Shown: piece after piece, positions 1-64,000 of the stretch
Position numbering within the stretch: the first letter of the stretch is position 1
Layout: each line of letters begins with the position of its first letter
Assembly (NCBI GenBank): GCA_021234155.1
Contig: JAJEKV010000011.1
Coordinates: 21,036,677-21,100,676, forward strand
Direction: 5' to 3'
DNA: 64,000 bases
DNA from: Isoetes taiwanensis
Taxonomy: Eukaryota; Streptophyta; Lycopodiopsida; Isoetales; Isoetaceae
Notes under the pieces: model-generated
Seen by the model: the letters and a program-made list of their open reading frames with translations, nothing else
Told to the model about the DNA's origin: nothing
Databases searched by the model: none
Position numbers and translations under genes: made by a program

Positions 1-153
1 ATGGAACATCCTTTCCAGTTGCATCCTACATAAAATAGGCAAAGTAGTTGTAAAGACATGGCAATCATTGTACAAGGAGACAATGCAAGTGTGGCACTGA
101 CAGTTACGGCAATGTCGTAAATGGTTTCCTCACCTGAAGCCATTGTCTTCCCC
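1..153 (-). other. possible coding exon cut by the left window edge
   Basis: On the minus strand an open frame of about 50 codons starts near ATG 143 (MASGEETIYDIAVTVS...) and stays open to base 1. A good 3-prime splice-site context (TTTGGCAG) sits just before base 153. The frame is hydrophobic near its end. I do not recognise the protein. It could be an exon of a gene lying mostly outside the window, or chance. Confidence 0.25.
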
Positions 154-2429
154 TGCCAAATCAAATAAAAGTATCAGTGTTGTGTAAGAGCAATAATTTG
201 ATACATGGACACTGATTGCCTTTGCCCAAATATGTTTACTATTAATTTCAGTTTCCTGCCCTAACAGCCATCCTAAAACTTAACTCTAACCAATCATATG
301 AAGTAAAATACATGACGATAAAAGGGTGAAATTTAGCTGTAGTAAAGCATAAAATTTTGGTTGATGCTGTCATACCTGAAGAAAACAAAGAGGATTAAAG
401 AAGCTTTCAGCAAATTTATAGAGGTGTTAGCTGTAATGGTGTCAAGATTTGTTGTACACCTCCTAAACAGTCTGTTTCCTGATGCCACAGACTTAAAATG
501 GTGTCTCGTTCCATTACCAGTTGTTGTATTGGTCCGAAGATGATCTATGAGAAGATCAATCTCCAAGTTGAGAACAATACTGAGATCAGTTTCCAAGTTG
601 AGAACAATACTGGAGAAGGTCCTTTCCTTCTTTAAAAATTAGGGTTCAATCCACACGAACTAATTAGGAAAATTTGCTTAAAGATCCTGCTTATCTGCAT
701 CGCATCCAACAAGAGTTGCTTGACAAGATAGAAGTAATGCTAGGACAAATGTGAAATCTAAAGGCTTAAGGACCAAGAAAAAAACAACAAGATTTCTACG
801 CAACATCCTTAGTGCTCTGCAACGCATCAATTGACTCCTCACCACTGTTAATTTTATTGCCAACAGGCTTTTCCTCCTCACTTATCTAGGTGTGTTTCCC
901 AGTATCCAAGCTGATCCAAATCACCTGGTGAAGGGCAGATGGTGATCCAGAACCGCACGTAGAGGTTCTTCATATGGCAGCCAAGCAGTCCCCTCACTCC
1001 CCAGCAAGGGCCGATACAACAAATTTGGAAATTATGCCTGATCCTGCTTGCCCAAAGCCATGTATGCAAGGTCTACGAAAAATGTTTTGAAGTAACTTGC
1101 ACATAATAACTACTACACGTAATTTTATTTGTTGGTGAAATTGCAGAATGAAAAGCACATCTCAAGTTGTATGGCCCTCACTCCTTACCTATGTGACTAT
1201 TTTAAGATTTTCAAGTTAGCAACTGCAACTTTATCAGGAATATAGCTCAACATGCTTCTCAATTCAGCAGATCTCTACAAGACCCCAAATTCTGGAACTA
1301 TATATACATTATACTGCGGAAATGGTAATGAACATAAGATATGGACTTACAACTTCGCAAGTGAAGCCCCTTCTGTAAAAATGGTTGCCCAAAGATGAAG
1401 AATTTAACCCACAAGCCACCCAATCTTTGTCTCTCCATCTTTCGCTATAAACGCAACATTGGGAAGCGGTCTGTCATGCAAGTCACTTGTGATTAAGAGC
1501 GATTCAATTCGATAGAATTCAGTTTGAAGTAAGGTCACCTGATTACCACGGCGAAGGAAGCGCACTGGTTGAGCAATGGAACGAAGTAATATTGATGGTG
1601 ATGGTGATGTGGAAATTCGGTAGAGTGACAGGAGGTAAGACGGGGAGGAAGAGCCAGCTACACACAACGACATGCTGCTCTGATCCAAACCAAATCAAGA
1701 TGAAAATTTTCTCCATCACTTTCCAAAAACACCCTACAATCATCTAACCTATGGGGGTTGCAGTTGAATCTCCGATTACCAAATGTATATAACTAATAAC
1801 ATTTCTAAAGCAGCATTTTATTAGCTGGTGCAGATAGGAGTTGACCTGGTGCACATGACAGGAGTCCTGTGTACCAAAATTGCGGGTAAGAACAGCTTCA
1901 GACTTGAATTTCTGCTAGCTGCTCAGTTGCATAGCAAATAGAAGGCACAGACAACATACCACCATAAACTTCATCCCCTATTTTTTGTGCATAGTTTTAA
2001 GATAAAGCTTCAAACCTAAACGTAATAAAAAAATGAGGTTTTTTTTATTGCATTGACCCCAATGCATTTTATTCTTTTTGGAAAAATAAAGATGCAAATA
2101 CGATGCAGCATTTGGTACATAGTGTATGTCTAAAGAAAAGAAAAACAAGTAAGAAAAAATGGGAAGGTCCGACGACATGCACAGAAGTAAAACAGGAGAC
2201 GTAAACTGAGCTTGAGATGGAACAGCAAGGTCAACACACATTTGTACTTTCTTCCTTACGTGGCATAGGAAAAGATAAGCCACATAATCATGGCATGTTA
2301 ACAAACATATTAAAATCGGATGGCCCAGGATTAAGCCTAAGGCTACTGACCCTTCTGCTTGTTCCTGTTATTCTCTCTCCATTCTCTATCTTTATTATCC
2401 GCCATGCAACAGCTAAACTTTAAAGTGAA
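154..2429. other. no secure gene; one unidentified open frame
   Basis: AT-rich sequence with short open frames only. The most gene-like is a minus-strand frame of 94 codons at 1404-1688 (ending KDGETKIGWLVG), which has no family I recognise and no clear splice partners. No RNA gene or transposon terminus was seen. Confidence 0.3.
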
Positions 2430-2680
2430 CCAGTCTATGACCATTTCCAAACATAAGGACTAAATTTTATATCTACCACCCATGGATGCACCCCAGTCTA
2501 TGACCATTCCAAACATAAGGACTAAATTTCAAATCTACCACCCATGGATTCATCCCATACACAATAGACAACAAGGCAACTTTTATCTGTATGACCATCT
2601 TTAATTTCAAATCTACCACCCATGGATTCATCCCATACACAATAGACAACAAGGCAACTTTTATCTGTATGGCCATCTTT
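2430..2680. repeat. nested tandem duplications
   Basis: Two overlapping duplications share the core ATCTACCACCCATGGAT. The first has a period of about 62 bp (copies near 2431-2492 and 2493-2554, starting AGTCTATGACCATT). The second has a period of 78 bp (copies starting at 2527 and 2605). The minus-strand open frame here simply repeats the same peptide and is not taken as a gene. Confidence 0.85.
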
Positions 2681-4350
2681 CTAAGGCCAAAAACTATCCA
2701 TGATGAAACTACAACATAAACCTCTATTCAAAACCCTCCTACAAATCTGCAAACGCAATTGCAACAAATGTTACAACACAACCATCAATCCTAAATAGCT
2801 CAAGTGACAGATAATCCACAAGCCTCCAGAAAGTCTCCACAAATCTGGACCCTAATTGATTTTTCGACAGCTAACATAAAATCTGGCTTCAACTGTTTCA
2901 TCCACTCAAAACTGGACCTAATTTTCAAAGATGATGAAGACCTTTAACCCACATGTAGATCTGCTTTACATGACCTGAATTTTCGTAATGGGCTGATCTG
3001 GCAAATGGTTTGGCGGTAAGATCCCAACCACAGGACAATGTAGAATGCAAGGAGTAAGATGAGCTTTTAGTTACTACAGACAAATAAGAACTTCATGTGA
3101 TGTAACCATTCGGTGAAAGCCTTGATTATAGGGGATCATTTAGTTGAGAACCTACACATCAATCTGCTGGAATTGCAGGCTTTAAACACATACTCCAGTA
3201 CTTCAAAGAAAAAAGAACTCCTAAAACCTGTTATCCCTCAAATTTTCATATAGTTGTCAGTTCTTTTAACATGCATGCCAGATAAATAAAGAGAACAAGA
3301 GTGATAGAAATTGTGAAGAAGAATGGGCTATAATTTGACATGAGTTGACAATCAGGAAACATGTCTTTAACTTCAAGGTATTTAATGACTTGCTTTAGCC
3401 AACTGCTTGCTTTTTCGTATCTTTAAACTAACCACCTCTTTTCTTCTGGAAATTGCACCTTTCACCTTGAAATTTATGTGCAAACATTTTAAATGCATGG
3501 TTTATTTAAGCAATATAATGTAATTCTGCATGCTTTTTCATCACCTAAAACTGGCATCAGAACTAGGGCTTCACAACCTCTTACTATTTATCCTTGCGAA
3601 GAAACAAAGCCTGCTAATATATGCTCTTAAGAGGCTCTGCGAAAAACTTCTCCATGCATAGCCCAATCATTTGTGAAAATAATTAATTAATGCCTCTGAC
3701 ACACTTGAAAACGATATCTTGCAAGTTACAATATGCACGTAGCTACCATATCAAGTCTTCACAAAAGCTACATTTTCCACCACATAGCAACGACAATGCC
3801 GGCGAACTTCCAATTGATTTGCATGCCATTTCCTTTGCAGCGACTGAGGAATTTAGTTTAGTCCGTCATCTCTCATGGGATCCTACTAGTAAATTTATTA
3901 AAGAATACAGAGCTTTCATTTCTTCAAGAAGCTTAATATCTTATCACCGCTTTCTATGCAAAATGTAGATAGTCCATTTTTCACAACGAACGGTCGCATT
4001 ATGGTCGAGTAAGTGCTTGATCAATTATTTGTTAACAGAGAATGACAGGCACGAAACACAATTGGACGCCACAATTAAGTGTAATGACAAGCAAGAATTA
4101 TACCTTTGATCAAGCAACAACTGACAGAGCTCCCGGTTCGGCCTCTGGAAGGAAATGATGGTCCAAATATGTGCACCAAATGATTCGAGTCCCAGAAAAC
4201 TATTAATAGGATTGTTATGTAAAGGTAAAATGTCAATTTTCTATATGGCTGTGCTACTTTAGAATTAGGGGGCCATTGGATTGCGTTGGTTGTCAATACA
4301 GCCACGTGGATGACCCAGCAGCCACCATCACTCTTCGGCCACATCCTCAC
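2681..4350. other. no gene recognised
   Basis: AT-rich sequence. A plus-strand open frame of 92 codons at 3690-3968 has no recognisable family and no splice signals that would extend it. This is the left flank of the PIF/Harbinger element that begins at 4354. Confidence 0.3.
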
Positions 4351-4353
4351 TGA

Positions 4354-4378
4354 GGGTGAAATCACACCACGCCCGTCC
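4354..4378 (+). repeat. left TIR of the PIF/Harbinger element
   Basis: 25 bp, exact reverse complement of 12260-12284, preceded by target-site copy TGA at 4351-4353. Confidence 0.95.
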
Positions 4379-4854
4379 GAAAACTTTTAAACCCTAAGTT
4401 CAAATAGTTTGTTGCCACGTTGGAGACTAAAATACGCAACGAATCACACTATGGCCGCCGAAATCCTAATCGTCAATTTGGCAGTGCCGAAGTTGTGGAC
4501 GGGGGATATTGCCTGCTGAAGTTGAGGCGATCCTCCATGTCAGCTTCTATCAACCATCGTGGAACACTTCTTGCGGTGGATGATTTCGAGCCAGAGGGAG
4601 AAATTTGGCGCCATGAAAGACTATAAACTGGAGTGCAATTGCTTTGGTGCCGTATAATCTCCAGGATTGTGAATTCCAGCATTTACTTCATGCCAGAGAT
4701 ATGTTCTGATCATTAATTCTTTCGTTCTCTGAATTCTTTCAATGAAGGGCAAGTCTGTTTACAGGATTTTGTGTAAGTCTAAGTCAAAATGCTTGTCTGA
4801 TTAATCTCATCACTCATCTCATCTCATTAATTGACATGATTCCTCCCTCCTTGC

Positions 4855-5940
4855 ATGCTCGTCAACCTTTCTCCAACTTTCATTAGTAATCTATTCTCAC
4901 TACCATTTTGTTTGATGTTCTATGTGCATGTAGATGGAGATGAGCCAACAGGATTTTTATGTACCGCACACAAAGAAAGCGATATTCAAGTGCTTGAGTT
5001 CTCCGCGAAACTCAACCCATCTAGTACCTTCAACATGTCCTCCTCGCCTTCTCGGTTCCGGCCAAAGAAACGGGTCGTAAAGCAACTCGCTCACCCATGA
5101 ATTATGTATTCCCTAACCAAATGATTCCACCTTTCATTAATCCAGTACCAAATAACACTGCTCCACATTTCATTCATCAAGCCTCAAATACTATTGTTCC
5201 ACCGTCCCCATTTCCACTTGTGCAAACAACACAACCTGCTTCAACTTCGAGCAAAGCCAATCAAAAGAAAAGGGGTCCAAAAGGTGGTAAAGAATGCGAT
5301 GATAAAAAAAAGCAAGCGATCCTACTATTGATTCGGGATCAAGGCGAAGATTCTGCTCCAAGAACATGGCCGAGCATCATGTCGTTGCTTTGCTCCATGC
5401 ACGAGGTGACATGATAGCGAGAATTCTCTGCTCCTCCTAAACAGGGTGTGGATTTATGGAAGAAGGTGCGTGCAAAGAGTAGTTCTTTGCATGTCCTGAT
5501 TTCAAGAAGGATTCCAAAGCATGTCGAAAAAAATTTCAGTATGTTTTTAAGCAGTATCAGAAAGATATCAGCTGGAATGCTTGTTCAGGCCACGATAGAA
5601 GGCAAACTTGCCCTCATTACAATTTGCTTGATTGCTATTTTGGAGAGAGAGCAAACGTAAATAAGCATGTTCATGCGGGGGCGATCGAAGTGGACGATAA
5701 TTGTGACGATGAAGAAGAAGAGCCTATCAAAAAGGAAGTAAAGAAAGAAGTACCCGAGCTTGGAACTGCAAAAAAGAAAGCCAAAGCAACTGCATTGTCC
5801 TTGATGGAAAAAGTCTTGGCCACTGGCGAAAGAGCTCTCTAAATCACTACAGCGCCATGAAGAAAATGAAGGTCGAAAGCTACACATCATGGAGGAAATG
5901 CAAAGGAACTTTGCTGCTTTCATTGAAAAGATGAAATGAT
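4855..5940 (+). pseudogene. SANT/Myb-like accessory protein of the Harbinger element, frameshifted
   Basis: In PIF/Harbinger elements a second gene encodes a Myb/SANT-like DNA-binding protein that assists the transposase. Pieces of such a protein lie in several frames. A proline-rich leader and KKRGPKGG followed by KKKQAILLLIRDQG lie at 5097-5414. GVDLWKKVRAK is near 5448. KACRKKFQYVFKQYQKDISWN, then SGHDRRQTCPHYNLLDCYFG, then an acidic and lysine-rich tail, run to 5842. The spaced aromatic residues and the DRRQTCPHY...YFG block are typical of SANT-like transposon proteins. At least two frameshifts separate the blocks, unless short introns are involved. With this partner broken, the element may depend on another copy for movement. 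Confidence 0.6.
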
Positions 5941-7091
5941 TTTATTTCTGCTGCTATTATTAATTTATGTTGCTTTTACTTATGTTTGCATTTTCTGTTG
6001 CATTTTCTGGACTACAGTCTCTAAGTGTACAAGTGGAGTTCTAGCATCATAATAGGAGACAGGCGGTTCTAAGTGTTACTCTGAGACAGGCAGATTGTTG
6101 TGTAACAGTGGTTTTGGTTATGGTAGTGCTAGTGAGTTGCTATAGTAGTAATATTTTAATTATTCTTTGCAAGTGAGTTACCTGCAGAAAGGAAAGAACG
6201 TGCTGGGTCAGAGAAGCAGAACGTGAATCTACCATTGTAAAAGATAACAGTCACCATCATATTTTTATTTGTATTTGGAAGCATTCAAGTACGTTCTTTA
6301 TTCAAGGGTTACTATTACAAGCTGATATATCAGATTTAAACAAGCAGATCTATGAATGATGCAAATGATGCAAATCTGGTAACAAGTCTTGAAACTCCAA
6401 CTCCAATTGGTATAAAGAATAAGCCACCCATAGTAGATGTTCCAGCTTTGGAATGATGTGCAGAGGGCCCTTCTTTCCTGATTATTTGGTGGATCTTGAT
6501 GCGCTTTAATAAGGGAACACAGTACCAGCCTAGGTATCCACTGATGATAAGGGAGGTGGAGCACCAATGGAGCACTTAACAGTAAAATCTCTATAGAAAC
6601 CACGCCTTAAAGCTAAATCTACTTTTTCTTTCACCAAACTGCTCTCTATGACATAAAGAATCATAACAATAATAGAAAAAATCAATTTGAAGCAACTAAA
6701 CATGGACAATTTTGCTGTAAATAGTAAGGGGTCTGATCACCCTAATGGTGATGAGTCTTCCTTAATGGCGCATTAATCATAGTGCACCGAGCAGCATGTA
6801 ATGGTGATACTCTTCACCAAATATGGTGCAGTGGCAGTCTTGAATGGCACACCACATCACCTTGAATGGATAGTTTGATTACCTTAATGACGCAACAAGT
6901 TTCTTTGCTGGTGTACTGAATATCCTTGTTGGTGCAGGGTCAATCTGAAATGGTTAACCCTTAGTATCTAAATGGACAACATCAGCACCAGAATGATTCA
7001 CTGGAATACCTTGATCAACTCACACATACACCTTAAAGGTGCACTTGAAAACCCCTGATTGTTCACAACAGAAGCTGCAATGGCGCTTCTT
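5941..7091. other. Harbinger interior, no gene recognised
   Basis: Between the accessory gene remnant and the pogo-like pseudogene I see only short open frames. The left boundary of the nested pogo element must fall in or near this stretch, but I could not fix its TIR or TA duplication by eye. Confidence 0.4.
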
Positions 7092-8425
7092 TTATCCTCC
7101 ATCTGCCTCGTAAATTAGACACACTTGTTGTAGGGATTCTGAAACCAATGCAGCCAAGTCCTCTTTACTTGGCTCTTTTTTCTCTTCATTAATGTGCAAG
7201 TGCATGAATCTTGACCTATTGTTTCTAAAGTGATACTTGAAGGAGCTGAAACAAGAAACGTCCAAGGGCTGAAGCTTATGTGATGTATGTGGAGGAAGCT
7301 GCAATATGTGAAGACCCATATCTTTAGCCTTTTGAATTGTGGCAGTCCATCACATACTAACAAATGTGGTCTTTCCAAACTGATTCCACCTGGTACATTA
7401 GCCTTAAAGTGATCTAATCAAGCATGGAACAATGCATCAGTTATCCATGCTTTTTTCTGATAAGCCATTACAGCACCAGGTTCACATCCTAAAAGCAAAT
7501 CAGAATCCCTCATTCTCTTTCCTTTAAAGACATACAAGTTTGGAATTTTTGCACCTTGAGCATTGACGCAACATAAAGCCGTGAGCCACTCTCTGTTTGT
7601 AGGAACAGTTTCAGTTACATTCCTCTTACCCCTCTTTGCAATAACTCTGCTGCTGGTTCTATTCCCTGCCTGCACACCGGTCTCATCACAATTCCACACA
7701 CGAGAGGAATCAATGTTAAGCTTGTCATAAATGTTTTTAAGAGTTGAGTAGAAGTTGGACATATTGGAAGTAGAGAGCGCCCTCATTCTGCAGACTTCCA
7801 CACATTGTCTAGATCTCAAAATCACTTCTGGATGCCTCCTTTTAAAACCTTGCCGCCACTTTGGCCCCGGCAAACCATCTTTGAAGGATGTCTTCCTATT
7901 AATGGTCATTTCAGCAACCCTTTGCCTCAGAATTCCTAAGTTTATTGCCATCCCCTCATCACATAACTGAAAGCACCATTGCACAAGGTCATTCTCCTCC
8001 TCACGAGTTAGGGCTTTAGGAATGGAGCCAAATTTGCTCTCACTGATTCCATAAAGATGATTTCTAACAGTGGTTTGAGGTATCCCAAAACGCCTAGCAG
8101 CTTCTCTAATGCTAAAAATTCCCGACTCTATGGATTCTATAGCCTCTTCCAACTGTTCCACAGTCCAACAGCCCCTCATTTCATTTCTAACTCTCTTCTT
8201 CCCAACTGGAATAGAAGCATTACGAGCTTTTAATATGATGGGGCGAGCTTTAAGAGTCCTTTTCTGCTTCGTAACAAATGGGTCACATGGAAGATTTACT
8301 TCAGATTGAGATACAGATTCAGGAATAGGAGCTACTGTTCTGCATCTTCTAAGAATCATGGTGGGAAATAAAGGAATCACAAGAAGCCAAATGGAAAGGA
8401 AAGCAAATAAATGAGCAGAATTCAA
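7092..8425 (-). pseudogene. pogo/CENP-B-like (Tc1/mariner) transposase, broken
   Basis: The protein cuts and joins transposon ends with a DDE nuclease fold and binds DNA through helix-turn-helix domains. The upstream frame (8425-7418; first ATG near 8359) shows a psq-type HTH around residues 87-127 (WTVEQLEEAIESI...REAARRFGIPQTTVRNH), a CENP-B-type HTH (about 138-200, PGPKWRQGFKRRHPE) and the first catalytic aspartate in WNCDETGVQ. A stop follows at 7418-7420. The frame continues to the second aspartate (LLVCDG), then shifts near 7320-7345 to the frame holding LPPHTSHKLQPLDVS, the usual third-aspartate block. One stop and one frameshift make it inactive. It lies inside the Harbinger element and in the same orientation as its transposase. 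Confidence 0.85.
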
Positions 8426-10430
8426 AGCAGATATAATGAGACCTGTCCAGCAAGTTTAAATCACATGCATCTCTCAAGCTTGAGCTCCCAAACACGTTCT
8501 GATCAAATGCAACCATGAGGACACTCTGCAGACCTATTTATACAGACAAAAAATCAGTGGAGGGAAGATTGAATGCATAAAAATCAATGGAGGGAAGATT
8601 GAATACCTAGAACTCGCATGGAGGGAAGAGATCAAGGGCTGAAATGCTGCCATCTCATTGATCCAACAAAATAAGGGTTGGATGAGCATCCAACTCATCA
8701 ATCCACCAAACCAGTGGCAAATGCAATTGATAGAACCAAAAAATTGTGAGCAATGGTTGCAACCATGAAAAAAAGGCATGGATTCTACCTCTGTTAGAGT
8801 AAAGCTCGTACCAGATTAGGGCCAAAACTGGCACCAAGAAGGTGCTCAAAATGCACCATCAAGGAGGTTAGATGGCCCAATCAGGGATAAGCCTACTCCA
8901 TTTGCGTCCGGATCCTACTCCATAGCTGGCAGGAAGCGCGCCATCGAGCTCACGACGGTAACCTAAAAAATCTGTAACTGCGCCATTTTGGCATTGACGT
9001 GGTTATATCTGGTGTCCACCTAGTCATTCAAGGCATCCACGTGGGCTACAAAAAAGCGCCAAAGGTGGGCATGTCACCATTGGTGCTCCACCTCCCTTAG
9101 TGGATGCTAGGAATGGACCAGAAAGGAAGAACAATGAATGGGGGCGCTGAATTAACTGCCATATGTTAAAATCAACCAAGAGGACTATGTATGTCAATAC
9201 TACGAACAAAATGATGGTAATGAGAAGCCCTCTTCTAATCCTGCAAAAAAAGGGCAATTGAAAAGAACCAAAACATAGACAACGGAATTACAACAGTACA
9301 ATCACACACATGTATACAAATGGTACAATGAGACGTGTGCGTACGCATGCCATATGTGCAATACCGTAGACACGGTAGTGCACAATCTATTAACACCTTA
9401 TTTATCAATATTCTTATACCAAACTTTCAATGCCCAATCTAACATATGTTGATAGTCTTCTTTTGTGTAATACGATCAGAAATTTGTGCATGTAGGACAT
9501 CTTCCCTTTATGAACATCTTCTGTATCAGAAGCACCACTAGACTTTGTATTTGCTTCCTCTGTAGACGGTACAGTTCTCCCTATCTCCTTTCTGTGTGAA
9601 TATAGCCTACAGGTTGCAAATCAAAGTTCCATGAAGGTTATGCTGCAGGAGTACGAATAACATGAGTAAACTATTCGAACTTTAGACTGCAGGTCAAGAT
9701 GCTTCATTGTCAGTGCAACAAACCTTTACATGAGAAATTCCGTGAAGAAGTATTTGGCACTTGTTAAGATCATCGCCCGTGACAGCATCAAAGCCCAGGC
9801 CTGTGTAACCTCGTTATGAACATAATCTTTCAAAATCTCTTCTATGCCATAACCATGGCACTAGGATGTTCAAATGCTCCTCTCTTCTGCTCTTATTTTC
9901 CTTAACCACAACTTTGAGTTGTACTACAGGCATTTTTCTAGACAAATTTAACTTCATGTTTTAAGGCCATTGATGATAAGCTAGTGATAACACATAAAGA
10001 GAATCCCATGGTATAAGAAGGTTATTACTGAAGGTATGTGGTGGTAACCGAAACCTCCAACAGTCTACCTCCATGTCTTTCAATGCAGAGACTAAGTCCT
10101 CTGCCCCTGCAATTACAACCTTACCAGCTCCAGGAACTATTTCCAAGCTAGAACAGATCATTTTACAGACTTAAGGTCAGCAAATTTGTCAATCAAGGGC
10201 AATATAATTGAACTTCTTACTCAACTGCAGATACATTCAAAAGTATGCAGACAATAAAACATTTCAGATAATTAGAAATCAGATTAAAAGTGCACTACCA
10301 AGTGCTACAAACTACAACTGTAATAAAGCAAATTGCACTAACCAGTGCTACAACTTAAGAAAATTAATTTACCAAATGAATTATATCCTCATTCCAGCAA
10401 CAAATAAAATTGAACAAACAGTACTATTTT
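8426..10430. other. Harbinger interior, no gene recognised
   Basis: AT-rich sequence without a convincing coding frame. Sequence near 8521-8620 contains a short direct repeat (AATCAATGGAGGGAAGATTGAAT, copies at about 8552 and 8582, each under 30 bp). The right edge of the nested pogo element should lie in the first few hundred bases. Confidence 0.4.
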
Positions 10431-11963
10431 TCATTCTTCTTCTGATGTATCAGACTCCTGGAATTCAAAGAAGCTATGCTTTTCAATGAGTTCGTCGCTT
10501 TTGTTTTCAAATAGAGCTTTTGCTATCACATTTCTCCTTGTGGCATCACCGCCAACGACAATATGAGACTGTGAGCTATAAGATACATCACTTTCACTAT
10601 CCATTGTTCTTGCGAAAGCTTCATCTGTGGTCAACGATGTCCCATGTAACTTGTAGATTCCATATTGGCAATACCTCATTGCCTCCAAATGTTGATTAGT
10701 GACATCTCCATGTCTGTTTCTCCGTCTCTTTGTACTTGCAGCCAACACCTTTTCATGTGCAATAGATGCTTCTAGCTCATGCCTTGCTTCTTTTGCCCAG
10801 TTCTCTTCAAACCTATCACCATGAGTAATGCAAATATTATGCAACACAAGACACGCTGATACGACATGAACTGTATTTTCTAAGTGCATGTCGTTCCTCT
10901 TCAATAGTATCCTGAACCTGGCTTTCAGACGTCCAAAAGCCTGCTCTACTGGCATTCTTGTGCTAGACTGCACATAATTCCAGTAATATTCTTCTCTACT
11001 CAATCCGTCCTTATGTCCTTTAAAAGCACTCAACATGTAAGGGCGTGGTGGATATGCTGCATCACCGACAAGGCAGTAAGGTGCTATGTAGCCGTTCATG
11101 ATACGTTGCCCTGCAGATGAACGTTGGAATAACGTCCAACCATGGATGCTTCCAGGCCACCCAATATCGAAATCCCATATAAGACAATCTCTTGACACTA
11201 TGAGCTGAAGCAACAGGGAATGAAAACCCTTTCTGTTATAATAATCTTGTGGAGATTCCTGTGGTGCTATTATTGGAATGTGACTTCCATCGACTGCTCC
11301 AATAACAGAAGGAATACCATGGACACGCTCAAATGCCTCTGCTAAAGTTTTCATCCGATTTGGTGAAGGCCATTTAATATACAATTCTTTTAGTTTCCAA
11401 TTTACACAAGTAGCAAACTCTATAGTGGCTTGTTGCGCAGTTGCGAATCCAACACGGAAAAAATCTGCTATACCTAGCAATGTGTCACCGGTAGCTAGCC
11501 TACTCAAAGCTATCATAATTTTAGTTTCAACTGGTATAGCTGTCCTGAACTTGGTATCTTGTCTTACCATTAGCGGCCCTAACTCGTGGCATAAGTACTG
11601 GAATGTTGCTTTAGAGATTCGCAACCTCTTTTTGAAATCTAAATCAGTATAGGTCTGCAGTAGCACCTGATCCAATCCAATGCCTCTGTCATACATCCAA
11701 AACCGCCTTGGAGTGTTTGCTCTAGTAATGGATGAACCAAATGATGAGAAAAGAGTCATTACTGCTCTCAACCAAGCTATAGCCCTCACATACAATTGGT
11801 AGGAATCGTCACTAACACATAATTGTTTCATTTGAAGCAGCAATAAAAAAAACATTCCCATTTTCATAATTACTTCAGCTCTACTACCTCCACCAGTGTC
11901 TTCTGATAATCCCAAAACTTGTATCTCATTTGGAGAATGTGGATTGCATATGCCTTGCTCCAT
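10431..11963 (-). CDS. PIF/Harbinger transposase (HARBI1-like DDE nuclease), uninterrupted
   Basis: A 510-aa frame with no stop or frameshift. It should excise and reinsert the element through a DDE nuclease that recognises the 25-bp TIRs. An N-terminal helical region (to about residue 200) contains the usual weak HTH block (ISKATFQYLCHEL...ALSRLATGDTLLGIADFFRVG). The catalytic domain shows GAVDGSHIPI (D225), VGDAAYPPRPY (D301) and VEQAFGRLKARF (E340), the motifs expected of the family. The usual HD of the YPGSVHD-type motif reads SIHGW here, a departure that may or may not matter. A charged C-terminus ends SDTSEEE. The ATG at 11963 is the first in frame. It lies about 300 bp from the right TIR. 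Confidence 0.92.
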   Translation of the reverse strand: MEQGICNPHSPNEIQVLGLSEDTGGGSRAEVIMKMGMFFLLLLQMKQLCVSDDSYQLYVRAIAWLRAVMTLFSSFGSSITRANTPRRFWMYDRGIGLDQVLLQTYTDLDFKKRLRISKATFQYLCHELGPLMVRQDTKFRTAIPVETKIMIALSRLATGDTLLGIADFFRVGFATAQQATIEFATCVNWKLKELYIKWPSPNRMKTLAEAFERVHGIPSVIGAVDGSHIPIIAPQESPQDYYNRKGFHSLLLQLIVSRDCLIWDFDIGWPGSIHGWTLFQRSSAGQRIMNGYIAPYCLVGDAAYPPRPYMLSAFKGHKDGLSREEYYWNYVQSSTRMPVEQAFGRLKARFRILLKRNDMHLENTVHVVSACLVLHNICITHGDRFEENWAKEARHELEASIAHEKVLAASTKRRRNRHGDVTNQHLEAMRYCQYGIYKLHGTSLTTDEAFARTMDSESDVSYSSQSHIVVGGDATRRNVIAKALFENKSDELIEKHSFFEFQESDTSEEE

Positions 11964-12259
11964 CTAGAAGTGATGTCTAATCAGGTAAATTGGATTTGGA
12001 TGATGCAAGAAGATAAAAAGGCTTAAAACTTATAAATTGCAAGGAGAAAGAAATTACCTGTGTTGAGATCATCTCTGAAGCAAAATCTCTATTCGTGAGC
12101 ATTCAGAAGAAGCCCACAAGAAGCCCATTGCCGCCAATTTACATCTGATTGCGTGGAGATGACTTTTTGAATTTAGGCATGCTGTAGTGTGATGAGGCCC
12201 GTCCGAAAATAAGGTTTCTTGCGTTTTTCCCCGCCCTTGTATGCCACGTATTTAATTTT

Positions 12260-12284
12260 GGACGGGCGTGGTGTGATTTCACCC
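12260..12284 (-). repeat. right TIR of the PIF/Harbinger element
   Basis: 25 bp, reverse complement of the left TIR, followed by target-site copy TGA at 12285-12287. Confidence 0.95.
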
Positions 12285-12287
12285 TGA

Positions 12288-12647
12288 ATATGTAATGATT
12301 AATGCTAACTACAAAAATTTGTCGCGGCGGCCTTTGCTACTATCGCTTTGTACTTTTTAGTCTGTGCATTGATAGATATATGATATCATGTTGACCATGA
12401 AGGTTGGTTGACATTAAAGGGCGACTAGGGGGGGTTCAAAATTTTCTATTAAAGTTAAAAATATTAATTTGATAAAGTGGATGCACGCAAATCCTTGGTC
12501 AAAATTTTGTGAAAATATGGCAAAATCTGACAAATTATGGGTGTTTGTCTCAAAAATCTGATAAATACATATAAAAGACATCATTTTTACTGGTCAGCAC
12601 AAAATCTAAATTCAAGGCTTGGGTGATGATAACCAAATGAGACAATA
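12288..12647. other. intergenic; contains an ACTACAAAAATTTGTCGCGG motif
   Basis: No gene. At about 12308-12332 a CTACAAAAATTTGTCGCGGC motif resembles a CACTA-type terminus and recurs in similar form near 57160, 57340 and 61300. Confidence 0.35.
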
Positions 12648-13030
12648 TTAGGCAATAATAATCCTAAAGACAACCCCGAAAGTTGTACATGTAATTGGCT
12701 TAAAAGAAGCAAGACCTAGATTCCATGTTGACCACTTCCCGCTTAACGTTTGAGACTGGCAAGGGTTCCAAGGCCCTAGAATTCGGAATTGCTTCGTCTT
12801 TGTCTGCTGACATAGCTGGTACTCTTGGATATATCTCGCTATCTGCTTCTTCATGCCCTGCCAGAAGTAGCTACTTCTAATCTTGAAATAGGCCTTCATG
12901 AACCCTGCATGGCCGGCAATAGGGCTATTATGCATATCATGCAAGATTAGCTTCCTTACTTCTGATGCCTCGGGTATACATAACTTGTTCTTGTGATATA
13001 AAAGATTGCCTTCCTTTTTAGAATGTTTGA

Positions 13031-13190
<160 letters not shown>

Positions 13191-14317
13191 ATCCAACTGT
13201 GCGTTCTCGCAAAGACTAACCCATATATACTTGAATTCCATTCTAGAGGAGATGGGTTCCTCTATCTTTTTGCAAATTCGCTTGACAAAGTGGAGATGGC
13301 ATTGCAATGCACTGGAATCTCTAGAGGCCATCGCGAGAGCATGATGTCAGCAACCACATTTATTTTGCAAGGCTTATATACTATCTTGAAGTCATATTCT
13401 TCGAGAAATTCCATCCAACGCCTGCCTCAAGTTGAGGAGTGGTTTTATTTTGATATATTGGAGGCTCTGATGATCCGTATCCAACTGGAATTTTCTGCTA
13501 AGCAAGTAATGCCTCCATATGCGAAGAGCTCTTATAAGTGCTAAAAGCTCCTGATCATGCGTTGGGTAACGTTGTTCGGCATCATTCATCTTCTTGAAGT
13601 CGTAGGCCACTACTCTTCATTTTTGCATGAGGACTCCTCCCATTGCGATTTGACTGCATCCATTGCTACCAACTTGCCCTTGCTTGGATCTGATAAGATC
13701 AGCACTAGTGCTGTGATCAAAGCTTTCTTGAACTTGTCAAAAGAATTTTGAACATTTTGAATCCAATGTGCGACTCAATCCTTGACTTTCTTGTGCTTAG
13801 TTAGCTTTGAAAGAGGTTGCATTCACTTAGCAAAGTCCTCACAAATATCCTATAATATCCTGAAAGGCCCAAGAAGCTTCTTACATCCCTTGGTGTTGGC
13901 CAATCGATTATTGCTTCAATCTTGGATGGGTCGGTGGCGATTCCTTCTGCCGAGACAACATGGCCTAAATATTTCACCCTAGGTATTGCGAAGTGGCACT
14001 TCGAAAGCTTGCCAAAATGGTGGAGTTGTCTCAATTTTTCTAACACCCTTCTCAAGTGAATTACATGCTCCTTTATTGACTTGCTATAGATGAGGATATC
14101 ATCGAATAAAATGATAACGAACTCATCCAAAAAGTCTCTGAAGACATCATTCATTAAGGTTGCGGGAGCATTTGATAGACCAAAGGACATTGCTCAATAT
14201 TCATAGTGCCCATATCATGTTCGAAAGACGGTCTTATGGATGTCTCCCTCCCTTATCCTTATCTGCGGATATCTAGATCTTAGGTCTATCTTAGAGAAGA
14301 CTTTAGCTCCTTGGAGC

Positions 14318-14953
14318 TCACTTTATTGTCACTTTACACTCACTTATTGTCACTTTTTTGTAACTTATTCTCACTCTTTTGTCACATTTGGGTCATTTTA
14401 TTGGCATATTGTGATAGTATTTATATAATTTCTTTGTCACTACTTTTGTTATTATAAAGTCAGTCTATTGTCATATTTCTGGCAAATACTTTTGTCAAAA
14501 CTATATCAATCTATGGTCACAATTTTGTCATCTAAATGGTACGTTATAGTCAGATTTATATCATTTTTTTGTCACTATTTTCGTCATTATTAAGTCAATT
14601 TATTGTCACATCTATCTATTCTTGACATATGGTTTTGTCAGAACCATCTCAGTCTAGTGTCATATGATAGTCATCATTTTGTCGCTTTTTTTTTGGCACT
14701 ATTTTTGTCATTATTAGGTCAATTTATTGTCACATTCTTGACATACGATTTTGTCAGAACCATGTCAGTCTAGTGTCATATGATAGTCATCATTTTGTCA
14801 CTTTTTTTTGTCACTATTGTGGCACTCCATTGTCACATCCATTGTCATTTGGATGTCACTAATTTTGTCACAGTTATTGTCACTTTTATATCAGTTTTTT
14901 GATATGTTATTTTACTGACAAAAAAAGTGACAATAAATCACTGTTCTCTTGTA
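14318..14953. repeat. TTTTGTCAC-rich degenerate repeat insert in the gypsy RT
   Basis: About 640 bp built of irregular repeats of TTTTGTCACTATTTTTGTCA and relatives. The ends are partly inverted: TTTATTGTCACTTT on the left and AAAGTGACAATAAA on the right. The right edge reads CTCTTGTAGTTAT, whose complement ATAACTACAAGAG resembles a CACTA-type end. It replaces the part of RT between the linker and the FSKIDL-type block. It may be a non-autonomous DNA element. Confidence 0.6.
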
Positions 14954-15607
14954 GTTATCTCGTGCAAGATTGATTTCACACTCTATGCCTCTATAAGGCG
15001 GAAGCTCTCGGATCTTATCCGGAAATATGTCATAGAACTCCTTGATTAACTTAGCCATTGACCTCGACAGCAGTTTTGATTTAAGATACCTCTTCTTAGC
15101 ACTGCTATCTGGTCCAATGGCCTCCATTTTAAGAATGTAATCGACCTCATCCTTAATGATGCACTTAAGTAATTATCTTATTGACATGCACTGCATTATG
15201 GAAGCAATTTTCTTGCCTTTGACAAAGAAGCGCTTGCCATCTGGGGCCGTAATCAAAATTTCATGCTTGTCGTAGTCGATCATTGCTTTAGCTGGCTTCA
15301 AAAACTCCATACCCACTATGAGGCCATACTTTCCTATACCCATGACTTCCCCTCCCATGCTCAAGTTGATTCTACTAAGAGCTACGTCAAAGCTAACTCC
15401 CTTACCTTTAGTGCCCCACTTGCCATGTTGACTGGCTTTGGTTTGGGCTTAAGGGTCTTAGTCTTCAATAATCCAAAAAGTGCTTCACTGACTTTCCTGC
15501 TGAAGATCCCCCTGCATGTTGTTCCTTCAATGGTGCCTTCTTATCCCCCTTCCCTTGGTATTGCTATGTCGATGGTCTGGTGCTAGCCTGCTTTAGGGTA
15601 TAAGGAG

Positions 15608-15940
15608 TCACTTGCCTTTGTTGTAGATGGATTCTTTTTGTACTGGCGTTGGAGGTGCCTCTTCCAAGCTCAATGCCTTGTCTGCATCCTCTACAGTCCT
15701 ACGATTGATGGCATAAACTATCCTCTTGATGTTACTGTTCAATTCCCCAATATAGCAATCCATTGCTTGCATTTTCATAATCCTTAGTATATTTAGTTGC
15801 AGTCTCATAACTGCTCTAAGCACAATTTCATTAAAATTAGAAATTTCGTGATTCCAACTAGGGACGAAATTGTTTTTAAGACTTTTTAAGGCGCTTATAC
15901 TATGTTTATTTAGCATTTTTTTCACACATATTTTGTCCAA
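15608..15940 (-). pseudogene. gypsy gag remnant joined to unrelated sequence
   Basis: The frame contains IKRIVYAINRRTVEDADKALSLE, matching the gag block [23 protein letters not shown] of the chromovirus at 33-48 kb. The preceding part of the frame, around 15820-15880, holds CTAGGGACGAAATTGTTTTT, which looks like a transposon-type insert rather than gag. Confidence 0.6.
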
Positions 15941-16463
15941 ATTTGGCTCTATTAATATCAGAGGAAAAAAAACAAATAGAAAAAAAAACTCAAGTAACTT
16001 AAGTTAGCAGTGTTTTACCTATTTTACACAAAGAGGCATCATTAACTTCTCAAATTGACAAACTTAAAACACACACATCAAGAAATTGTCGCGGAAGCAA
16101 ATATGATGAATGTTGGTTCTGTTAAAAAATTACTTAAATTTCTTGGTGAATTGAATCAATCGCCATTGGTAGACTCTCATGCTTTTTCTTCATTAAACAT
16201 TCATAAGAAGGTCAAATCCTGCCCCACTAAATGCCTCTTCATCAAAGTTGTAAGCTGCATTTTGAATCTCGACGTAATTGAAATCTTCAGTGGTACCAAG
16301 CTGGACGAAGTTGGCTCCACGCCAAATCTCCTGGCATACCTGAACATGCATCCTCAACATGCTTTGAAACTAAAATAAAAAATGGCACCTTGAGGATCCA
16401 TGGTGCCATTTGCACCTGCAGCACCCAAAAAAGTTTCCAAAAAAAAAAAAACAAAAATTATGT
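15941..16463. other. no gene recognised
   Basis: AT-rich flank of the gypsy remnant. A 107-codon plus-strand frame (16055-16378) and its minus-strand counterpart show no recognisable family. Confidence 0.3.
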
Positions 16464-16999
16464 TTGATGCATATTGAGGATGTCGTGCATCCTTAGCATG
16501 GTCTGCTTTACCAAATGCATGCTGAGGATGCAAATGGCGCCATTTGTATTCACTAGCATGCATTTGGTATGCTATATCAAATGCATGCTGAGGATGCAAA
16601 TGGAGCCATGGCGCCATTGCATCATCAGCATGCTTAGAAATGGCATTGAGGATGCAAATGGCACTATGGCGCCATTTGTACACGCAAATAAAAAAAAAGG
16701 GGGCATTGCGGGGGTGCAAATGGCGCCATTTGCATCCTCATGACATGGCGCCATTTGCACCCGCAACGCCCAAGATTTTTTATTTTTTATTTTTTTAAAG
16801 TTTTTTATTTTTCATTAAAAAAAAAATGGGCGCCATTTGCACCCTCAATGCCATTTCTAAGCATGCTGATGATGCAATGACGCCATGGCGCCATTTGCAT
16901 CCTCATTGATATAGCAGACCAAATGCATGCTTGTGAATGCAAATGGTGCCATGGTGCCATCGGCATCCTCAGCATGCATTTGGTAAAGCAGACCATCAT
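16464..16999. repeat. large foldback repeat rich in ATGGCGCCAT palindromes
   Basis: The left arm (about 16497-16690) and right arm (about 16822-16998) are inverted copies, both built on GGTCTGCTTTACCAAATGCA, GCATGCTGAGGATGCAAATG and CATCATCAGCATGCTTAGAA. They are separated by about 130 bp containing A-rich and T-rich runs. Within the arms the self-complementary 10-mer ATGGCGCCAT and variants recur many times. Open frames on both strands across it are by-products of the symmetry. It is likely a foldback or MITE-type element. Confidence 0.8.
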
Positions 17000-17164
17000 T
17001 GATGGGCGCTCTAGTGAATTCCCAGCCATTAGATAGGGGAATATTCTGAGGGATATGCCCTCTAGTGCGATCCCATCCCTACACCTCATCGGGAGATGGG
17101 ATCAAACGCTGATGTGGCTCTATTCCTAAGGGGCAGTTGACATCCATTGCAAGGGATTTTGATG

Positions 17165-17430
17165 TCAATTGACTTCAAAATAGCAACTGCCTATTCGGAG
17201 GCATGCTAAATTAGTAGGCACCGAGGTTTCTCTCAGAAGCTTCCCTGCCACAGTAGCGAAGCAGCCCAACCGTTTGCCAGGCGTCAATGCCGAAGCTTCT
17301 TCAGCACCTGCAAGGAGAATGGACAAACAAACCGGGGGATTTGAACCCCCTGCCAATGCATTTTCCCATCCTTTTTTTAAGTTTGATGTCTGATCATGCA
17401 GACAATGAGCCACAATAACAGAAAGTGACA
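17165..17430 (-). repeat. tRNA-derived short element (SINE-like), copy 1
   Basis: On the minus strand, TGGCTCATTGTCTGC (A-box-like) is followed about 60 bp later by a perfect T-arm, GGGGG TTCAAAT CCCCC, containing the B box GGTTCAAATCC. Downstream the body reads CAGGTGCTGAAGAAGCTTCGG. This pol III promoter layout is that of a tRNA-derived SINE. No full tRNA cloverleaf forms, so it is not called a tRNA gene. Confidence 0.45.
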
Positions 17431-17639
17431 TCTCTCTGAAGCAAATAAGAGGAATTACCTAAGTTTCTTTCAGTTTGCATACGCCCTTGCTCATGCACAA
17501 AGTGCATAACTTCAGATTACATACCCAACTTGGGGTTACCTAGCAATGAAGAGCAACAAGAAGCCAGGGCATCTAAAGTCGCCACTGTATAGCAGTGAAT
17601 AGAAAATGAATAAAAAGAAAGGGAGTTATGTAGCAGAAC

Positions 17640-17915
17640 CGGAGCATAACCATACGATTGCAGCAGCAAATAATTCTGCATGGACCCCAAATTAGAAGAC
17701 AGAAATAGGCATGGGTCTGAAAATAGAGAAGAGTGCAGGAAAAGCTTCCTGTGTGTGGCACCACATATCTGAGGCAGGCGTTGACAGCCACCAAAGAAGC
17801 CTGAAGCACAAGTGCACCTGGAATGAGGACACAGACTGGGGGATTCGAACCCCCTGCACACTGCGCAGCTCCAAGCAATCTGCCCGCCCTTAAAGGGCAG
17901 GGGCTATTTCCATGC
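17640..17915 (-). repeat. tRNA-derived short element (SINE-like), copy 2
   Basis: On the minus strand a perfect T-arm (GGGGG TTCGAAT CCCCC, 17837-17853) follows a possible A box (TAGCCCCTGCC) by about 55 bp. The downstream body starts CAGGTGCACTTGTGCTTCAGG and contains AGGAAGCTTTTCCTGC. The layout and parts of the body match the element at 17165-17430 in the same orientation. Confidence 0.4.
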
Positions 17916-18156
17916 ACATGCACATGCAATCACACCATGTTTTCCCTCAAGTTTTTTAAGTTTTTCAGTTTTTTTTCCACATTCAATGCCGTGAAGCCAC
18001 ACAAACACAGAAATCTGGTGTTTCCAAATAAATAGAAGCTTTTTTTGACTGACATGCAGTCCATTTCCACATCCATTTTCCATTTTTTAGTTCCTTTTCT
18101 GATGCATACGACCTGCCACACAAAAAAAAACACAATAAGCAAGCAAAGCACACTGT

Positions 18157-18687
18157 CTAGTTGTTGTTCATAACAGCATTGTGACGCCTGGCCAAAGCGT
18201 CAATACGCCGCAATTCCCTCAGAAGAAGAGCCCGTGCGAGGTTCATATGCGCCCGCATATGCTGGCGCTCATCTGTGGTGACCTCCACCTCTTCCCACTC
18301 CATGTGAGAGACGGCCTCTTCCAATGCTGCAAAGAGGCGCCCAAGCTGCATCCTAAACAATCTGACAGAGGCAGCCACAGACTCGGCCAGGGTGTTAATG
18401 TTAACAATGCTTGACACAACATCCAGAGCAACCTGCACACGCTCCCTGTTCGGAGAGAAGGCAACAGGAGAGGGCGCAGCATTGTGAATTACATCATGGA
18501 CACTTGGCCCGGGAGCAGGAGGCCTGTGAGGAGGGGAAGATGGTGCCTCCTCATCACTTTCAATGTTAATGACGCCATCAGCTGGCCTCATCCCAACAAC
18601 TGCAACGGGACTGCTGCTAACAGCAGCCCCATTCCCAATCTCCATCCCTATAGTCCCACCAGCACGATCCATCTCTATTCCAGGCAT
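18157..18687 (-). CDS. unidentified helical protein, second ORF of the HUH module
   Basis: A 176-aa frame starting ATG at 18687. The first ~65 residues are low-complexity, with an acidic patch (NIESDEEAPSSPPHRPPAPGP). The remainder is strongly helical (VQVALDVVSSIVNINTLAESVAASV... and RAHMNLARALLLRELRRIDALARR). I recognise no family. It lies 82 bp downstream of the HUH protein gene on the same strand and shares its high GC content, so the two probably form one unit. A GT...AG pair (CAG/GTTTTG to TTTGCAG) fills the gap, but the HUH frame has a stop before it. A separate gene or a poorly placed last exon are both possible. Confidence 0.5.
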   Translation of the reverse strand: MPGIEMDRAGGTIGMEIGNGAAVSSSPVAVVGMRPADGVINIESDEEAPSSPPHRPPAPGPSVHDVIHNAAPSPVAFSPNRERVQVALDVVSSIVNINTLAESVAASVRLFRMQLGRLFAALEEAVSHMEWEEVEVTTDERQHMRAHMNLARALLLRELRRIDALARRHNAVMNNN

Positions 18688-18769
18688 AATAACTGCAAAG
18701 AAAGATGCAAAATCAAAACAAACAAAGACATATGTACAAAACCTGCAGGCAGCCCCCTACAACCATAAG

Positions 18770-20035
18770 TCACCCAATTGCCATTGTGTAATCCGTTGTG
18801 TCAAGAGGAATGAAATCAGTGCCTGGCATGTCCCCGACAGCCTCGAGTCTGAATTCAACATCCTCCCCTTCCACAAAATTCTCATCCATGTCTCCAGGCG
18901 TGACAGCCTCATCCCAGTATCTTTTCCTACCCTTCCCAATCCGCTGAATGGGCTCCATCCCAGCAGGGATCCCATACATCACACATCTAACATCGCTTGG
19001 CAAAGCCACTCTGGGGTTCAGTGTCAGGTGCCAGGCGGCCTTGACCCTATGCTCAGATATAAAGGCAGTGTTAAAAGGAAGGATCCAGCTAGTAGACAAC
19101 ACAAATTTGCCGGTTCTAAGCATCCTAGTGATTGTGTATACAAGGCTAGAGCTCAGATGCCTTCCACCATGATAGTTTACAAAATGAAGAGCCCTTCCCA
19201 AGAGGTTCCTGTTATCCAGAACTATGACATGCTTAATGTCCCCTGCACCATAGAGCAAGTACAGGTCCTTCCCCATCTCCAATTGGCGCTCGGAAACATT
19301 CTTTGTGTGCAGCTTGAAGTGGGGCTTCCCCATATCCTTCATGCAATACCCTATTAGCCCCTCAAAACAATGGAGCTTCGTATTTCTTAATGTCTTGCAA
19401 ACAAGAACAACCCCCACAGGCTTCTTACCTCCCCACCCAAACCTGGGCTTCATGGCCAAATTGACTACTCTAGGGGACTTCAGAGCAAGCCTAAAGACAC
19501 ACTGGTAATGCAGGTGGTCTAGGTCACTTCCCCTCTCCGCTGCAACAGCACCTGACACACAATCCTCCTGACAGAACTTAATCAGCATGTCATAGAACTC
19601 TGGGGGTGCATCCTTGCCTGCCATACCCAGGGTAACACTGACGTCTATGAGGTCCATGCCTTCATCCTCAAGGCCATCTCTGCATGCCTCTACAGCAGAC
19701 CTGCCAGAAGAAGACTTTGGCTGCCCATTCCTGCCTGCCCGCCCTGCTCTTCTAGCATCCCTCCTCATGGCAAGAAAACAAACAGAACAACGAAGAACAG
19801 GAGGGAATGAAGCTAACCTGGTTAATATACGCAAGGCGCCTCCAAGGTGACGATTTATACACAGAAATATGGTCGGATTCCCCATCTTATCCACTACCAC
19901 GTTGCCAGGAACAGCAAGCATGGCCTTCCAAACATAGCGCCCCGACCTGCTTGGGCACATCTGCGAATACAGTCTGCCTACTAAACCTAACCATTGCTGA
20001 ATGTACCCCAAATGAACAACAGTGCAAAATGGCAA
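18770..20035 (-). CDS. Rep-type HUH endonuclease, Replitron-like
   Basis: A 421-aa frame; the better start may be the ATG at residue 90 (MRRDARRAGRAG), near 19768. The Rep/HUH hallmarks appear in order. There is a first strand, IDVSVTLGM (about 130-138). The two-histidine metal-binding motif is in LDHLHYQCVFRL (H174, H176, Q178). The nucleophile tyrosine lies in GYCMKDMG (Y230 with K233 D234), like the YxxKD motif of rolling-circle Reps. The rest (240-421) includes conserved-looking blocks (LYLLYGAGDIKHVIVLDNRNLLG, split by a tryptophan-rich stretch) that I cannot name. There is no sign of a Helitron helicase. From family knowledge this best fits Replitrons, HUH transposons described in green plants. 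It is GC-rich against AT-rich surroundings and without stops, so the insertion seems young. Element ends were not located. Confidence 0.65.
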   Translation of the reverse strand: MPFCTVVHLGYIQQWLGLVGRLYSQMCPSRSGRYVWKAMLAVPGNVVVDKMGNPTIFLCINRHLGGALRILTRLASFPPVLRCSVCFLAMRRDARRAGRAGRNGQPKSSSGRSAVEACRDGLEDEGMDLIDVSVTLGMAGKDAPPEFYDMLIKFCQEDCVSGAVAAERGSDLDHLHYQCVFRLALKSPRVVNLAMKPRFGWGGKKPVGVVLVCKTLRNTKLHCFEGLIGYCMKDMGKPHFKLHTKNVSERQLEMGKDLYLLYGAGDIKHVIVLDNRNLLGRALHFVNYHGGRHLSSSLVYTITRMLRTGKFVLSTSWILPFNTAFISEHRVKAAWHLTLNPRVALPSDVRCVMYGIPAGMEPIQRIGKGRKRYWDEAVTPGDMDENFVEGEDVEFRLEAVGDMPGTDFIPLDTTDYTMAIG

Positions 20036-20280
20036 AGATTCTCTTACGCCCCATTCATGTACACTTTTCTATACAATACACCCCAATAACCATCCAAACC
20101 TTATGTTACAAACATGCCCTTTTATGAACTAGCAAACTATATAGATGCATGCCATTTGCATCCTTAATATGCATCAGATAAACATATATTCAAGAAACTG
20201 GTGCTATTTGACTAGGAAAACTCAAAAATCAAGTAAACGAAGACCAACATTTGCTTGGAGACTTGCCTTCATGATTCCTG
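20036..20280. other. no gene recognised
   Basis: AT-rich sequence upstream of the HUH gene. The promoter and the right-hand end of its element may lie here, but no terminal repeat was identified. Confidence 0.3.
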
Positions 20281-20289
20281 GTATCTTTA

Positions 20290-20530
20290 GTGTCTAGAGT
20301 GATGAAAACAAAGGCGCTAAGCGCTGGCGCTGGCGCTGGCACTAGGCGCTAGGCCATCTAGCAGTAGGCGCTGGCGCTAGGTCCAATAGGCCATCTAGCA
20401 GTAGGCACCGTTGGCAATCGAAGCTGGCTCTGACAGTCGCAGGCAGTGGGAAGCAGGCGGATGTAGGCAATGCTAAGCCATCTAGTAGGCACTGACGCTA
20501 GGTCCAATAGGCCATCTAGCGGCCCCAGTC
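20290..20530. repeat. GGCGCTAGG / GCCATCTAGCAGTAGGC degenerate repeats
   Basis: GC-rich direct repeats: GGCGCTGGCGCTGGCGCTGG at 20324, and AGGCCATCTAGCAGTAGGC at about 20352 and 20389 with a variant at about 20510. GGTCCAATAGGCCATCTAGC occurs twice. Confidence 0.75.
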
Positions 20531-20689
20531 TTCTTGCAAATCCGCCGACGCGGGCGGTCCGCCAGTGTAGGCGGGCAGGTGGGTATGGCGAAGCTCGTGG
20601 AAGGTGGGCGTAAATTTAAAAATGCCCGCCCAAATTTGAAACCCCTCCCCCCGCCCAAATTTAAAATTCAAAATTTGAAATCCCAAATT

Positions 20690-21730
20690 TGTTGTTGCTC
20701 CTCGACATATCATTCTATAATGGGACTCGCATGAAACCAACAAACCGCCCGACTTAGACTTGCTTCTCATTCATCTCAGCAGATTTTCTACAATGGTGGA
20801 TAATGGGTAGTCGCACACATGCGAACTACCCAAAAAAAAAAAGGGAAAATCCAATTATATCATTTGGACCCCAACAAAATACAATGCTAATAGAGATTGG
20901 GCTAGTGTACTGCCGAAAGCTTATCAACGGATTAAAAACCCAGCCCTTCGGGTTTTTCGAGGAAAAACCCTAGTGATAAGCCTTCCTAAAGGGGCTTAGA
21001 CAAACGTAAGGTATAAAAATCGCTCCCAAAAACCCACGAATGGAGAAGTTTAAAACGGATGCCGCCGCTAACCTTGTACTGCACATCACCAACAAAACAA
21101 CAAGACAAAACAAACCTCCCGTGAGTGGAGGGGTTGATTACGCTAAGGCACGCCACGCGATAAAAATACAAAAACAAAGAAGGGGGGGAGGGTGGGTTCA
21201 AAGAGAAATAGGTACTGGGCGAGAGAAGAGGAAGCCCGATGAGACGTCGATCGTAAACACGCCTAAAATAGCGAACTCCCAACCAACGGGCATGCGCCGC
21301 CCGCATGCATGCAAAACAGATGCTCGTCCCATTCTAGAATGGCGATCCGATGTCTCGGATCGATGGGATTCTATAATGGGACTCGCATGAAACCAACAAA
21401 CCGCCCGAATACCAAAGGACTTCCTTACAAACTAAGATCGAGGACGAAGGTCACAGGACGAAGGCTAAAGGCCGGAAAGGACAGCATGAAGAACGCCAAA
21501 TTGGCCAAACCAGGCAGGAAGAAGCCCCTCCCCTGCCTGGAAAACAATTCAAAGAGAAATAGGTACTGCTGAGAGAAGAGGAAGCGCCGATGAGACGTCG
21601 ATGCAGAAACACGCCTAAAATAGCGAACTCCCAACCAGAACGGGCATGCGCCGCCCGCATGCATGCAAAACCTGCATGCTCGTCCCATTCTAGAATGGCG
21701 ATCCGATGTCTCGGATCGATGGGATTTCTT
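20690..21730. repeat. diverged direct duplication with Z-like shared blocks
   Basis: A block of about 175-180 bp occurs at 21198-21371 and again at 21547-21726 (both contain GAAATAGGTACTG, AACACGCCTAAAATAGCGAA, CATGCGCCGCCCGCATGCAT and GATCCGATGTCTCGGATCGA). A second block, TTCTATAATGGGACTCGCAT and its extension into CAACAAACCGCCCGA, occurs at 20713 and 21370. No coding function was found. It looks like a small segmental repeat, possibly parts of a repeated gene flank. Confidence 0.75.
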
Positions 21731-22019
21731 TAGTCGCTTGTATTGATCCTCCTATAGACGGATGCAGAAAACGGTTTCTTACCGATCGGCACTTCTAGAC
21801 GGCTTCTTGCAGCCATTTATTTTCAGGTACATTAGCTGTTTGCACAGGGTTTTTTGGGCGCTTCTTTTTGAGGCGCTGCAATATTCTTACAAGATCCATA
21901 TACTCCAATCGCCGATAGTTTTTTCACCAAAATGGTGACCACTATACCCAGGTAAGTCTTTCTATATGCATCGTCATTTTGTTAGAGCCATTCATCACAT
22001 GTTTATCTCCCCCTCGGCA

Positions 22020-22480
22020 CCCCCAAAGGAGCCATTTGGGGCGCCATTTAGAGCCCTCAAATGGCTTCATGGCGTCATTTTGGGGGTCCTAGGGGGCAGG
22101 TATACCACCCAAATGGTGCCATTTGGGGGGTGCCAGAGGGGGTAGGTATACCCCCCAAATGGTGCCATGGAGCCATTTGGGGTGCCATTTGGCGCCCTCA
22201 AATGGCTCCATGGCGCCATTTGGGGTGGGGGGAGGGGAAGGGGAGGGGGACGCGCCCGGGTGATGTGGCGCCATGGCTTATTTTGTATCCATTACCCCCA
22301 AACAAAAAAAAGGGGGGGGGGGATAATACTTATTGCGGTGCCATGGCATCCTCAAGGTGCCATTTTGTTATTTTGCTGGCATTTGGGGACCGGGAGGGAG
22401 GAATACCTGTCCAATGGACACCCCAATGGAACCATTTGGGGAGCACCAACGAGGGCAATTATACATGCCATTTGGGGTAA
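22020..22480. repeat. second ATGGCGCCAT-type repeat cluster
   Basis: Direct and inverted copies of CCATTTGGGG, CAAATGGCTCCATGGCGCCA and GGTATACC[A/C]CCCAAATGGT. The theme resembles the foldback at 16.5-17.0 kb, but the surrounding words differ. G-runs reach 9 (22312-22321). Open frames here are low-complexity. Confidence 0.7.
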
Positions 22481-22484
22481 AGAG

Positions 22485-22680
22485 AGCCACCCTTCATGGC
22501 AAGGATGTTGATCCATTGAATGTAGCAATAGAGGTCACGAAATCTGTGGTGCCATCTATTGAACTTCCAATCATATGCTGGGGTACAGATAACATTGGTG
22601 AAGCAGTAGGTGCATTTATTCAGTTGCCAAAGAAGGATGTAAGACTAGTTGAGGCTTGTATGCTACAAACATATGTATGA
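22485..22680 (+). pseudogene. fragment resembling a CACTA-associated (DUF8039-like) domain
   Basis: The frame reads KRATLHGKDVDPLNVAIEV, then a second block ending NIGEAVGAFIQLPKKDVRLVE and a stop at 22678. The pattern of a beta-rich stretch ending in G-D/E-A-x-G-x-F-[IV]-x-W/L-P is that of a small domain common in proteins of plant CACTA elements. This is a judgement from memory of the pattern, not a search. Confidence 0.35.
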
Positions 22681-22920
22681 TACATGTGTACTACTCACGT
22701 GTATCATACACCTGCAGAAGGTCTACAAATCTTTTCGTGTATCTTAAAAATATATGTATGATACATGGGTGTCATACACGTGTACCTAACACAAGCAGAA
22801 GGTGTATGATACCGAGTAAATATATTTTCTAAATATTTCATGGTGTACACAACATATGTATGATACATGGGTACTGTACATGTGTATACAACCCCTGCAT
22901 AAGGTCTACAATAAAAAAAT
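22665..22920. repeat. degenerate tandem repeats with ATATGTATGATACAT
   Basis: Three diverged units start at about 22671, 22752 and 22853. Each has ATATGTATGATACATG, an ACGTGTA-type word and GCAGAAGGT(C)TAC. They abut the truncated gag fragment to the right. Confidence 0.7.
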
Positions 22921-22924
22921 TCCA

Positions 22925-23139
22925 GTTTACTAAAAAATTTCCCATTATAATGAAATTGTGCTTCTCTGTATACTTGGCGCATTGACAAGATCCCCCTGTC
23001 GAGGTGGTAAAATTGTTGTATTTGTCTGCTTGTGTACGAGTGAGGAACGTAATGCTTGCAGAAGGCCTTACTGAAAGTCTTAAACCTGGAGTTATTTCTC
23101 TTGAGCTTATTAGACTTTGCATACCTTTCCACCACATGC
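22925..23139 (-). pseudogene. gypsy gag fragment, downstream half
   Basis: The minus strand reads KGYAKSNKLKR-like then FKTFSKAFCKHYVP...QIQQFYHLDRG...YREAQFH, aligning with the chromovirus gag block [19 protein letters not shown]. Its upstream half is at 29072-29620. The two were one gag until a 5.9-kb TIR element landed between them. Confidence 0.75.
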
Positions 23140-23154
23140 CCCGGGGGTTTCACC
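23140..23154 (+). repeat. left TIR of the MKK-carrying element
   Basis: CCCGGGGGTTTCACC, preceded by target-site copy CCACATGC. Confidence 0.88.
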
Positions 23155-23446
23155 ATTAAAATTCCGTATCAAACATGTGCGTGACTGGTTAGGGTTTTTT
23201 TTTTTTGCCTCACCCGTTCGCATACGGTCCAAAAATTATACGGGTTCACCACCGTTGTTTCGGACGTAGTCGTTTAGGGGTGCTCTTGGGCAGGAACTCC
23301 TCACCCGCTTGATACGGTAGGGGTGCTTGAAGATCCGAAGCTTTGAATCGTAGGGGTCTTTCAAGATCATAGGGGTTTGGAATGAACGTTTCTGGTTTTT
23401 TGAATGAACGTTTCTGGTTTTTTTGTGCATCCGAACATTGGAAATA

Positions 23447-23697
23447 TGCCTAAAGGGGTTTATGTGAGACAACCCGGTAACAGGAGCAGAGCCCAGCAAG
23501 CTGGGAACTTCCCATATCGTAGATATCCGAAGCAAAATAATGGTGGAAGGCAAGTTCCAGTTGCAAGAGATTCTAGACCTGGAGCTGGTACCGGTACTGG
23601 AGCTGGTGATAGGAGCGCACCAAAACAGGTCTTTGGTTTGCTACAGATATTGCATTTCATTTCCCTTCTGTTCTTTGATGGCTATAGCTATACTTAG
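23447..23697 (+). other. possible captured 5-prime exon
   Basis: From ATG 23447 the frame reads MPKGVYVRQPGNRSRAQQAG and continues basic and glycine-rich (GAGTGTGAGDRSAPKQ) to about 23628, where a GT follows. It could be the N-terminal exon of the captured kinase or a piece of another gene. I cannot link it to a family. Confidence 0.25.
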
Positions 23698-25355
23698 GAG
23701 GGGTTAAATATAGCTCTACGATTATATGATATCATGCTTGTTTGTCAGTCTATTGCTTCATTTTCGTAGCCAAGTTTAGGCCTGAAATACATAGTATAGC
23801 GAGATGTTATACTTGCTTGCTTGTTTGTTATGATAGCATGTGCTTTGCTTAAATAAGTCCAAATAAGCGAAGATGAGGAAGATGTCGGGAGTTATAGCAT
23901 GCTGGCTGTAGTTTACCACAGGGTTCTTGATATAAGAACATAATACTATAAGGTTTTGTGGTTGGAAGATGTGCAGATCTATGCTTTAACAGTGTAACTA
24001 TTAATGTTAAGCCAATAATATGGGTATGGTAGCTTTGCACGAGGTCTCTTGACTAAGGTAGAAATGATAAGACCATAAAATGGCATCTGATGTATTATGG
24101 GCTGCCATTAAGGGCCTATTACAGTTTATCATATATTGCTTTGTATTGGCATGGGTAGACTTTGGTATCCAAAGATATGGTGTGCTAACTAATGAAACTT
24201 CTGTCTTACTGATTCACAAATGTTTGTAAGAATATTTCGGTACTAAGATCACATTCTTCTATAATAGCAGGGAACAGACCTTCCATGTCCCAATTTCAAT
24301 CTGATCCGCATTAAATCCTGAATTTTGATGGCACCCAGAAGGAATTACGTTAGAAGGAATTACAGTAGATGTTCCTGGGCGCGATGGCATTACCCAGTTT
24401 CTGTAGGCATTTTTGCTGAAAGCTCTGTTATGTTTCAGAAATTTGGCATCTTTATGTTGGTTTGATTTCTGATGTTGATTGTATAGGACTACGAGTGGTA
24501 CCTTCACTGATGGAGACATACGCTTAAATGAACATGGCCTGCAGATGGTGTCAAATGTTCAACCCACAAATGTGAGTGTTTACTTGTGCTTGCCATGAAA
24601 ATCGAATTTAAGTTCTAATTCCTATGCCCAAACTATTTTGAGACGGTGAAAGTTGTAGGCAGAGGGGCTAGTGCTGTTGTGCAGCTAGTTTGTCATAAGT
24701 GGACAGGCCAGTTATTTGCTATGAAGGTGCTTAGATATTTAAGTCTATTAAAGGCAGTTAAGAAATCTTAAAATTTTTGTTAGTCTTTAAAAGTTCAAGA
24801 TGCATTTCAGGTTATCCCTTTGAATATAGAGGAAGCCATCATAAAGCAAGTACTTGACGAGCTAAAGATTATTCATTCCTTCACCTGCCCACATATTGTG
24901 CAGTTCTATGATGCATTTTACCATAATGGTTCAGTATCAATACTTTTGGAGTATATGGATAGTGGAACACTTGGTGACCTACTTAAGAAGAAGAAAACAA
25001 TTCCTGAACCACAGTTGGCGGTGATCTGTAAGCAGGCAAGGATACATTGAATATTATCTGGTGTATCTCAAGTTCTTTGGGTTCCGGGCAACGAGAGCTG
25101 TTGGATAGGCATATTCACCCCTTATTCCTTAATCTACACCGTACACAAAGTTCCTCATTTGTGGGGTATGGATGTATAGAATTTGTTATACTGTATAACA
25201 AGATTTGTAGAATACTATAAGATTTCAGGCAATATACTATATGGTGTTGATTTTGTACGTATAAAACATAATTACAGGGGCTCTCGCTGCCCTACGTCAC
25301 CCCCCGTGTGAATATGCACCCAAACGAAAGGGGGTTTAAGGGGGAATTTAATTTT

Positions 25356-25450
25356 AAGGCGTGTAATGTAATGGTTTGTGTTATAGGTTAAAAAATTTTT
25401 TGCCCCTTCGGGGCTAAAAACAAACACAAATCATTACATTATACAAAAAC
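25356..25450. repeat. hairpin (MITE-like) in the long MKK intron
   Basis: TGTAATGTAATGGTTTGTGT is followed by an inner GCCCCTTCGGGGC stem-loop and then the inverted arm AACACAAATCATTACATTAT. A similar GGGCCCTTCGGACCC hairpin lies at 25562-25578. Confidence 0.65.
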
Positions 25451-25579
25451 AAAATGATATTATAAGGGGGATTTTTGTTTAGAAGTATTGGGTATAATGG
25501 TTTATGTAAATTAGTATTATAATGGTTGTTACATGCTAGTTGTTACATTAGAAAAAAATTGGGCCCTTCGGACCCTTAG

Positions 25580-27566
<1,987 letters not shown>

Positions 27567-29056
27567 TGAACCATTGTACATGTTACAGCTTTGTAGGAAC
27601 TATAGTTATAATATGATTCTCATCTGCACCCCGAGCGTATAGTTGGAAGCAAATATGGATATCTTAGTGATATCTGGAGCTTAGGCATAACGATTTTGGA
27701 ATCTGGACTGGGGCATTTGCCTTACTTATCTCTAGGAGAGGTGGTACCAGATAGTGTCTATGAACTACTGCAAATGATTGTAGAACGGCCACCACCAACT
27801 GCACCATCTGACCAGTTTTCTGATGAGTTCTGTTCTTTTATATCAGCATGGTAAGCATGTTTCCACCAGGGACATTATGAAGCTCTAAGCTTTTAATTTA
27901 AAGATGAAATAATCTAACTTAGTTAAATTGATGATTTGGCAGTGTTCAAAAAGATCCAGAAAGTAGTTCGCCAGCCTCAATGCTTTTGGTAAAATGCCTT
28001 AACCCTTAGCTAGATTGTTATGTCACATCTATAGCAGATTTCAATCAAGTCATATAACTGGGATTACATGTATGCATATAGCTTGGCATTTAAAATCTTT
28101 GCTTCTGCATAATAATATGCAGTTTGAACTGATAGCTTGTAGGCTGAGACATTTGCTTTATTGTTAACCCATAGGTGGGATAAGAACCATGTAGGTGAAT
28201 TAAACATGGCTGGTACAGCTGTTGGGTCATGATCTAAGTTTACGTATGATAAATATGAGGATTGAAATGACAAAAAACAGGTGTGGTTCATGACTGACTA
28301 AGATAATAAGAAATGATCTATATCCACTGGTTAATTTGGATAGTAGTGAAGCAGTCATTGGAAAATGGTATGATTTGATTGCATGCATGATATGCTGGAT
28401 ATTCCAGAATGGCTGGTTGCAGATTGATGTTCATGTGTCATTTATGTTAAGAGGTCGAGGATTATATTTATTGTTGATTTATGGAGGGGAAATACTAAGA
28501 TTAAGGCGGCTGACTGCCCGCCATAATACTGTACAGTATATTAAATATAATGCTGAACTTAATAGTGATTGTAGTCTTAGCTTTACCACATTGTAGATAA
28601 TATGTATTGGCACTTTTACCATGTATATGCTAACTAGTGTATTGGTTGGATTCAGGTAACCTAAACATCTTCTCCTAGGAGTTCATGTAAAGTCTTTCGG
28701 ATTGGCCTAGACGTGGCTATGTAATGAAAACAATTCTGGTTACTCTATGTATTTATCAAATGCTTTTGGTAAACTGTAACAAGAAGATGCGAGAAATGTC
28801 TATTAAACACATTGTGAAATTTTTTTCCTTCACCACAAACCATTTTTTCTCTGAATAAGGCTACGGCACAAACTCAAGTACAAGATCGGGTAGGGGTATG
28901 TAAAACGTAACATAGTCCGTGCGTATATCTACGGTAGGGGGCAGGGAAACTGGGTTTTCCTATTTACGTATGTAGGGGTTTTCGACCTCCAAAAGTCGTA
29001 TACAAGGGGTTTTCTGGTGACTCCTTGCACGCACATGAGGTATCCCCATGTGCCTA

Positions 29057-29071
29057 GGTGAAACCCCCGGG
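29057..29071 (-). repeat. right TIR of the MKK-carrying element
   Basis: GGTGAAACCCCCGGG, inverted copy of 23140-23154, followed by target-site copy CCACATGC. Confidence 0.88.
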
Positions 29072-29620
29072 CCACATGCGAGTCGGTCCAACGAGATTAG
29101 CGATTGCCACTTTGCCGATGTCCTTGTCTTTCACACCGCATGAGTTTCTAAACTCTTCCATTTAATCAATCCATGCTTCGGCCTCCATGCTCGATCTATC
29201 CTTTCATGAGAATTGGCCCAGCTTACGGGTCTCCCAAACAACACTGTCTATTTTTTTTTAATAATCCTCAGCCTTATGGTTCTTGTGCCTGCCATTGGAG
29301 CTGTCTGATTCACTATCCGAGCTGTTGTCTAACTCGCTACCTGGATTGATATCCGAGCTAGAGCTCGAAGGGCTATAGCTTTTCATGTTTCTTCTCTTCC
29401 TCTTCCTCTTCCTATTCCTAGGTGCTACGAGTGCAGACTCTTATTCTGGCTGGCTCTTCTATTGTTGTTCTGCCTCCTAGGGACGTGGTAGTGGTGGTAT
29501 TGGTCCATACCCCTCTCCCCTCATGAATGGGATAGCCTATTGCACTAGTTGTGCCATCTGGTTGTGCATCTAAACTAAGTGCACGTTAATGGCTGTCGGG
29601 GTCATGTCGTTGTGATGTTC
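29072..29620 (-). pseudogene. gypsy gag fragment, upstream half
   Basis: The minus strand encodes RKRKRRNMKSYS, a serine-rich run, SDSESDSSNGRHKN, then AEAWID.MEEFRNS.GVKDKDIGKVAIANLVGPTRMW with several stops. This matches the gag of the chromovirus (EAEAWLDEMSEYGNAYGMKD). It continues directly into the fragment at 22925-23139 once the TIR element is set aside. Confidence 0.8.
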
Positions 29621-29639
29621 TACGTATTCATGTCCTATA

Positions 29640-30700
29640 CGTATAAATACATGACACGTCACCATGAATACTTAATGGTGTATTGATTATTCATGTTATT
29701 AATTAACAAGGTAAAATTAGCTATCTACCTACTTAAAATGTTTTTGCCGTCATTTGCTTGCCGGTGTCCGCATTTTTCCGGCGTGATTTTTGGGCCAAAA
29801 GCGTGAGTTTTGGAACCGGAAAATATATTTCTTTTTTCCTGGTTTTCAGTTTTCTTCTTTGCTCGGTGAATGGTTATACAGCAATGGCGTTACCGTGGTA
29901 TGGTGTTATGCAGGATGGCAGCCGTTACGGTGGATACAGCCGGGGGAGCACTTCAGTTTCTACCTGCAACTCCAAACTCCCAACAAATCCATGCCGATCC
30001 ATTTCTAGATTTTCATCTGTCCATCTCCAACCCAAGCTCTTCTGCCTACCATTATTTTTGGGCTTTGCAAAAAACTACGGCATGAGCTAATCGTCCGGAT
30101 CAAATTGCTCTTGCAAGTAGCCTCTTGCAAATTGCAGGAACAACGCGTCAAAATCTCCAGAGTTTGTGGCATTCTCAGAGCTCTGCAAGATCTAAAGGTC
30201 TCGGTTCATTCTTTAAGATCGGATTTTGTTTTTGCTACTAAGAAGTTAAAAAAATGATCGCAGAGCCATAGTCTTTCTTTACTTGGCTGTGGATCTTACA
30301 CAAAATATGCACGGACGAGCCACTTGATTTGCTTTAATATTCTGATTGCAAAAACACGGGTTCCACTGAAGCGATCGTGCAAGATAAGGTCTTAGGCTAA
30401 GCAAAGCTTCTTCTTCTTTTTCTAAAATTTTATAGGGGTTAACTTTTTTTAAGAATCTGAGGTTACGTAGGTGAGAGCATTTGCAGCAGCCATGAGGTAA
30501 TAGCAGAAACTTGCAGAGGTTCAGAATGTTTAGTTGTTGCAAGAATTGCTTGGATTTTTTATGCCATAACGCATTGATTTCTTCTTTCCCTAATTTCTAC
30601 TACAAAAATAGTGTAAATCCTTTCTCTAATTTTGCAATGGATTATTTTGCACGTCTTCTTTTAATTTTCTACATCAATTCTTTCTTTCCCTGAACAATAC
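29640..30700 (+). other. possible unidentified exon region
   Basis: Three overlapping plus-strand frames lie at 29758-30090. Another frame follows, open from about 30042 to 30254, reading CKKLRHELIVRIKLLLQV and then KLQEQRVKISRVCGILRALQ; it is lysine/arginine/leucine-rich and looks helical. These may be parts of one disrupted or spliced gene, but I do not recognise it. Confidence 0.25.
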
Positions 30701-31040
30701 AAATTCTTTCTGAGATTTGCTTAAGGCAGCATTTGAGGAAGAGTATCTCAGATGCATCATCTTCAGAAATCATGAAGTAAGTAATTTATTACAGCAATTA
30801 CATCAAGATGACTGTAAAATGCAGGTTCTAATCATATTCATACTCTCGGCCTTTCACAGAAATAATACAATTCTTTTCTGAAATTTGCTTACGGAAGCAT
30901 TTGAGGAAGAACATCTGCAGATGCGCCATCTTCAGAAATCACAAAGTAAGTAATCTATTAAAACAATTACAGGAAGATGATTATAAAAATGCAGGTTCTA
31001 ATCATATGCATACTCTTTGCCTTTCACAAACCTGTACTTA
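30690..31040 (+). repeat. tandem duplication of a possible exon with its splice donor
   Basis: About 165 bp occurs twice, starting near 30700 and 30865. Each copy has TTTGCTTA, then GCATTTGAGGAAGA...CATCTTCAGAAATCA, then AAGTAAGTAA (a good donor), then GCAGGTTCTAATCATAT. The possible exons encode AFEEEYLRCIIFRNHE and AFEEEHLQMRHLQKSQ. Confidence 0.6.
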
Positions 31041-33170
31041 GATAAATGATGGAATGTAGCAAGTTCAAAGATTAGGTTGTAATGTTTCCTTTATTTAATC
31101 ATAGGTGTTTCTTACTGCCCTTTACTGGTACAATTCATATGCATGTATTTTATGCAAGTTGTGTTCCAACTGTGTTGTATCATTTCAAACTTGCCATGTG
31201 AAACATTTGGATTTATATGATAACGACTATGTCATGGTCTTAATTCATGTTCCCAATCAAGTGTTCCGAGATGGTATAAAGATGGGCCAGGCCCTACAGA
31301 GAATGCAATAAAAAATGGCAGAGAAGCTAATAACATCTAACATGCACCGTTATGGTTTTCTAGAAGGCTGGGACAATCTTGATGTTTCAAATCCATCATG
31401 ATGTATGCAGAATTCTACTATCCTTTTGAATTAGCACTTGCATGCTTGCTATAGAGATAATTCTGTATGCTTTAACGCCCAGATGAGCTTAGACTTTCTT
31501 GGTTTTGTATGGTTTAATGCCTAGATGAGCTTATACTTTCTTGAATCCTATATTACTTAGAATTTCAAGGTACTAAGAACGTTTTTATCCTCTTGACCAA
31601 CATATTAAATTTTAACAATGTTATGGCTCTACATCTTTGTTAAGTCATTTTGTGTGGATCAATGAAGAAGACATATTCTGGGAACCCACATGCTTTAAAT
31701 CAATATGCCATTATTTGTGCATAATTAGGCTTGCATTCTTTGATTTAGTATGCAGACAATGGACCAAGTGAATCTCTTTTTCTGATACATTATTGCACCA
31801 AGGTATGTACTTTTTGCACAAATCCAGTTAATGTCTATTTCAGATATATTGCTGCACCAAGATACACATCATATTTGCACAAATTCTAAGTGCGATCTAG
31901 ATTAAAGTTATCATATTAAATCAAACGAATGCATGGCAAATGCTATAAATCTTGATACTTTCTCCACGTTGTTATTATGGAAGCATGTTATGAAGTGCAT
32001 TTGATATACCATTTGTTAGCAATATTTTTGTATGTGTGTTTGATATTGCCATTCATGTCCTTATCTGCAGGTTGATTAGAATCTGGCATCATTTGCAACT
32101 CGGATTGCATTTGCTTTGCTTTGGATTTGTTGGCTTTGGTCTACTACTAAATCTTTGGCAAAATGGATGATTCTGACCCTTCTAAATTCTCCAACCCAGC
32201 TTGAGCAAATCCGGCATTACATTGTGAGCAGTGAGATCTTTCCAAGTTCTAATTTTTTGTAAGCACTCATTTTCGGTGGTAGCATGCATATATAACATTT
32301 ATGGTTTGTTGCAGTGGAGTTTCGTGAAGCTAGGAGAGCCATTTTCTAAAGAGAGCCATTTCCTCTTCTTAGTAGAGCTTTTATTTTCCTTCGATTATTT
32401 TGGATATGCATGCATGCTTTGCACATTATATACCTGGAGTTTATTGCATAGAAGTTTTCTCATATTCATTTTAATGTTGCACAGTTCTCCTTTGCAAGTA
32501 AAATTTTGCATATATTTGGAACTGTATTCTACTATGCATACTAAACCTCTAACGTTTGTATCATTGTTATTGCCTAATTCCTTGAAACATTAACTAAAGT
32601 AATTGAAGGCTACAGCAACCTGGAGATAGAAAAGGCTGTTGAATATCCGTTTGATAGGTGTCCTTTTACAAAGTAAGGTCCGTCCTTGAAGCACTATTAT
32701 TATTTGACATGCTAACTATGGAGTAAAATTTACAGGATCTCCAGGGATTACATGGACCATCCATTGCGGAATATGGTGGCAAGCAAATAGAGAGACACAA
32801 GGAAATTCATGCAGCATAACGGAAGGTAAAAATATTGGATGCATTTTCATTCCTGTCACATATGCACAGTGTATAATTTTCTCTTTTTAAGATTAGTTCA
32901 GATACGAGAGTAGCTCGCTAAGTCATACCACTTCAAAATCAATCTCTCTCAACTCTATTGATGGGTAACTTCCTTAGTTTAGCGCTGATATGTGATTGCC
33001 GCTCATATGTAATTAGTCTGGAGTATTTGTATAATTTGTTTTATGCTCCAAGATGATGCATAAATGTGCAACAAATTGCAACTCAGCCTCAGCATGGGGG
33101 AAAGCTGTCGCTACTTCAAACACAGAACCATCGATGTCTTAAGCTTTATCAAATTTGGCATTTTTATTGG
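31041..33170. other. no gene recognised
   Basis: AT-rich sequence up to the retrotransposon. There is a duplication of about 60 bp near 31470-31540 (GATGAGCTTA[G/T]ACTTTCTTG). Short open frames only. Confidence 0.3.
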
Positions 33171-33175
33171 TCATG

Positions 33176-34768
33176 TGTGACGTCCCCTACTCCTTATACG
33201 ATGCACACATCGTATCCGAAGGAGGAGCATTCCCTCTGACAGCTACACTGACAGGGGCCATCCACCTGACTCCACTCCCAGCGGAATGAGCCAGCAAGGG
33301 AAGAATGGATGTGTCATTCACCCGTCTTCCATCGGGTCGACCTATCTGCGGAAGCGTGAATAACAAACGTGAGCACAACTAACAGTATACAAATACAATC
33401 ACCTCGAGGGGTGAATATAACATAACATCACAGAGATAACAACATCATCATACAATAAAAGGGAAAGAGGATCCTACCCCGGGCTCAGACTCAAGGGAGT
33501 ATGACTGACGGCTTGGGCCTCCAGAAGTCATTGCAGACAGAATTCATGGCAATGGATTTGGCTGGCATAGAACATGGTTTGGGTAGTCCACTCCATCCGC
33601 CCCTCCCGTGCACACTTTGCAGAATAGGTTGAAAAGCTTTGGGACCCAACCGTAGCCTGCCGGGTGAATAGCCAGAGGGGCCACTACTACTGGGTTGCAT
33701 CTCCCCAGTCCCGATGAGGCAGGAGGGAAGTCACCTCCCCTCCAGAAGCATCCATGCCCTTCACAGGCGGCTAGAGAGCCACTGCTCTTGTTCGACTTGA
33801 ACTCACTGGAAGGCGACGCATCGCCCCACGAGTGTCGAGCTCATGCCTTGCCCACACGCAGTGACAAGCCATTAAGCCTAGCCCGCATAGACCCCCGGTA
33901 GGCCTTACACACCAGAGGGGTCGGTCTGTGTAGGGACATGTTCTTCCTTATCAGCCGGTCGGATTCCTCCACCCACAACCAGGCGGGCTCCTGTGCACGG
34001 GCCGCATGTAACTGGGAACTAAGGTGCTATTCTAGGAGCATCTACTACTCAGCCTTTAGGTCTCTATCCCCCCCTTCCCCATACATGGAGATCACAGAGT
34101 GAAATACATCCAACATCATAGAACTGAAATAGAGAATAACATCTAAACTATCTAACTACATAACAGGGTTAGGTTCCTTTGTTAGAGCTTCAGATCTCGG
34201 GATCTACAAGGCCTCTAGAGATGATCTAACATGCTAAACCGGCATATTGCCATGCCCAAAGACGGTTTTGCACAACAGAATGACTAGATACCTGCTCCTT
34301 GACTTGCTCCTGATCATCGGAAGGCGTCCATGTTCCCCGATCTTGTTGGAGATGGCTGCTACTTTCGATGGTCTCATTGTGCAAATCGCTTTCCCGAAGC
34401 CTAGCAATGCGAATTGGAGTCCTACCTTGGCCGAAATGGCCCAAGAGAACCCTAATTGCGAAAAATGGGAGGGAGCTCTAGAAAAACCCTAAATGGCAAA
34501 ACAAAAAGAGAGCTAGGGTCTAGGGTTTTAGCCTTATATAGAAACCCTTAGGGTTAGGTTAGACATTGGCCAAATGGGATTTGGCCATTTGGCAATGGGG
34601 TCCATGGGGTTATTAATTGTGTATGTTTATTTAACATGCACAACATTCGATGTTGCCCCCTAGGTGCAACCCTATACGTCTCGCGAGTACATGTCATCCG
34701 TGGCATGTACGGGTGACGTGGCAGTATAATATACGTATTCGGGCCGTATATTATGCTGGAACGTCACA
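33176..34768 (-). repeat. 3-prime LTR of the chromovirus
   Basis: 1593 bp with TG...CA ends. It is a copy of 46116-47709 differing by scattered substitutions and 1-4-base indels. A TATA box (CTATATAAGG on the minus strand) lies at about 34533-34543. Confidence 0.95.
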
Positions 34769-34780
34769 TTCTCTCCACCT
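34769..34780 (-). promoter_or_regulatory. polypurine tract
   Basis: The minus strand reads AGGTGGAGAGAA immediately before the LTR start TGTGACG, the position where plus-strand DNA synthesis is primed in LTR retrotransposons. Confidence 0.85.
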
Positions 34781-35573
34781 TGACTTGATGCTGTCCTCAG
34801 CATCACGCGTCTCCCCACCTTGGCAAACTGCATGCCCTGCAATCACAACAACTTATATAGCAATGTTATAATTAATCACCTCCGGTACTATTATAATTTG
34901 TGCTATGGTGAGAGGCTCTTTCGTCCTCTACTTCATCATTTATTATTGACAAAATTAACATCAATTATAATTCAAAAGTTTCTGGCGACCTCACAACAAA
35001 TTATGGCAAAATTATGTGTTGTGAGTCCTCGTAGTGTCATCTTCCTGCCGCTCAAATCTCCTATTGGCCTGCAGGTTAGACACTACATCAGTACAAGTTT
35101 AATTATTATAACGGTTGGTTGTAAGGGAACCACCCATTAAATACAATTATATGAATGCAAGGCATATCTCTCGGCATAGGAAGATTATGTTTCTTCCATC
35201 ATGGCCGTGGAGATAGTGCCCTATCATGCCTATATGCCACTCATGCCTACACCTGTAGTTGCACCACGTGGGAGCTAGGTCCTTCCCGTATATGGGGCGT
35301 GAAGGGCCTTCCCCGTAGGCATTGACTAGAGGTGTTTTTCCTATGATGCATTCCTGCATGGCCTCTTATCTCTCAAAGCGGCCTATTTCCGTGGAACAGA
35401 AGTAGGCCTTCTAATCTACCTTCCACTCGTCCAAGCGGAACCGCGGTCATGCCTACAATGACATTACACCACGTCCTAGAGATCACCGTAGTGGTCTCAT
35501 CATCGGTAACAACGCATGCAACCCATACGCAAGCATAGGCTGCATGCGTAGGCTAATCTTAGCTACACATGAC
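34781..35573. other. retrotransposon 3-prime untranslated region
   Basis: Non-coding stretch between the end of the chromodomain frame and the polypurine tract. No other feature seen. Confidence 0.6.
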
Positions 35574-35755
35574 TTAATTCGAACCCCAAATCGACATGCC
35601 TGAGCCGATTTCTTGGTTGTCGATGTCCACTATTTCGGTGACGAGTTGACCCTTGCATTGCTCCATGAACTCGGGGTACTCCTTCTTAAGATCTGATTCA
35701 AGTACCCACGTAGCGTCTTTCACTGGTAAGTGCTTCCATTTCACAAGGTATTATT
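35574..35755 (-). pseudogene. chromodomain of the chromovirus integrase, separated by a frameshift
   Basis: The minus strand encodes [20 protein letters not shown], then LKKEYPEF, and ends GSN-stop at 35574. This is a chromodomain core, the module that guides chromovirus integration to particular chromatin. It lies just after the pol frame but in another frame; the shift is near 35750. Confidence 0.85.
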
Positions 35756-38700
35756 GAGAAATTTTGACCTTCTTGTCTTCTTATAAGATCTATTAAGAAG
35801 GACTTCCGGGACGATTTCAAGGTGCTCGTCCGTCATTTCCAATAACTCCTTTGTCTCCAATACTTCCTCTGGATTAGGGGTGTGCTTCTTTAAGAGACTT
35901 ACGTGGAAAACATTATGGATCTTCAAATGAGCTGGGAGTTTCAATTTGTAGGATTGGGTACCTACTCTTTTGATTATCTCGAAAGGACCAGCCCATCTTG
36001 GAGCAAGCTTCTTGCAATTGCCGATGCGGAGCTTGGCCTGCTTCATCTTGATCTTCAACCATACTTTGTCTCCTAACTTAAATTCTCTTACTGTCCTATG
36101 CTTATCAGCTATGCTTTTCTGCCTGCTTCTTGCTGCTAGGAGGTATCCTCTCACCTCCTCCACCAAATCTTGCATCTCTGAAAACATCTGCTGGGAGATC
36201 TCTACTTTGGACACAGGATTGTGCCACGTATCCGGGGTAAGACACTGATACCCGTAGTTGATCATGAAAGGACTCATCTGCGATGACTCCTGCTTTGTGT
36301 TGTTGTATGCAAACTCTACTAAGTGGATGAAATCTTCCCACTTAGATTGTTTGTTCCATACGTAACTTCTTAACATATCTTCGATGATCATGTTGGTCCT
36401 TTCCGTCTGACCATCTATTTGGGGATGATATGCCGTGCTCATCGAAAGCTTCGTCTGGATGGTGGTGAATAGGTCCTGCCAAAAGGCACTCATGAACTTG
36501 GAGTCCCTATCTGAAATTATCTCCCTTGGCATACCATGGAGTCTGAAGATCTCCTTAACAAATAAATTGGCCGTGTCTAGAGCCGTATCTGTTGTTCTGC
36601 ACGGCACAAAGTGTGCCATCTTTGACAACTTATCTACTACCACCATCAAGGCGTCCTTGCCCCTTGCTGTTCTTGGGAGTCCTATAATAAAGTCCATACT
36701 TATTACCTCCCACTTAGCGTTTGGCACGGGCAATGGTTCCAGAGCACCTGGAATTTGTAGCTGTTCCGCCTTTGTCTGCTGGCATGTTTGGCACTCACGA
36801 ATATACCTTGCTATTTCCTTCTTCATGCCGGGCCAGAAGTAACTGCTTCTAATTTTGAAGTACGTCTTCATGAACCCTGCATGCCCTGCTATGGGACTAT
36901 TGTGTGTATCGTTCAAGATTAACTTCCTAACTTGCGAAGATTTTGGTACACACAATTTGTTCTTATGGTATAGCAAGTTTCCCTCCTTCTTGTAGTGCCT
37001 GAACATTTCCCTTTCCTTGTCGGTTCTGGCCTCCTTGCAAAGGCTTGCCCACACTTCCTTGAAGTCGAGGTCCGTTGGCAATTCCTCTTCAATCTTCTTG
37101 CCAAACTCGCTTACGAGTGTTGATATGGCATTACAATGAATTCTTGTTGCCAAAGGTTTCCTAGAAAGGACGTCCGCAACTACATTGAGCTTACCTGGCT
37201 TATAACTTATCTCAAAGTCATATTCTTCTAGGAATTCCATCCATCTCCTTTGCCTCAAATTGAGGAGTGGTTGTGTAAATATGTATTGAAGGCTTTGATG
37301 ATCCGTATCTAGCTGGAATCTTCTTCCCAATAGATAATGCCTCCAAATTCTTAAAGCTCTTACTATAGCCAGGAGCTCCTGATCATGCGTTGGGTAGCGC
37401 TGCTCCGCGTCGTTCAACTTCTTGGAATCATAGGCTACTACTCTTTCCTCCTGCATGAGGACTGCACCTGTTGCTATCCTGCTAGCGTCTGTCGCTACTA
37501 GCTTATCTTTGGTCGGGTCTGGCAAGACCAATACTGGCGCTGTCGTCAATGCCTCCTTCAACGTATCAAATGCCTTCTGGGCCTTGTTTTGCCAATGGGT
37601 TGCCCAATCTTTTATTTTTCCCCCTTTTGTGAGATCAGTTAATGGTGCTGCTACCTTGGCAAAATTTTTCACAAATCTTCTATAATAGCCTGCTAGGCCT
37701 AGGAAGCTTCTGACTTCATGCGTATTCTTCGGTGCCGGCCAATTAATCACGGCTTCGATCTTCGCAGGGTCTGTGGAAATGCCTTCCGCTGTGATCACAT
37801 GCCCTAAATACTCTACTCTTTCCGTCGCGAAGTGGCACTTTGATAACTTCGCAAAGAGGTGATGCCTTCTTAGCTTTTCAAGCACCTTTCTCAAATGCTG
37901 GGCATGTTCTTCCATAGACTTGATGTACACCAAGATATCATCGAAGAAGACTATGATGAAGGAGTCTAGAAACTCGCGGAAGACGTCGTTCATCAATCTC
38001 ATAAACGTTGCTGGCGCATTAGACAATCCAAAAGGCATGACTGTGAACTCGTAGTGCCCATATCTTGTTCTGAACGCCGTTTTGTGGATGTCTTCCTCCT
38101 TGATCCTGATCTGATGATACCCTGATCTGAGATCTATTTTGGAGAAGATCTTTGCTCCCTGCAATTGATCCATTAGGTCATCTGACCTAGGCAAGGCATA
38201 CTTATTCTTAATGGTGTGCTTGTTTAACTGGCGGTAGTCGATGCACATCCTAAGGCTCCCATCCTTCTTCTTCACCTTGGGGATGGACTGCAGAAATTGC
38301 CTCACCGCTTTGGAGTAGTTAGAGCCGCTCCCTTGCTCCTTGAAGCTTACCTGTTTCTTTTCCTGCTTGCCACCATTTCCATTTCCTTGCTTCCCATAAT
38401 TGGGGTTGTATTGCGGTCTGCTGGCTACTGGACTTGCCGCCCTTGGGCTATAGCCTCTTGTGTTTTTCCCTTTATCCTGGAAATATTGCTGCCTTGGAGT
38501 ATGCTCTTGCGGTCCGGTCCCTTGTAAACTCACTGCCTTGGATTCTGCTTCTGATACAGTCTTGGGGTTTATTGCCCTAACAAACTTGCGGATCTCTTCA
38601 TTCAGCCCCTCGATATAGCCCTCCACTGCGTGTCTTTCACTTAGTTTTGGTACATATAGCCTCAGTCTCATAAATTCTTCTGTGTATTTCTGGACTGATT

Positions 38701-38761
38701 TGTTGCCTTGCTGCAACCTGTAGAACTGCTGCATCATGTTGCACTTATGTTCCCTTGGCAC
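35741..38761 (-). CDS. chromovirus Gag-Pol fusion, open for 1006 aa, protease region missing
   Basis: Gag C-terminal part first (residues 1-150: [24 protein letters not shown]..., [22 protein letters not shown]). The frame then passes directly from [17 protein letters not shown] into RT at [17 protein letters not shown] (about 165). RT carries [12 protein letters not shown] and FFDDILVY (about 270). RNase H spans about 420-540 ([21 protein letters not shown]). The integrase finger is near 610-665 (H...H...CQTCQQTK), and the DDE core has [20 protein letters not shown] and [13 protein letters not shown]. The GPF/Y-like end is [13 protein letters not shown]. The gag zinc knuckle, the protease and the RT N-terminus are absent without loss of frame, an internal deletion. 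The frame starts inside gag, so 38761 is not a true start. Confidence 0.93.
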
Positions 38762-40605
38762 GTAATGGTGTTTGAATGCTTTAGCAAACTTCCTGAACTT
38801 GCAACTATTTTTTTTTTTTTTTTTTTGAAGGAAAGAAATTTTTTATTAAAAGATAGGAAGAATTACAGCATAGGTCTCACATAGACCAGATAAAATTTAA
38901 GCACAAAGATCTCATATAGATCAGATTTCATATCCAAAATTTCTGTACTAATCTGCCTTTCTCAACATCTTCTTCTATCTATCCAGTACTACATGATTAA
39001 AACCAATCTTCCTGGTTAGATAAAATACTACAGGAGCTTAGCACAAGCTTTCCAGAAACTGTAAATAAGTCGTGAATGCTCCAAAAACCTTCTTGCAAAA
39101 CTAAAAATGAAGAGAAAAGAGCTAAAGAATAATCTGACCAATTCTCCCGCACTGCTCAGAGAAGCCCAACTGCTTCAAACTATGATCTGATTCTGCAATT
39201 TTTCTACAGAATGCAAAATTGAAAGGAGATGCTGCATTGTCGGGATGTGCCAGTCAGCCAACCTGTAAAGCTAGACACACAGCCCAGCACCAAAACCTCC
39301 CTAAATTTTGGTTCATGATATCTGGATCGATATGGAAGCGTCTTCCTGGACACAGTTATCTCCCTAGCTCGGCAATCTCAGAAAAATTAAGCATCCTGTT
39401 TCTAAACTGTAAAGTCGAAATCAAGAATTTACCCTGACTCCTTCCGTTAACAACATTCTTAGATCTTTCCACTAGAAAGAAAGAGCAAGAGGAAGGGGAA
39501 AAAGCCAAAGATTCAAAAGATCCACCATAGATTAGACTTTAATATATTTACATGAGAACCAACATCTCTTTATGTTTCTGCTAAAATCTGCTACCTTATA
39601 GGCTGTATGCCTTTTCGGATCTTGATAAACAAGAAAATGGTAAATTCAGAAAACTTACATGATCTTGCTCATCTGCTTTAGCAAATCGGGCCACGTTAGT
39701 GGCATCAGGCAAAAACATTAGGACCGCCTTGAAGCAGTTTCAGGCAAGCAATCCGGAACATTCTTTAAAAGATAAGAAAGATCCACTTGAATTTGATGGC
39801 AAAACCCCGCTAGTATCCGGTTCTATCTCTGATCTGCAAGGAGTTCTGAGGCAGTGCCGGAATCAGGGAAGAGGAGGGCGGCGTCCTCTCCTCTTGCCGC
39901 CCTAGCCGCAAGCGGAGGCAACAGCGCCAAGAAGCATTTTCCGCTCCATCACATTTGTTCGAACTTGCAACTATCTCTACTCAGCCCATGTGCTTTAGCG
40001 TATCCCTTTCACCATATTCTGGCTGCCCCCTTGAGGTTTGTTGTGGCTACTCTGCCTTTGTCCTTATCCTTCATGCCGTACGCGTTTCCATACTCGCTCA
40101 TCTCGTCGAGCCAAGCTTCCGCTTCCATTCCGGATCTATTGTCTCCTGAGAACTACTCTAGCTTTCTGGCTTTCCACACATTGCTAAGCGCGGAATCAAC
40201 TTTCTTCTGATAATCAGATTGTGATCTATCTCTGTCACGTGGGTTCTCCCGGCGTTCTCGTCTCTGTTCCTCTGATTCTTCTGATTCCGAGTCCGTGTCT
40301 GAGCTAGAGTCCGAGGACCCTGAACTAGGAGATCTTCTCCTTCGGCTTCTCTTTCTCTGGTGTACTGTCCGGCCAGCTGGTGTTTCAGGCAAGGTAACAT
40401 TCTGATCTTGCCCTCCTGCTCCTGCTGCACCTGCTAGCAATGCTCTTATGTCATGGATGTCAGATCTGATCTGGGATAGCTCTTCCTCCGGTGTTACTGC
40501 CTCAAACTCTCAGATTTCTGGGCTGGAAGCGCCTTGGTGGGGAGCGCTCCTGCTCACGTCATCTCTGTTCATCAAGATTTCTAGGTACTCTTGCTGCATG
40601 CACAT
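38762..40605 (-). pseudogene. chromovirus gag, N-terminal part, with stops and LINE insert
   Basis: Possible starts ATG 40605 or 40599 (MQQEYLEILMNRDD). An acidic/serine and arginine-rich region follows (RKRSRRRRSPSSGSSDSSSD, SESEESEEQRRERRE). Next come YQKKVDSALSNVWKARKLE, a stop, EAEAWLDEMSEYGNAYGMKD, another stop, and AKAHGLSRDSCKF up to the LINE. Past the LINE it resumes [18 protein letters not shown] into the pol frame. At least three in-frame stops make it non-functional in this copy. Confidence 0.88.
38809..39960 (-). mobile_element. 5-prime truncated LINE-like retroposon inserted in gag
   Basis: A 14-bp target-site duplication, GAACTTGCAACTAT, flanks it (38795-38808 and 39961-39974). 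On the minus strand it ends TTTAATAAAAAATTTCTTTC and then a poly-A tail, seen as T's at 38808-38827. The inserted 1152 bp has no intact frame. The AT-rich 3-prime end with AATAAA close to the tail is typical of plant LINEs. A retroposed gene copy is the alternative. Confidence 0.8.
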
Positions 40606-40749
40606 TAGAGTGAGTTCTGATCATTAGTTTCTTGTTTTGGTTGTTACGTTGTTTGTTTGTTCATGCACTATGAGGGAACAATTGTATGCAAAAAGACATG
40701 TATTTACGGTCATAATTTATATTCATATATCTATCTACTCTATGTATGT

Positions 40750-41045
40750 TCTTATGTTTGTCGCGCTTATCCGACCGTCCGTTCGAGATCCGACGGCTCA
40801 CATGGCTTTGGGACGTATCCTACGACCCAGATGGCCTGGGAGTTTATATATAATTCGTATAAACGCGATCCTACGGTCCAAGTTGATTTGATCCTGATCG
40901 TCGGTCCGAGATCCTACGGCTCACGTTGCTTTGGGACACATCCTACGGTGTACATGACTTTGGGAATTATATGTAATAGATCCTATGGCTCATGTTGCGT
41001 GAGATCTCGACCTTGATCGAGTCCAAGATCCTACGGCCCAAGTTG
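40750..41045. repeat. GATCCTACGGCTCACGTTG repeats in the gag leader
   Basis: Words of the type GATCCTACGG[CT]YCA[CA]GTTG with CTTTGGGACACATCCTACGG recur five times. A TATATATAA box on the minus strand at about 40838-40850 lies about 240 bp before the gag start. Confidence 0.7.
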
Positions 41046-41084
41046 AATGCTCATCCCTTAGGAAAAGGCTTTTAAAATTTTTAC

Positions 41085-41156
41085 GTTGTGTGGGGGATTT
41101 GAACCCTGGCCATTAACCCCCCCAACCCCCCATTCTAACCACTAGACCAAGCATTA
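41085..41156 (-). repeat. tRNA-like sequence (A and B boxes)
   Basis: The minus strand reads TGCTTGGTCTAGTGGTTAGA (A box) and, about 40 bp later, GGCCAGGGTTCAAATCCCCC (B box and T-arm). The middle is a G-run stretch that does not form a normal anticodon arm. It is probably a tRNA-derived repeat within the retrotransposon leader, not a working tRNA gene. Confidence 0.5.
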
Positions 41157-41228
41157 ATTCCATGAAAACTTTATGTTTCAGATATACTTAAGGGTAATCT
41201 TCACATTAAGATAAAATAGACTATAACA

Positions 41229-41480
41229 TTCTAGCTAGTTCAAGAAGGTTTTAGAATGTTCTGGAAGGCTCTAGAAAGTTCTAGAATCTTCTAAAAAGTT
41301 CTAGAACATAAGAGAATCTAGGGGGGCGTCTAAGAAAATTCTTCCAGAAAGTTCCAAATTGTTCTAATAAGTTTTAGAATGTAGGGGAATCTACGGGAAT
41401 GTAAGGAAATCTAGGGAAATATTTCCAGAAAGTTCTAGAATATATTGAAAGTCTTAGAATGTTCCAGAAAGTCTTAGAAT
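41229..41480. promoter_or_regulatory. extended heat-shock-element-like array
   Basis: From 41229 to 41306 the 5-bp units nTTCn/nGAAn alternate in register. The perfect core GAAAGTTCTAGAATCTTC is at 41274-41291, and 14 of 16 units can be placed with few mismatches. Further TTCCAGAAAGTTC and TTCTAGAA groups follow to about 41480. Heat-shock factors bind such units. It lies in the leader between the second extra gene and gag. It could equally be a 10-bp minisatellite that happens to have this form. Confidence 0.5.
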
Positions 41481-41905
41481 GTTCTAAAAAGTTATAGAAT
41501 GTAAAGGAATCCAGAAGAATTTAATAGAATGTAAGAAAATCTTATAAAATGTAAGAGAATCTAGGAAAATATTTACAAGCCTAAGGGAATCTCTTAAAAT
41601 CTGGGGGATCTAAAGGAATCTTCATAAAATCTAAGGGAATCTAAGAAAATGTTGATGAAATCTTAGAGTATCTAAGGGAATCTTTATAGAATCTCTTTGA
41701 ATCTCATGTAATGTAAGGGAACCTAGGGCAATATCATAAAATCTAAATGAATCTAAGAGGATCTTCATAGAATCTTGGAGAATCTAGGGAAATCTAATAG
41801 AATCTAGAGGGAATCTTATAAAATTTAGAGAAATGCTCACGAACCCTCTAAGAGAACCTTGGTAGAATCTTAGAGAATCTATCAAGAGATTCTTTTACAA
41901 GAACT
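41481..41905. repeat. GAATCTAAGG minisatellite
   Basis: Degenerate repeats of about 10-20 bp built from GAATCTAAGG and AATCTTCATAAAATCTAAGG. They grade into the TTCTAGAA array on the left. Confidence 0.75.
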
Positions 41906-42185
41906 TGCACGTAGGAACATGCTAAAACTCGAACATGCACCGTAGGACGCATTAAATTTCTTGTATATATATACTATTGCTTTTACATGCAATATATATA
42001 TAAGAGAGACATCTTTATTTTCTATTCCTGAAATTCCTTGAGGTAGTCGGGGTGGTCCTCCAAAAATTTCTTCACTTGGGCCGTACCTATTGGTCCGCCT
42101 AAGTTCCTGAGGATGTTTGCTGTCGTTCCTCCTTGGAGTGCTGCCTCTACGTCTTCAATTCTTCTTTCTGATGTGTATGCGGCTG

Positions 42186-42690
42186 TCACTGCCAACCTGC
42201 CCTGTCGCCTGTAGGGAACTGCGAAGTCGAAGATAGAAATGCAATCGCTCTCTTGATCAGGATAACATGATCGATATTTGGCGCTAATCGAGCATGATTT
42301 CCAAACCCTGAGAGAGCGATAAGCATAAAGACCCCTTCTTCGCCTCGTGGGCTAAATTGGCGGTGGATGACCGCTATTCTTCCATCCAGCAGCAATGGCA
42401 GATAGTATCTGAGTGCTTTATCATGCCCTGCTTGTTCTGCAGACGAGGAAGTTGCCCTGTGCCTTCCTGCGTAGTCGTCCACTTGCACCTCCTCTAGCTC
42501 TCTGAAGTCTTGGTGCACCAGCTTCCTTAGATTGATGCTGCATGCTGTCCTGGCGTTGCTGCCGACGAGCTGGGTAAGAGTGCTGATGTGGACTTGCCCC
42601 TGATGCCCATTTGTTCCTGGATTGCCAAGAACTCTTCCTCCAAGGGCAATTCTCTTTCGGCCATCATCTGCCTGATGCCTGCATAAGCCT
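42186..42690 (-). pseudogene. downstream continuation of the second extra gene, frameshifted
   Basis: After the stop of the acidic-protein frame, another minus-strand frame reads EAYAGIRQMMAERELPLEEE and ends near 42520. A third (to 42186) reads RKLVHQDFRELEEVQVDDYA, then RYYLPLLLDGRIAVIHRQFS and FMLIALSGFGNHARLAPNID. These look like parts of one longer protein that lost frame twice. No family recognised. Confidence 0.45.
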
Positions 42691-43524
42691 CTATATCCGA
42701 TGATGTGTCCTGGCTTCCCTTATGCTGGTAGGGAAGTCTTGAGCTTCTCGATCAATGAAGTCGTCGAGGTCTGCTTGCTGCCGTAGGAGATGTAAAATCT
42801 CATCCACTCTGAGGCCTCTGTCACGGCACTGTGGAAGATTCTTAATGTCATGGAGGGTTAGATATGCCTCACCTGCTATGAACACCGGCGTCAGGCTTGT
42901 GATTCCCTGCCCAAGTGGTGGGGCTCTTCTTGTTGCTCTTAATCCTTCCTCGAAGTTTTGGATCTGCTGCTCCGCCTGCTGTCTCTCTTGCTCCAGGTCC
43001 ATGTCTTCCGGGTCTGACTCGTATTCTTCTTCCTCTTCTTCTTCTTCTCCCTCTTGCTCGTACTCGAGGCGCATCCGTTCTTCTTCTGCTGCTGCCATGG
43101 CCATGGGTTCAACTTCTAAAGGTTGAACTGAGGGTTCGCCTATCTGGGTTTGACCCCGAAGAGATAGAAAGATGGCTACAGCTGCTGTATAGGAGAAGTA
43201 TCTCCTCCTATTGACAGAGATGGACATGTAGTTGGGTAGACGGACTGCTTTATTCTCTAGGTACTTGTCCACGTTGGGGATATCCCGCAGGGCTGACTTG
43301 AGGGCCGTGTTGGGTGCAAAATATCCTATACAAGGTGGGAGTTCTACCAAAGACGGTCCTATCTTGGTATGGAACTCAGACATGATGCTCTGGTAGAAGG
43401 GAGTGGCATTGATGGTAGCTTCTATGTCAAGTTCCCTCTGGAAGATACTGAAGACAGATTCGACGTCGGCTTCGGCCACATGAGTTGTGGCGTTGTACCA
43501 TCGCTTGAATGCAGAAGTGGCCAT
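42691..43524 (-). CDS. unidentified acidic protein, second extra gene of the chromovirus
   Basis: 277 codons from ATG 43524 (MATSAFKRWYNATTHVAEAD). This is the first ATG after a TATA-like box at 43634-43643; the frame is open further upstream but without an ATG. Residues 1-130 look folded (VESVFSIFQRELDIEATINA, SISVNRRRYFSYTAAVAIFL). Residues 146-185 are a strongly acidic run with EEEEEEEE and SDPEDMDLEQE. The remainder is helical (VDEILHLLRQQADLDDFIDRE). I recognise no family. An acidic tract beside a histone-like gene could suggest a histone-binding role, but that is only a guess. The protein probably continued into the frames at 42186-42690. Confidence 0.6.
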   Translation of the reverse strand: MATSAFKRWYNATTHVAEADVESVFSIFQRELDIEATINATPFYQSIMSEFHTKIGPSLVELPPCIGYFAPNTALKSALRDIPNVDKYLENKAVRLPNYMSISVNRRRYFSYTAAVAIFLSLRGQTQIGEPSVQPLEVEPMAMAAAEEERMRLEYEQEGEEEEEEEEYESDPEDMDLEQERQQAEQQIQNFEEGLRATRRAPPLGQGITSLTPVFIAGEAYLTLHDIKNLPQCRDRGLRVDEILHLLRQQADLDDFIDREAQDFPTSIREARTHHRI

Positions 43525-43633
43525 GATCACTGAGGAACTGGGGATGACAGACGGATGGGGAAGCGCCCTAAGGACCTGAGAAATCGGCTTGGAGCAGAGA
43601 GCAAGGGTGTAAGGCACAAATGACCCTTGGGTT

Positions 43634-43643
43634 CCATTTATAG
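43634..43643 (-). promoter_or_regulatory. TATA-like box of the acidic-protein cassette
   Basis: CTATAAATGG on the minus strand, about 110 bp before ATG 43524. It is followed by AAACCC/leader-like sequence without an ATG. Confidence 0.55.
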
Positions 43644-43816
43644 GCGAAACCCTAATTTTTGGAGAAATTTTAGGTTTGCAGTTGTCTGAAGTTCTAGGAT
43701 CTAGAGGTAGAATTCATAGGCTAACTGAGCTCGGGAATAGATTCTAAGGGTCCTAAGGCAATAATTTTGGTTCATCTAAGGAAAAACTGGTCAATTTTGG
43801 GTCAATTTGGGCGTGA

Positions 43817-44093
43817 CCACTCACACAGTGCGCCAGAGCAGGATTGGTTTAAAACCGAATTGGTCTGGGTGCACTCTGTGAGGGGTGGGGCTCCATTTGG
43901 CTTGGAATTGGCCAATTTCTACAAGCTAGGGGTCAAATCCTGCTAGCTAAGGTGAGCCAAGTCGAATGGTATATCTACTTTCTGCATTTGGTCAAGATTT
44001 GGCATCAAACCATGCTCGACCACTCACACAGTGCGCCAGGGTAGGATTGGTTTAAAACCGAATTTGTCTGGGCGCACTCTGTGAGGGGTGGGG
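43817..44093. repeat. pair of ~72-bp hairpin repeats upstream of the acidic-protein gene
   Basis: Two copies, 43817-43888 and 44020-44093. Each starts CCACTCACACAGTGCGCCAG, has GATTGGTTTAAAACCGAAT at the centre and ends GCACTCTGTGAGGGGTGG. The halves are imperfect inverted repeats, so each can form a hairpin. Two further copies stand before the H3-like gene. Confidence 0.88.
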
Positions 44094-44233
44094 CCAAAAA
44101 CGCTGGGTTTTGCTCCAAATTTGTTGCTTCCAAGTACAGAATTCAGTAATACATCCTACTTACTCTCAATTTGGCTTATTAACTTATCCAAATTACAAGC
44201 TTATATTAGAAAAAGAGTTTATCTACAACAGTT

Positions 44234-45391
44234 TCAAAATGGCTCCTTCTTAATATATGAAGCTAGTCTCATATCCTTGGGCATGCAAGTTACTCTCTTG
44301 GCGTGCTGGGCACACGCAACAGAGTCTTCGAAGTGTTGTACGATTTTCTGCTCCGCCGCCTCCTGCAATGCCAGCAGCATGTCATCCGTAACCCGTTTAG
44401 TCGGGTCGAACTCTTGCAAAACCTCTCTTAGGGATGAGGAGGCCAAAACTCTGCTGAAAGTGCTTGATTTCTTTGGCCGCCCTTGAGAATCTTGAGTCCG
44501 CACTTCTCTTCATTGGCTTCTTTGGTGGCTCTGGTTTCTCAGGTGGTGGCTTGAGTGTATTTTTCTTTGTGGGCCGACTTCCTTCGATAATTCTCACCCT
44601 ATGCTCTTCATAATACTTGGAGTATTCTTCGTGCATTTTCATGAACGAATTATACTCCTTCAACTCCTTCCGGTACTTGAGGTCTTGTTTGAGCACATAC
44701 GACTCCCTTTGTGGCCTCGGCTTCTTCGTGCTGTCGCTGGGATGTTTCGGCGACGGCCACCTAGGGTATGGCGGTGCATTTGCCACAACGTCTTCTGGTT
44801 CCTGCACCCAGAGCCCTCAGCTTGGTCAGGTCTCCTTGCTTCCTCTGGCTCACTGTCAGACGAGGACGGCGGTTTCTCCGGGTCTGGCTCCTGGATCACT
44901 ACGCCCTTGGCCGGCGTCCTCTTCTTGGGCGGTTTCTCCGCCGGCTGCTCCGGGTCCTTACCTTTCTCCTCTCTCACTCTCTCCCGTTCTTCCCTGCGCT
45001 TCCTATTTTCCTCCCTTCTCTGTTTCTTCTCTTCCTTCTTCTTGCGCCGTTCCTCCTTTTCTTGGCGACGCTCCGCCTTGGTTTTGTTCTTCTCGCCTTC
45101 CTCTCTTTTTCTCTTCCCTTTCTTCTGTGCTTGCTCTGTATCCTCGTCATCTCCAAAGATCTCCCTGTACAGCTCCCTCCTCAATTCCTCCGCCGCGTCC
45201 ATCTCCCAATTGAGCTGCTCCGACACCTGTTCCTGTTCCTGCTCTTGGGGGTTAGGGTTAGGTTGGTCTACGGGTACCCCCTCTTCGGCATGCGCCTGGT
45301 TTGTTCGGGCCTTCTGTCGGACGGCCCGCTCTTGGGCGCTCACATAACCGGGTGGCATAACTTTGCGGGCGGTCTGTTTCGTTCGTGCCAT
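44234..45391 (-). pseudogene. histone H3-like gene carried by the retrotransposon, frame-broken
   Basis: The first ATG after the TATA-like box (45391) opens MARTKQTARKVMPPGYVSAQ. Residues 1-9 after the initiator equal the H3 tail with R2, K4, R8 and K9; S10 is replaced by V. A long lysine/glutamate-rich, helical linker follows (about 250 residues with KKRTPAKG, SSSDSEPEE). The end is an H3 histone fold: KEIKHFQQSFGLLIPK (alpha-N), REVLQEFDPTKRVTDDML (alpha-1 and loop 1, of canonical rather than centromeric length), LALQEAAEQ, FEDSVACAQHAKRVT and CMPKDMRLASYIKKEPF to the stop at 44234. Two breaks exist in this copy. A shift near 44810 lies in the linker. A small deletion between LLIPK and REVL (near 44430-44450) removes the start of alpha-1 and shifts frame. 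Separate short introns are a less likely explanation. Confidence 0.85.
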
Positions 45392-45491
45392 GCTTTTGTT
45401 TGACAAGTTTCGAGCTCTGGCGCCTGAAGATCGTTTTCTTTTGCGAGCTGTTCTCCGGGGAGGGTTGGGATACAATAGAAACCCTAATTTT

Positions 45492-45502
45492 CTATTTATA
45501 GG
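45492..45502 (-). promoter_or_regulatory. TATA-like box of the H3-like cassette
   Basis: CCTATAAATAG on the minus strand, about 100 bp before ATG 45391, with no intervening ATG. It resembles the box of the acidic-protein cassette in sequence and spacing. Confidence 0.6.
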
Positions 45503-45612
45503 GAGGTAGGATTTAGGGTTGGGACCTGCAATTCATATGGGGGAAAAGAAAACTAGGGCATTAGTGAAGATGTGAGACGTTCATTTGGGTTTATTATGCT
45601 ATAAAACATCCA

Positions 45613-45898
45613 CCACTCACATAGTGCGCCTGGGTCAGTTTGGATTGCAAATCGAATGAGCCTGAGCGCACTCTGTGAGGGGTCATCTGTTTTTGAGGCT
45701 ATTTTACAATTCACAAGGGTTTTCTTAATGTTATAATATGCAAACCCAGCTAGAACTAAGGAGATAAACTGAACTACACTATTAGTTTAATTAATTTATA
45801 CCTCTAATTAGGTCAAGGGGGTCATCCACTCACACAATGCGCCAGGGCCAGTTTGGATTGCAAACCAAATGAGTCTGGGCGCACTCTGTGAGGGGTGG
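45613..45898. repeat. pair of ~72-bp hairpin repeats upstream of the H3-like gene
   Basis: Two copies, 45613-45683 and 45826-45898, of the CCACTCACA...GCACTCTGTGAGGGGT hairpin. The centre here reads TTTGGATTGCAAA(T/C)C in place of TTTAAAACC. They lie between the primer site and the TATA-like box. Confidence 0.88.
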
Positions 45899-46102
45899 CC
45901 TGCTTTTGGGCATTTTTGGTTTGGGTCATTACTACAGTTAACTAGCGGCCTAGCATTGAACTATGTTCTAACCCAGAATTGGAAAAGATTTTCCCAATTT
46001 TTCGAAGTTCTTGCTTGGGTGGTTGTACCCCAAGGCTTGAATCTACTGTTAGTCCTACGGGAAAAAAAATGGCCAGTGCTCAATCTTGGCTGCCAAGATC
46101 AT

Positions 46103-46114
46103 GCTCTGATACCA
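46103..46114 (-). promoter_or_regulatory. primer binding site for initiator tRNA-Met
   Basis: The minus strand reads TGGTATCAGAGC one base inside the 5-prime LTR, the standard complement of the initiator methionine tRNA 3-prime end. Confidence 0.93.
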
Positions 46115-46115
46115 C

Positions 46116-47709
46116 TGTGACGTCCCCTACTCCTTATACGATGCACACATCGTATCCGAAGGAGGAGCATTCCCACTGACAGCTACACTGACAGGGGCCA
46201 TCCACCTGACTCCACTCCCAGCGGAATGAGCCAGCAAGGGAAGAATGGATGTGTCATTCACCCGTCTTCCATCGGGTCGACCTATCTGCGGAAGCGTGAA
46301 TAACAAACGTGAGCACAACTAACAGTATACAAATACAATCACCTCGAGGGGTGAATATAACATAACATCACAGAGATAACAACATCATCATACAATAAAA
46401 GGGAAAGAGGATCCTACCCCAGGCTCAGACTCAAGGGAGTATGACTGACGGCTTGGGCCTCCAGAAGTCATTGCAGACAGAATTCATGGCAATGGATTTG
46501 GCTGGCATAGAACATGGTTTGGGTAGTCCACTCCATCTGCCCCTCCCGTGCACACTTTGCAGAATAGGTTGAAAAGCTTTGGGACCCAACCGTAGCTGCC
46601 GGGTGAATAGCCAGAGGGGCCACTACTCTTGGGTTGCATCTCCCCGGTCCCCGATGAGGCAGGGAGGGAAGTCACCTCCCCTCCGTAAGCATCCATGCCC
46701 TTCACAGCGGCTAGAGAGCCACCGCTCTTGTTCGACTTGAACTCACTTTGGAAGGCGACGACGCCCCCACGAGTGTCGAGCTCATGCCTTGCCCACACGC
46801 AAAGGACAAGCCATTAAGCCTAGCCCGCATAGACCCCTAGTAGGGCCTTACACACCGGGGGGGTCGGTGCGTGTAGGGACATGTTCTTCCTTATCGGCCC
46901 GGTCCGTTTCCTCCACCCACAACCAGGCGGGCTCCTGTGCACGGGCCGCATGTAACTGGGAACTAAGGTGCTATTCTAGGAGCATCTACTACTCAGCCTT
47001 TAGGTCTCTATCCCCCCCTTCCCCATACATGGAGATCACAGAGTGAAATACATCCAACATCATAGAACTGAAATAGAGAATAACATCTAAACTATCTAAC
47101 TACATAACAGGGTTAGGTTCCTTTGTTAGAGCTTCAGATCTCGGGATCTACAAGGCCTCTAGAGATGATCTAACATGCTAAACCGGCATATTGCCATGCC
47201 CAAAGACGGTTTTGCACAACAGAATGACTAGATACCTGCTCCTTGACTTGCTCCTGATCCTCGGAAGGCGTCCATGTTCCTGATCTTGTTGGAGATGGCT
47301 GCTACTCGATGGTCTATTGTGCAAATCCGGCTTTCCCGAGCCTAGCAATGCGAATTGAAGTCCTACCTTGGCCGAAATGGCCCAAGAGAACCCTAATTGC
47401 GAAAAATGGGAGGGAGCTCTAGAAAAACCCTAAATGGCAAAACGAAAAGAGAGCTAGGGTCTAGGGTTTTAGCCTTATATAGAAACCCTTAGGGTTAGGT
47501 TAGACATTGGCCAAATGGGATTTGGCCATTTGGCAATGGGGTCCATGGGGTTATTAATTGTGTATGTTTATTTAACATGCACAACATTCGATGTTGCCCC
47601 CTAGGTGCAACCCTATACGTCTCGCGAGTACATGTCATCCGTGGCATGTACGGGTGACGTGGCAGTATAATATACGTATTCGGGCCGTATATTATGCTGG
47701 AACGTCACA
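46116..47709 (-). repeat. 5-prime LTR of the chromovirus
   Basis: 1594 bp. A promoter TATA (minus strand CTATATAAGG) lies at about 47473-47483. Differences from the other LTR are scattered (for example CCACTGAC versus CTCTGAC near the start and several 1-4-base indels around 46.6-46.9 kb), so insertion is fairly recent. Confidence 0.95.
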
Positions 47710-47714
47710 TCATG

Positions 47715-48870
47715 TAGATATATTGTTCTGCTATGTATATTTGATGTAGAAGACTGTTTCTGTACATAACGATGGGTGAAAGAAGTAGGCAAAGTATTTT
47801 TCACATGCAGCTCTGATCGCGGTTCCGGAGGTCTAAACAAAGCTGCAATTAACAAATAGAGTTTAGAAGAATTGTCTTGCTTTGAATCTTGATAGACATA
47901 TGTGCATCAATTGGCTGATGTGCAGCAACACTGGAAGCAGATGCAAGTGTGGTAAATGTCTCATAAACATTCTACCCTTGACACAGAGTCTAATTCCATT
48001 ACATGTACATTACTCTCCTTGGTATTCCATCTGGTTCATGCATATCTCCCTTATATAGGGTTGTATTTTAATTCTATTTATCAGCTTGATTCTAACTATG
48101 CACAGGCAAATCAAGGGTGCAAAATTTGGTGTTTTTGATAAGAAGGTAACCTAATATGAAGACCAATAATCAATGTTATTGAACTTGAGACCTTTTAATT
48201 GCAACATATGTGCCCGCTCTTAATACGGAAGCCCTATATAAATGCACCTCTGACAGTCGTTGATACATCGTTGTTACATCAAATTACATGCAATACAATG
48301 AAAGTGCATAAAGAGGAGACAATTTTTGGAATTTAGGATTGGTTACCCAATTAGCTCTCTTTAATTAATGTAGTCAATACAAACTAAACTAACAAATGCG
48401 TTTTCAAATTGGTAACATGAATTTGCCCTCATTGTCGAAGCATCATTGTTGAACATTCATGTAATAGAAAAACAATGACACAATTGGTTATTCTACTGCC
48501 TACAAATGAGTGCATTATTCTTGGACTTTTACTTCTTGGCACAAGATCTACGAAAATACACGCGCCTACTTATGCGTGTAAACTGTATGTTTGTTCGTCT
48601 CGATGTATTATTATTCTCGAGTCATGAATGGTAGCAACTCTTCTAAGGATCAATTTAAGATTTAAGATGATCCTACTTATGTGCGACAAGGCCATGCACC
48701 CATTTACTTTGAAAATCCATCATTTAACTGCAAAATTAATACATTGATGATACTGCCATTAGACAATTTCGACAACAGAAATATTTACATAAGCAAATCA
48801 TGTCCATTCTTGCAAGTGTCAACCTGTGATGTTCACAGACGTTGTAGAATGAACATTAAATGCCAAGTAA
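47715..48870. other. no gene recognised
   Basis: AT-rich right flank of the retrotransposon. Its left continuation is at 33170. Short open frames only. Confidence 0.35.
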
Positions 48871-48872
48871 AA

Positions 48873-49065
48873 ACACACTACTACAAAAATAGGCAGAAAT
48901 GGACAAAAATGACATTTATGCTCCGCCTTTTTACAGAGCAGAAACGTCACTTTTGTGCCATTTATGACGTTTGTGCTCCCCAAATGACATAAAAGTGACA
49001 TTTATGCTCCATAAAAAGGCGGAGCATAAATGTCAGTTTTGTGCCATTTCTACTATTAAAAGCCA
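48873..49065. repeat. MITE-like foldback element
   Basis: The left arm CTACTACAAAAATAGGCAGA...AAATGACATTTATGCTCCGC is inverted on the right as GCGGAGCATAAATGTCAGTT...GCCATTTCTACTATT. The inner half is itself palindromic (GACATTTATGCTCC repeated in both directions). The CTACTACAAAAA terminus resembles that of small CACTA-type elements. Confidence 0.75.
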
Positions 49066-49533
49066 AGTTTGCTAAATTATTAATAATTAGTCATTAACTA
49101 TGTTAATTAGTTGTTAATAATTTGGTTTAAAGGGTGCCACCTGGCCCAAATCGATTAGGCAAGGTAGAGCTGCTAGCTTTGGGTCACCCAAGTTGGGGCT
49201 TCCACCCCAACCTATGTGACCTGTGCACGATGCTATGCCAAGAATGAGCACCATATAGCGGGTACAATGGTGAAGTGAAGGTGGGGCCTTGCTGAGCGAC
49301 ATTACTAGGGCCCCTATAGTGTGCTAGGCTTATAGTCAGTCACTGCATGTGGGCCGGGTATGGGTCTGATGAGTTGTAACGCAAGTAATGCAAATGCGTA
49401 TTCATTTAGGTTTTTTGATTAAAAATTTAGATTCTGTCATTTTGGATTTTTATCTGGCATATGGAAGATTGGAATTTAAGAACTTCCTTTCATGCAAAAG
49501 GGCATAAAATATTTTGCCTTGTTCTCCGATAAG

Positions 49534-50383
49534 GTTCCCAAATTATCCAATTACTAAGGTTTTGGCAATGGTTGCGAGAGAAATTGGGGTTAGGGTTTTG
49601 TGAAACTTTTTTTGGCCTAATATTAGGGTTAAGGTTAAAAAATAACTGGACGTTGGCTAATTGTGGCAGTTGACGTGGCAACTGCCGTCCGAGCATGGCG
49701 GGAAGCTGAGAAGTGAGGGAAGCAAAGGTAGTCCGACGGACCTGAGGGGCTTCTGGCGGCTGAGCGACGTTGCTGAGGAGGTTTGCTGAGGGCGAGGCAG
49801 ACGAAGAAGAGCGAGGAGCGAGAGGGCAGAGAAATCTTTGCTGAGAGTAGAAAAAGGGCAGAGAAAAGGGCAGAGAAATCTTTGATGAGAGCGGAAATCT
49901 TTGCTGAGAGCAAAAAAGGGCAGAAAGAGCAGAGGGTTGAGAAGTGGAAAGGGCAGCCTATTCGTTGTTTGTTGTTCTTGGGGCGTAGAATCCTGCTTTA
50001 TGTATCCTGTTGTAGAATCCAGTGGAGTTTGCAGTATCAAAGCTTTAGGTGGTTCGGAGGTTCGGAGTCAGAACTGCTGAAAATGCAGCTCTTATGTCAC
50101 GTTTTCCTTGAATGGCACCTCTTCAGCCTCATTTCTTCTTCTTTGTTCTGTCATTTGCTCTTATTTCTTGTTATCTGTGTTCTGCGAATGGACAATGGTA
50201 GTTTGTGCATTTCTTGTGTGTATGGATTCAACTATACCATGTACATATATACGTATTTAAGCATATGGGGTGCACAAACTTATACGTGGGGCTGATGTGT
50301 AAATTCCACGGCCCTTCATTTAGCATATTCATGGAACTATACTTGGATCCAATGATCCAAAAAAAACAATAAGGATAGAGCAA
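49534..50383. other. ~850-bp insert present only in the left arm
   Basis: The other arm is continuous at this point. The insert is flanked by ATAAG at 49529-49533 and 50384-50388. Inside is a GC-richer stretch with repeats of GGGCAGAGAAATCTTTGCTG and a 170-codon plus-strand frame with no recognised family. No terminal inverted repeat was seen. Confidence 0.5.
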
Positions 50384-50933
50384 ATAAGCATCAAACTTGA
50401 TAATCAGCCGTGTAGGCTTTCATGCTATAGATATTCAGCTGTTCAAATTTGTTTGTCAAACTGATGTTCTCTTCCAACTCCATTAATGTGGAGGACTCTG
50501 AGCATGGTGTATAACCTTAACATGTCTGTAAAACATTTGTGCTTAAAGGGAATGTGCTAAAGTAAAGTATGAAATCTTGAACCTAGGTTGCCTGATGAGC
50601 AACATCATATAATTTCAGCGTTCCAGGGAGAATCTCTCAAACTAACCAGATGCATAGCAGTCTGCCTAGGGCCTGCAGTCAGATTCCTAGATTAAGCATA
50701 ATAACGCATAAGATGTTTTGATACTGGAATTAGCATACATAGAAGTAAATACAAGTGCATTTGCAATTCTTCAACTCATGTGTTAACAGAACAGCCTGAT
50801 TTAAACAACATATAACAAAATGTTCCTACATTCTATGAAATAGTAGTAGCAAAATCCTTTTGGCAGCTGAATAAGCACCACAGCTACAATAAAACGTGAC
50901 ATACTCTTGAAGCTTCCAGTAAAGATATCGACA

Positions 50934-51688
50934 CTACTTCTTCTTGCCAGCTTTTTGTGCCTTCTCACCAGAAGCTTTTGTCTGCATTGTCATTTACACA
51001 ATTAGGCCCATGTGTCTGGAACAGTATCTAAGAATTAGATAACAATACCTTCTTGACTCCACGAATTTTCTTTGCCCTATTTTTCCTTTCCTTCATTTGC
51101 TTCCTTGATTTCTCAGTTCTTGTGGCAAGTCCATTCTACAAATAAAACATCACAACTGAAGGGTCCTCATATCCAGTCCATTTAAGCAAATAGTTAATGT
51201 ACATACCCGCACTAAACGATACTTGGGTTCAAACTTCTTCGCAGCATCAAGACTATCGTATATCAAACCAAAACCGGATGACTTCCCACCTCCAAACTTG
51301 GTCCGCAAACCGAAAACAAAAACTGTTTGTGGATCGCGTACTTCATACATTCTTGCAAGCTTTTCCCTAAGCTCAGCCTATGACAACACAAAAATATACA
51401 TTCAAAACAGCTTCTAATGGAGCGAAATCAAACAGCAGCACTGCAAATAATGATACACTCAAAATTCCAGAACAGCATACCTTTGACACATTTGGCCGAC
51501 CGGGATGAAGAACATCAACGACCTGCCCAACAGATAGAGAAACACAAATTATTAATCAGTCAAAAAAAGGAAAAACAACGCCAACCCTTCGAACGGAGAA
51601 AATGAGCACTCACAAACTGCTTGCGTTGCAGCAATCTGTTAGTCATGAACTTGCGTGTACGAACTGTGTAAGCTTTAGCGTCCGCCAT
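50934..51688 (-). CDS. RPS24: ribosomal protein eS24, copy 1
   Basis: Structural protein of the small cytosolic ribosomal subunit. Five exons: 51688-51614, 51522-51481, 51377-51207, 51135-51049 and 50981-50934 (coding parts 75, 42, 171, 87 and 48 nt). All introns are GT-AG. Product of 140 aa: [80 protein letters not shown] and a basic C-terminus ending KAGKKK. Length and motifs are those of the family, and the frame is unbroken. An identical product is encoded by copy 2 in opposite orientation 6 kb away. Only about 60 bp of matching upstream sequence precedes the ATG here before unrelated GATCC-rich DNA, so its promoter may be altered. Confidence 0.97.
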
Positions 51689-51769
51689 AGCTGATCCTTT
51701 GGACGCAAACCCTAGGTTTTGCAAAGTTAGGGTTAAGGCTTTTTCCACGGGAAGATTGTCTTAAAATTT

Positions 51770-52095
51770 TCGAGTTTGATTGGGCCGCTTGGCTCAGGAT
51801 ACATTTACCCTCGATTCGGTGATCCCGGAGAAAAAGACACCGTCCTCCGAGATCCCGAGCCGCCCTCGACGGGGTCCGTTGGGGAGACCATCCCCGCCGT
51901 CCAAACCCCCGTGCCATCGCGGCCGTCCGCGCCTCAGAGATCCCGGTCTCCGGGATCATCCAGGCGATCCCATCCTCCAGGATCCCCACAGTCGGTGGCT
52001 GTTAACAACGGACGTTATCCGCCGTGATGATCCCGCCCTCCGGGATCCCCGGGCATGAGGACGTGGATCCCCTCCTCCGGGGTTTTGCGACATGT
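51770..52095. repeat. GGGATCC-rich CpG-dense stretch
   Basis: Repeated GATCCC[G/C]...CTCCGGGATCC words in direct and inverted form (for example 51921-51990 and 52025-52083). It is GC-rich between AT-rich neighbours. Open frames on both strands are low-complexity. Confidence 0.6.
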
Positions 52096-53290
52096 CTCAT
52101 TTATATACCGCACAGTTTTGCCGTCCCATTTTCTTCCGGGGGAAACCCCCCGCCACATTTTGCGACATCAAATTGTAGCCAATGATACTCTCCTGTTGCT
52201 GCATAAGAAGGGAAGTAAAAAAAAACGATTTCTTGAAGTTTGAGCGTCCTGGATGCGTCCCTGTTAGGAAGCATGCATCAAATTCATCTTGAAAATCATG
52301 CTTGGCATCTTCGATTCGATTCGATTCATGCTTGGAGCGTCTTAGATTTTCTGGAAGGTCGTTTTTTGGTTTAAGGTTTGTTGAAGTATGAACAGTATGA
52401 AGCGGCTACCCTGGAATCGCAGAGATTCGAAGCTCTTGCAGAGGAATTGCAGGTCGGATTCCCAGCTCTTGAAGCTCTTGCAGGTTGAAATTGCAAACCC
52501 GAAGGTCATTTATCTTTCTCATTTATCTTGCTGCAGCAGGTCAGGTCTTTGCTCCAAGAACTGGAAAATGGTCATGCAGCAGGTCTGTGGAAAACCAAGA
52601 TTTTAAGACACATCTTATCTTAATAGTACATGTCTTAAATTTGAGCAATGGAAAATCGATCTCTTTAGGACGTGACATGGAGTTGAGATGGATCCCAAAA
52701 GGGTGTCTTATAGAAATGTGACAGCTATAAGACTGTTGTGGAAAAAGTGTGCAGCCATAAAGGACTGTTGTGACAACCTCTGCTGATCCTGGGGCGCAGC
52801 AGAGGTTGGACGCAAACCCTAGGTTTTTGCAGAGTTAGGGTTAATATTTATTAGGGTTTCCCTTTGCAAAAGAAATACTGCATATATGAGCACCTTGTAA
52901 ACTTCCAATTGTTTCGTTTGGTATTTGGGGACCGCATTTCATGCATGGTTTTGCCTAGATTTCGGGGGTGTATGTATCTGAAATAGTACGTCGAGGGTAT
53001 TTTTTGAAGGGGTTTGAGCTGCTTGCTAGGGGGGGAAAAAGAGAATGTCCTTCGTTTCAGTATTTTTCATTCCTTACCGATGCAGTGGCCGTTCATTTGG
53101 ATTTGTGGTCGCATGGTGCGAATTTAGAAGGATAAGATATCATGATGGTTTCTAATTTCGGCAGAGCAGGGGCGGGCATTCTGAAGTAGGCCTGAGGAGA
53201 GGCAAGTCCTATTCTTTTTTATTATTTCTTTTTGCAGGGGAGTTTGGGTGTGTTCTTAAAGAGTTTGGCTGTGTTCCTGGGTGTGTTCCG
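52096..53290. other. no gene recognised apart from the eS24-flank copy
   Basis: Mixed AT-rich sequence with short open frames. None shows a family motif. Confidence 0.3.
52741..52860 (-). repeat. third, partial copy of the eS24 upstream region
   Basis: GCTGATCCTGGGGCGCAGCA, then GAGGTTGGACGCAAACCCTAGG and AGTTAGGGTTAA, match the sequence directly upstream of eS24 copy 2 (57770-57833, inverted). That includes GGGGCGCAGCAGAG, which copy 1 lacks. No coding exon follows. Confidence 0.75.
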
Positions 53291-53293
53291 GCG

Positions 53294-53707
53294 ATGGCCA
53301 TTTTGCCCAACCTTGCTTTGGCCGTAGCAATAGGTCCCCAACACCTCAAAGCCTGCTGGAAGGACAAGCAAGCTCAGTGGTTCTCACGTTGGGGTGCACA
53401 GGCAAATAGATGCGTACAGGTACGAACAAAGAGGGATCACAATGCACTAAAGTTGTACCTAGATGCTACTTTTCTTTGCAAGCTCTGGGATGCAGATGCT
53501 CGGACGCACGTTAAGCTGGCACACTATCAGCAGCAACTCAATCCTAGGCTCACGAGAGGCCCACACCAGTACTTGTACATCCATTTGCCCGTGAAGAAGC
53601 GCAGACTTATAGCTTCCATTCGCACGGGTGCACATCGTCTCCTCATTGAGACAGGCGGAAGCACGGGAGGACAGGCTTTGTCAATGTTGCCACCAGGGCG
53701 CCACTGA
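53294..53707 (+). pseudogene. non-LTR retrotransposon (LINE) C-terminal fragment
   Basis: A 137-codon frame containing LPVKKRRLIASIRTGAHRLL followed by IETGG. The pattern r-x3-a-x-l-R-x-G-x-H-x-L-x-I-E-T-G is typical of the region after the reverse transcriptase of plant LINEs. Upstream is KLYLDATFLCKLWDADART. Only this piece is present. Confidence 0.5.
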
Positions 53708-56369
53708 AGATGAATGTCATGCCCTCTAGATCTGCTCAGCATTTTCCCATATCCGAGCGCAGTATGTTCAGTTACTAGTGACTGGCCAGCCGTTGCATGA
53801 GTTTCTGAATACGGCGTTCGTGGGCTTGTTGGCGTCTGGTTTTCTTCTCTCCAAATTTGGGCTTTTCTACGTTTTATGGCAGCTCTGGCAAAAGGGTAGA
53901 AGATGTATTGGCAGCTAAAACGCTTTTGTGCGGGTTTCCCTCTCTGTGTGGGTGTCCAGAATGCAGATTGGTCTAATAAATAAAACAAAAAAGGGCTTTG
54001 GCGACTGAGGAGATCCAGCAGAACACCTTCTGCTTGGCGATGGTGGCTCAGGCCTGAGCCTGTTGAGAGAGTAATCAGGTGGATGGTTATTTATGCTCAA
54101 AGATCAAACAATTTTTTCTGACTATAGAGCTTTCAGATGCAAAATTGCCTAGAATTGTCTCCATTTTCCTTCTACTTGATCTCAAGCTGCAAGCTTTGCA
54201 GATTTCAATGTTGCCAACATTAGAAAAAGATTACACATTATGTTAAAGCATGTTGAATAATAAGAAAGACTCTAAATTCATGTAACAAAGCTAGAGTGAC
54301 ATGGAATACTGTGCGAAAACAATGTCAAAGATTGTTACTGCATATACCAAATATACAACAGTTCCAAAAAATTATCTTTGTCAACATCTTTAAATGATGG
54401 TAAGGCAAGTCAACATATAGCGTGCACCAAACCTCCTGTAGCCTCAGGGAAAATTTCCTAGAAGGTTTTAAAGCAATCGGAAATAACATATGCAATCGGA
54501 ATTTTCCTGCTATAAAATTTTGTAACCGGAAATTTTCCTTTGAAAAGTAGAACAACAGGAATAATGCAAATTATGCAAGTAGAATAAAATATTGAGCACT
54601 GTCAAATACAAATACAGCAAAATATGTTTGGTACAATCAACTACATTTGTTGAAATCTAAAAGATGCAGATCTATTCTATCCTCCATATCCAGTTCTATT
54701 TCTTCTATATTAGGAGGAAACATGACTTGCTCATCTTCACCATCACTAAGGTGCAGACCTCTTAAAGCATTCCATTTGCAGCAATGAAGATTGATCATCC
54801 TTACGTTTGTTACCCCTCCCCAGATTCTTCATCTCTAATTTAAAAATTGGAATACTGCATTATGAAAAGAATGGATAGAAATAATATAACACTGCAGACA
54901 GAGAATACTTACTAGAAATAAGAAGCAATTGCACAAAGCCCTATAAATGCATCAATTCATAGGAATCTGCATGAACATAAAAAGGTTGTCTTGCTCCTGC
55001 AAATGAAGAGTATTAAACAAAATTGCATGGAAAATGGATGCTTACAGAGATTCACCGTTTCAGAAGGATCTACTGCAACAAAATGAGAGAAAGAGGGAAA
55101 GGAAAACACAGAAACCTATTTCTTGCAATGCCAATACGAATTTCCTTCTTGATAATTTTAGTAGGCGGTTCTTTTGGCTAGTGCTGCTACGTAGGCGAGC
55201 ATCCGCAATAATGAAATCGGATATCCATATATGGGAGGTGGGAATCAAAATCGTGGACGGCAGCGATGAGACAAGAGGCTTGTTGCAAGAATTTCGACAG
55301 AAGGAGGAGGAAAACCTAAAGCGAAAAAACCTAATAAAAACGCATATTTATAATAAATATCGAAAATATCTAAACTATATAATTGCTATTGGCAAGATTC
55401 TCTGAGAATCTACCTTTTATTCTCTTCCTATTTTGCCGCCACGTCCTCGGGTTTGTCCGGGGGAAAAAATAGAGAAAAAAAAATCGTATAATTTTTTTTT
55501 AGTGTTGACACGTTTATGCGCTGGGGATCTTCAGCAGTGTCTGAGCGTCTCCTGTTCCGGCAATTTCTAGGGAGTCCGCCCTTTCGCCCTTCCAACTGAT
55601 CCATTTTTCTTCCCAGTGATATTCGTTACTGCCAAATCAGGCAGACTTCAGGCTAATCCGGAATCATCCTTCGCTTGCTTCAAAATCTCATACTGAAATC
55701 TGGGTTACAGAGGTCCGTTGTAGGGTTTCGAATCCTTTTTAGGTTTGATACATATGCTGCTAGAGTAAAGCATCTTGCGCCAGCTTTTTGTTGGCCATAG
55801 CGGGTTCAGAAGATTTTATCAGAACACGTGGAACAAAATGTGCGTATAATCCGGAAGGCCGGATTCTTTTTTTGGGTTTGAATTCTCGTCCGCAAGCTCG
55901 CATCAAAATTGATCCGGCCATGATTTTGAAGCCCGTGAACATGCGAGACAGAGTTTCGCTTTTACCCATCTCTCATTGCCCGAGCCGTGGTTCAACCGCG
56001 TTCTCGTGGCCCCCCGATTTTAGGGGTGCTCTTTGTTTAGACAAAATTGACCCACATTTTTCTGGGAATGAAACTTCATAGCTTGGTCTCAGAAAGGTAT
56101 ATATGGTGATATTGGCGTAAATGATCTTCTGTAGTAAAAAGTGTAAATGCTAAAGCCCCGAGGTAAAAGTGGAAAGATAATGTTGTGGCCGCTCGGTTAT
56201 AGAAAAGATACGTGGCAAATTGAATTACGATATACCGCTAGACCGGAGCTTGTGTCTTCGTAAGATCGCAAGCAGAAATGAGAAATGTTAACATCTCTTA
56301 CATCCGTAATTTAGATCCTGAGTTAACATCTTAACAACTTTCCGTGAGGTTTTTATTGGGGCCAAGGTT
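53708..56369. other. no gene recognised
   Basis: AT-rich sequence. A 123-codon frame at 55034-55405 and frames at 55760-56081 have no recognised family. At 54440-54550 short words such as ACCGGAAATTTTCC recur in inverted form near 57500, hinting at a dispersed repeat. Confidence 0.3.
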
Positions 56370-56896
56370 ATGGCTGCTAAATGGCAATGTTGTGGTGCGT
56401 GATTTTGGCTCTACATAGCCATTATCATCATTGGACTAGTTGCTTTTGGGGCGATGTTTGGACTAACCCTAGGTCTTATGTCACTGGACCTCGTAGAAGT
56501 TTTAATGAAGTCTGGTGAACCAAAAGATCGAAAGCATGCAAGTGAGTCTCCCCATCTCATATGGTAGCAATATTGTTGTTTGACTATTTGGGTTGAAGGC
56601 TATTAGTATAGTATTTAATGGATCAATATTGGCGAGCTCAGGTGTACCTTAGTTAGTTGTTGTTAGTATCTTTCACTTGAATGATTTGAGAAGTGAGATT
56701 TTTGAAACCTTAGTTAGTTGTTGTTAGTATCTTTCACTTGAATGATTTGAGAAGTGAGAGAGTGAGATTTTTGAAACTGGTCTGAATTGTGTTGAACAAT
56801 GTGCGCAGGACTCATTTGAGTGTTTATACCCGGTTGTGAAAAACCAGCACCTATTGCTTTGCACACTCCTGATCTGCAATGCACTTGCAATGGAGG
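56370..56896 (+). pseudogene. DUF21/CNNM-type (CBS-domain) transporter gene fragment
   Basis: Exon 1 (56370-56541) reads MAAKWQCCGA, a stop (TGA 56400-56402), then FWLYIAIIIIGLVAFGAMFG and LTLGLMSLDLVEVLMKSGEP followed by KDRKHA and a GT donor. Exon 2 (56809-56896) reads YPVVKNQHLLLCTLLICNAL then AME and a GTAAGT donor. This is the first transmembrane part of the DUF21 domain of plant CNNM-like membrane proteins, thought to act in metal-ion transport. The in-frame stop, an exon 1/exon 2 phase mismatch and the absence of later exons mark it as a fragment. Confidence 0.8.
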
Positions 56897-57139
56897 TAAG
56901 TAAATGTAGATATTGAACATTGAAGAACGTGGTCATACTTAGCAACCAATCTAGCATAAAAGCACATACTTCATCTGCAATATAATATCTGCACCCAAAA
57001 GATAAATAGGCAGTGAAACATATGGTAAGAATACAGGTTCAACTCCTGCATGTTTTCCCTATTGATTTAGTTGAAATCCAGTTATTGTATCCAAGGCTGG
57101 TAATATCTAAAATATCTTATGTACTGTCATTTTTCGTTT

Positions 57140-57370
57140 GCAAGTGGGAGAACAAAACAAATGGTTGCGGCGGCCAAAAGCATGGCTTTTGAGTTTTTTG
57201 GAAAATAATTTGAAGATTAGAGTTCTCCAACTTAAACACATTTAGTTCGATTTTGCAAGCCCATAACTGAGATCCTTTTTTACTTGATACAAAAATTTAC
57301 CTTGCTGCGAGTTGGGCAAGAGAAATGTTCGCGGTGGCCTTGGCCGCCGCGATAAATTTCTTGTATAAAG
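57140..57370. repeat. short element bounded by inverted GCGGCGGCC motifs
   Basis: TGGTTGCGGCGGCCAAAAGC near 57163 faces GCCTTGGCCGCCGCGATAAA followed by TTTCTTGTA near 57335-57366. The right end, read inverted, is TACAAGAAATTTATCGCGGC, like the motif at 61290-61316 and 12308-12332. Confidence 0.5.
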
Positions 57371-57780
57371 TAAAGCCAAAGGAAAATAATTTCCGGCTAA
57401 TTATATACCAAGCCGGAAATTCGCCTGGAAGTATTTTTATGCCCGGTAATTCCCCTACATATGTATTTTTTTTGCCGCAACTACTTCCTGCAAAATTTTC
57501 TCCTCACCGGAAATTTCGATTTTCAACCGGTAGTCTGATTAAGTTCCTAGGAATTTGGTGCACGCTGGTTGCCATCATAATGGCACATGCCAAAGTTGGA
57601 GGAGGCCAAAAGGCGAATAAGCTCAAGCCAGGAAACAAGTTAGGACATAAATTGAAGACAACATATCCCAACAAGTTTCGATGAGTTGTATAAGTTTCCA
57701 ACAAGTTGGGGTGGATTTTACAAGTTTTCAACATTTACAAGTTACCAAAAATTATGGGCACTGTAACTAGTTAACCCTAA
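57371..57780. other. no gene recognised
   Basis: Repeated CCGGAAATT words and an open frame of 119 codons (57325-57684) without a family match. Confidence 0.3.
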
Positions 57781-57833
57781 CTGTCCAAAAGTTAGGGTTT
57801 GCGTCCAAGCTCTGCTGCGCCCCAGGATCAGCT

Positions 57834-58588
57834 ATGGCGGACGCTAAAGCTTACACAGTTCGTACACGCAAGTTCATGACTAACAGATTGCTGCAACGCA
57901 AGCAGTTTGTGAGTGCTCATTTTCTCCGTTCGAAGGGTTGGCGTTGTTTTTCCTTTTTTTGACTGATTAATAATTTGTGTTTCTCTATCTGTTGGGCAGG
58001 TCGTTGATGTTCTTCATCCCGGTCGGCCAAATGTGTCAAAGGTATGCTGTTCTGGAATTTTGAGTGTATCATAGTTTGCAGTGCTGCTGTTTGATTTCGC
58101 TCCATTAGAAGCTGTTTTGAATGTATATTTTTGTGTTGTCATAGGCTGAGCTTAGGGAAAAGCTTGCAAGAATGTATGAAGTACGCGATCCACAAACAGT
58201 TTTTGTTTTCGGTTTGCGGACCAAGTTTGGAGGTGGGAAGTCATCCGGTTTTGGTTTGATATACGATAGTCTTGATGCTGCGAAGAAGTTTGAACCCAAG
58301 TATCGTTTAGTGCGGGTATGTACATTAACTATTTGCTTAAATGGACTGGATATGAGGATCCTTCAGTTGTGATGTTTTATTTGTAGAATGGACTTGCCAC
58401 AAGAACTGAGAAATCAAGGAAGCAAATGAAGGAAAGGAAAAATAGGGCAAAGAAAATTCGTGGAGTCAAGAAGGTATTGTTATCTAATTCTTAGATACTG
58501 TTCCAGACACATGGGCCTAATTGTGTAAATGACAATGCAGACAAAAGCTTCTGGTGAGAAGGCACAAAAAGCTGGCAAGAAGAAGTAG
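57834..58588 (+). CDS. RPS24: ribosomal protein eS24, copy 2
   Basis: Five exons at 57834-57908, 58000-58041, 58145-58315, 58387-58473 and 58541-58588, with the same exon lengths and intron positions as copy 1 and the same 140-aa product. Introns are also nearly identical; one visible difference is ATGAGGATCC here against ATGAGGACCC in copy 1. The upstream region (57760-57833) contains TTAGGGTTT and CAAAAGTTAGGGTTTGCG, like the telo-box motifs common in plant ribosomal protein promoters, and keeps GCTCTGCTGCGCCCCAGGAT before the ATG. It is the better candidate for the ancestral copy. Confidence 0.97.
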
Positions 58589-59162
58589 TGTCGATATCTT
58601 TATTGGAAGCTTCAAGAGTATGTCACGTTTTATTGTAGCTGTGGTGCTTATTCAGCTGCCAAAAGGATTTTGCTACTACTATTTCATAGAATGTAGGAAC
58701 ATTTTGTTATATGTTGTTTAAATCAGGCTGTTCTGTTAACACATGAGTTGAAGAATTGCAAATGCACTTGTATTTACTTTTGTGTATTCTAATTCCAGTA
58801 TCAAAACATCCTATGCGTTATTATGCTTAGTCTAGGAATCCGACTGCAGGCCCTAGGCAGACTGCTGTGCATCTGGTTAGTTTGAGAGATTCTCCTTGGA
58901 ACGCTGAAATTATATGATGTTGCTCATCAGGCAACCTAGGTTCAAGATTTCATCTTTTACTTTAGCACATTCCCTTTAAGCACAAATGTTTCACAGATAC
59001 GCCATGCTCACAGTCCTCCACATTAATGAAATTATATGATGTTGCTCATCAGGCAACCTAGGTTCAAGATGTCATCTTTTACTTTAGCACATTCCCTTTA
59101 AGCACAAAAGTTTTACAGACATGTTAATGTTATACACTATGCTCACAGTCCTCCACATTAAT

Positions 59163-60031
59163 GTATTAGGTAATTCCTGTGTGGGGGCCCTTTACGCCCC
59201 GGGCACGAGCGGCGGAGCCGCGAGTGCACCGCCGAGTCTGGCGGCGCCGCCGAGAATTTTGGGGGCGTAAAGGACCCCACACAGGAATTACCAAACGTAA
59301 TGAACGTTTGTTTCATATTACGTCCGATATCTGGCTATGGCTACAGCTAGGATATGGCTATGGCTAGGGCTTCATTGATGGGTAACTATTGTTTGTATTT
59401 CCGACTTGTTATGCAGGTCAAGGTGGAGTTTTGTTTTATGCCGCTTCTGCAAGAAATAGGCAGTTTGCCTCTTATACATTGCTGCTGCTTAAATCTTCAA
59501 AAGCCTTTTGATACTAAAACTCCGAAGGCCCCCTTTGTAGATGCAGTGTTTCTGTGATTATTTGCCCTTTTTAGAATAAATTTGTGCATCCAGTAAGTCC
59601 ATAAATCCTGATTTCTTGAATCCGGCAAGACTCGCAGAGCTTCTCTTGAAGATGCAGGGCTTCAAATTTATACCCAAAGAGACGATAGAGGGAACTCTAA
59701 AAGATTAATTAGGATCAGTGCGAAAGAATGGACAGGATGCTTCGTCATTTGCAAGATTCATGGCCTCTTAGCCCAAAAAAAATGCAGAAATAAAACTTCT
59801 GAGCACCGACTTGGACTAAAATCTTCTGATCTTCTGAGCACAGAAGATCTAAAATCGGCAAAGAAAGGGCAGAAATCGCTCCCTTGGAACAGGTCGCGAC
59901 TGATGCTTCCTAAATCGGCCAGAAACAAGAAACAGGGGGGGCTAAGCGGCGCCGCTCCTCTAATTCCGGAAGGAATTACGTGGTATAAAAGTGGTATATT
60001 TTGACAGTAATATGAAGCAAACGTTCATTAC
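59163..60031. mobile_element. ~870-bp insert present only in the right arm
   Basis: The left arm reads straight across this point (50480/50481). The insert ends CAAACGTTCATTAC, and the inverted form GTAATGAACGTTTG(T)TTCATATTAC occurs at 59297-59322. These give near-terminal inverted repeats of about 25 bp with a hairpin (59169-59292) outside the left one. No coding sequence recognised. Likely a non-autonomous DNA transposon. Confidence 0.6.
59169..59292. repeat. GC-rich hairpin MITE
   Basis: GGTAATTCCTGTGTGGGG...CCCTTTACGCCCC is inverted as GGGGCGTAAAGG...CCCCACACAGGAATTACC, with a GGCGGCGCCGCCG core. Confidence 0.85.
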
Positions 60032-60268
60032 GGAGTTGGAAGAGAACATCAGTTTGACAAACAATTTTGAACAGCTGAATATCTATAGCATGAAAGCCTA
60101 CACGGCTGATTATCAATGTTTAAGTTTGATGGTTTTCGGAGAACAAGGCAAAATATTTTATGCCTTTCTGCATGAAAGTTTCTGCATGAAGGGAACTTCT
60201 TAAATTCCAATCTTTCATATGCCAGAAAAAACCTAAATGAATACGCATTTGCATTACTTGCATTGCAA

Positions 60269-60987
60269 CTCATAAATTATATGTTAAACAAGTGCTAGAT
60301 AGATCCATAAAAAAGGGTAATTTATAAGAATGCCCCTGTTCTGTGCCTGCGGCAAAAAATCGACAAAATTTTCCTTCCTTTTCAATCTATTCAGTGAATC
60401 TACATGTGCTCCGGAGTTATGGAGCAATTTCACGCAATTATCCTTAAACTGTGCATTCAAATTCAACTCCTTTCCCATTTCTTACCACACATCCAAGCAG
60501 CTTGATTATAGCTTTGTCAAGACCCTTCATTGGGATTGGAGTTGAATTGCTTGTCATGTTTCTTCTTCGTACGCCTCTTCTATCTGGCATATTTTCAAAA
60601 TTTAATTGTCTTCTTTTGCAGCATTTTTGTAGTCTATTGAGCTTGCAAGAACCACCAGCAACATGGAGAATCCGACAAAGCAATAGATTACGAACTTAAC
60701 GATGGTGAATGGAGAGCTTGAGGGCGATGTCGTCGAGATTCTTCAGAAGAATTGGGGGTCAATTTTTTGTCGAGGCACTGAACAAAGACCAAGGGCATTT
60801 TGATAATTTAATAAAATATAAGGGTATTTTGACAATTTTTCCAAAATACAAGGGCATTTTTATAAATTTCCCTAAAAAAAAAGGGTGCATGGGTAAGTTT
60901 TAGAAGCACAAATTGATCAACTTAGAAGCATTACAACTCATAAATTATATGTTAACAAGTGCTAGATAGATCCATAAAAAAAGGGTA
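60269..60987. repeat. direct repeats flanking ~610 bp
   Basis: CAACTCATAAATTATATGTT... and GTGCTAGATAGATCCATAAA occur at 60269-60318 and again at 60931-60983. The DNA between has an AAGGGCATTTT(T)AT-type triplicated motif (60791-60880) and no recognised gene. The layout suggests a duplication or an insertion with long flanks. Confidence 0.65.
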
Positions 60988-61034
60988 CATGAGTAAGTTT
61001 TAGAAACACGAATTAATCAACTTACAAATGGCAT

Positions 61035-61215
61035 TGCTCTTTTATTTTTAGTTCATTCCAATCCTTAAAATATGCTTGCCAATTTGGATTGAAATAGTGC
61101 ATCCCATAATGACACCAACATAAGTGTTCTATTTTTTATTCATACCAATCCTTAAAATATGCTTGCCAATTTGGATTGAAATAGTGTATCCCATAATGAC
61201 ACCAACATAAGTGCA
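61035..61215. repeat. ~93-bp tandem duplication
   Basis: AATCCTTAAAATATGCTTGC...TAATGACACCAACATAAGTG occurs twice, starting near 61058 and 61150, with one or two differences. Confidence 0.85.
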
Positions 61216-61340
61216 CCAAGTGTCTCTAGGTTCATACGAGCTCTTGTAGAAAAGCCACTCTCACAATTATCCCAAATTGGTTGATATCATAATATATACA
61301 AGAAATTTATGGCGGCGGTGCAAACACTTATGAGGAAAAT

Positions 61341-63282
61341 GTGGCAGAAGAGGTGAATCTAGATGAAGGCAAACTAGAGGAAGAGGATGAGGTAAGAAAT
61401 TCTAAAATTCTTAGTGCATGTGCAAAGGTTAATGATGACGATTTACTTATTCTAGATAGTGGAGCTGAAAAAACCATAACTTGCAACTCAAAATTGCTAA
61501 AGGATTGCAAAGGAGCTAAGGGTGGACATATCCAAGTTGGCAATGGAAACTTGCAGAGCATAGAAGATGTAGGAGTGCTGGAAATCTTTGATTTAGAAGG
61601 AAATGCATCGAATTTACAAAATGCATTGTGTGTTCCTAGTTTAATTAGAAATTTAATATTTGTATCACAACTTGTTGATATGGACTTCAAAGTAATTTTT
61701 GAACAGTTGCATTGTAAAGTGTTTGTAGGAAATAAATTGAAGTTTCTGGGAAAACGTGTTGGTGTTGGAATCAATGCACATTTTCTGGCAAATGTAAATA
61801 TGGCAACAATTCCAGATATTCTGACTTGGCATGAAAGACTAAGACATACTCACAGTAAGAATATTGAGTTAATGATAAGTCAGGGCCTGATACAGTCTTC
61901 AGACAGAAAATTGTCTAATCATGTTTGCAGGGGTTGTACGCTTGGAAAACATTGTAGACTGCCTTTTGCTAGATCGAAGGAAAGAGCCAAAGGAATCTTG
62001 GATCTTGTGCACACAGATCCTTGAGGTCCATTAAATGTGACATGCATATTTGGAAAACGTTATTTTATAACATTCACTGATGACTACAGTATAAAAACAA
62101 CAGTTTATTGCTTGAAGACAAAAAAATTAGCATTTGAAGCGTTTAAGACATTTGCAGCAGAAATGGAAACATCAACAGGGAGAAGAATTAAATGTGTACG
62201 GTCTGATAGAGGAGGAAAGTATCTTTCTTGGAAATTTAAAAACTATTGTATAGAAAAGGGGATCAAGGGACAATATACTTGTAGTTATACACCTCAGCAG
62301 AATGGGATAGCAGAGAGGAAAAAGAAAAGTATTCTAAATGCCATAAGGGCTATACTAAAGTATGCTGGTCTCCCTAATTACCTTTGGGAAGAAGCAGTAA
62401 AGACTGCAATAATGATCCAAAATGCACTACCATCCAATGTGTTGAAAGGAAAAAGTCCTGAAGAAATGTGGTCAGGAAAACATGAAAATTTTGACAAATT
62501 CAGGGTGTTTGGCTGTTTGACATATGTACATGTTTCAGAGGAGATTAGATTGAATATGGTGAGTAGAGATGTTAAATGTGTAGAGAAGGAATTATACATA
62601 CAAAGGGGAATGTCTGCAAGACATGAGAAAGAAAATATGAATAAAGAAAGCTCAAAAAATCTAAGTAAGGAAGAAAAGCATGAGCATGTTGGTCATAATA
62701 ATGAAGTAGAACCAAGAGTTGGAATATAGTGATGATGATGACTCAGACAAAGAGGATGACAGACATGAAGAAACTGAAGATTTACCTGTTGAAACAGAAA
62801 ATAAGAAAAGAAAAATAGAGGGAGAAAGGCTTAGAGAAGAAGGGAAAGTTGATATAGAACACTATGGAAGAAGAAAAGATGGCAAAAGCAACAGTCTAGA
62901 TACTCAAACAAAGGAAAATCATGAAATTTTGATGGTGCTCGAAACTGGTGTGCCAGAAAATTTTGAGGAGGCAGTGACTAGTCTAGATGCTAACAAATGG
63001 AAAGAAGCTATGGAAGATGAGATGAACTCTTTCAAAAGGACATCTACATATGAGTTACTTGATATGCCAAAGGGGAAGAATATTGTTGGTAATAAATGGG
63101 TATACAAACTGAAACTCAATGCAGATGGAAGTCCAAAGCATAAAGCTGGACTAGTAGCCCCAAGGATATTCTCAAAAAAGAGGAATTGCAAGCATCAGCA
63201 TTTTGATATCTATGGCAAATGCACTGAACCACGAGCTACATCATATAGATGTTAGTACATCTTCCTCCCCCCCGCCGTGGAC

Positions 63283-63318
<36 letters not shown>

Positions 63319-64000
63319 CTTATCTTTCTAAATGCAGATCTTGAAGAAGAAATATTTATGAAAAAGGCACCTGGTTATGAAATTGGTGAGAACAAAGTCC
63401 GGAAATTGAAGAAAGCAGTTTATGGATTGAAACAGTCACCAAGGCAATGGTATAAATGCATAGATGGTTTTTTAAGAGAACAAGAATTCATAAAGATGAA
63501 TCATGATGGGAATATGTATATTTTCAAAGGTGGAGGAGACTTCTGCATTATTTCCATATATGTGGATGATTGTATAATGGTTGCAAATAGTACAAACATT
63601 CTAGATCATTGCAAACAAGTGTTGGAGAGGTACAAAATGACAGATTTAGGAGAGCTGAAACATTTTTTGGGAATTGAGGTATCTCGTGACAGGAATAAAA
63701 GGATAATCACTTTGTCACAAAGTAAATATATTGATTTAGTCTTGAGCAGATTCAATATGTAGGAGTGTAACTCGACAAACTAATTGTAACAGGAGCAAGA
63801 ATTCCAAAGGAAATGTATCCTAAAACAAAGCAGGAGCAAGAAGAGATGATGGAAATACCATATAGACCATTGGTGGGAAGCCTTTTGTATATTGTTAGTA
63901 ATAGGAGACCTGATATTGCTTTTATAGTTAATGTGCTTAGCAGGTACAATCATAATCCTGGAAAGGGTCATTGGCTAGCTGCAAAAAAGGTTCTGAGATA
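61341..64000 (+). pseudogene. Ty1/copia pol remnant, continuing past the right edge
   Basis: Domains in order. Protease LLILDSGAEKTIT (61441). Gag-pre-integrase LTWHERLRHTHSKNI and CRGCTLGKHCRLPF. Integrase with HTD (the next W is a TGA stop at 62022), FTDDYS, RSDRGGKYLS and PQQNGIAERKKKSILN. After a stop at 62727 and an acidic linker comes RT: WKEAMEDEMNSF, GNKWVYKLK. After a further break come FLNADLEEEIFMKKAPGYE, KAVYGLKQSPRQWY and IYVDDCIMVAN (the YVDD box), then a stop at 63760. The last frame, PYRPLVGSLLYIVSNRRPDI, is open to base 64000. Stops, a missing RT segment and an A-run at 63286-63314 make it inactive. Its LTRs are not in view. Confidence 0.92.
63286..63314. repeat. poly-A expansion inside the copia RT
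   Basis: About 28 A's immediately after GTGGACGTT (VDV), where a copia RT would read VDVKTAFLNG. The frame then resumes at FLNADL. Confidence 0.9.

Follow-up and report, generated by a model that had tools for sequence, protein, structure and literature searches.

A histone H3-derived gene within a Ty3/gypsy retrotransposon of Isoetes taiwanensis

Introduction

A histone H3-like gene, H3L, has been described in a hAT DNA transposon of the fungus Pyrenophora tritici-repentis, for which the accessible portion of the report gives 26 nearly identical copies and known ESTs (PMC3538342). Among viruses, the available sections of two further sources describe single H3 histones of DNA viruses that are 75–87% identical to cellular H3 (PMC9145170, in the main text of which the words ‘retrotransposon’, ‘LTR’ and ‘retrovirus’ are absent) and a bracovirus H4 that is incorporated into host nucleosomes and, through its long tail, changes host expression (PMC5423620). 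Plant LTR elements have additional or extra ORFs (aORFs or eORFs), including an eORF-5'F class, and the domains named for them in the consulted portions of these sources are the plant mobile domain, Transposase_28, Athila ORF-1, SMC-type and transposase-like domains (PMC7264820, PMC6317226); the word ‘histone’ is absent from the main text of the additional-ORF review (PMC7264820). Ty3/gypsy elements of orchids, according to excerpts of PMC9289625, carry an ORF for an m6A demethylase (AlkB-like), and the group II chromodomains of chromovirus integrases are, in the accessible parts of PMC3350952 and PMC6317226, without aromatic-cage residues and have no known partner.

Here, we describe an H3-derived gene, ORF1, that lies inside a Ty3/gypsy retrotransposon in a 64,000-nucleotide stretch of Isoetes taiwanensis DNA (hereafter the window, meaning the whole stretch analysed; G+C, 41.7%). 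An earlier note on this DNA held that no described LTR element carries an H3 gene. None was found in the open-access literature, with the extra-ORF domain table of PMC6317226, which could hold one, outside the scope of that search; the statement is thus not contradicted for LTR elements, but an H3 has been described in a DNA transposon (PMC3538342).

Results

The Ty3/gypsy element

The features that define a Ty3/gypsy element, namely paired LTRs, a target duplication, a primer site and the order RT, RNase H and integrase, are all present on the minus strand of the window, and the element comprises the following parts.

33176–47709, minus strand: Ty3/gypsy element, 14,534 bp including a nested insertion, delimited by the LTR pair and target duplication
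46116–47709, minus strand: 5-prime LTR, with ends TGTGACGTC...GACGTCACA and TGTGACG at 46116
46103–46114, minus strand: primer binding site TGGTATCAGAGC, read from the sequence, after the 5-prime LTR
35744–40509, minus strand: gag-pol remains with nested insertion; RT, RNase H and integrase by Pfam
38808–39973 (approximate), strand not given: insertion in gag, with poly-T at one end and flanked by the repeat GAACTTGCAACTAT
35600–35800 (approximate), minus strand: chromodomain remains, from a translation read by eye, frame broken
33176–34768, minus strand: 3-prime LTR, identified as one of the LTR pair by BLAST

The target duplication TCATG occurs at both outer flanks, and the primer site TGGTATCAGAGC is presumably of the initiator-Met tRNA type. 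In gene order, the 5-prime LTR and primer site are followed by a pair of inverted repeats and ORF1 (H3-like), then by a second pair and ORF2; a long stretch of low coding content separates these from gag-pol and the 3-prime LTR. A stretch of degenerate AATCT/AGAAT repeats occupies 41200–41900, between ORF2 and gag. Pfam domains follow one another as RVT_1, RT_RNaseH, integrase zinc-binding and rve, and the frame at 35741–38842 includes gag, RT, RNase H, the integrase zinc-binding domain, the integrase core and an SH3-type integrase domain. Gag runs directly into mid-RT with no protease between them, and no protease was found in the gag-pol remains by Pfam or in the translation of the element. 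This copy cannot be autonomous: gag is interrupted by stops and by an insertion of 1.1 kb, no protease was found and the frame of the chromodomain is broken. At the C-terminus of the integrase, where chromoviruses have their chromodomain, there is a 15-residue stretch, read by eye, past a frame break; these remains look like group II, and the lineage bearing ORF1 may be chromovirus-like.

The element was inserted recently. Its LTRs share 97.3% identity across 1604 aligned columns (BLAST), they differ by 32 mismatches and 13 gap events when aligned globally (1584 ungapped columns), and the divergence corresponds to an insertion age of 0.8–1.5 My under two assumed substitution rates. The differences are bunched, with 41 of 45 falling within two blocks that total 436 of ~1596 columns, so that the true age may be lower; such bunching is a hint of either conversion or a local error in the assembly, and some of the lesions may therefore not be real. 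From the LTR differences, ~4.8 indels and 11.7 substitutions would be expected since insertion for a stretch the length of ORF1, and because the expected indels exceed the two frame breaks observed, ORF1 may have been whole when the copy moved. The ORF1 protein is no longer made by this copy.

The window contains several other mobile sequences. A second set of Ty3/gypsy remains (12648–16003, minus strand) includes a long GA run and two stretches that are 74–77% like the pol of the ORF1-bearing element, with no accompanying H3-like gene (tblastn within the window). Ty1/copia pol pieces are found at 61293–63762 (plus strand), and the minus strand also has a Replitron-type HUH endonuclease ORF (18773–20068; Pfam Replitron_HUH, E 2.7e-16), a PIF/Harbinger-like transposase (10434–11963; DDE_Tnp_4, E 1.5e-28) and a Psq/DDE_1 transposase of the pogo/Tigger type (7421–8455; HTH_psq, E 1.1e-08). 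A sequence of 1174 nt is also present twice in inverted orientation (50525–51698 and 57824–58997), the copies being 99% alike and 6.1 kb apart, and the first of them includes a gene that by visual inspection looks like ribosomal protein S24.

ORF1 joins an H3 tail to an H3 fold

The H3-like gene is divided as follows.

44234–45391, minus strand: ORF1, H3-like gene, in three frames (translation, Pfam and structure search)
45362–45391, minus strand: H3 tail MARTKQTARK, first frame
44493–45361, minus strand: linker of ~290 codons (translation)
44430–44492, minus strand: alpha-N and start of alpha-1, RFSRAAKEIKHFQQSFGLLIP, second frame (weak in Pfam, E 0.012)
44237–44428, minus strand: rest of alpha-1, alpha-2 and alpha-3, third frame (Pfam, structure search and alignment)

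Several statements of the earlier note hold for this gene: it starts with MARTKQTARK, identical to H3 at 10 of 10 residues including K4 and K9; V stands in place of H3 S10 in the first frame, where the tail continues as VMPPG and H3 has STGGK; a long charged linker follows (K/R/E/D, 61 of 90 residues in the densest measured part); and the LTRs, primer site and Pfam domains place the gene between primer site and gag, within the mobile unit. One correction concerns continuity: there is no single open frame, and two breaks divide the gene among three frames. The first frame (45391 to ~44807) encodes the tail and charged linker, the second (~44816–44430) the remaining linker and helices alpha-N/alpha-1, and the third (~44428–44234) the remainder of the fold. 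The first break is near 44807–44816, and the linker is stop-free except for the two frame breaks. At the alpha-1 break, ~20–23 nt of the helix are absent relative to H3, and the break can be placed in two ways, with the second frame read through KRGFARV or the third frame read from REVLQEF, on which depends which of K64, F67, R69 and R72 counts as kept. In H3 a tail of ~40 residues is joined directly to alpha-N; here ~290 codons lie between the two, so ORF1 is H3-derived and no ordinary H3. That an H3-derived gene resides within the mobile unit is well supported.

Profile and structure searches bear out the histone fold previously proposed for the C-terminal piece, in which the motifs LALQEAAEQ, FEDSVACAQHAKRVT and CMPKDMRLA are all present. 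With the third-frame piece (44509–44237, 91 codons), the Histone profile of Pfam scored 51.8 bits (E 1.2e-13; cut-off, 26.4) and H3 chains among solved structures were matched at E 5.5e-13, and the best 60 of 182 solved-structure matches are all named H3 or histone, none CENP-A. A chance match as the source of the histone likeness is excluded. The second frame aligned to positions 10–61 of the Histone profile below the cut-off (E 0.012, 16.3 bits) and no histone was matched by this piece among solved structures; it ends RFSRAAKEIKHFQQSFGLLIPKRGFARV, spaced as alpha-N and alpha-1 of H3. In the alignment, the C-terminus of ORF1 stops at the same residue as H3.

The third frame retains R83, C110, H113, K115, R116, T118, K122, D123 and L126. 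Five fold substitutions relative to H3 (Y99K, L103H, L109A, R129Y and K79D), the first three of which hit positions invariant among the H3 types compared, make pairing with H4 uncertain; judged from the alignment, some contact residues would be kept and others changed. When the third-frame piece was modelled from its sequence alone, helices were placed at residues 24–34, 42–69 and 80–86 (mean pLDDT, 67.5; pTM, 0.41), and the layout in this weak model resembles a histone fold with a long middle helix. When the model was searched with Foldseek, the best 50 of 449 matches were all histone or nucleosome entries, two of the matches reached E <= 0.001 and the best had E 8.8e-4, probability 1.00, TM 0.51 and rmsd 6.3. 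Given the low pLDDT and pTM, and these TM and rmsd values, the packing of the model is unreliable, while the assignment to the histone family is reliable.

Origin among H3 types

The affinity of ORF1 was explored with reference sequences of H3.1, H3.3, human H3.1, CENH3 and CENP-A. For the third-frame piece, plant H3.3 was the best match (33 identities in 62 residues, score 148), followed by H3.1 (32 identities) and human H3.1 (31 identities), and over shorter stretches it matched CENH3 at 26 of 45 residues (score 116) and CENP-A at 24 of 43. The 27-residue alpha-N/alpha-1 piece was instead best matched by Arabidopsis CENH3 (11 of 17, score 56). Judged against 500 shuffles, for which the maximum with CENH3 was 38, this score lies above all of them, and the scores of 33–37 for H3.1, H3.3, human H3.1 and CENP-A lie inside the shuffle range. 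Plant H3.3 is distinguished by residues 31, 41, 87 and 90. ORF1 has L90 as in plant H3.3 and D87 as in neither type, with no counterpart of 31 and 41. The longer loop 1 and divergent tail by which CENH3 is recognised are both lacking in ORF1, in which the tail is that of H3 and loop 1 is as long as in H3, lacking the two residues by which it is extended in the reference CENH3. On these alignments, the origin of ORF1 leans towards H3 or H3.3, with a short stretch that appears CENH3-like.

A second extra gene and repeated upstream signals

A second extra gene, ORF2, lies downstream of ORF1, and the region ahead of each gene has a similar set of signals.

45826–45895, minus strand: inverted repeat 1, upstream of ORF1 (fold z −4.21)
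45613–45682, minus strand: inverted repeat 2, upstream of ORF1 (fold z −2.95)
45492–45500, minus strand: TATA box TATAAATAG, candidate internal promoter, 109 nt upstream of the ORF1 ATG
44020–44088, minus strand: inverted repeat 3, between ORF1 and ORF2 (fold z −5.49)
43817–43885, minus strand: inverted repeat 4, between ORF1 and ORF2 (fold z −3.75)
43634–43642, minus strand: TATA box TATAAATGG, candidate internal promoter, 118 nt upstream of the ORF2 ATG
42022 (approximate)–43524, minus strand: ORF2, frameshifted, between ORF1 and gag

ORF2 had no Pfam or NCBIfam family above cut-off, and its single-sequence model (mean pLDDT, 44.7) was unusable for function. The four inverted repeats share arms, with eight arm matches within the window against 0.06 expected, and each folds well by itself. 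Across 16 pairs in the four copies, two one-sided changes keep pairing and one breaks it, with no two-sided change; an RNA structure is thus not supported over a DNA palindrome, and Rfam gave no match at E up to 1 within 33000–48000. Because paired changes are lacking, we infer that the repeats are DNA sites, with one pair ahead of each of the two putative internal promoters. Each TATA box is close to an AAACCCTAA box. The motif TATAAATRG was found three times in the window, where 1.65 are expected and 25 of 100 shuffles reach three, so that only its position is suggestive. With a TATA box and an inverted-repeat pair ahead of each, both extra genes may be transcription units of their own. The ORF1 ATG has G at +4. 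The 724 nt from primer site to ORF1 contain 11 upstream ATGs and the 709 nt from ORF1 to ORF2 contain eight, which disfavours translation by simple scanning from genomic RNA.

Tests for selection

Kept residues were not significantly in excess at constrained sites of the fold: from alpha-2 to alpha-3, 14 of 21 invariant sites were kept compared to 14 of 27 variable sites (p 0.23), and with a looser cut the values were 20 of 30 and 8 of 18 (p 0.11). When neutral change was simulated from H3.3 to equal divergence, 22% of 1500 runs were stop-free at the length of the fold, so an open fold alone proves little. For the tail, retention of all nine residues after Met at the rate of the fold has a probability of 0.003, a simple yardstick that assumes equal rates. 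The strongest hint of constraint comes from the exact tail beside a fold that is about half changed, and the part it singles out is the tail.

No second copy of ORF1 was found within the window (tblastn). No relative was confirmed for the second- or third-frame H3 pieces in a viral collection (viral_contigs), nor for ORF2 or the third-frame piece in a prokaryote collection (genome_contigs); plant elements are not expected in either, and the absence of relatives there says little.

Discussion

We tentatively read ORF1 as an H3 gene that a chromovirus-like Ty3/gypsy lineage captured and converted into a chromatin-acting accessory protein, a reading that we place slightly below an even chance. 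The protein would be made from its own promoter, by means of the TATA box and the upstream inverted-repeat pair, and would enter the nucleus. A nuclear protein with its own promoter is reportedly encoded by the extra ORF of Grande, a plant LTR element. The fold would then pair with H4 or dock on nucleosomes, and the long linker arm would display the unaltered ARTKQTARK tail, which could engage host readers or writers of H3K4 and H3K9, with the outcome that either the integration complex is drawn to chromatin or the silencing machinery is diverted from the element. The tail, acting as bait, is the likeliest working part.

Three roles had been put forward for the gene in the earlier note, of which mimicry of the H3 tail is the best supported, as the tail is kept at every one of its ten residues compared to 33 of 62 in the fold; packaging of the element's DNA is possible, and action in concert with the integrase chromodomain is weakened, that domain being group II-like and broken in frame. 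As the chromodomain remains look like group II, which is without cage residues, we do not favour a direct reading of the element's H3 tail by the integrase that it encodes. With a (broken) chromodomain and an H3 gene, the element would combine a part of the reader type with one of the tail type. A fuller scheme, in which an LTR lineage runs its own H3 transcription unit, the fold serves as anchor and the linker as a long flexible arm, the unaltered tail baits host K4/K9 readers and writers, the chromodomain also reads chromatin and the result is steering of integration or escape from silencing, is on balance somewhat unlikely.

Passive transduction, in which the transcript of a host H3 variant was picked up by a single element or subfamily and carried without use to it, is unlikely but has several observations in its favour, as the one copy seen is broken, no significant excess of kept residues was found at constrained fold sites and, in the accessible sections of the additional-ORF review, genes acquired by transduction usually occur as one or a few copies (PMC7264820). 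An unused passenger would not account well for an exact tail in a gene with a fold about half changed, for a ~290-codon linker that has no H3 counterpart yet is stop-free besides the two breaks, or for the position of ORF1 in an ordered array with ORF2, the upstream region of which is alike. The arrangement of ORF2 also argues against a host H3 gene or pseudogene having landed in the element, as do a linker unlike host H3 and, on reading the ORF1 region, the lack of a poly-A tract or flanking repeat that a retrocopy would have. The bunched LTR differences could be local assembly error and the frame breaks may be errors too, as an assembly chimera would have it, but we regard either of these, landing or chimera, as highly improbable.

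Derivation from centromeric H3, with ORF1 steering the element to or away from centromeres, would fit the alpha-N/alpha-1 piece, which exceeds all shuffles in its score to CENH3; it is nonetheless quite unlikely, as H3.3 is the better match from alpha-1 onward, loop 1 has the length found in H3, the tail is that of H3 and not the MARTKH... of the reference CENH3, and the best of the solved-structure matches (60 of 182) do not include CENP-A. A protein that packages the cDNA or RNA of the element in the particle, and is not directed at chromatin, would suit the combination of a charged linker with a histone fold and a position upstream of gag. Such a protein would have no need of an exact ARTKQTARK tail, Pfam revealed no gene like H4 or H2A/H2B among eight translated pieces of the element, the upstream signals of ORF1 suggest that it is expressed independently of gag, and Y99K, L103H and L109A alter otherwise invariant positions; we consider this role very unlikely.

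Should ORF1 prove to be under selection in other copies, the element would be a retrotransposon that bears a histone, beyond merely reading histone marks. In that case it could be tested directly whether mimicry of the histone tail is a means by which transposons counter silencing in plants, and nature would have provided an experiment on whether the tail or the fold is the part of H3 that a selfish element keeps.

Comparison with known systems

Going by the available portion of its description, H3L resembles ORF1 in being an H3-like extra ORF of a transposable element that lies beside another ORF of unknown function, in having insertions in the N-terminal tail and in matching neither H3 nor CenH3 in full (PMC3538342). 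The two differ in that H3L belongs to a fungal DNA transposon with 26 copies, whereas ORF1 belongs to an LTR retrotransposon of which one copy was seen, and in that ORF1 has the first ten tail residues exact and ~290 codons between tail and fold (compared with the same sections of PMC3538342). The viral H3s and the bracovirus H4 are likewise host-derived histones in mobile or viral genomes (PMC9145170, PMC5423620, each as far as its accessible text goes); the H3s are found in DNA viruses, with no long insert named in the available sections (PMC9145170), and the bracovirus H4, acting via its tail, may by analogy be a viral precedent for the role proposed for the ORF1 tail. Among plant LTR elements, the aORFs and eORFs share with ORF1 the position of an extra sense ORF 5-prime of the polyprotein, as the parts consulted describe them (PMC7264820, PMC6317226). 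The orchid elements are, in the excerpts available, a Ty3/gypsy lineage that gained and kept a host-type functional domain, but that domain is an RNA demethylase, present in several subfamilies and with activity shown in vitro (PMC9289625). The chromovirus integrase chromodomain, as the accessible text of PMC3350952 presents it, is an element-encoded protein part aimed at chromatin, as ORF1 would be, with the difference that the chromodomain is a reader of histone marks and ORF1 is itself derived from a histone.
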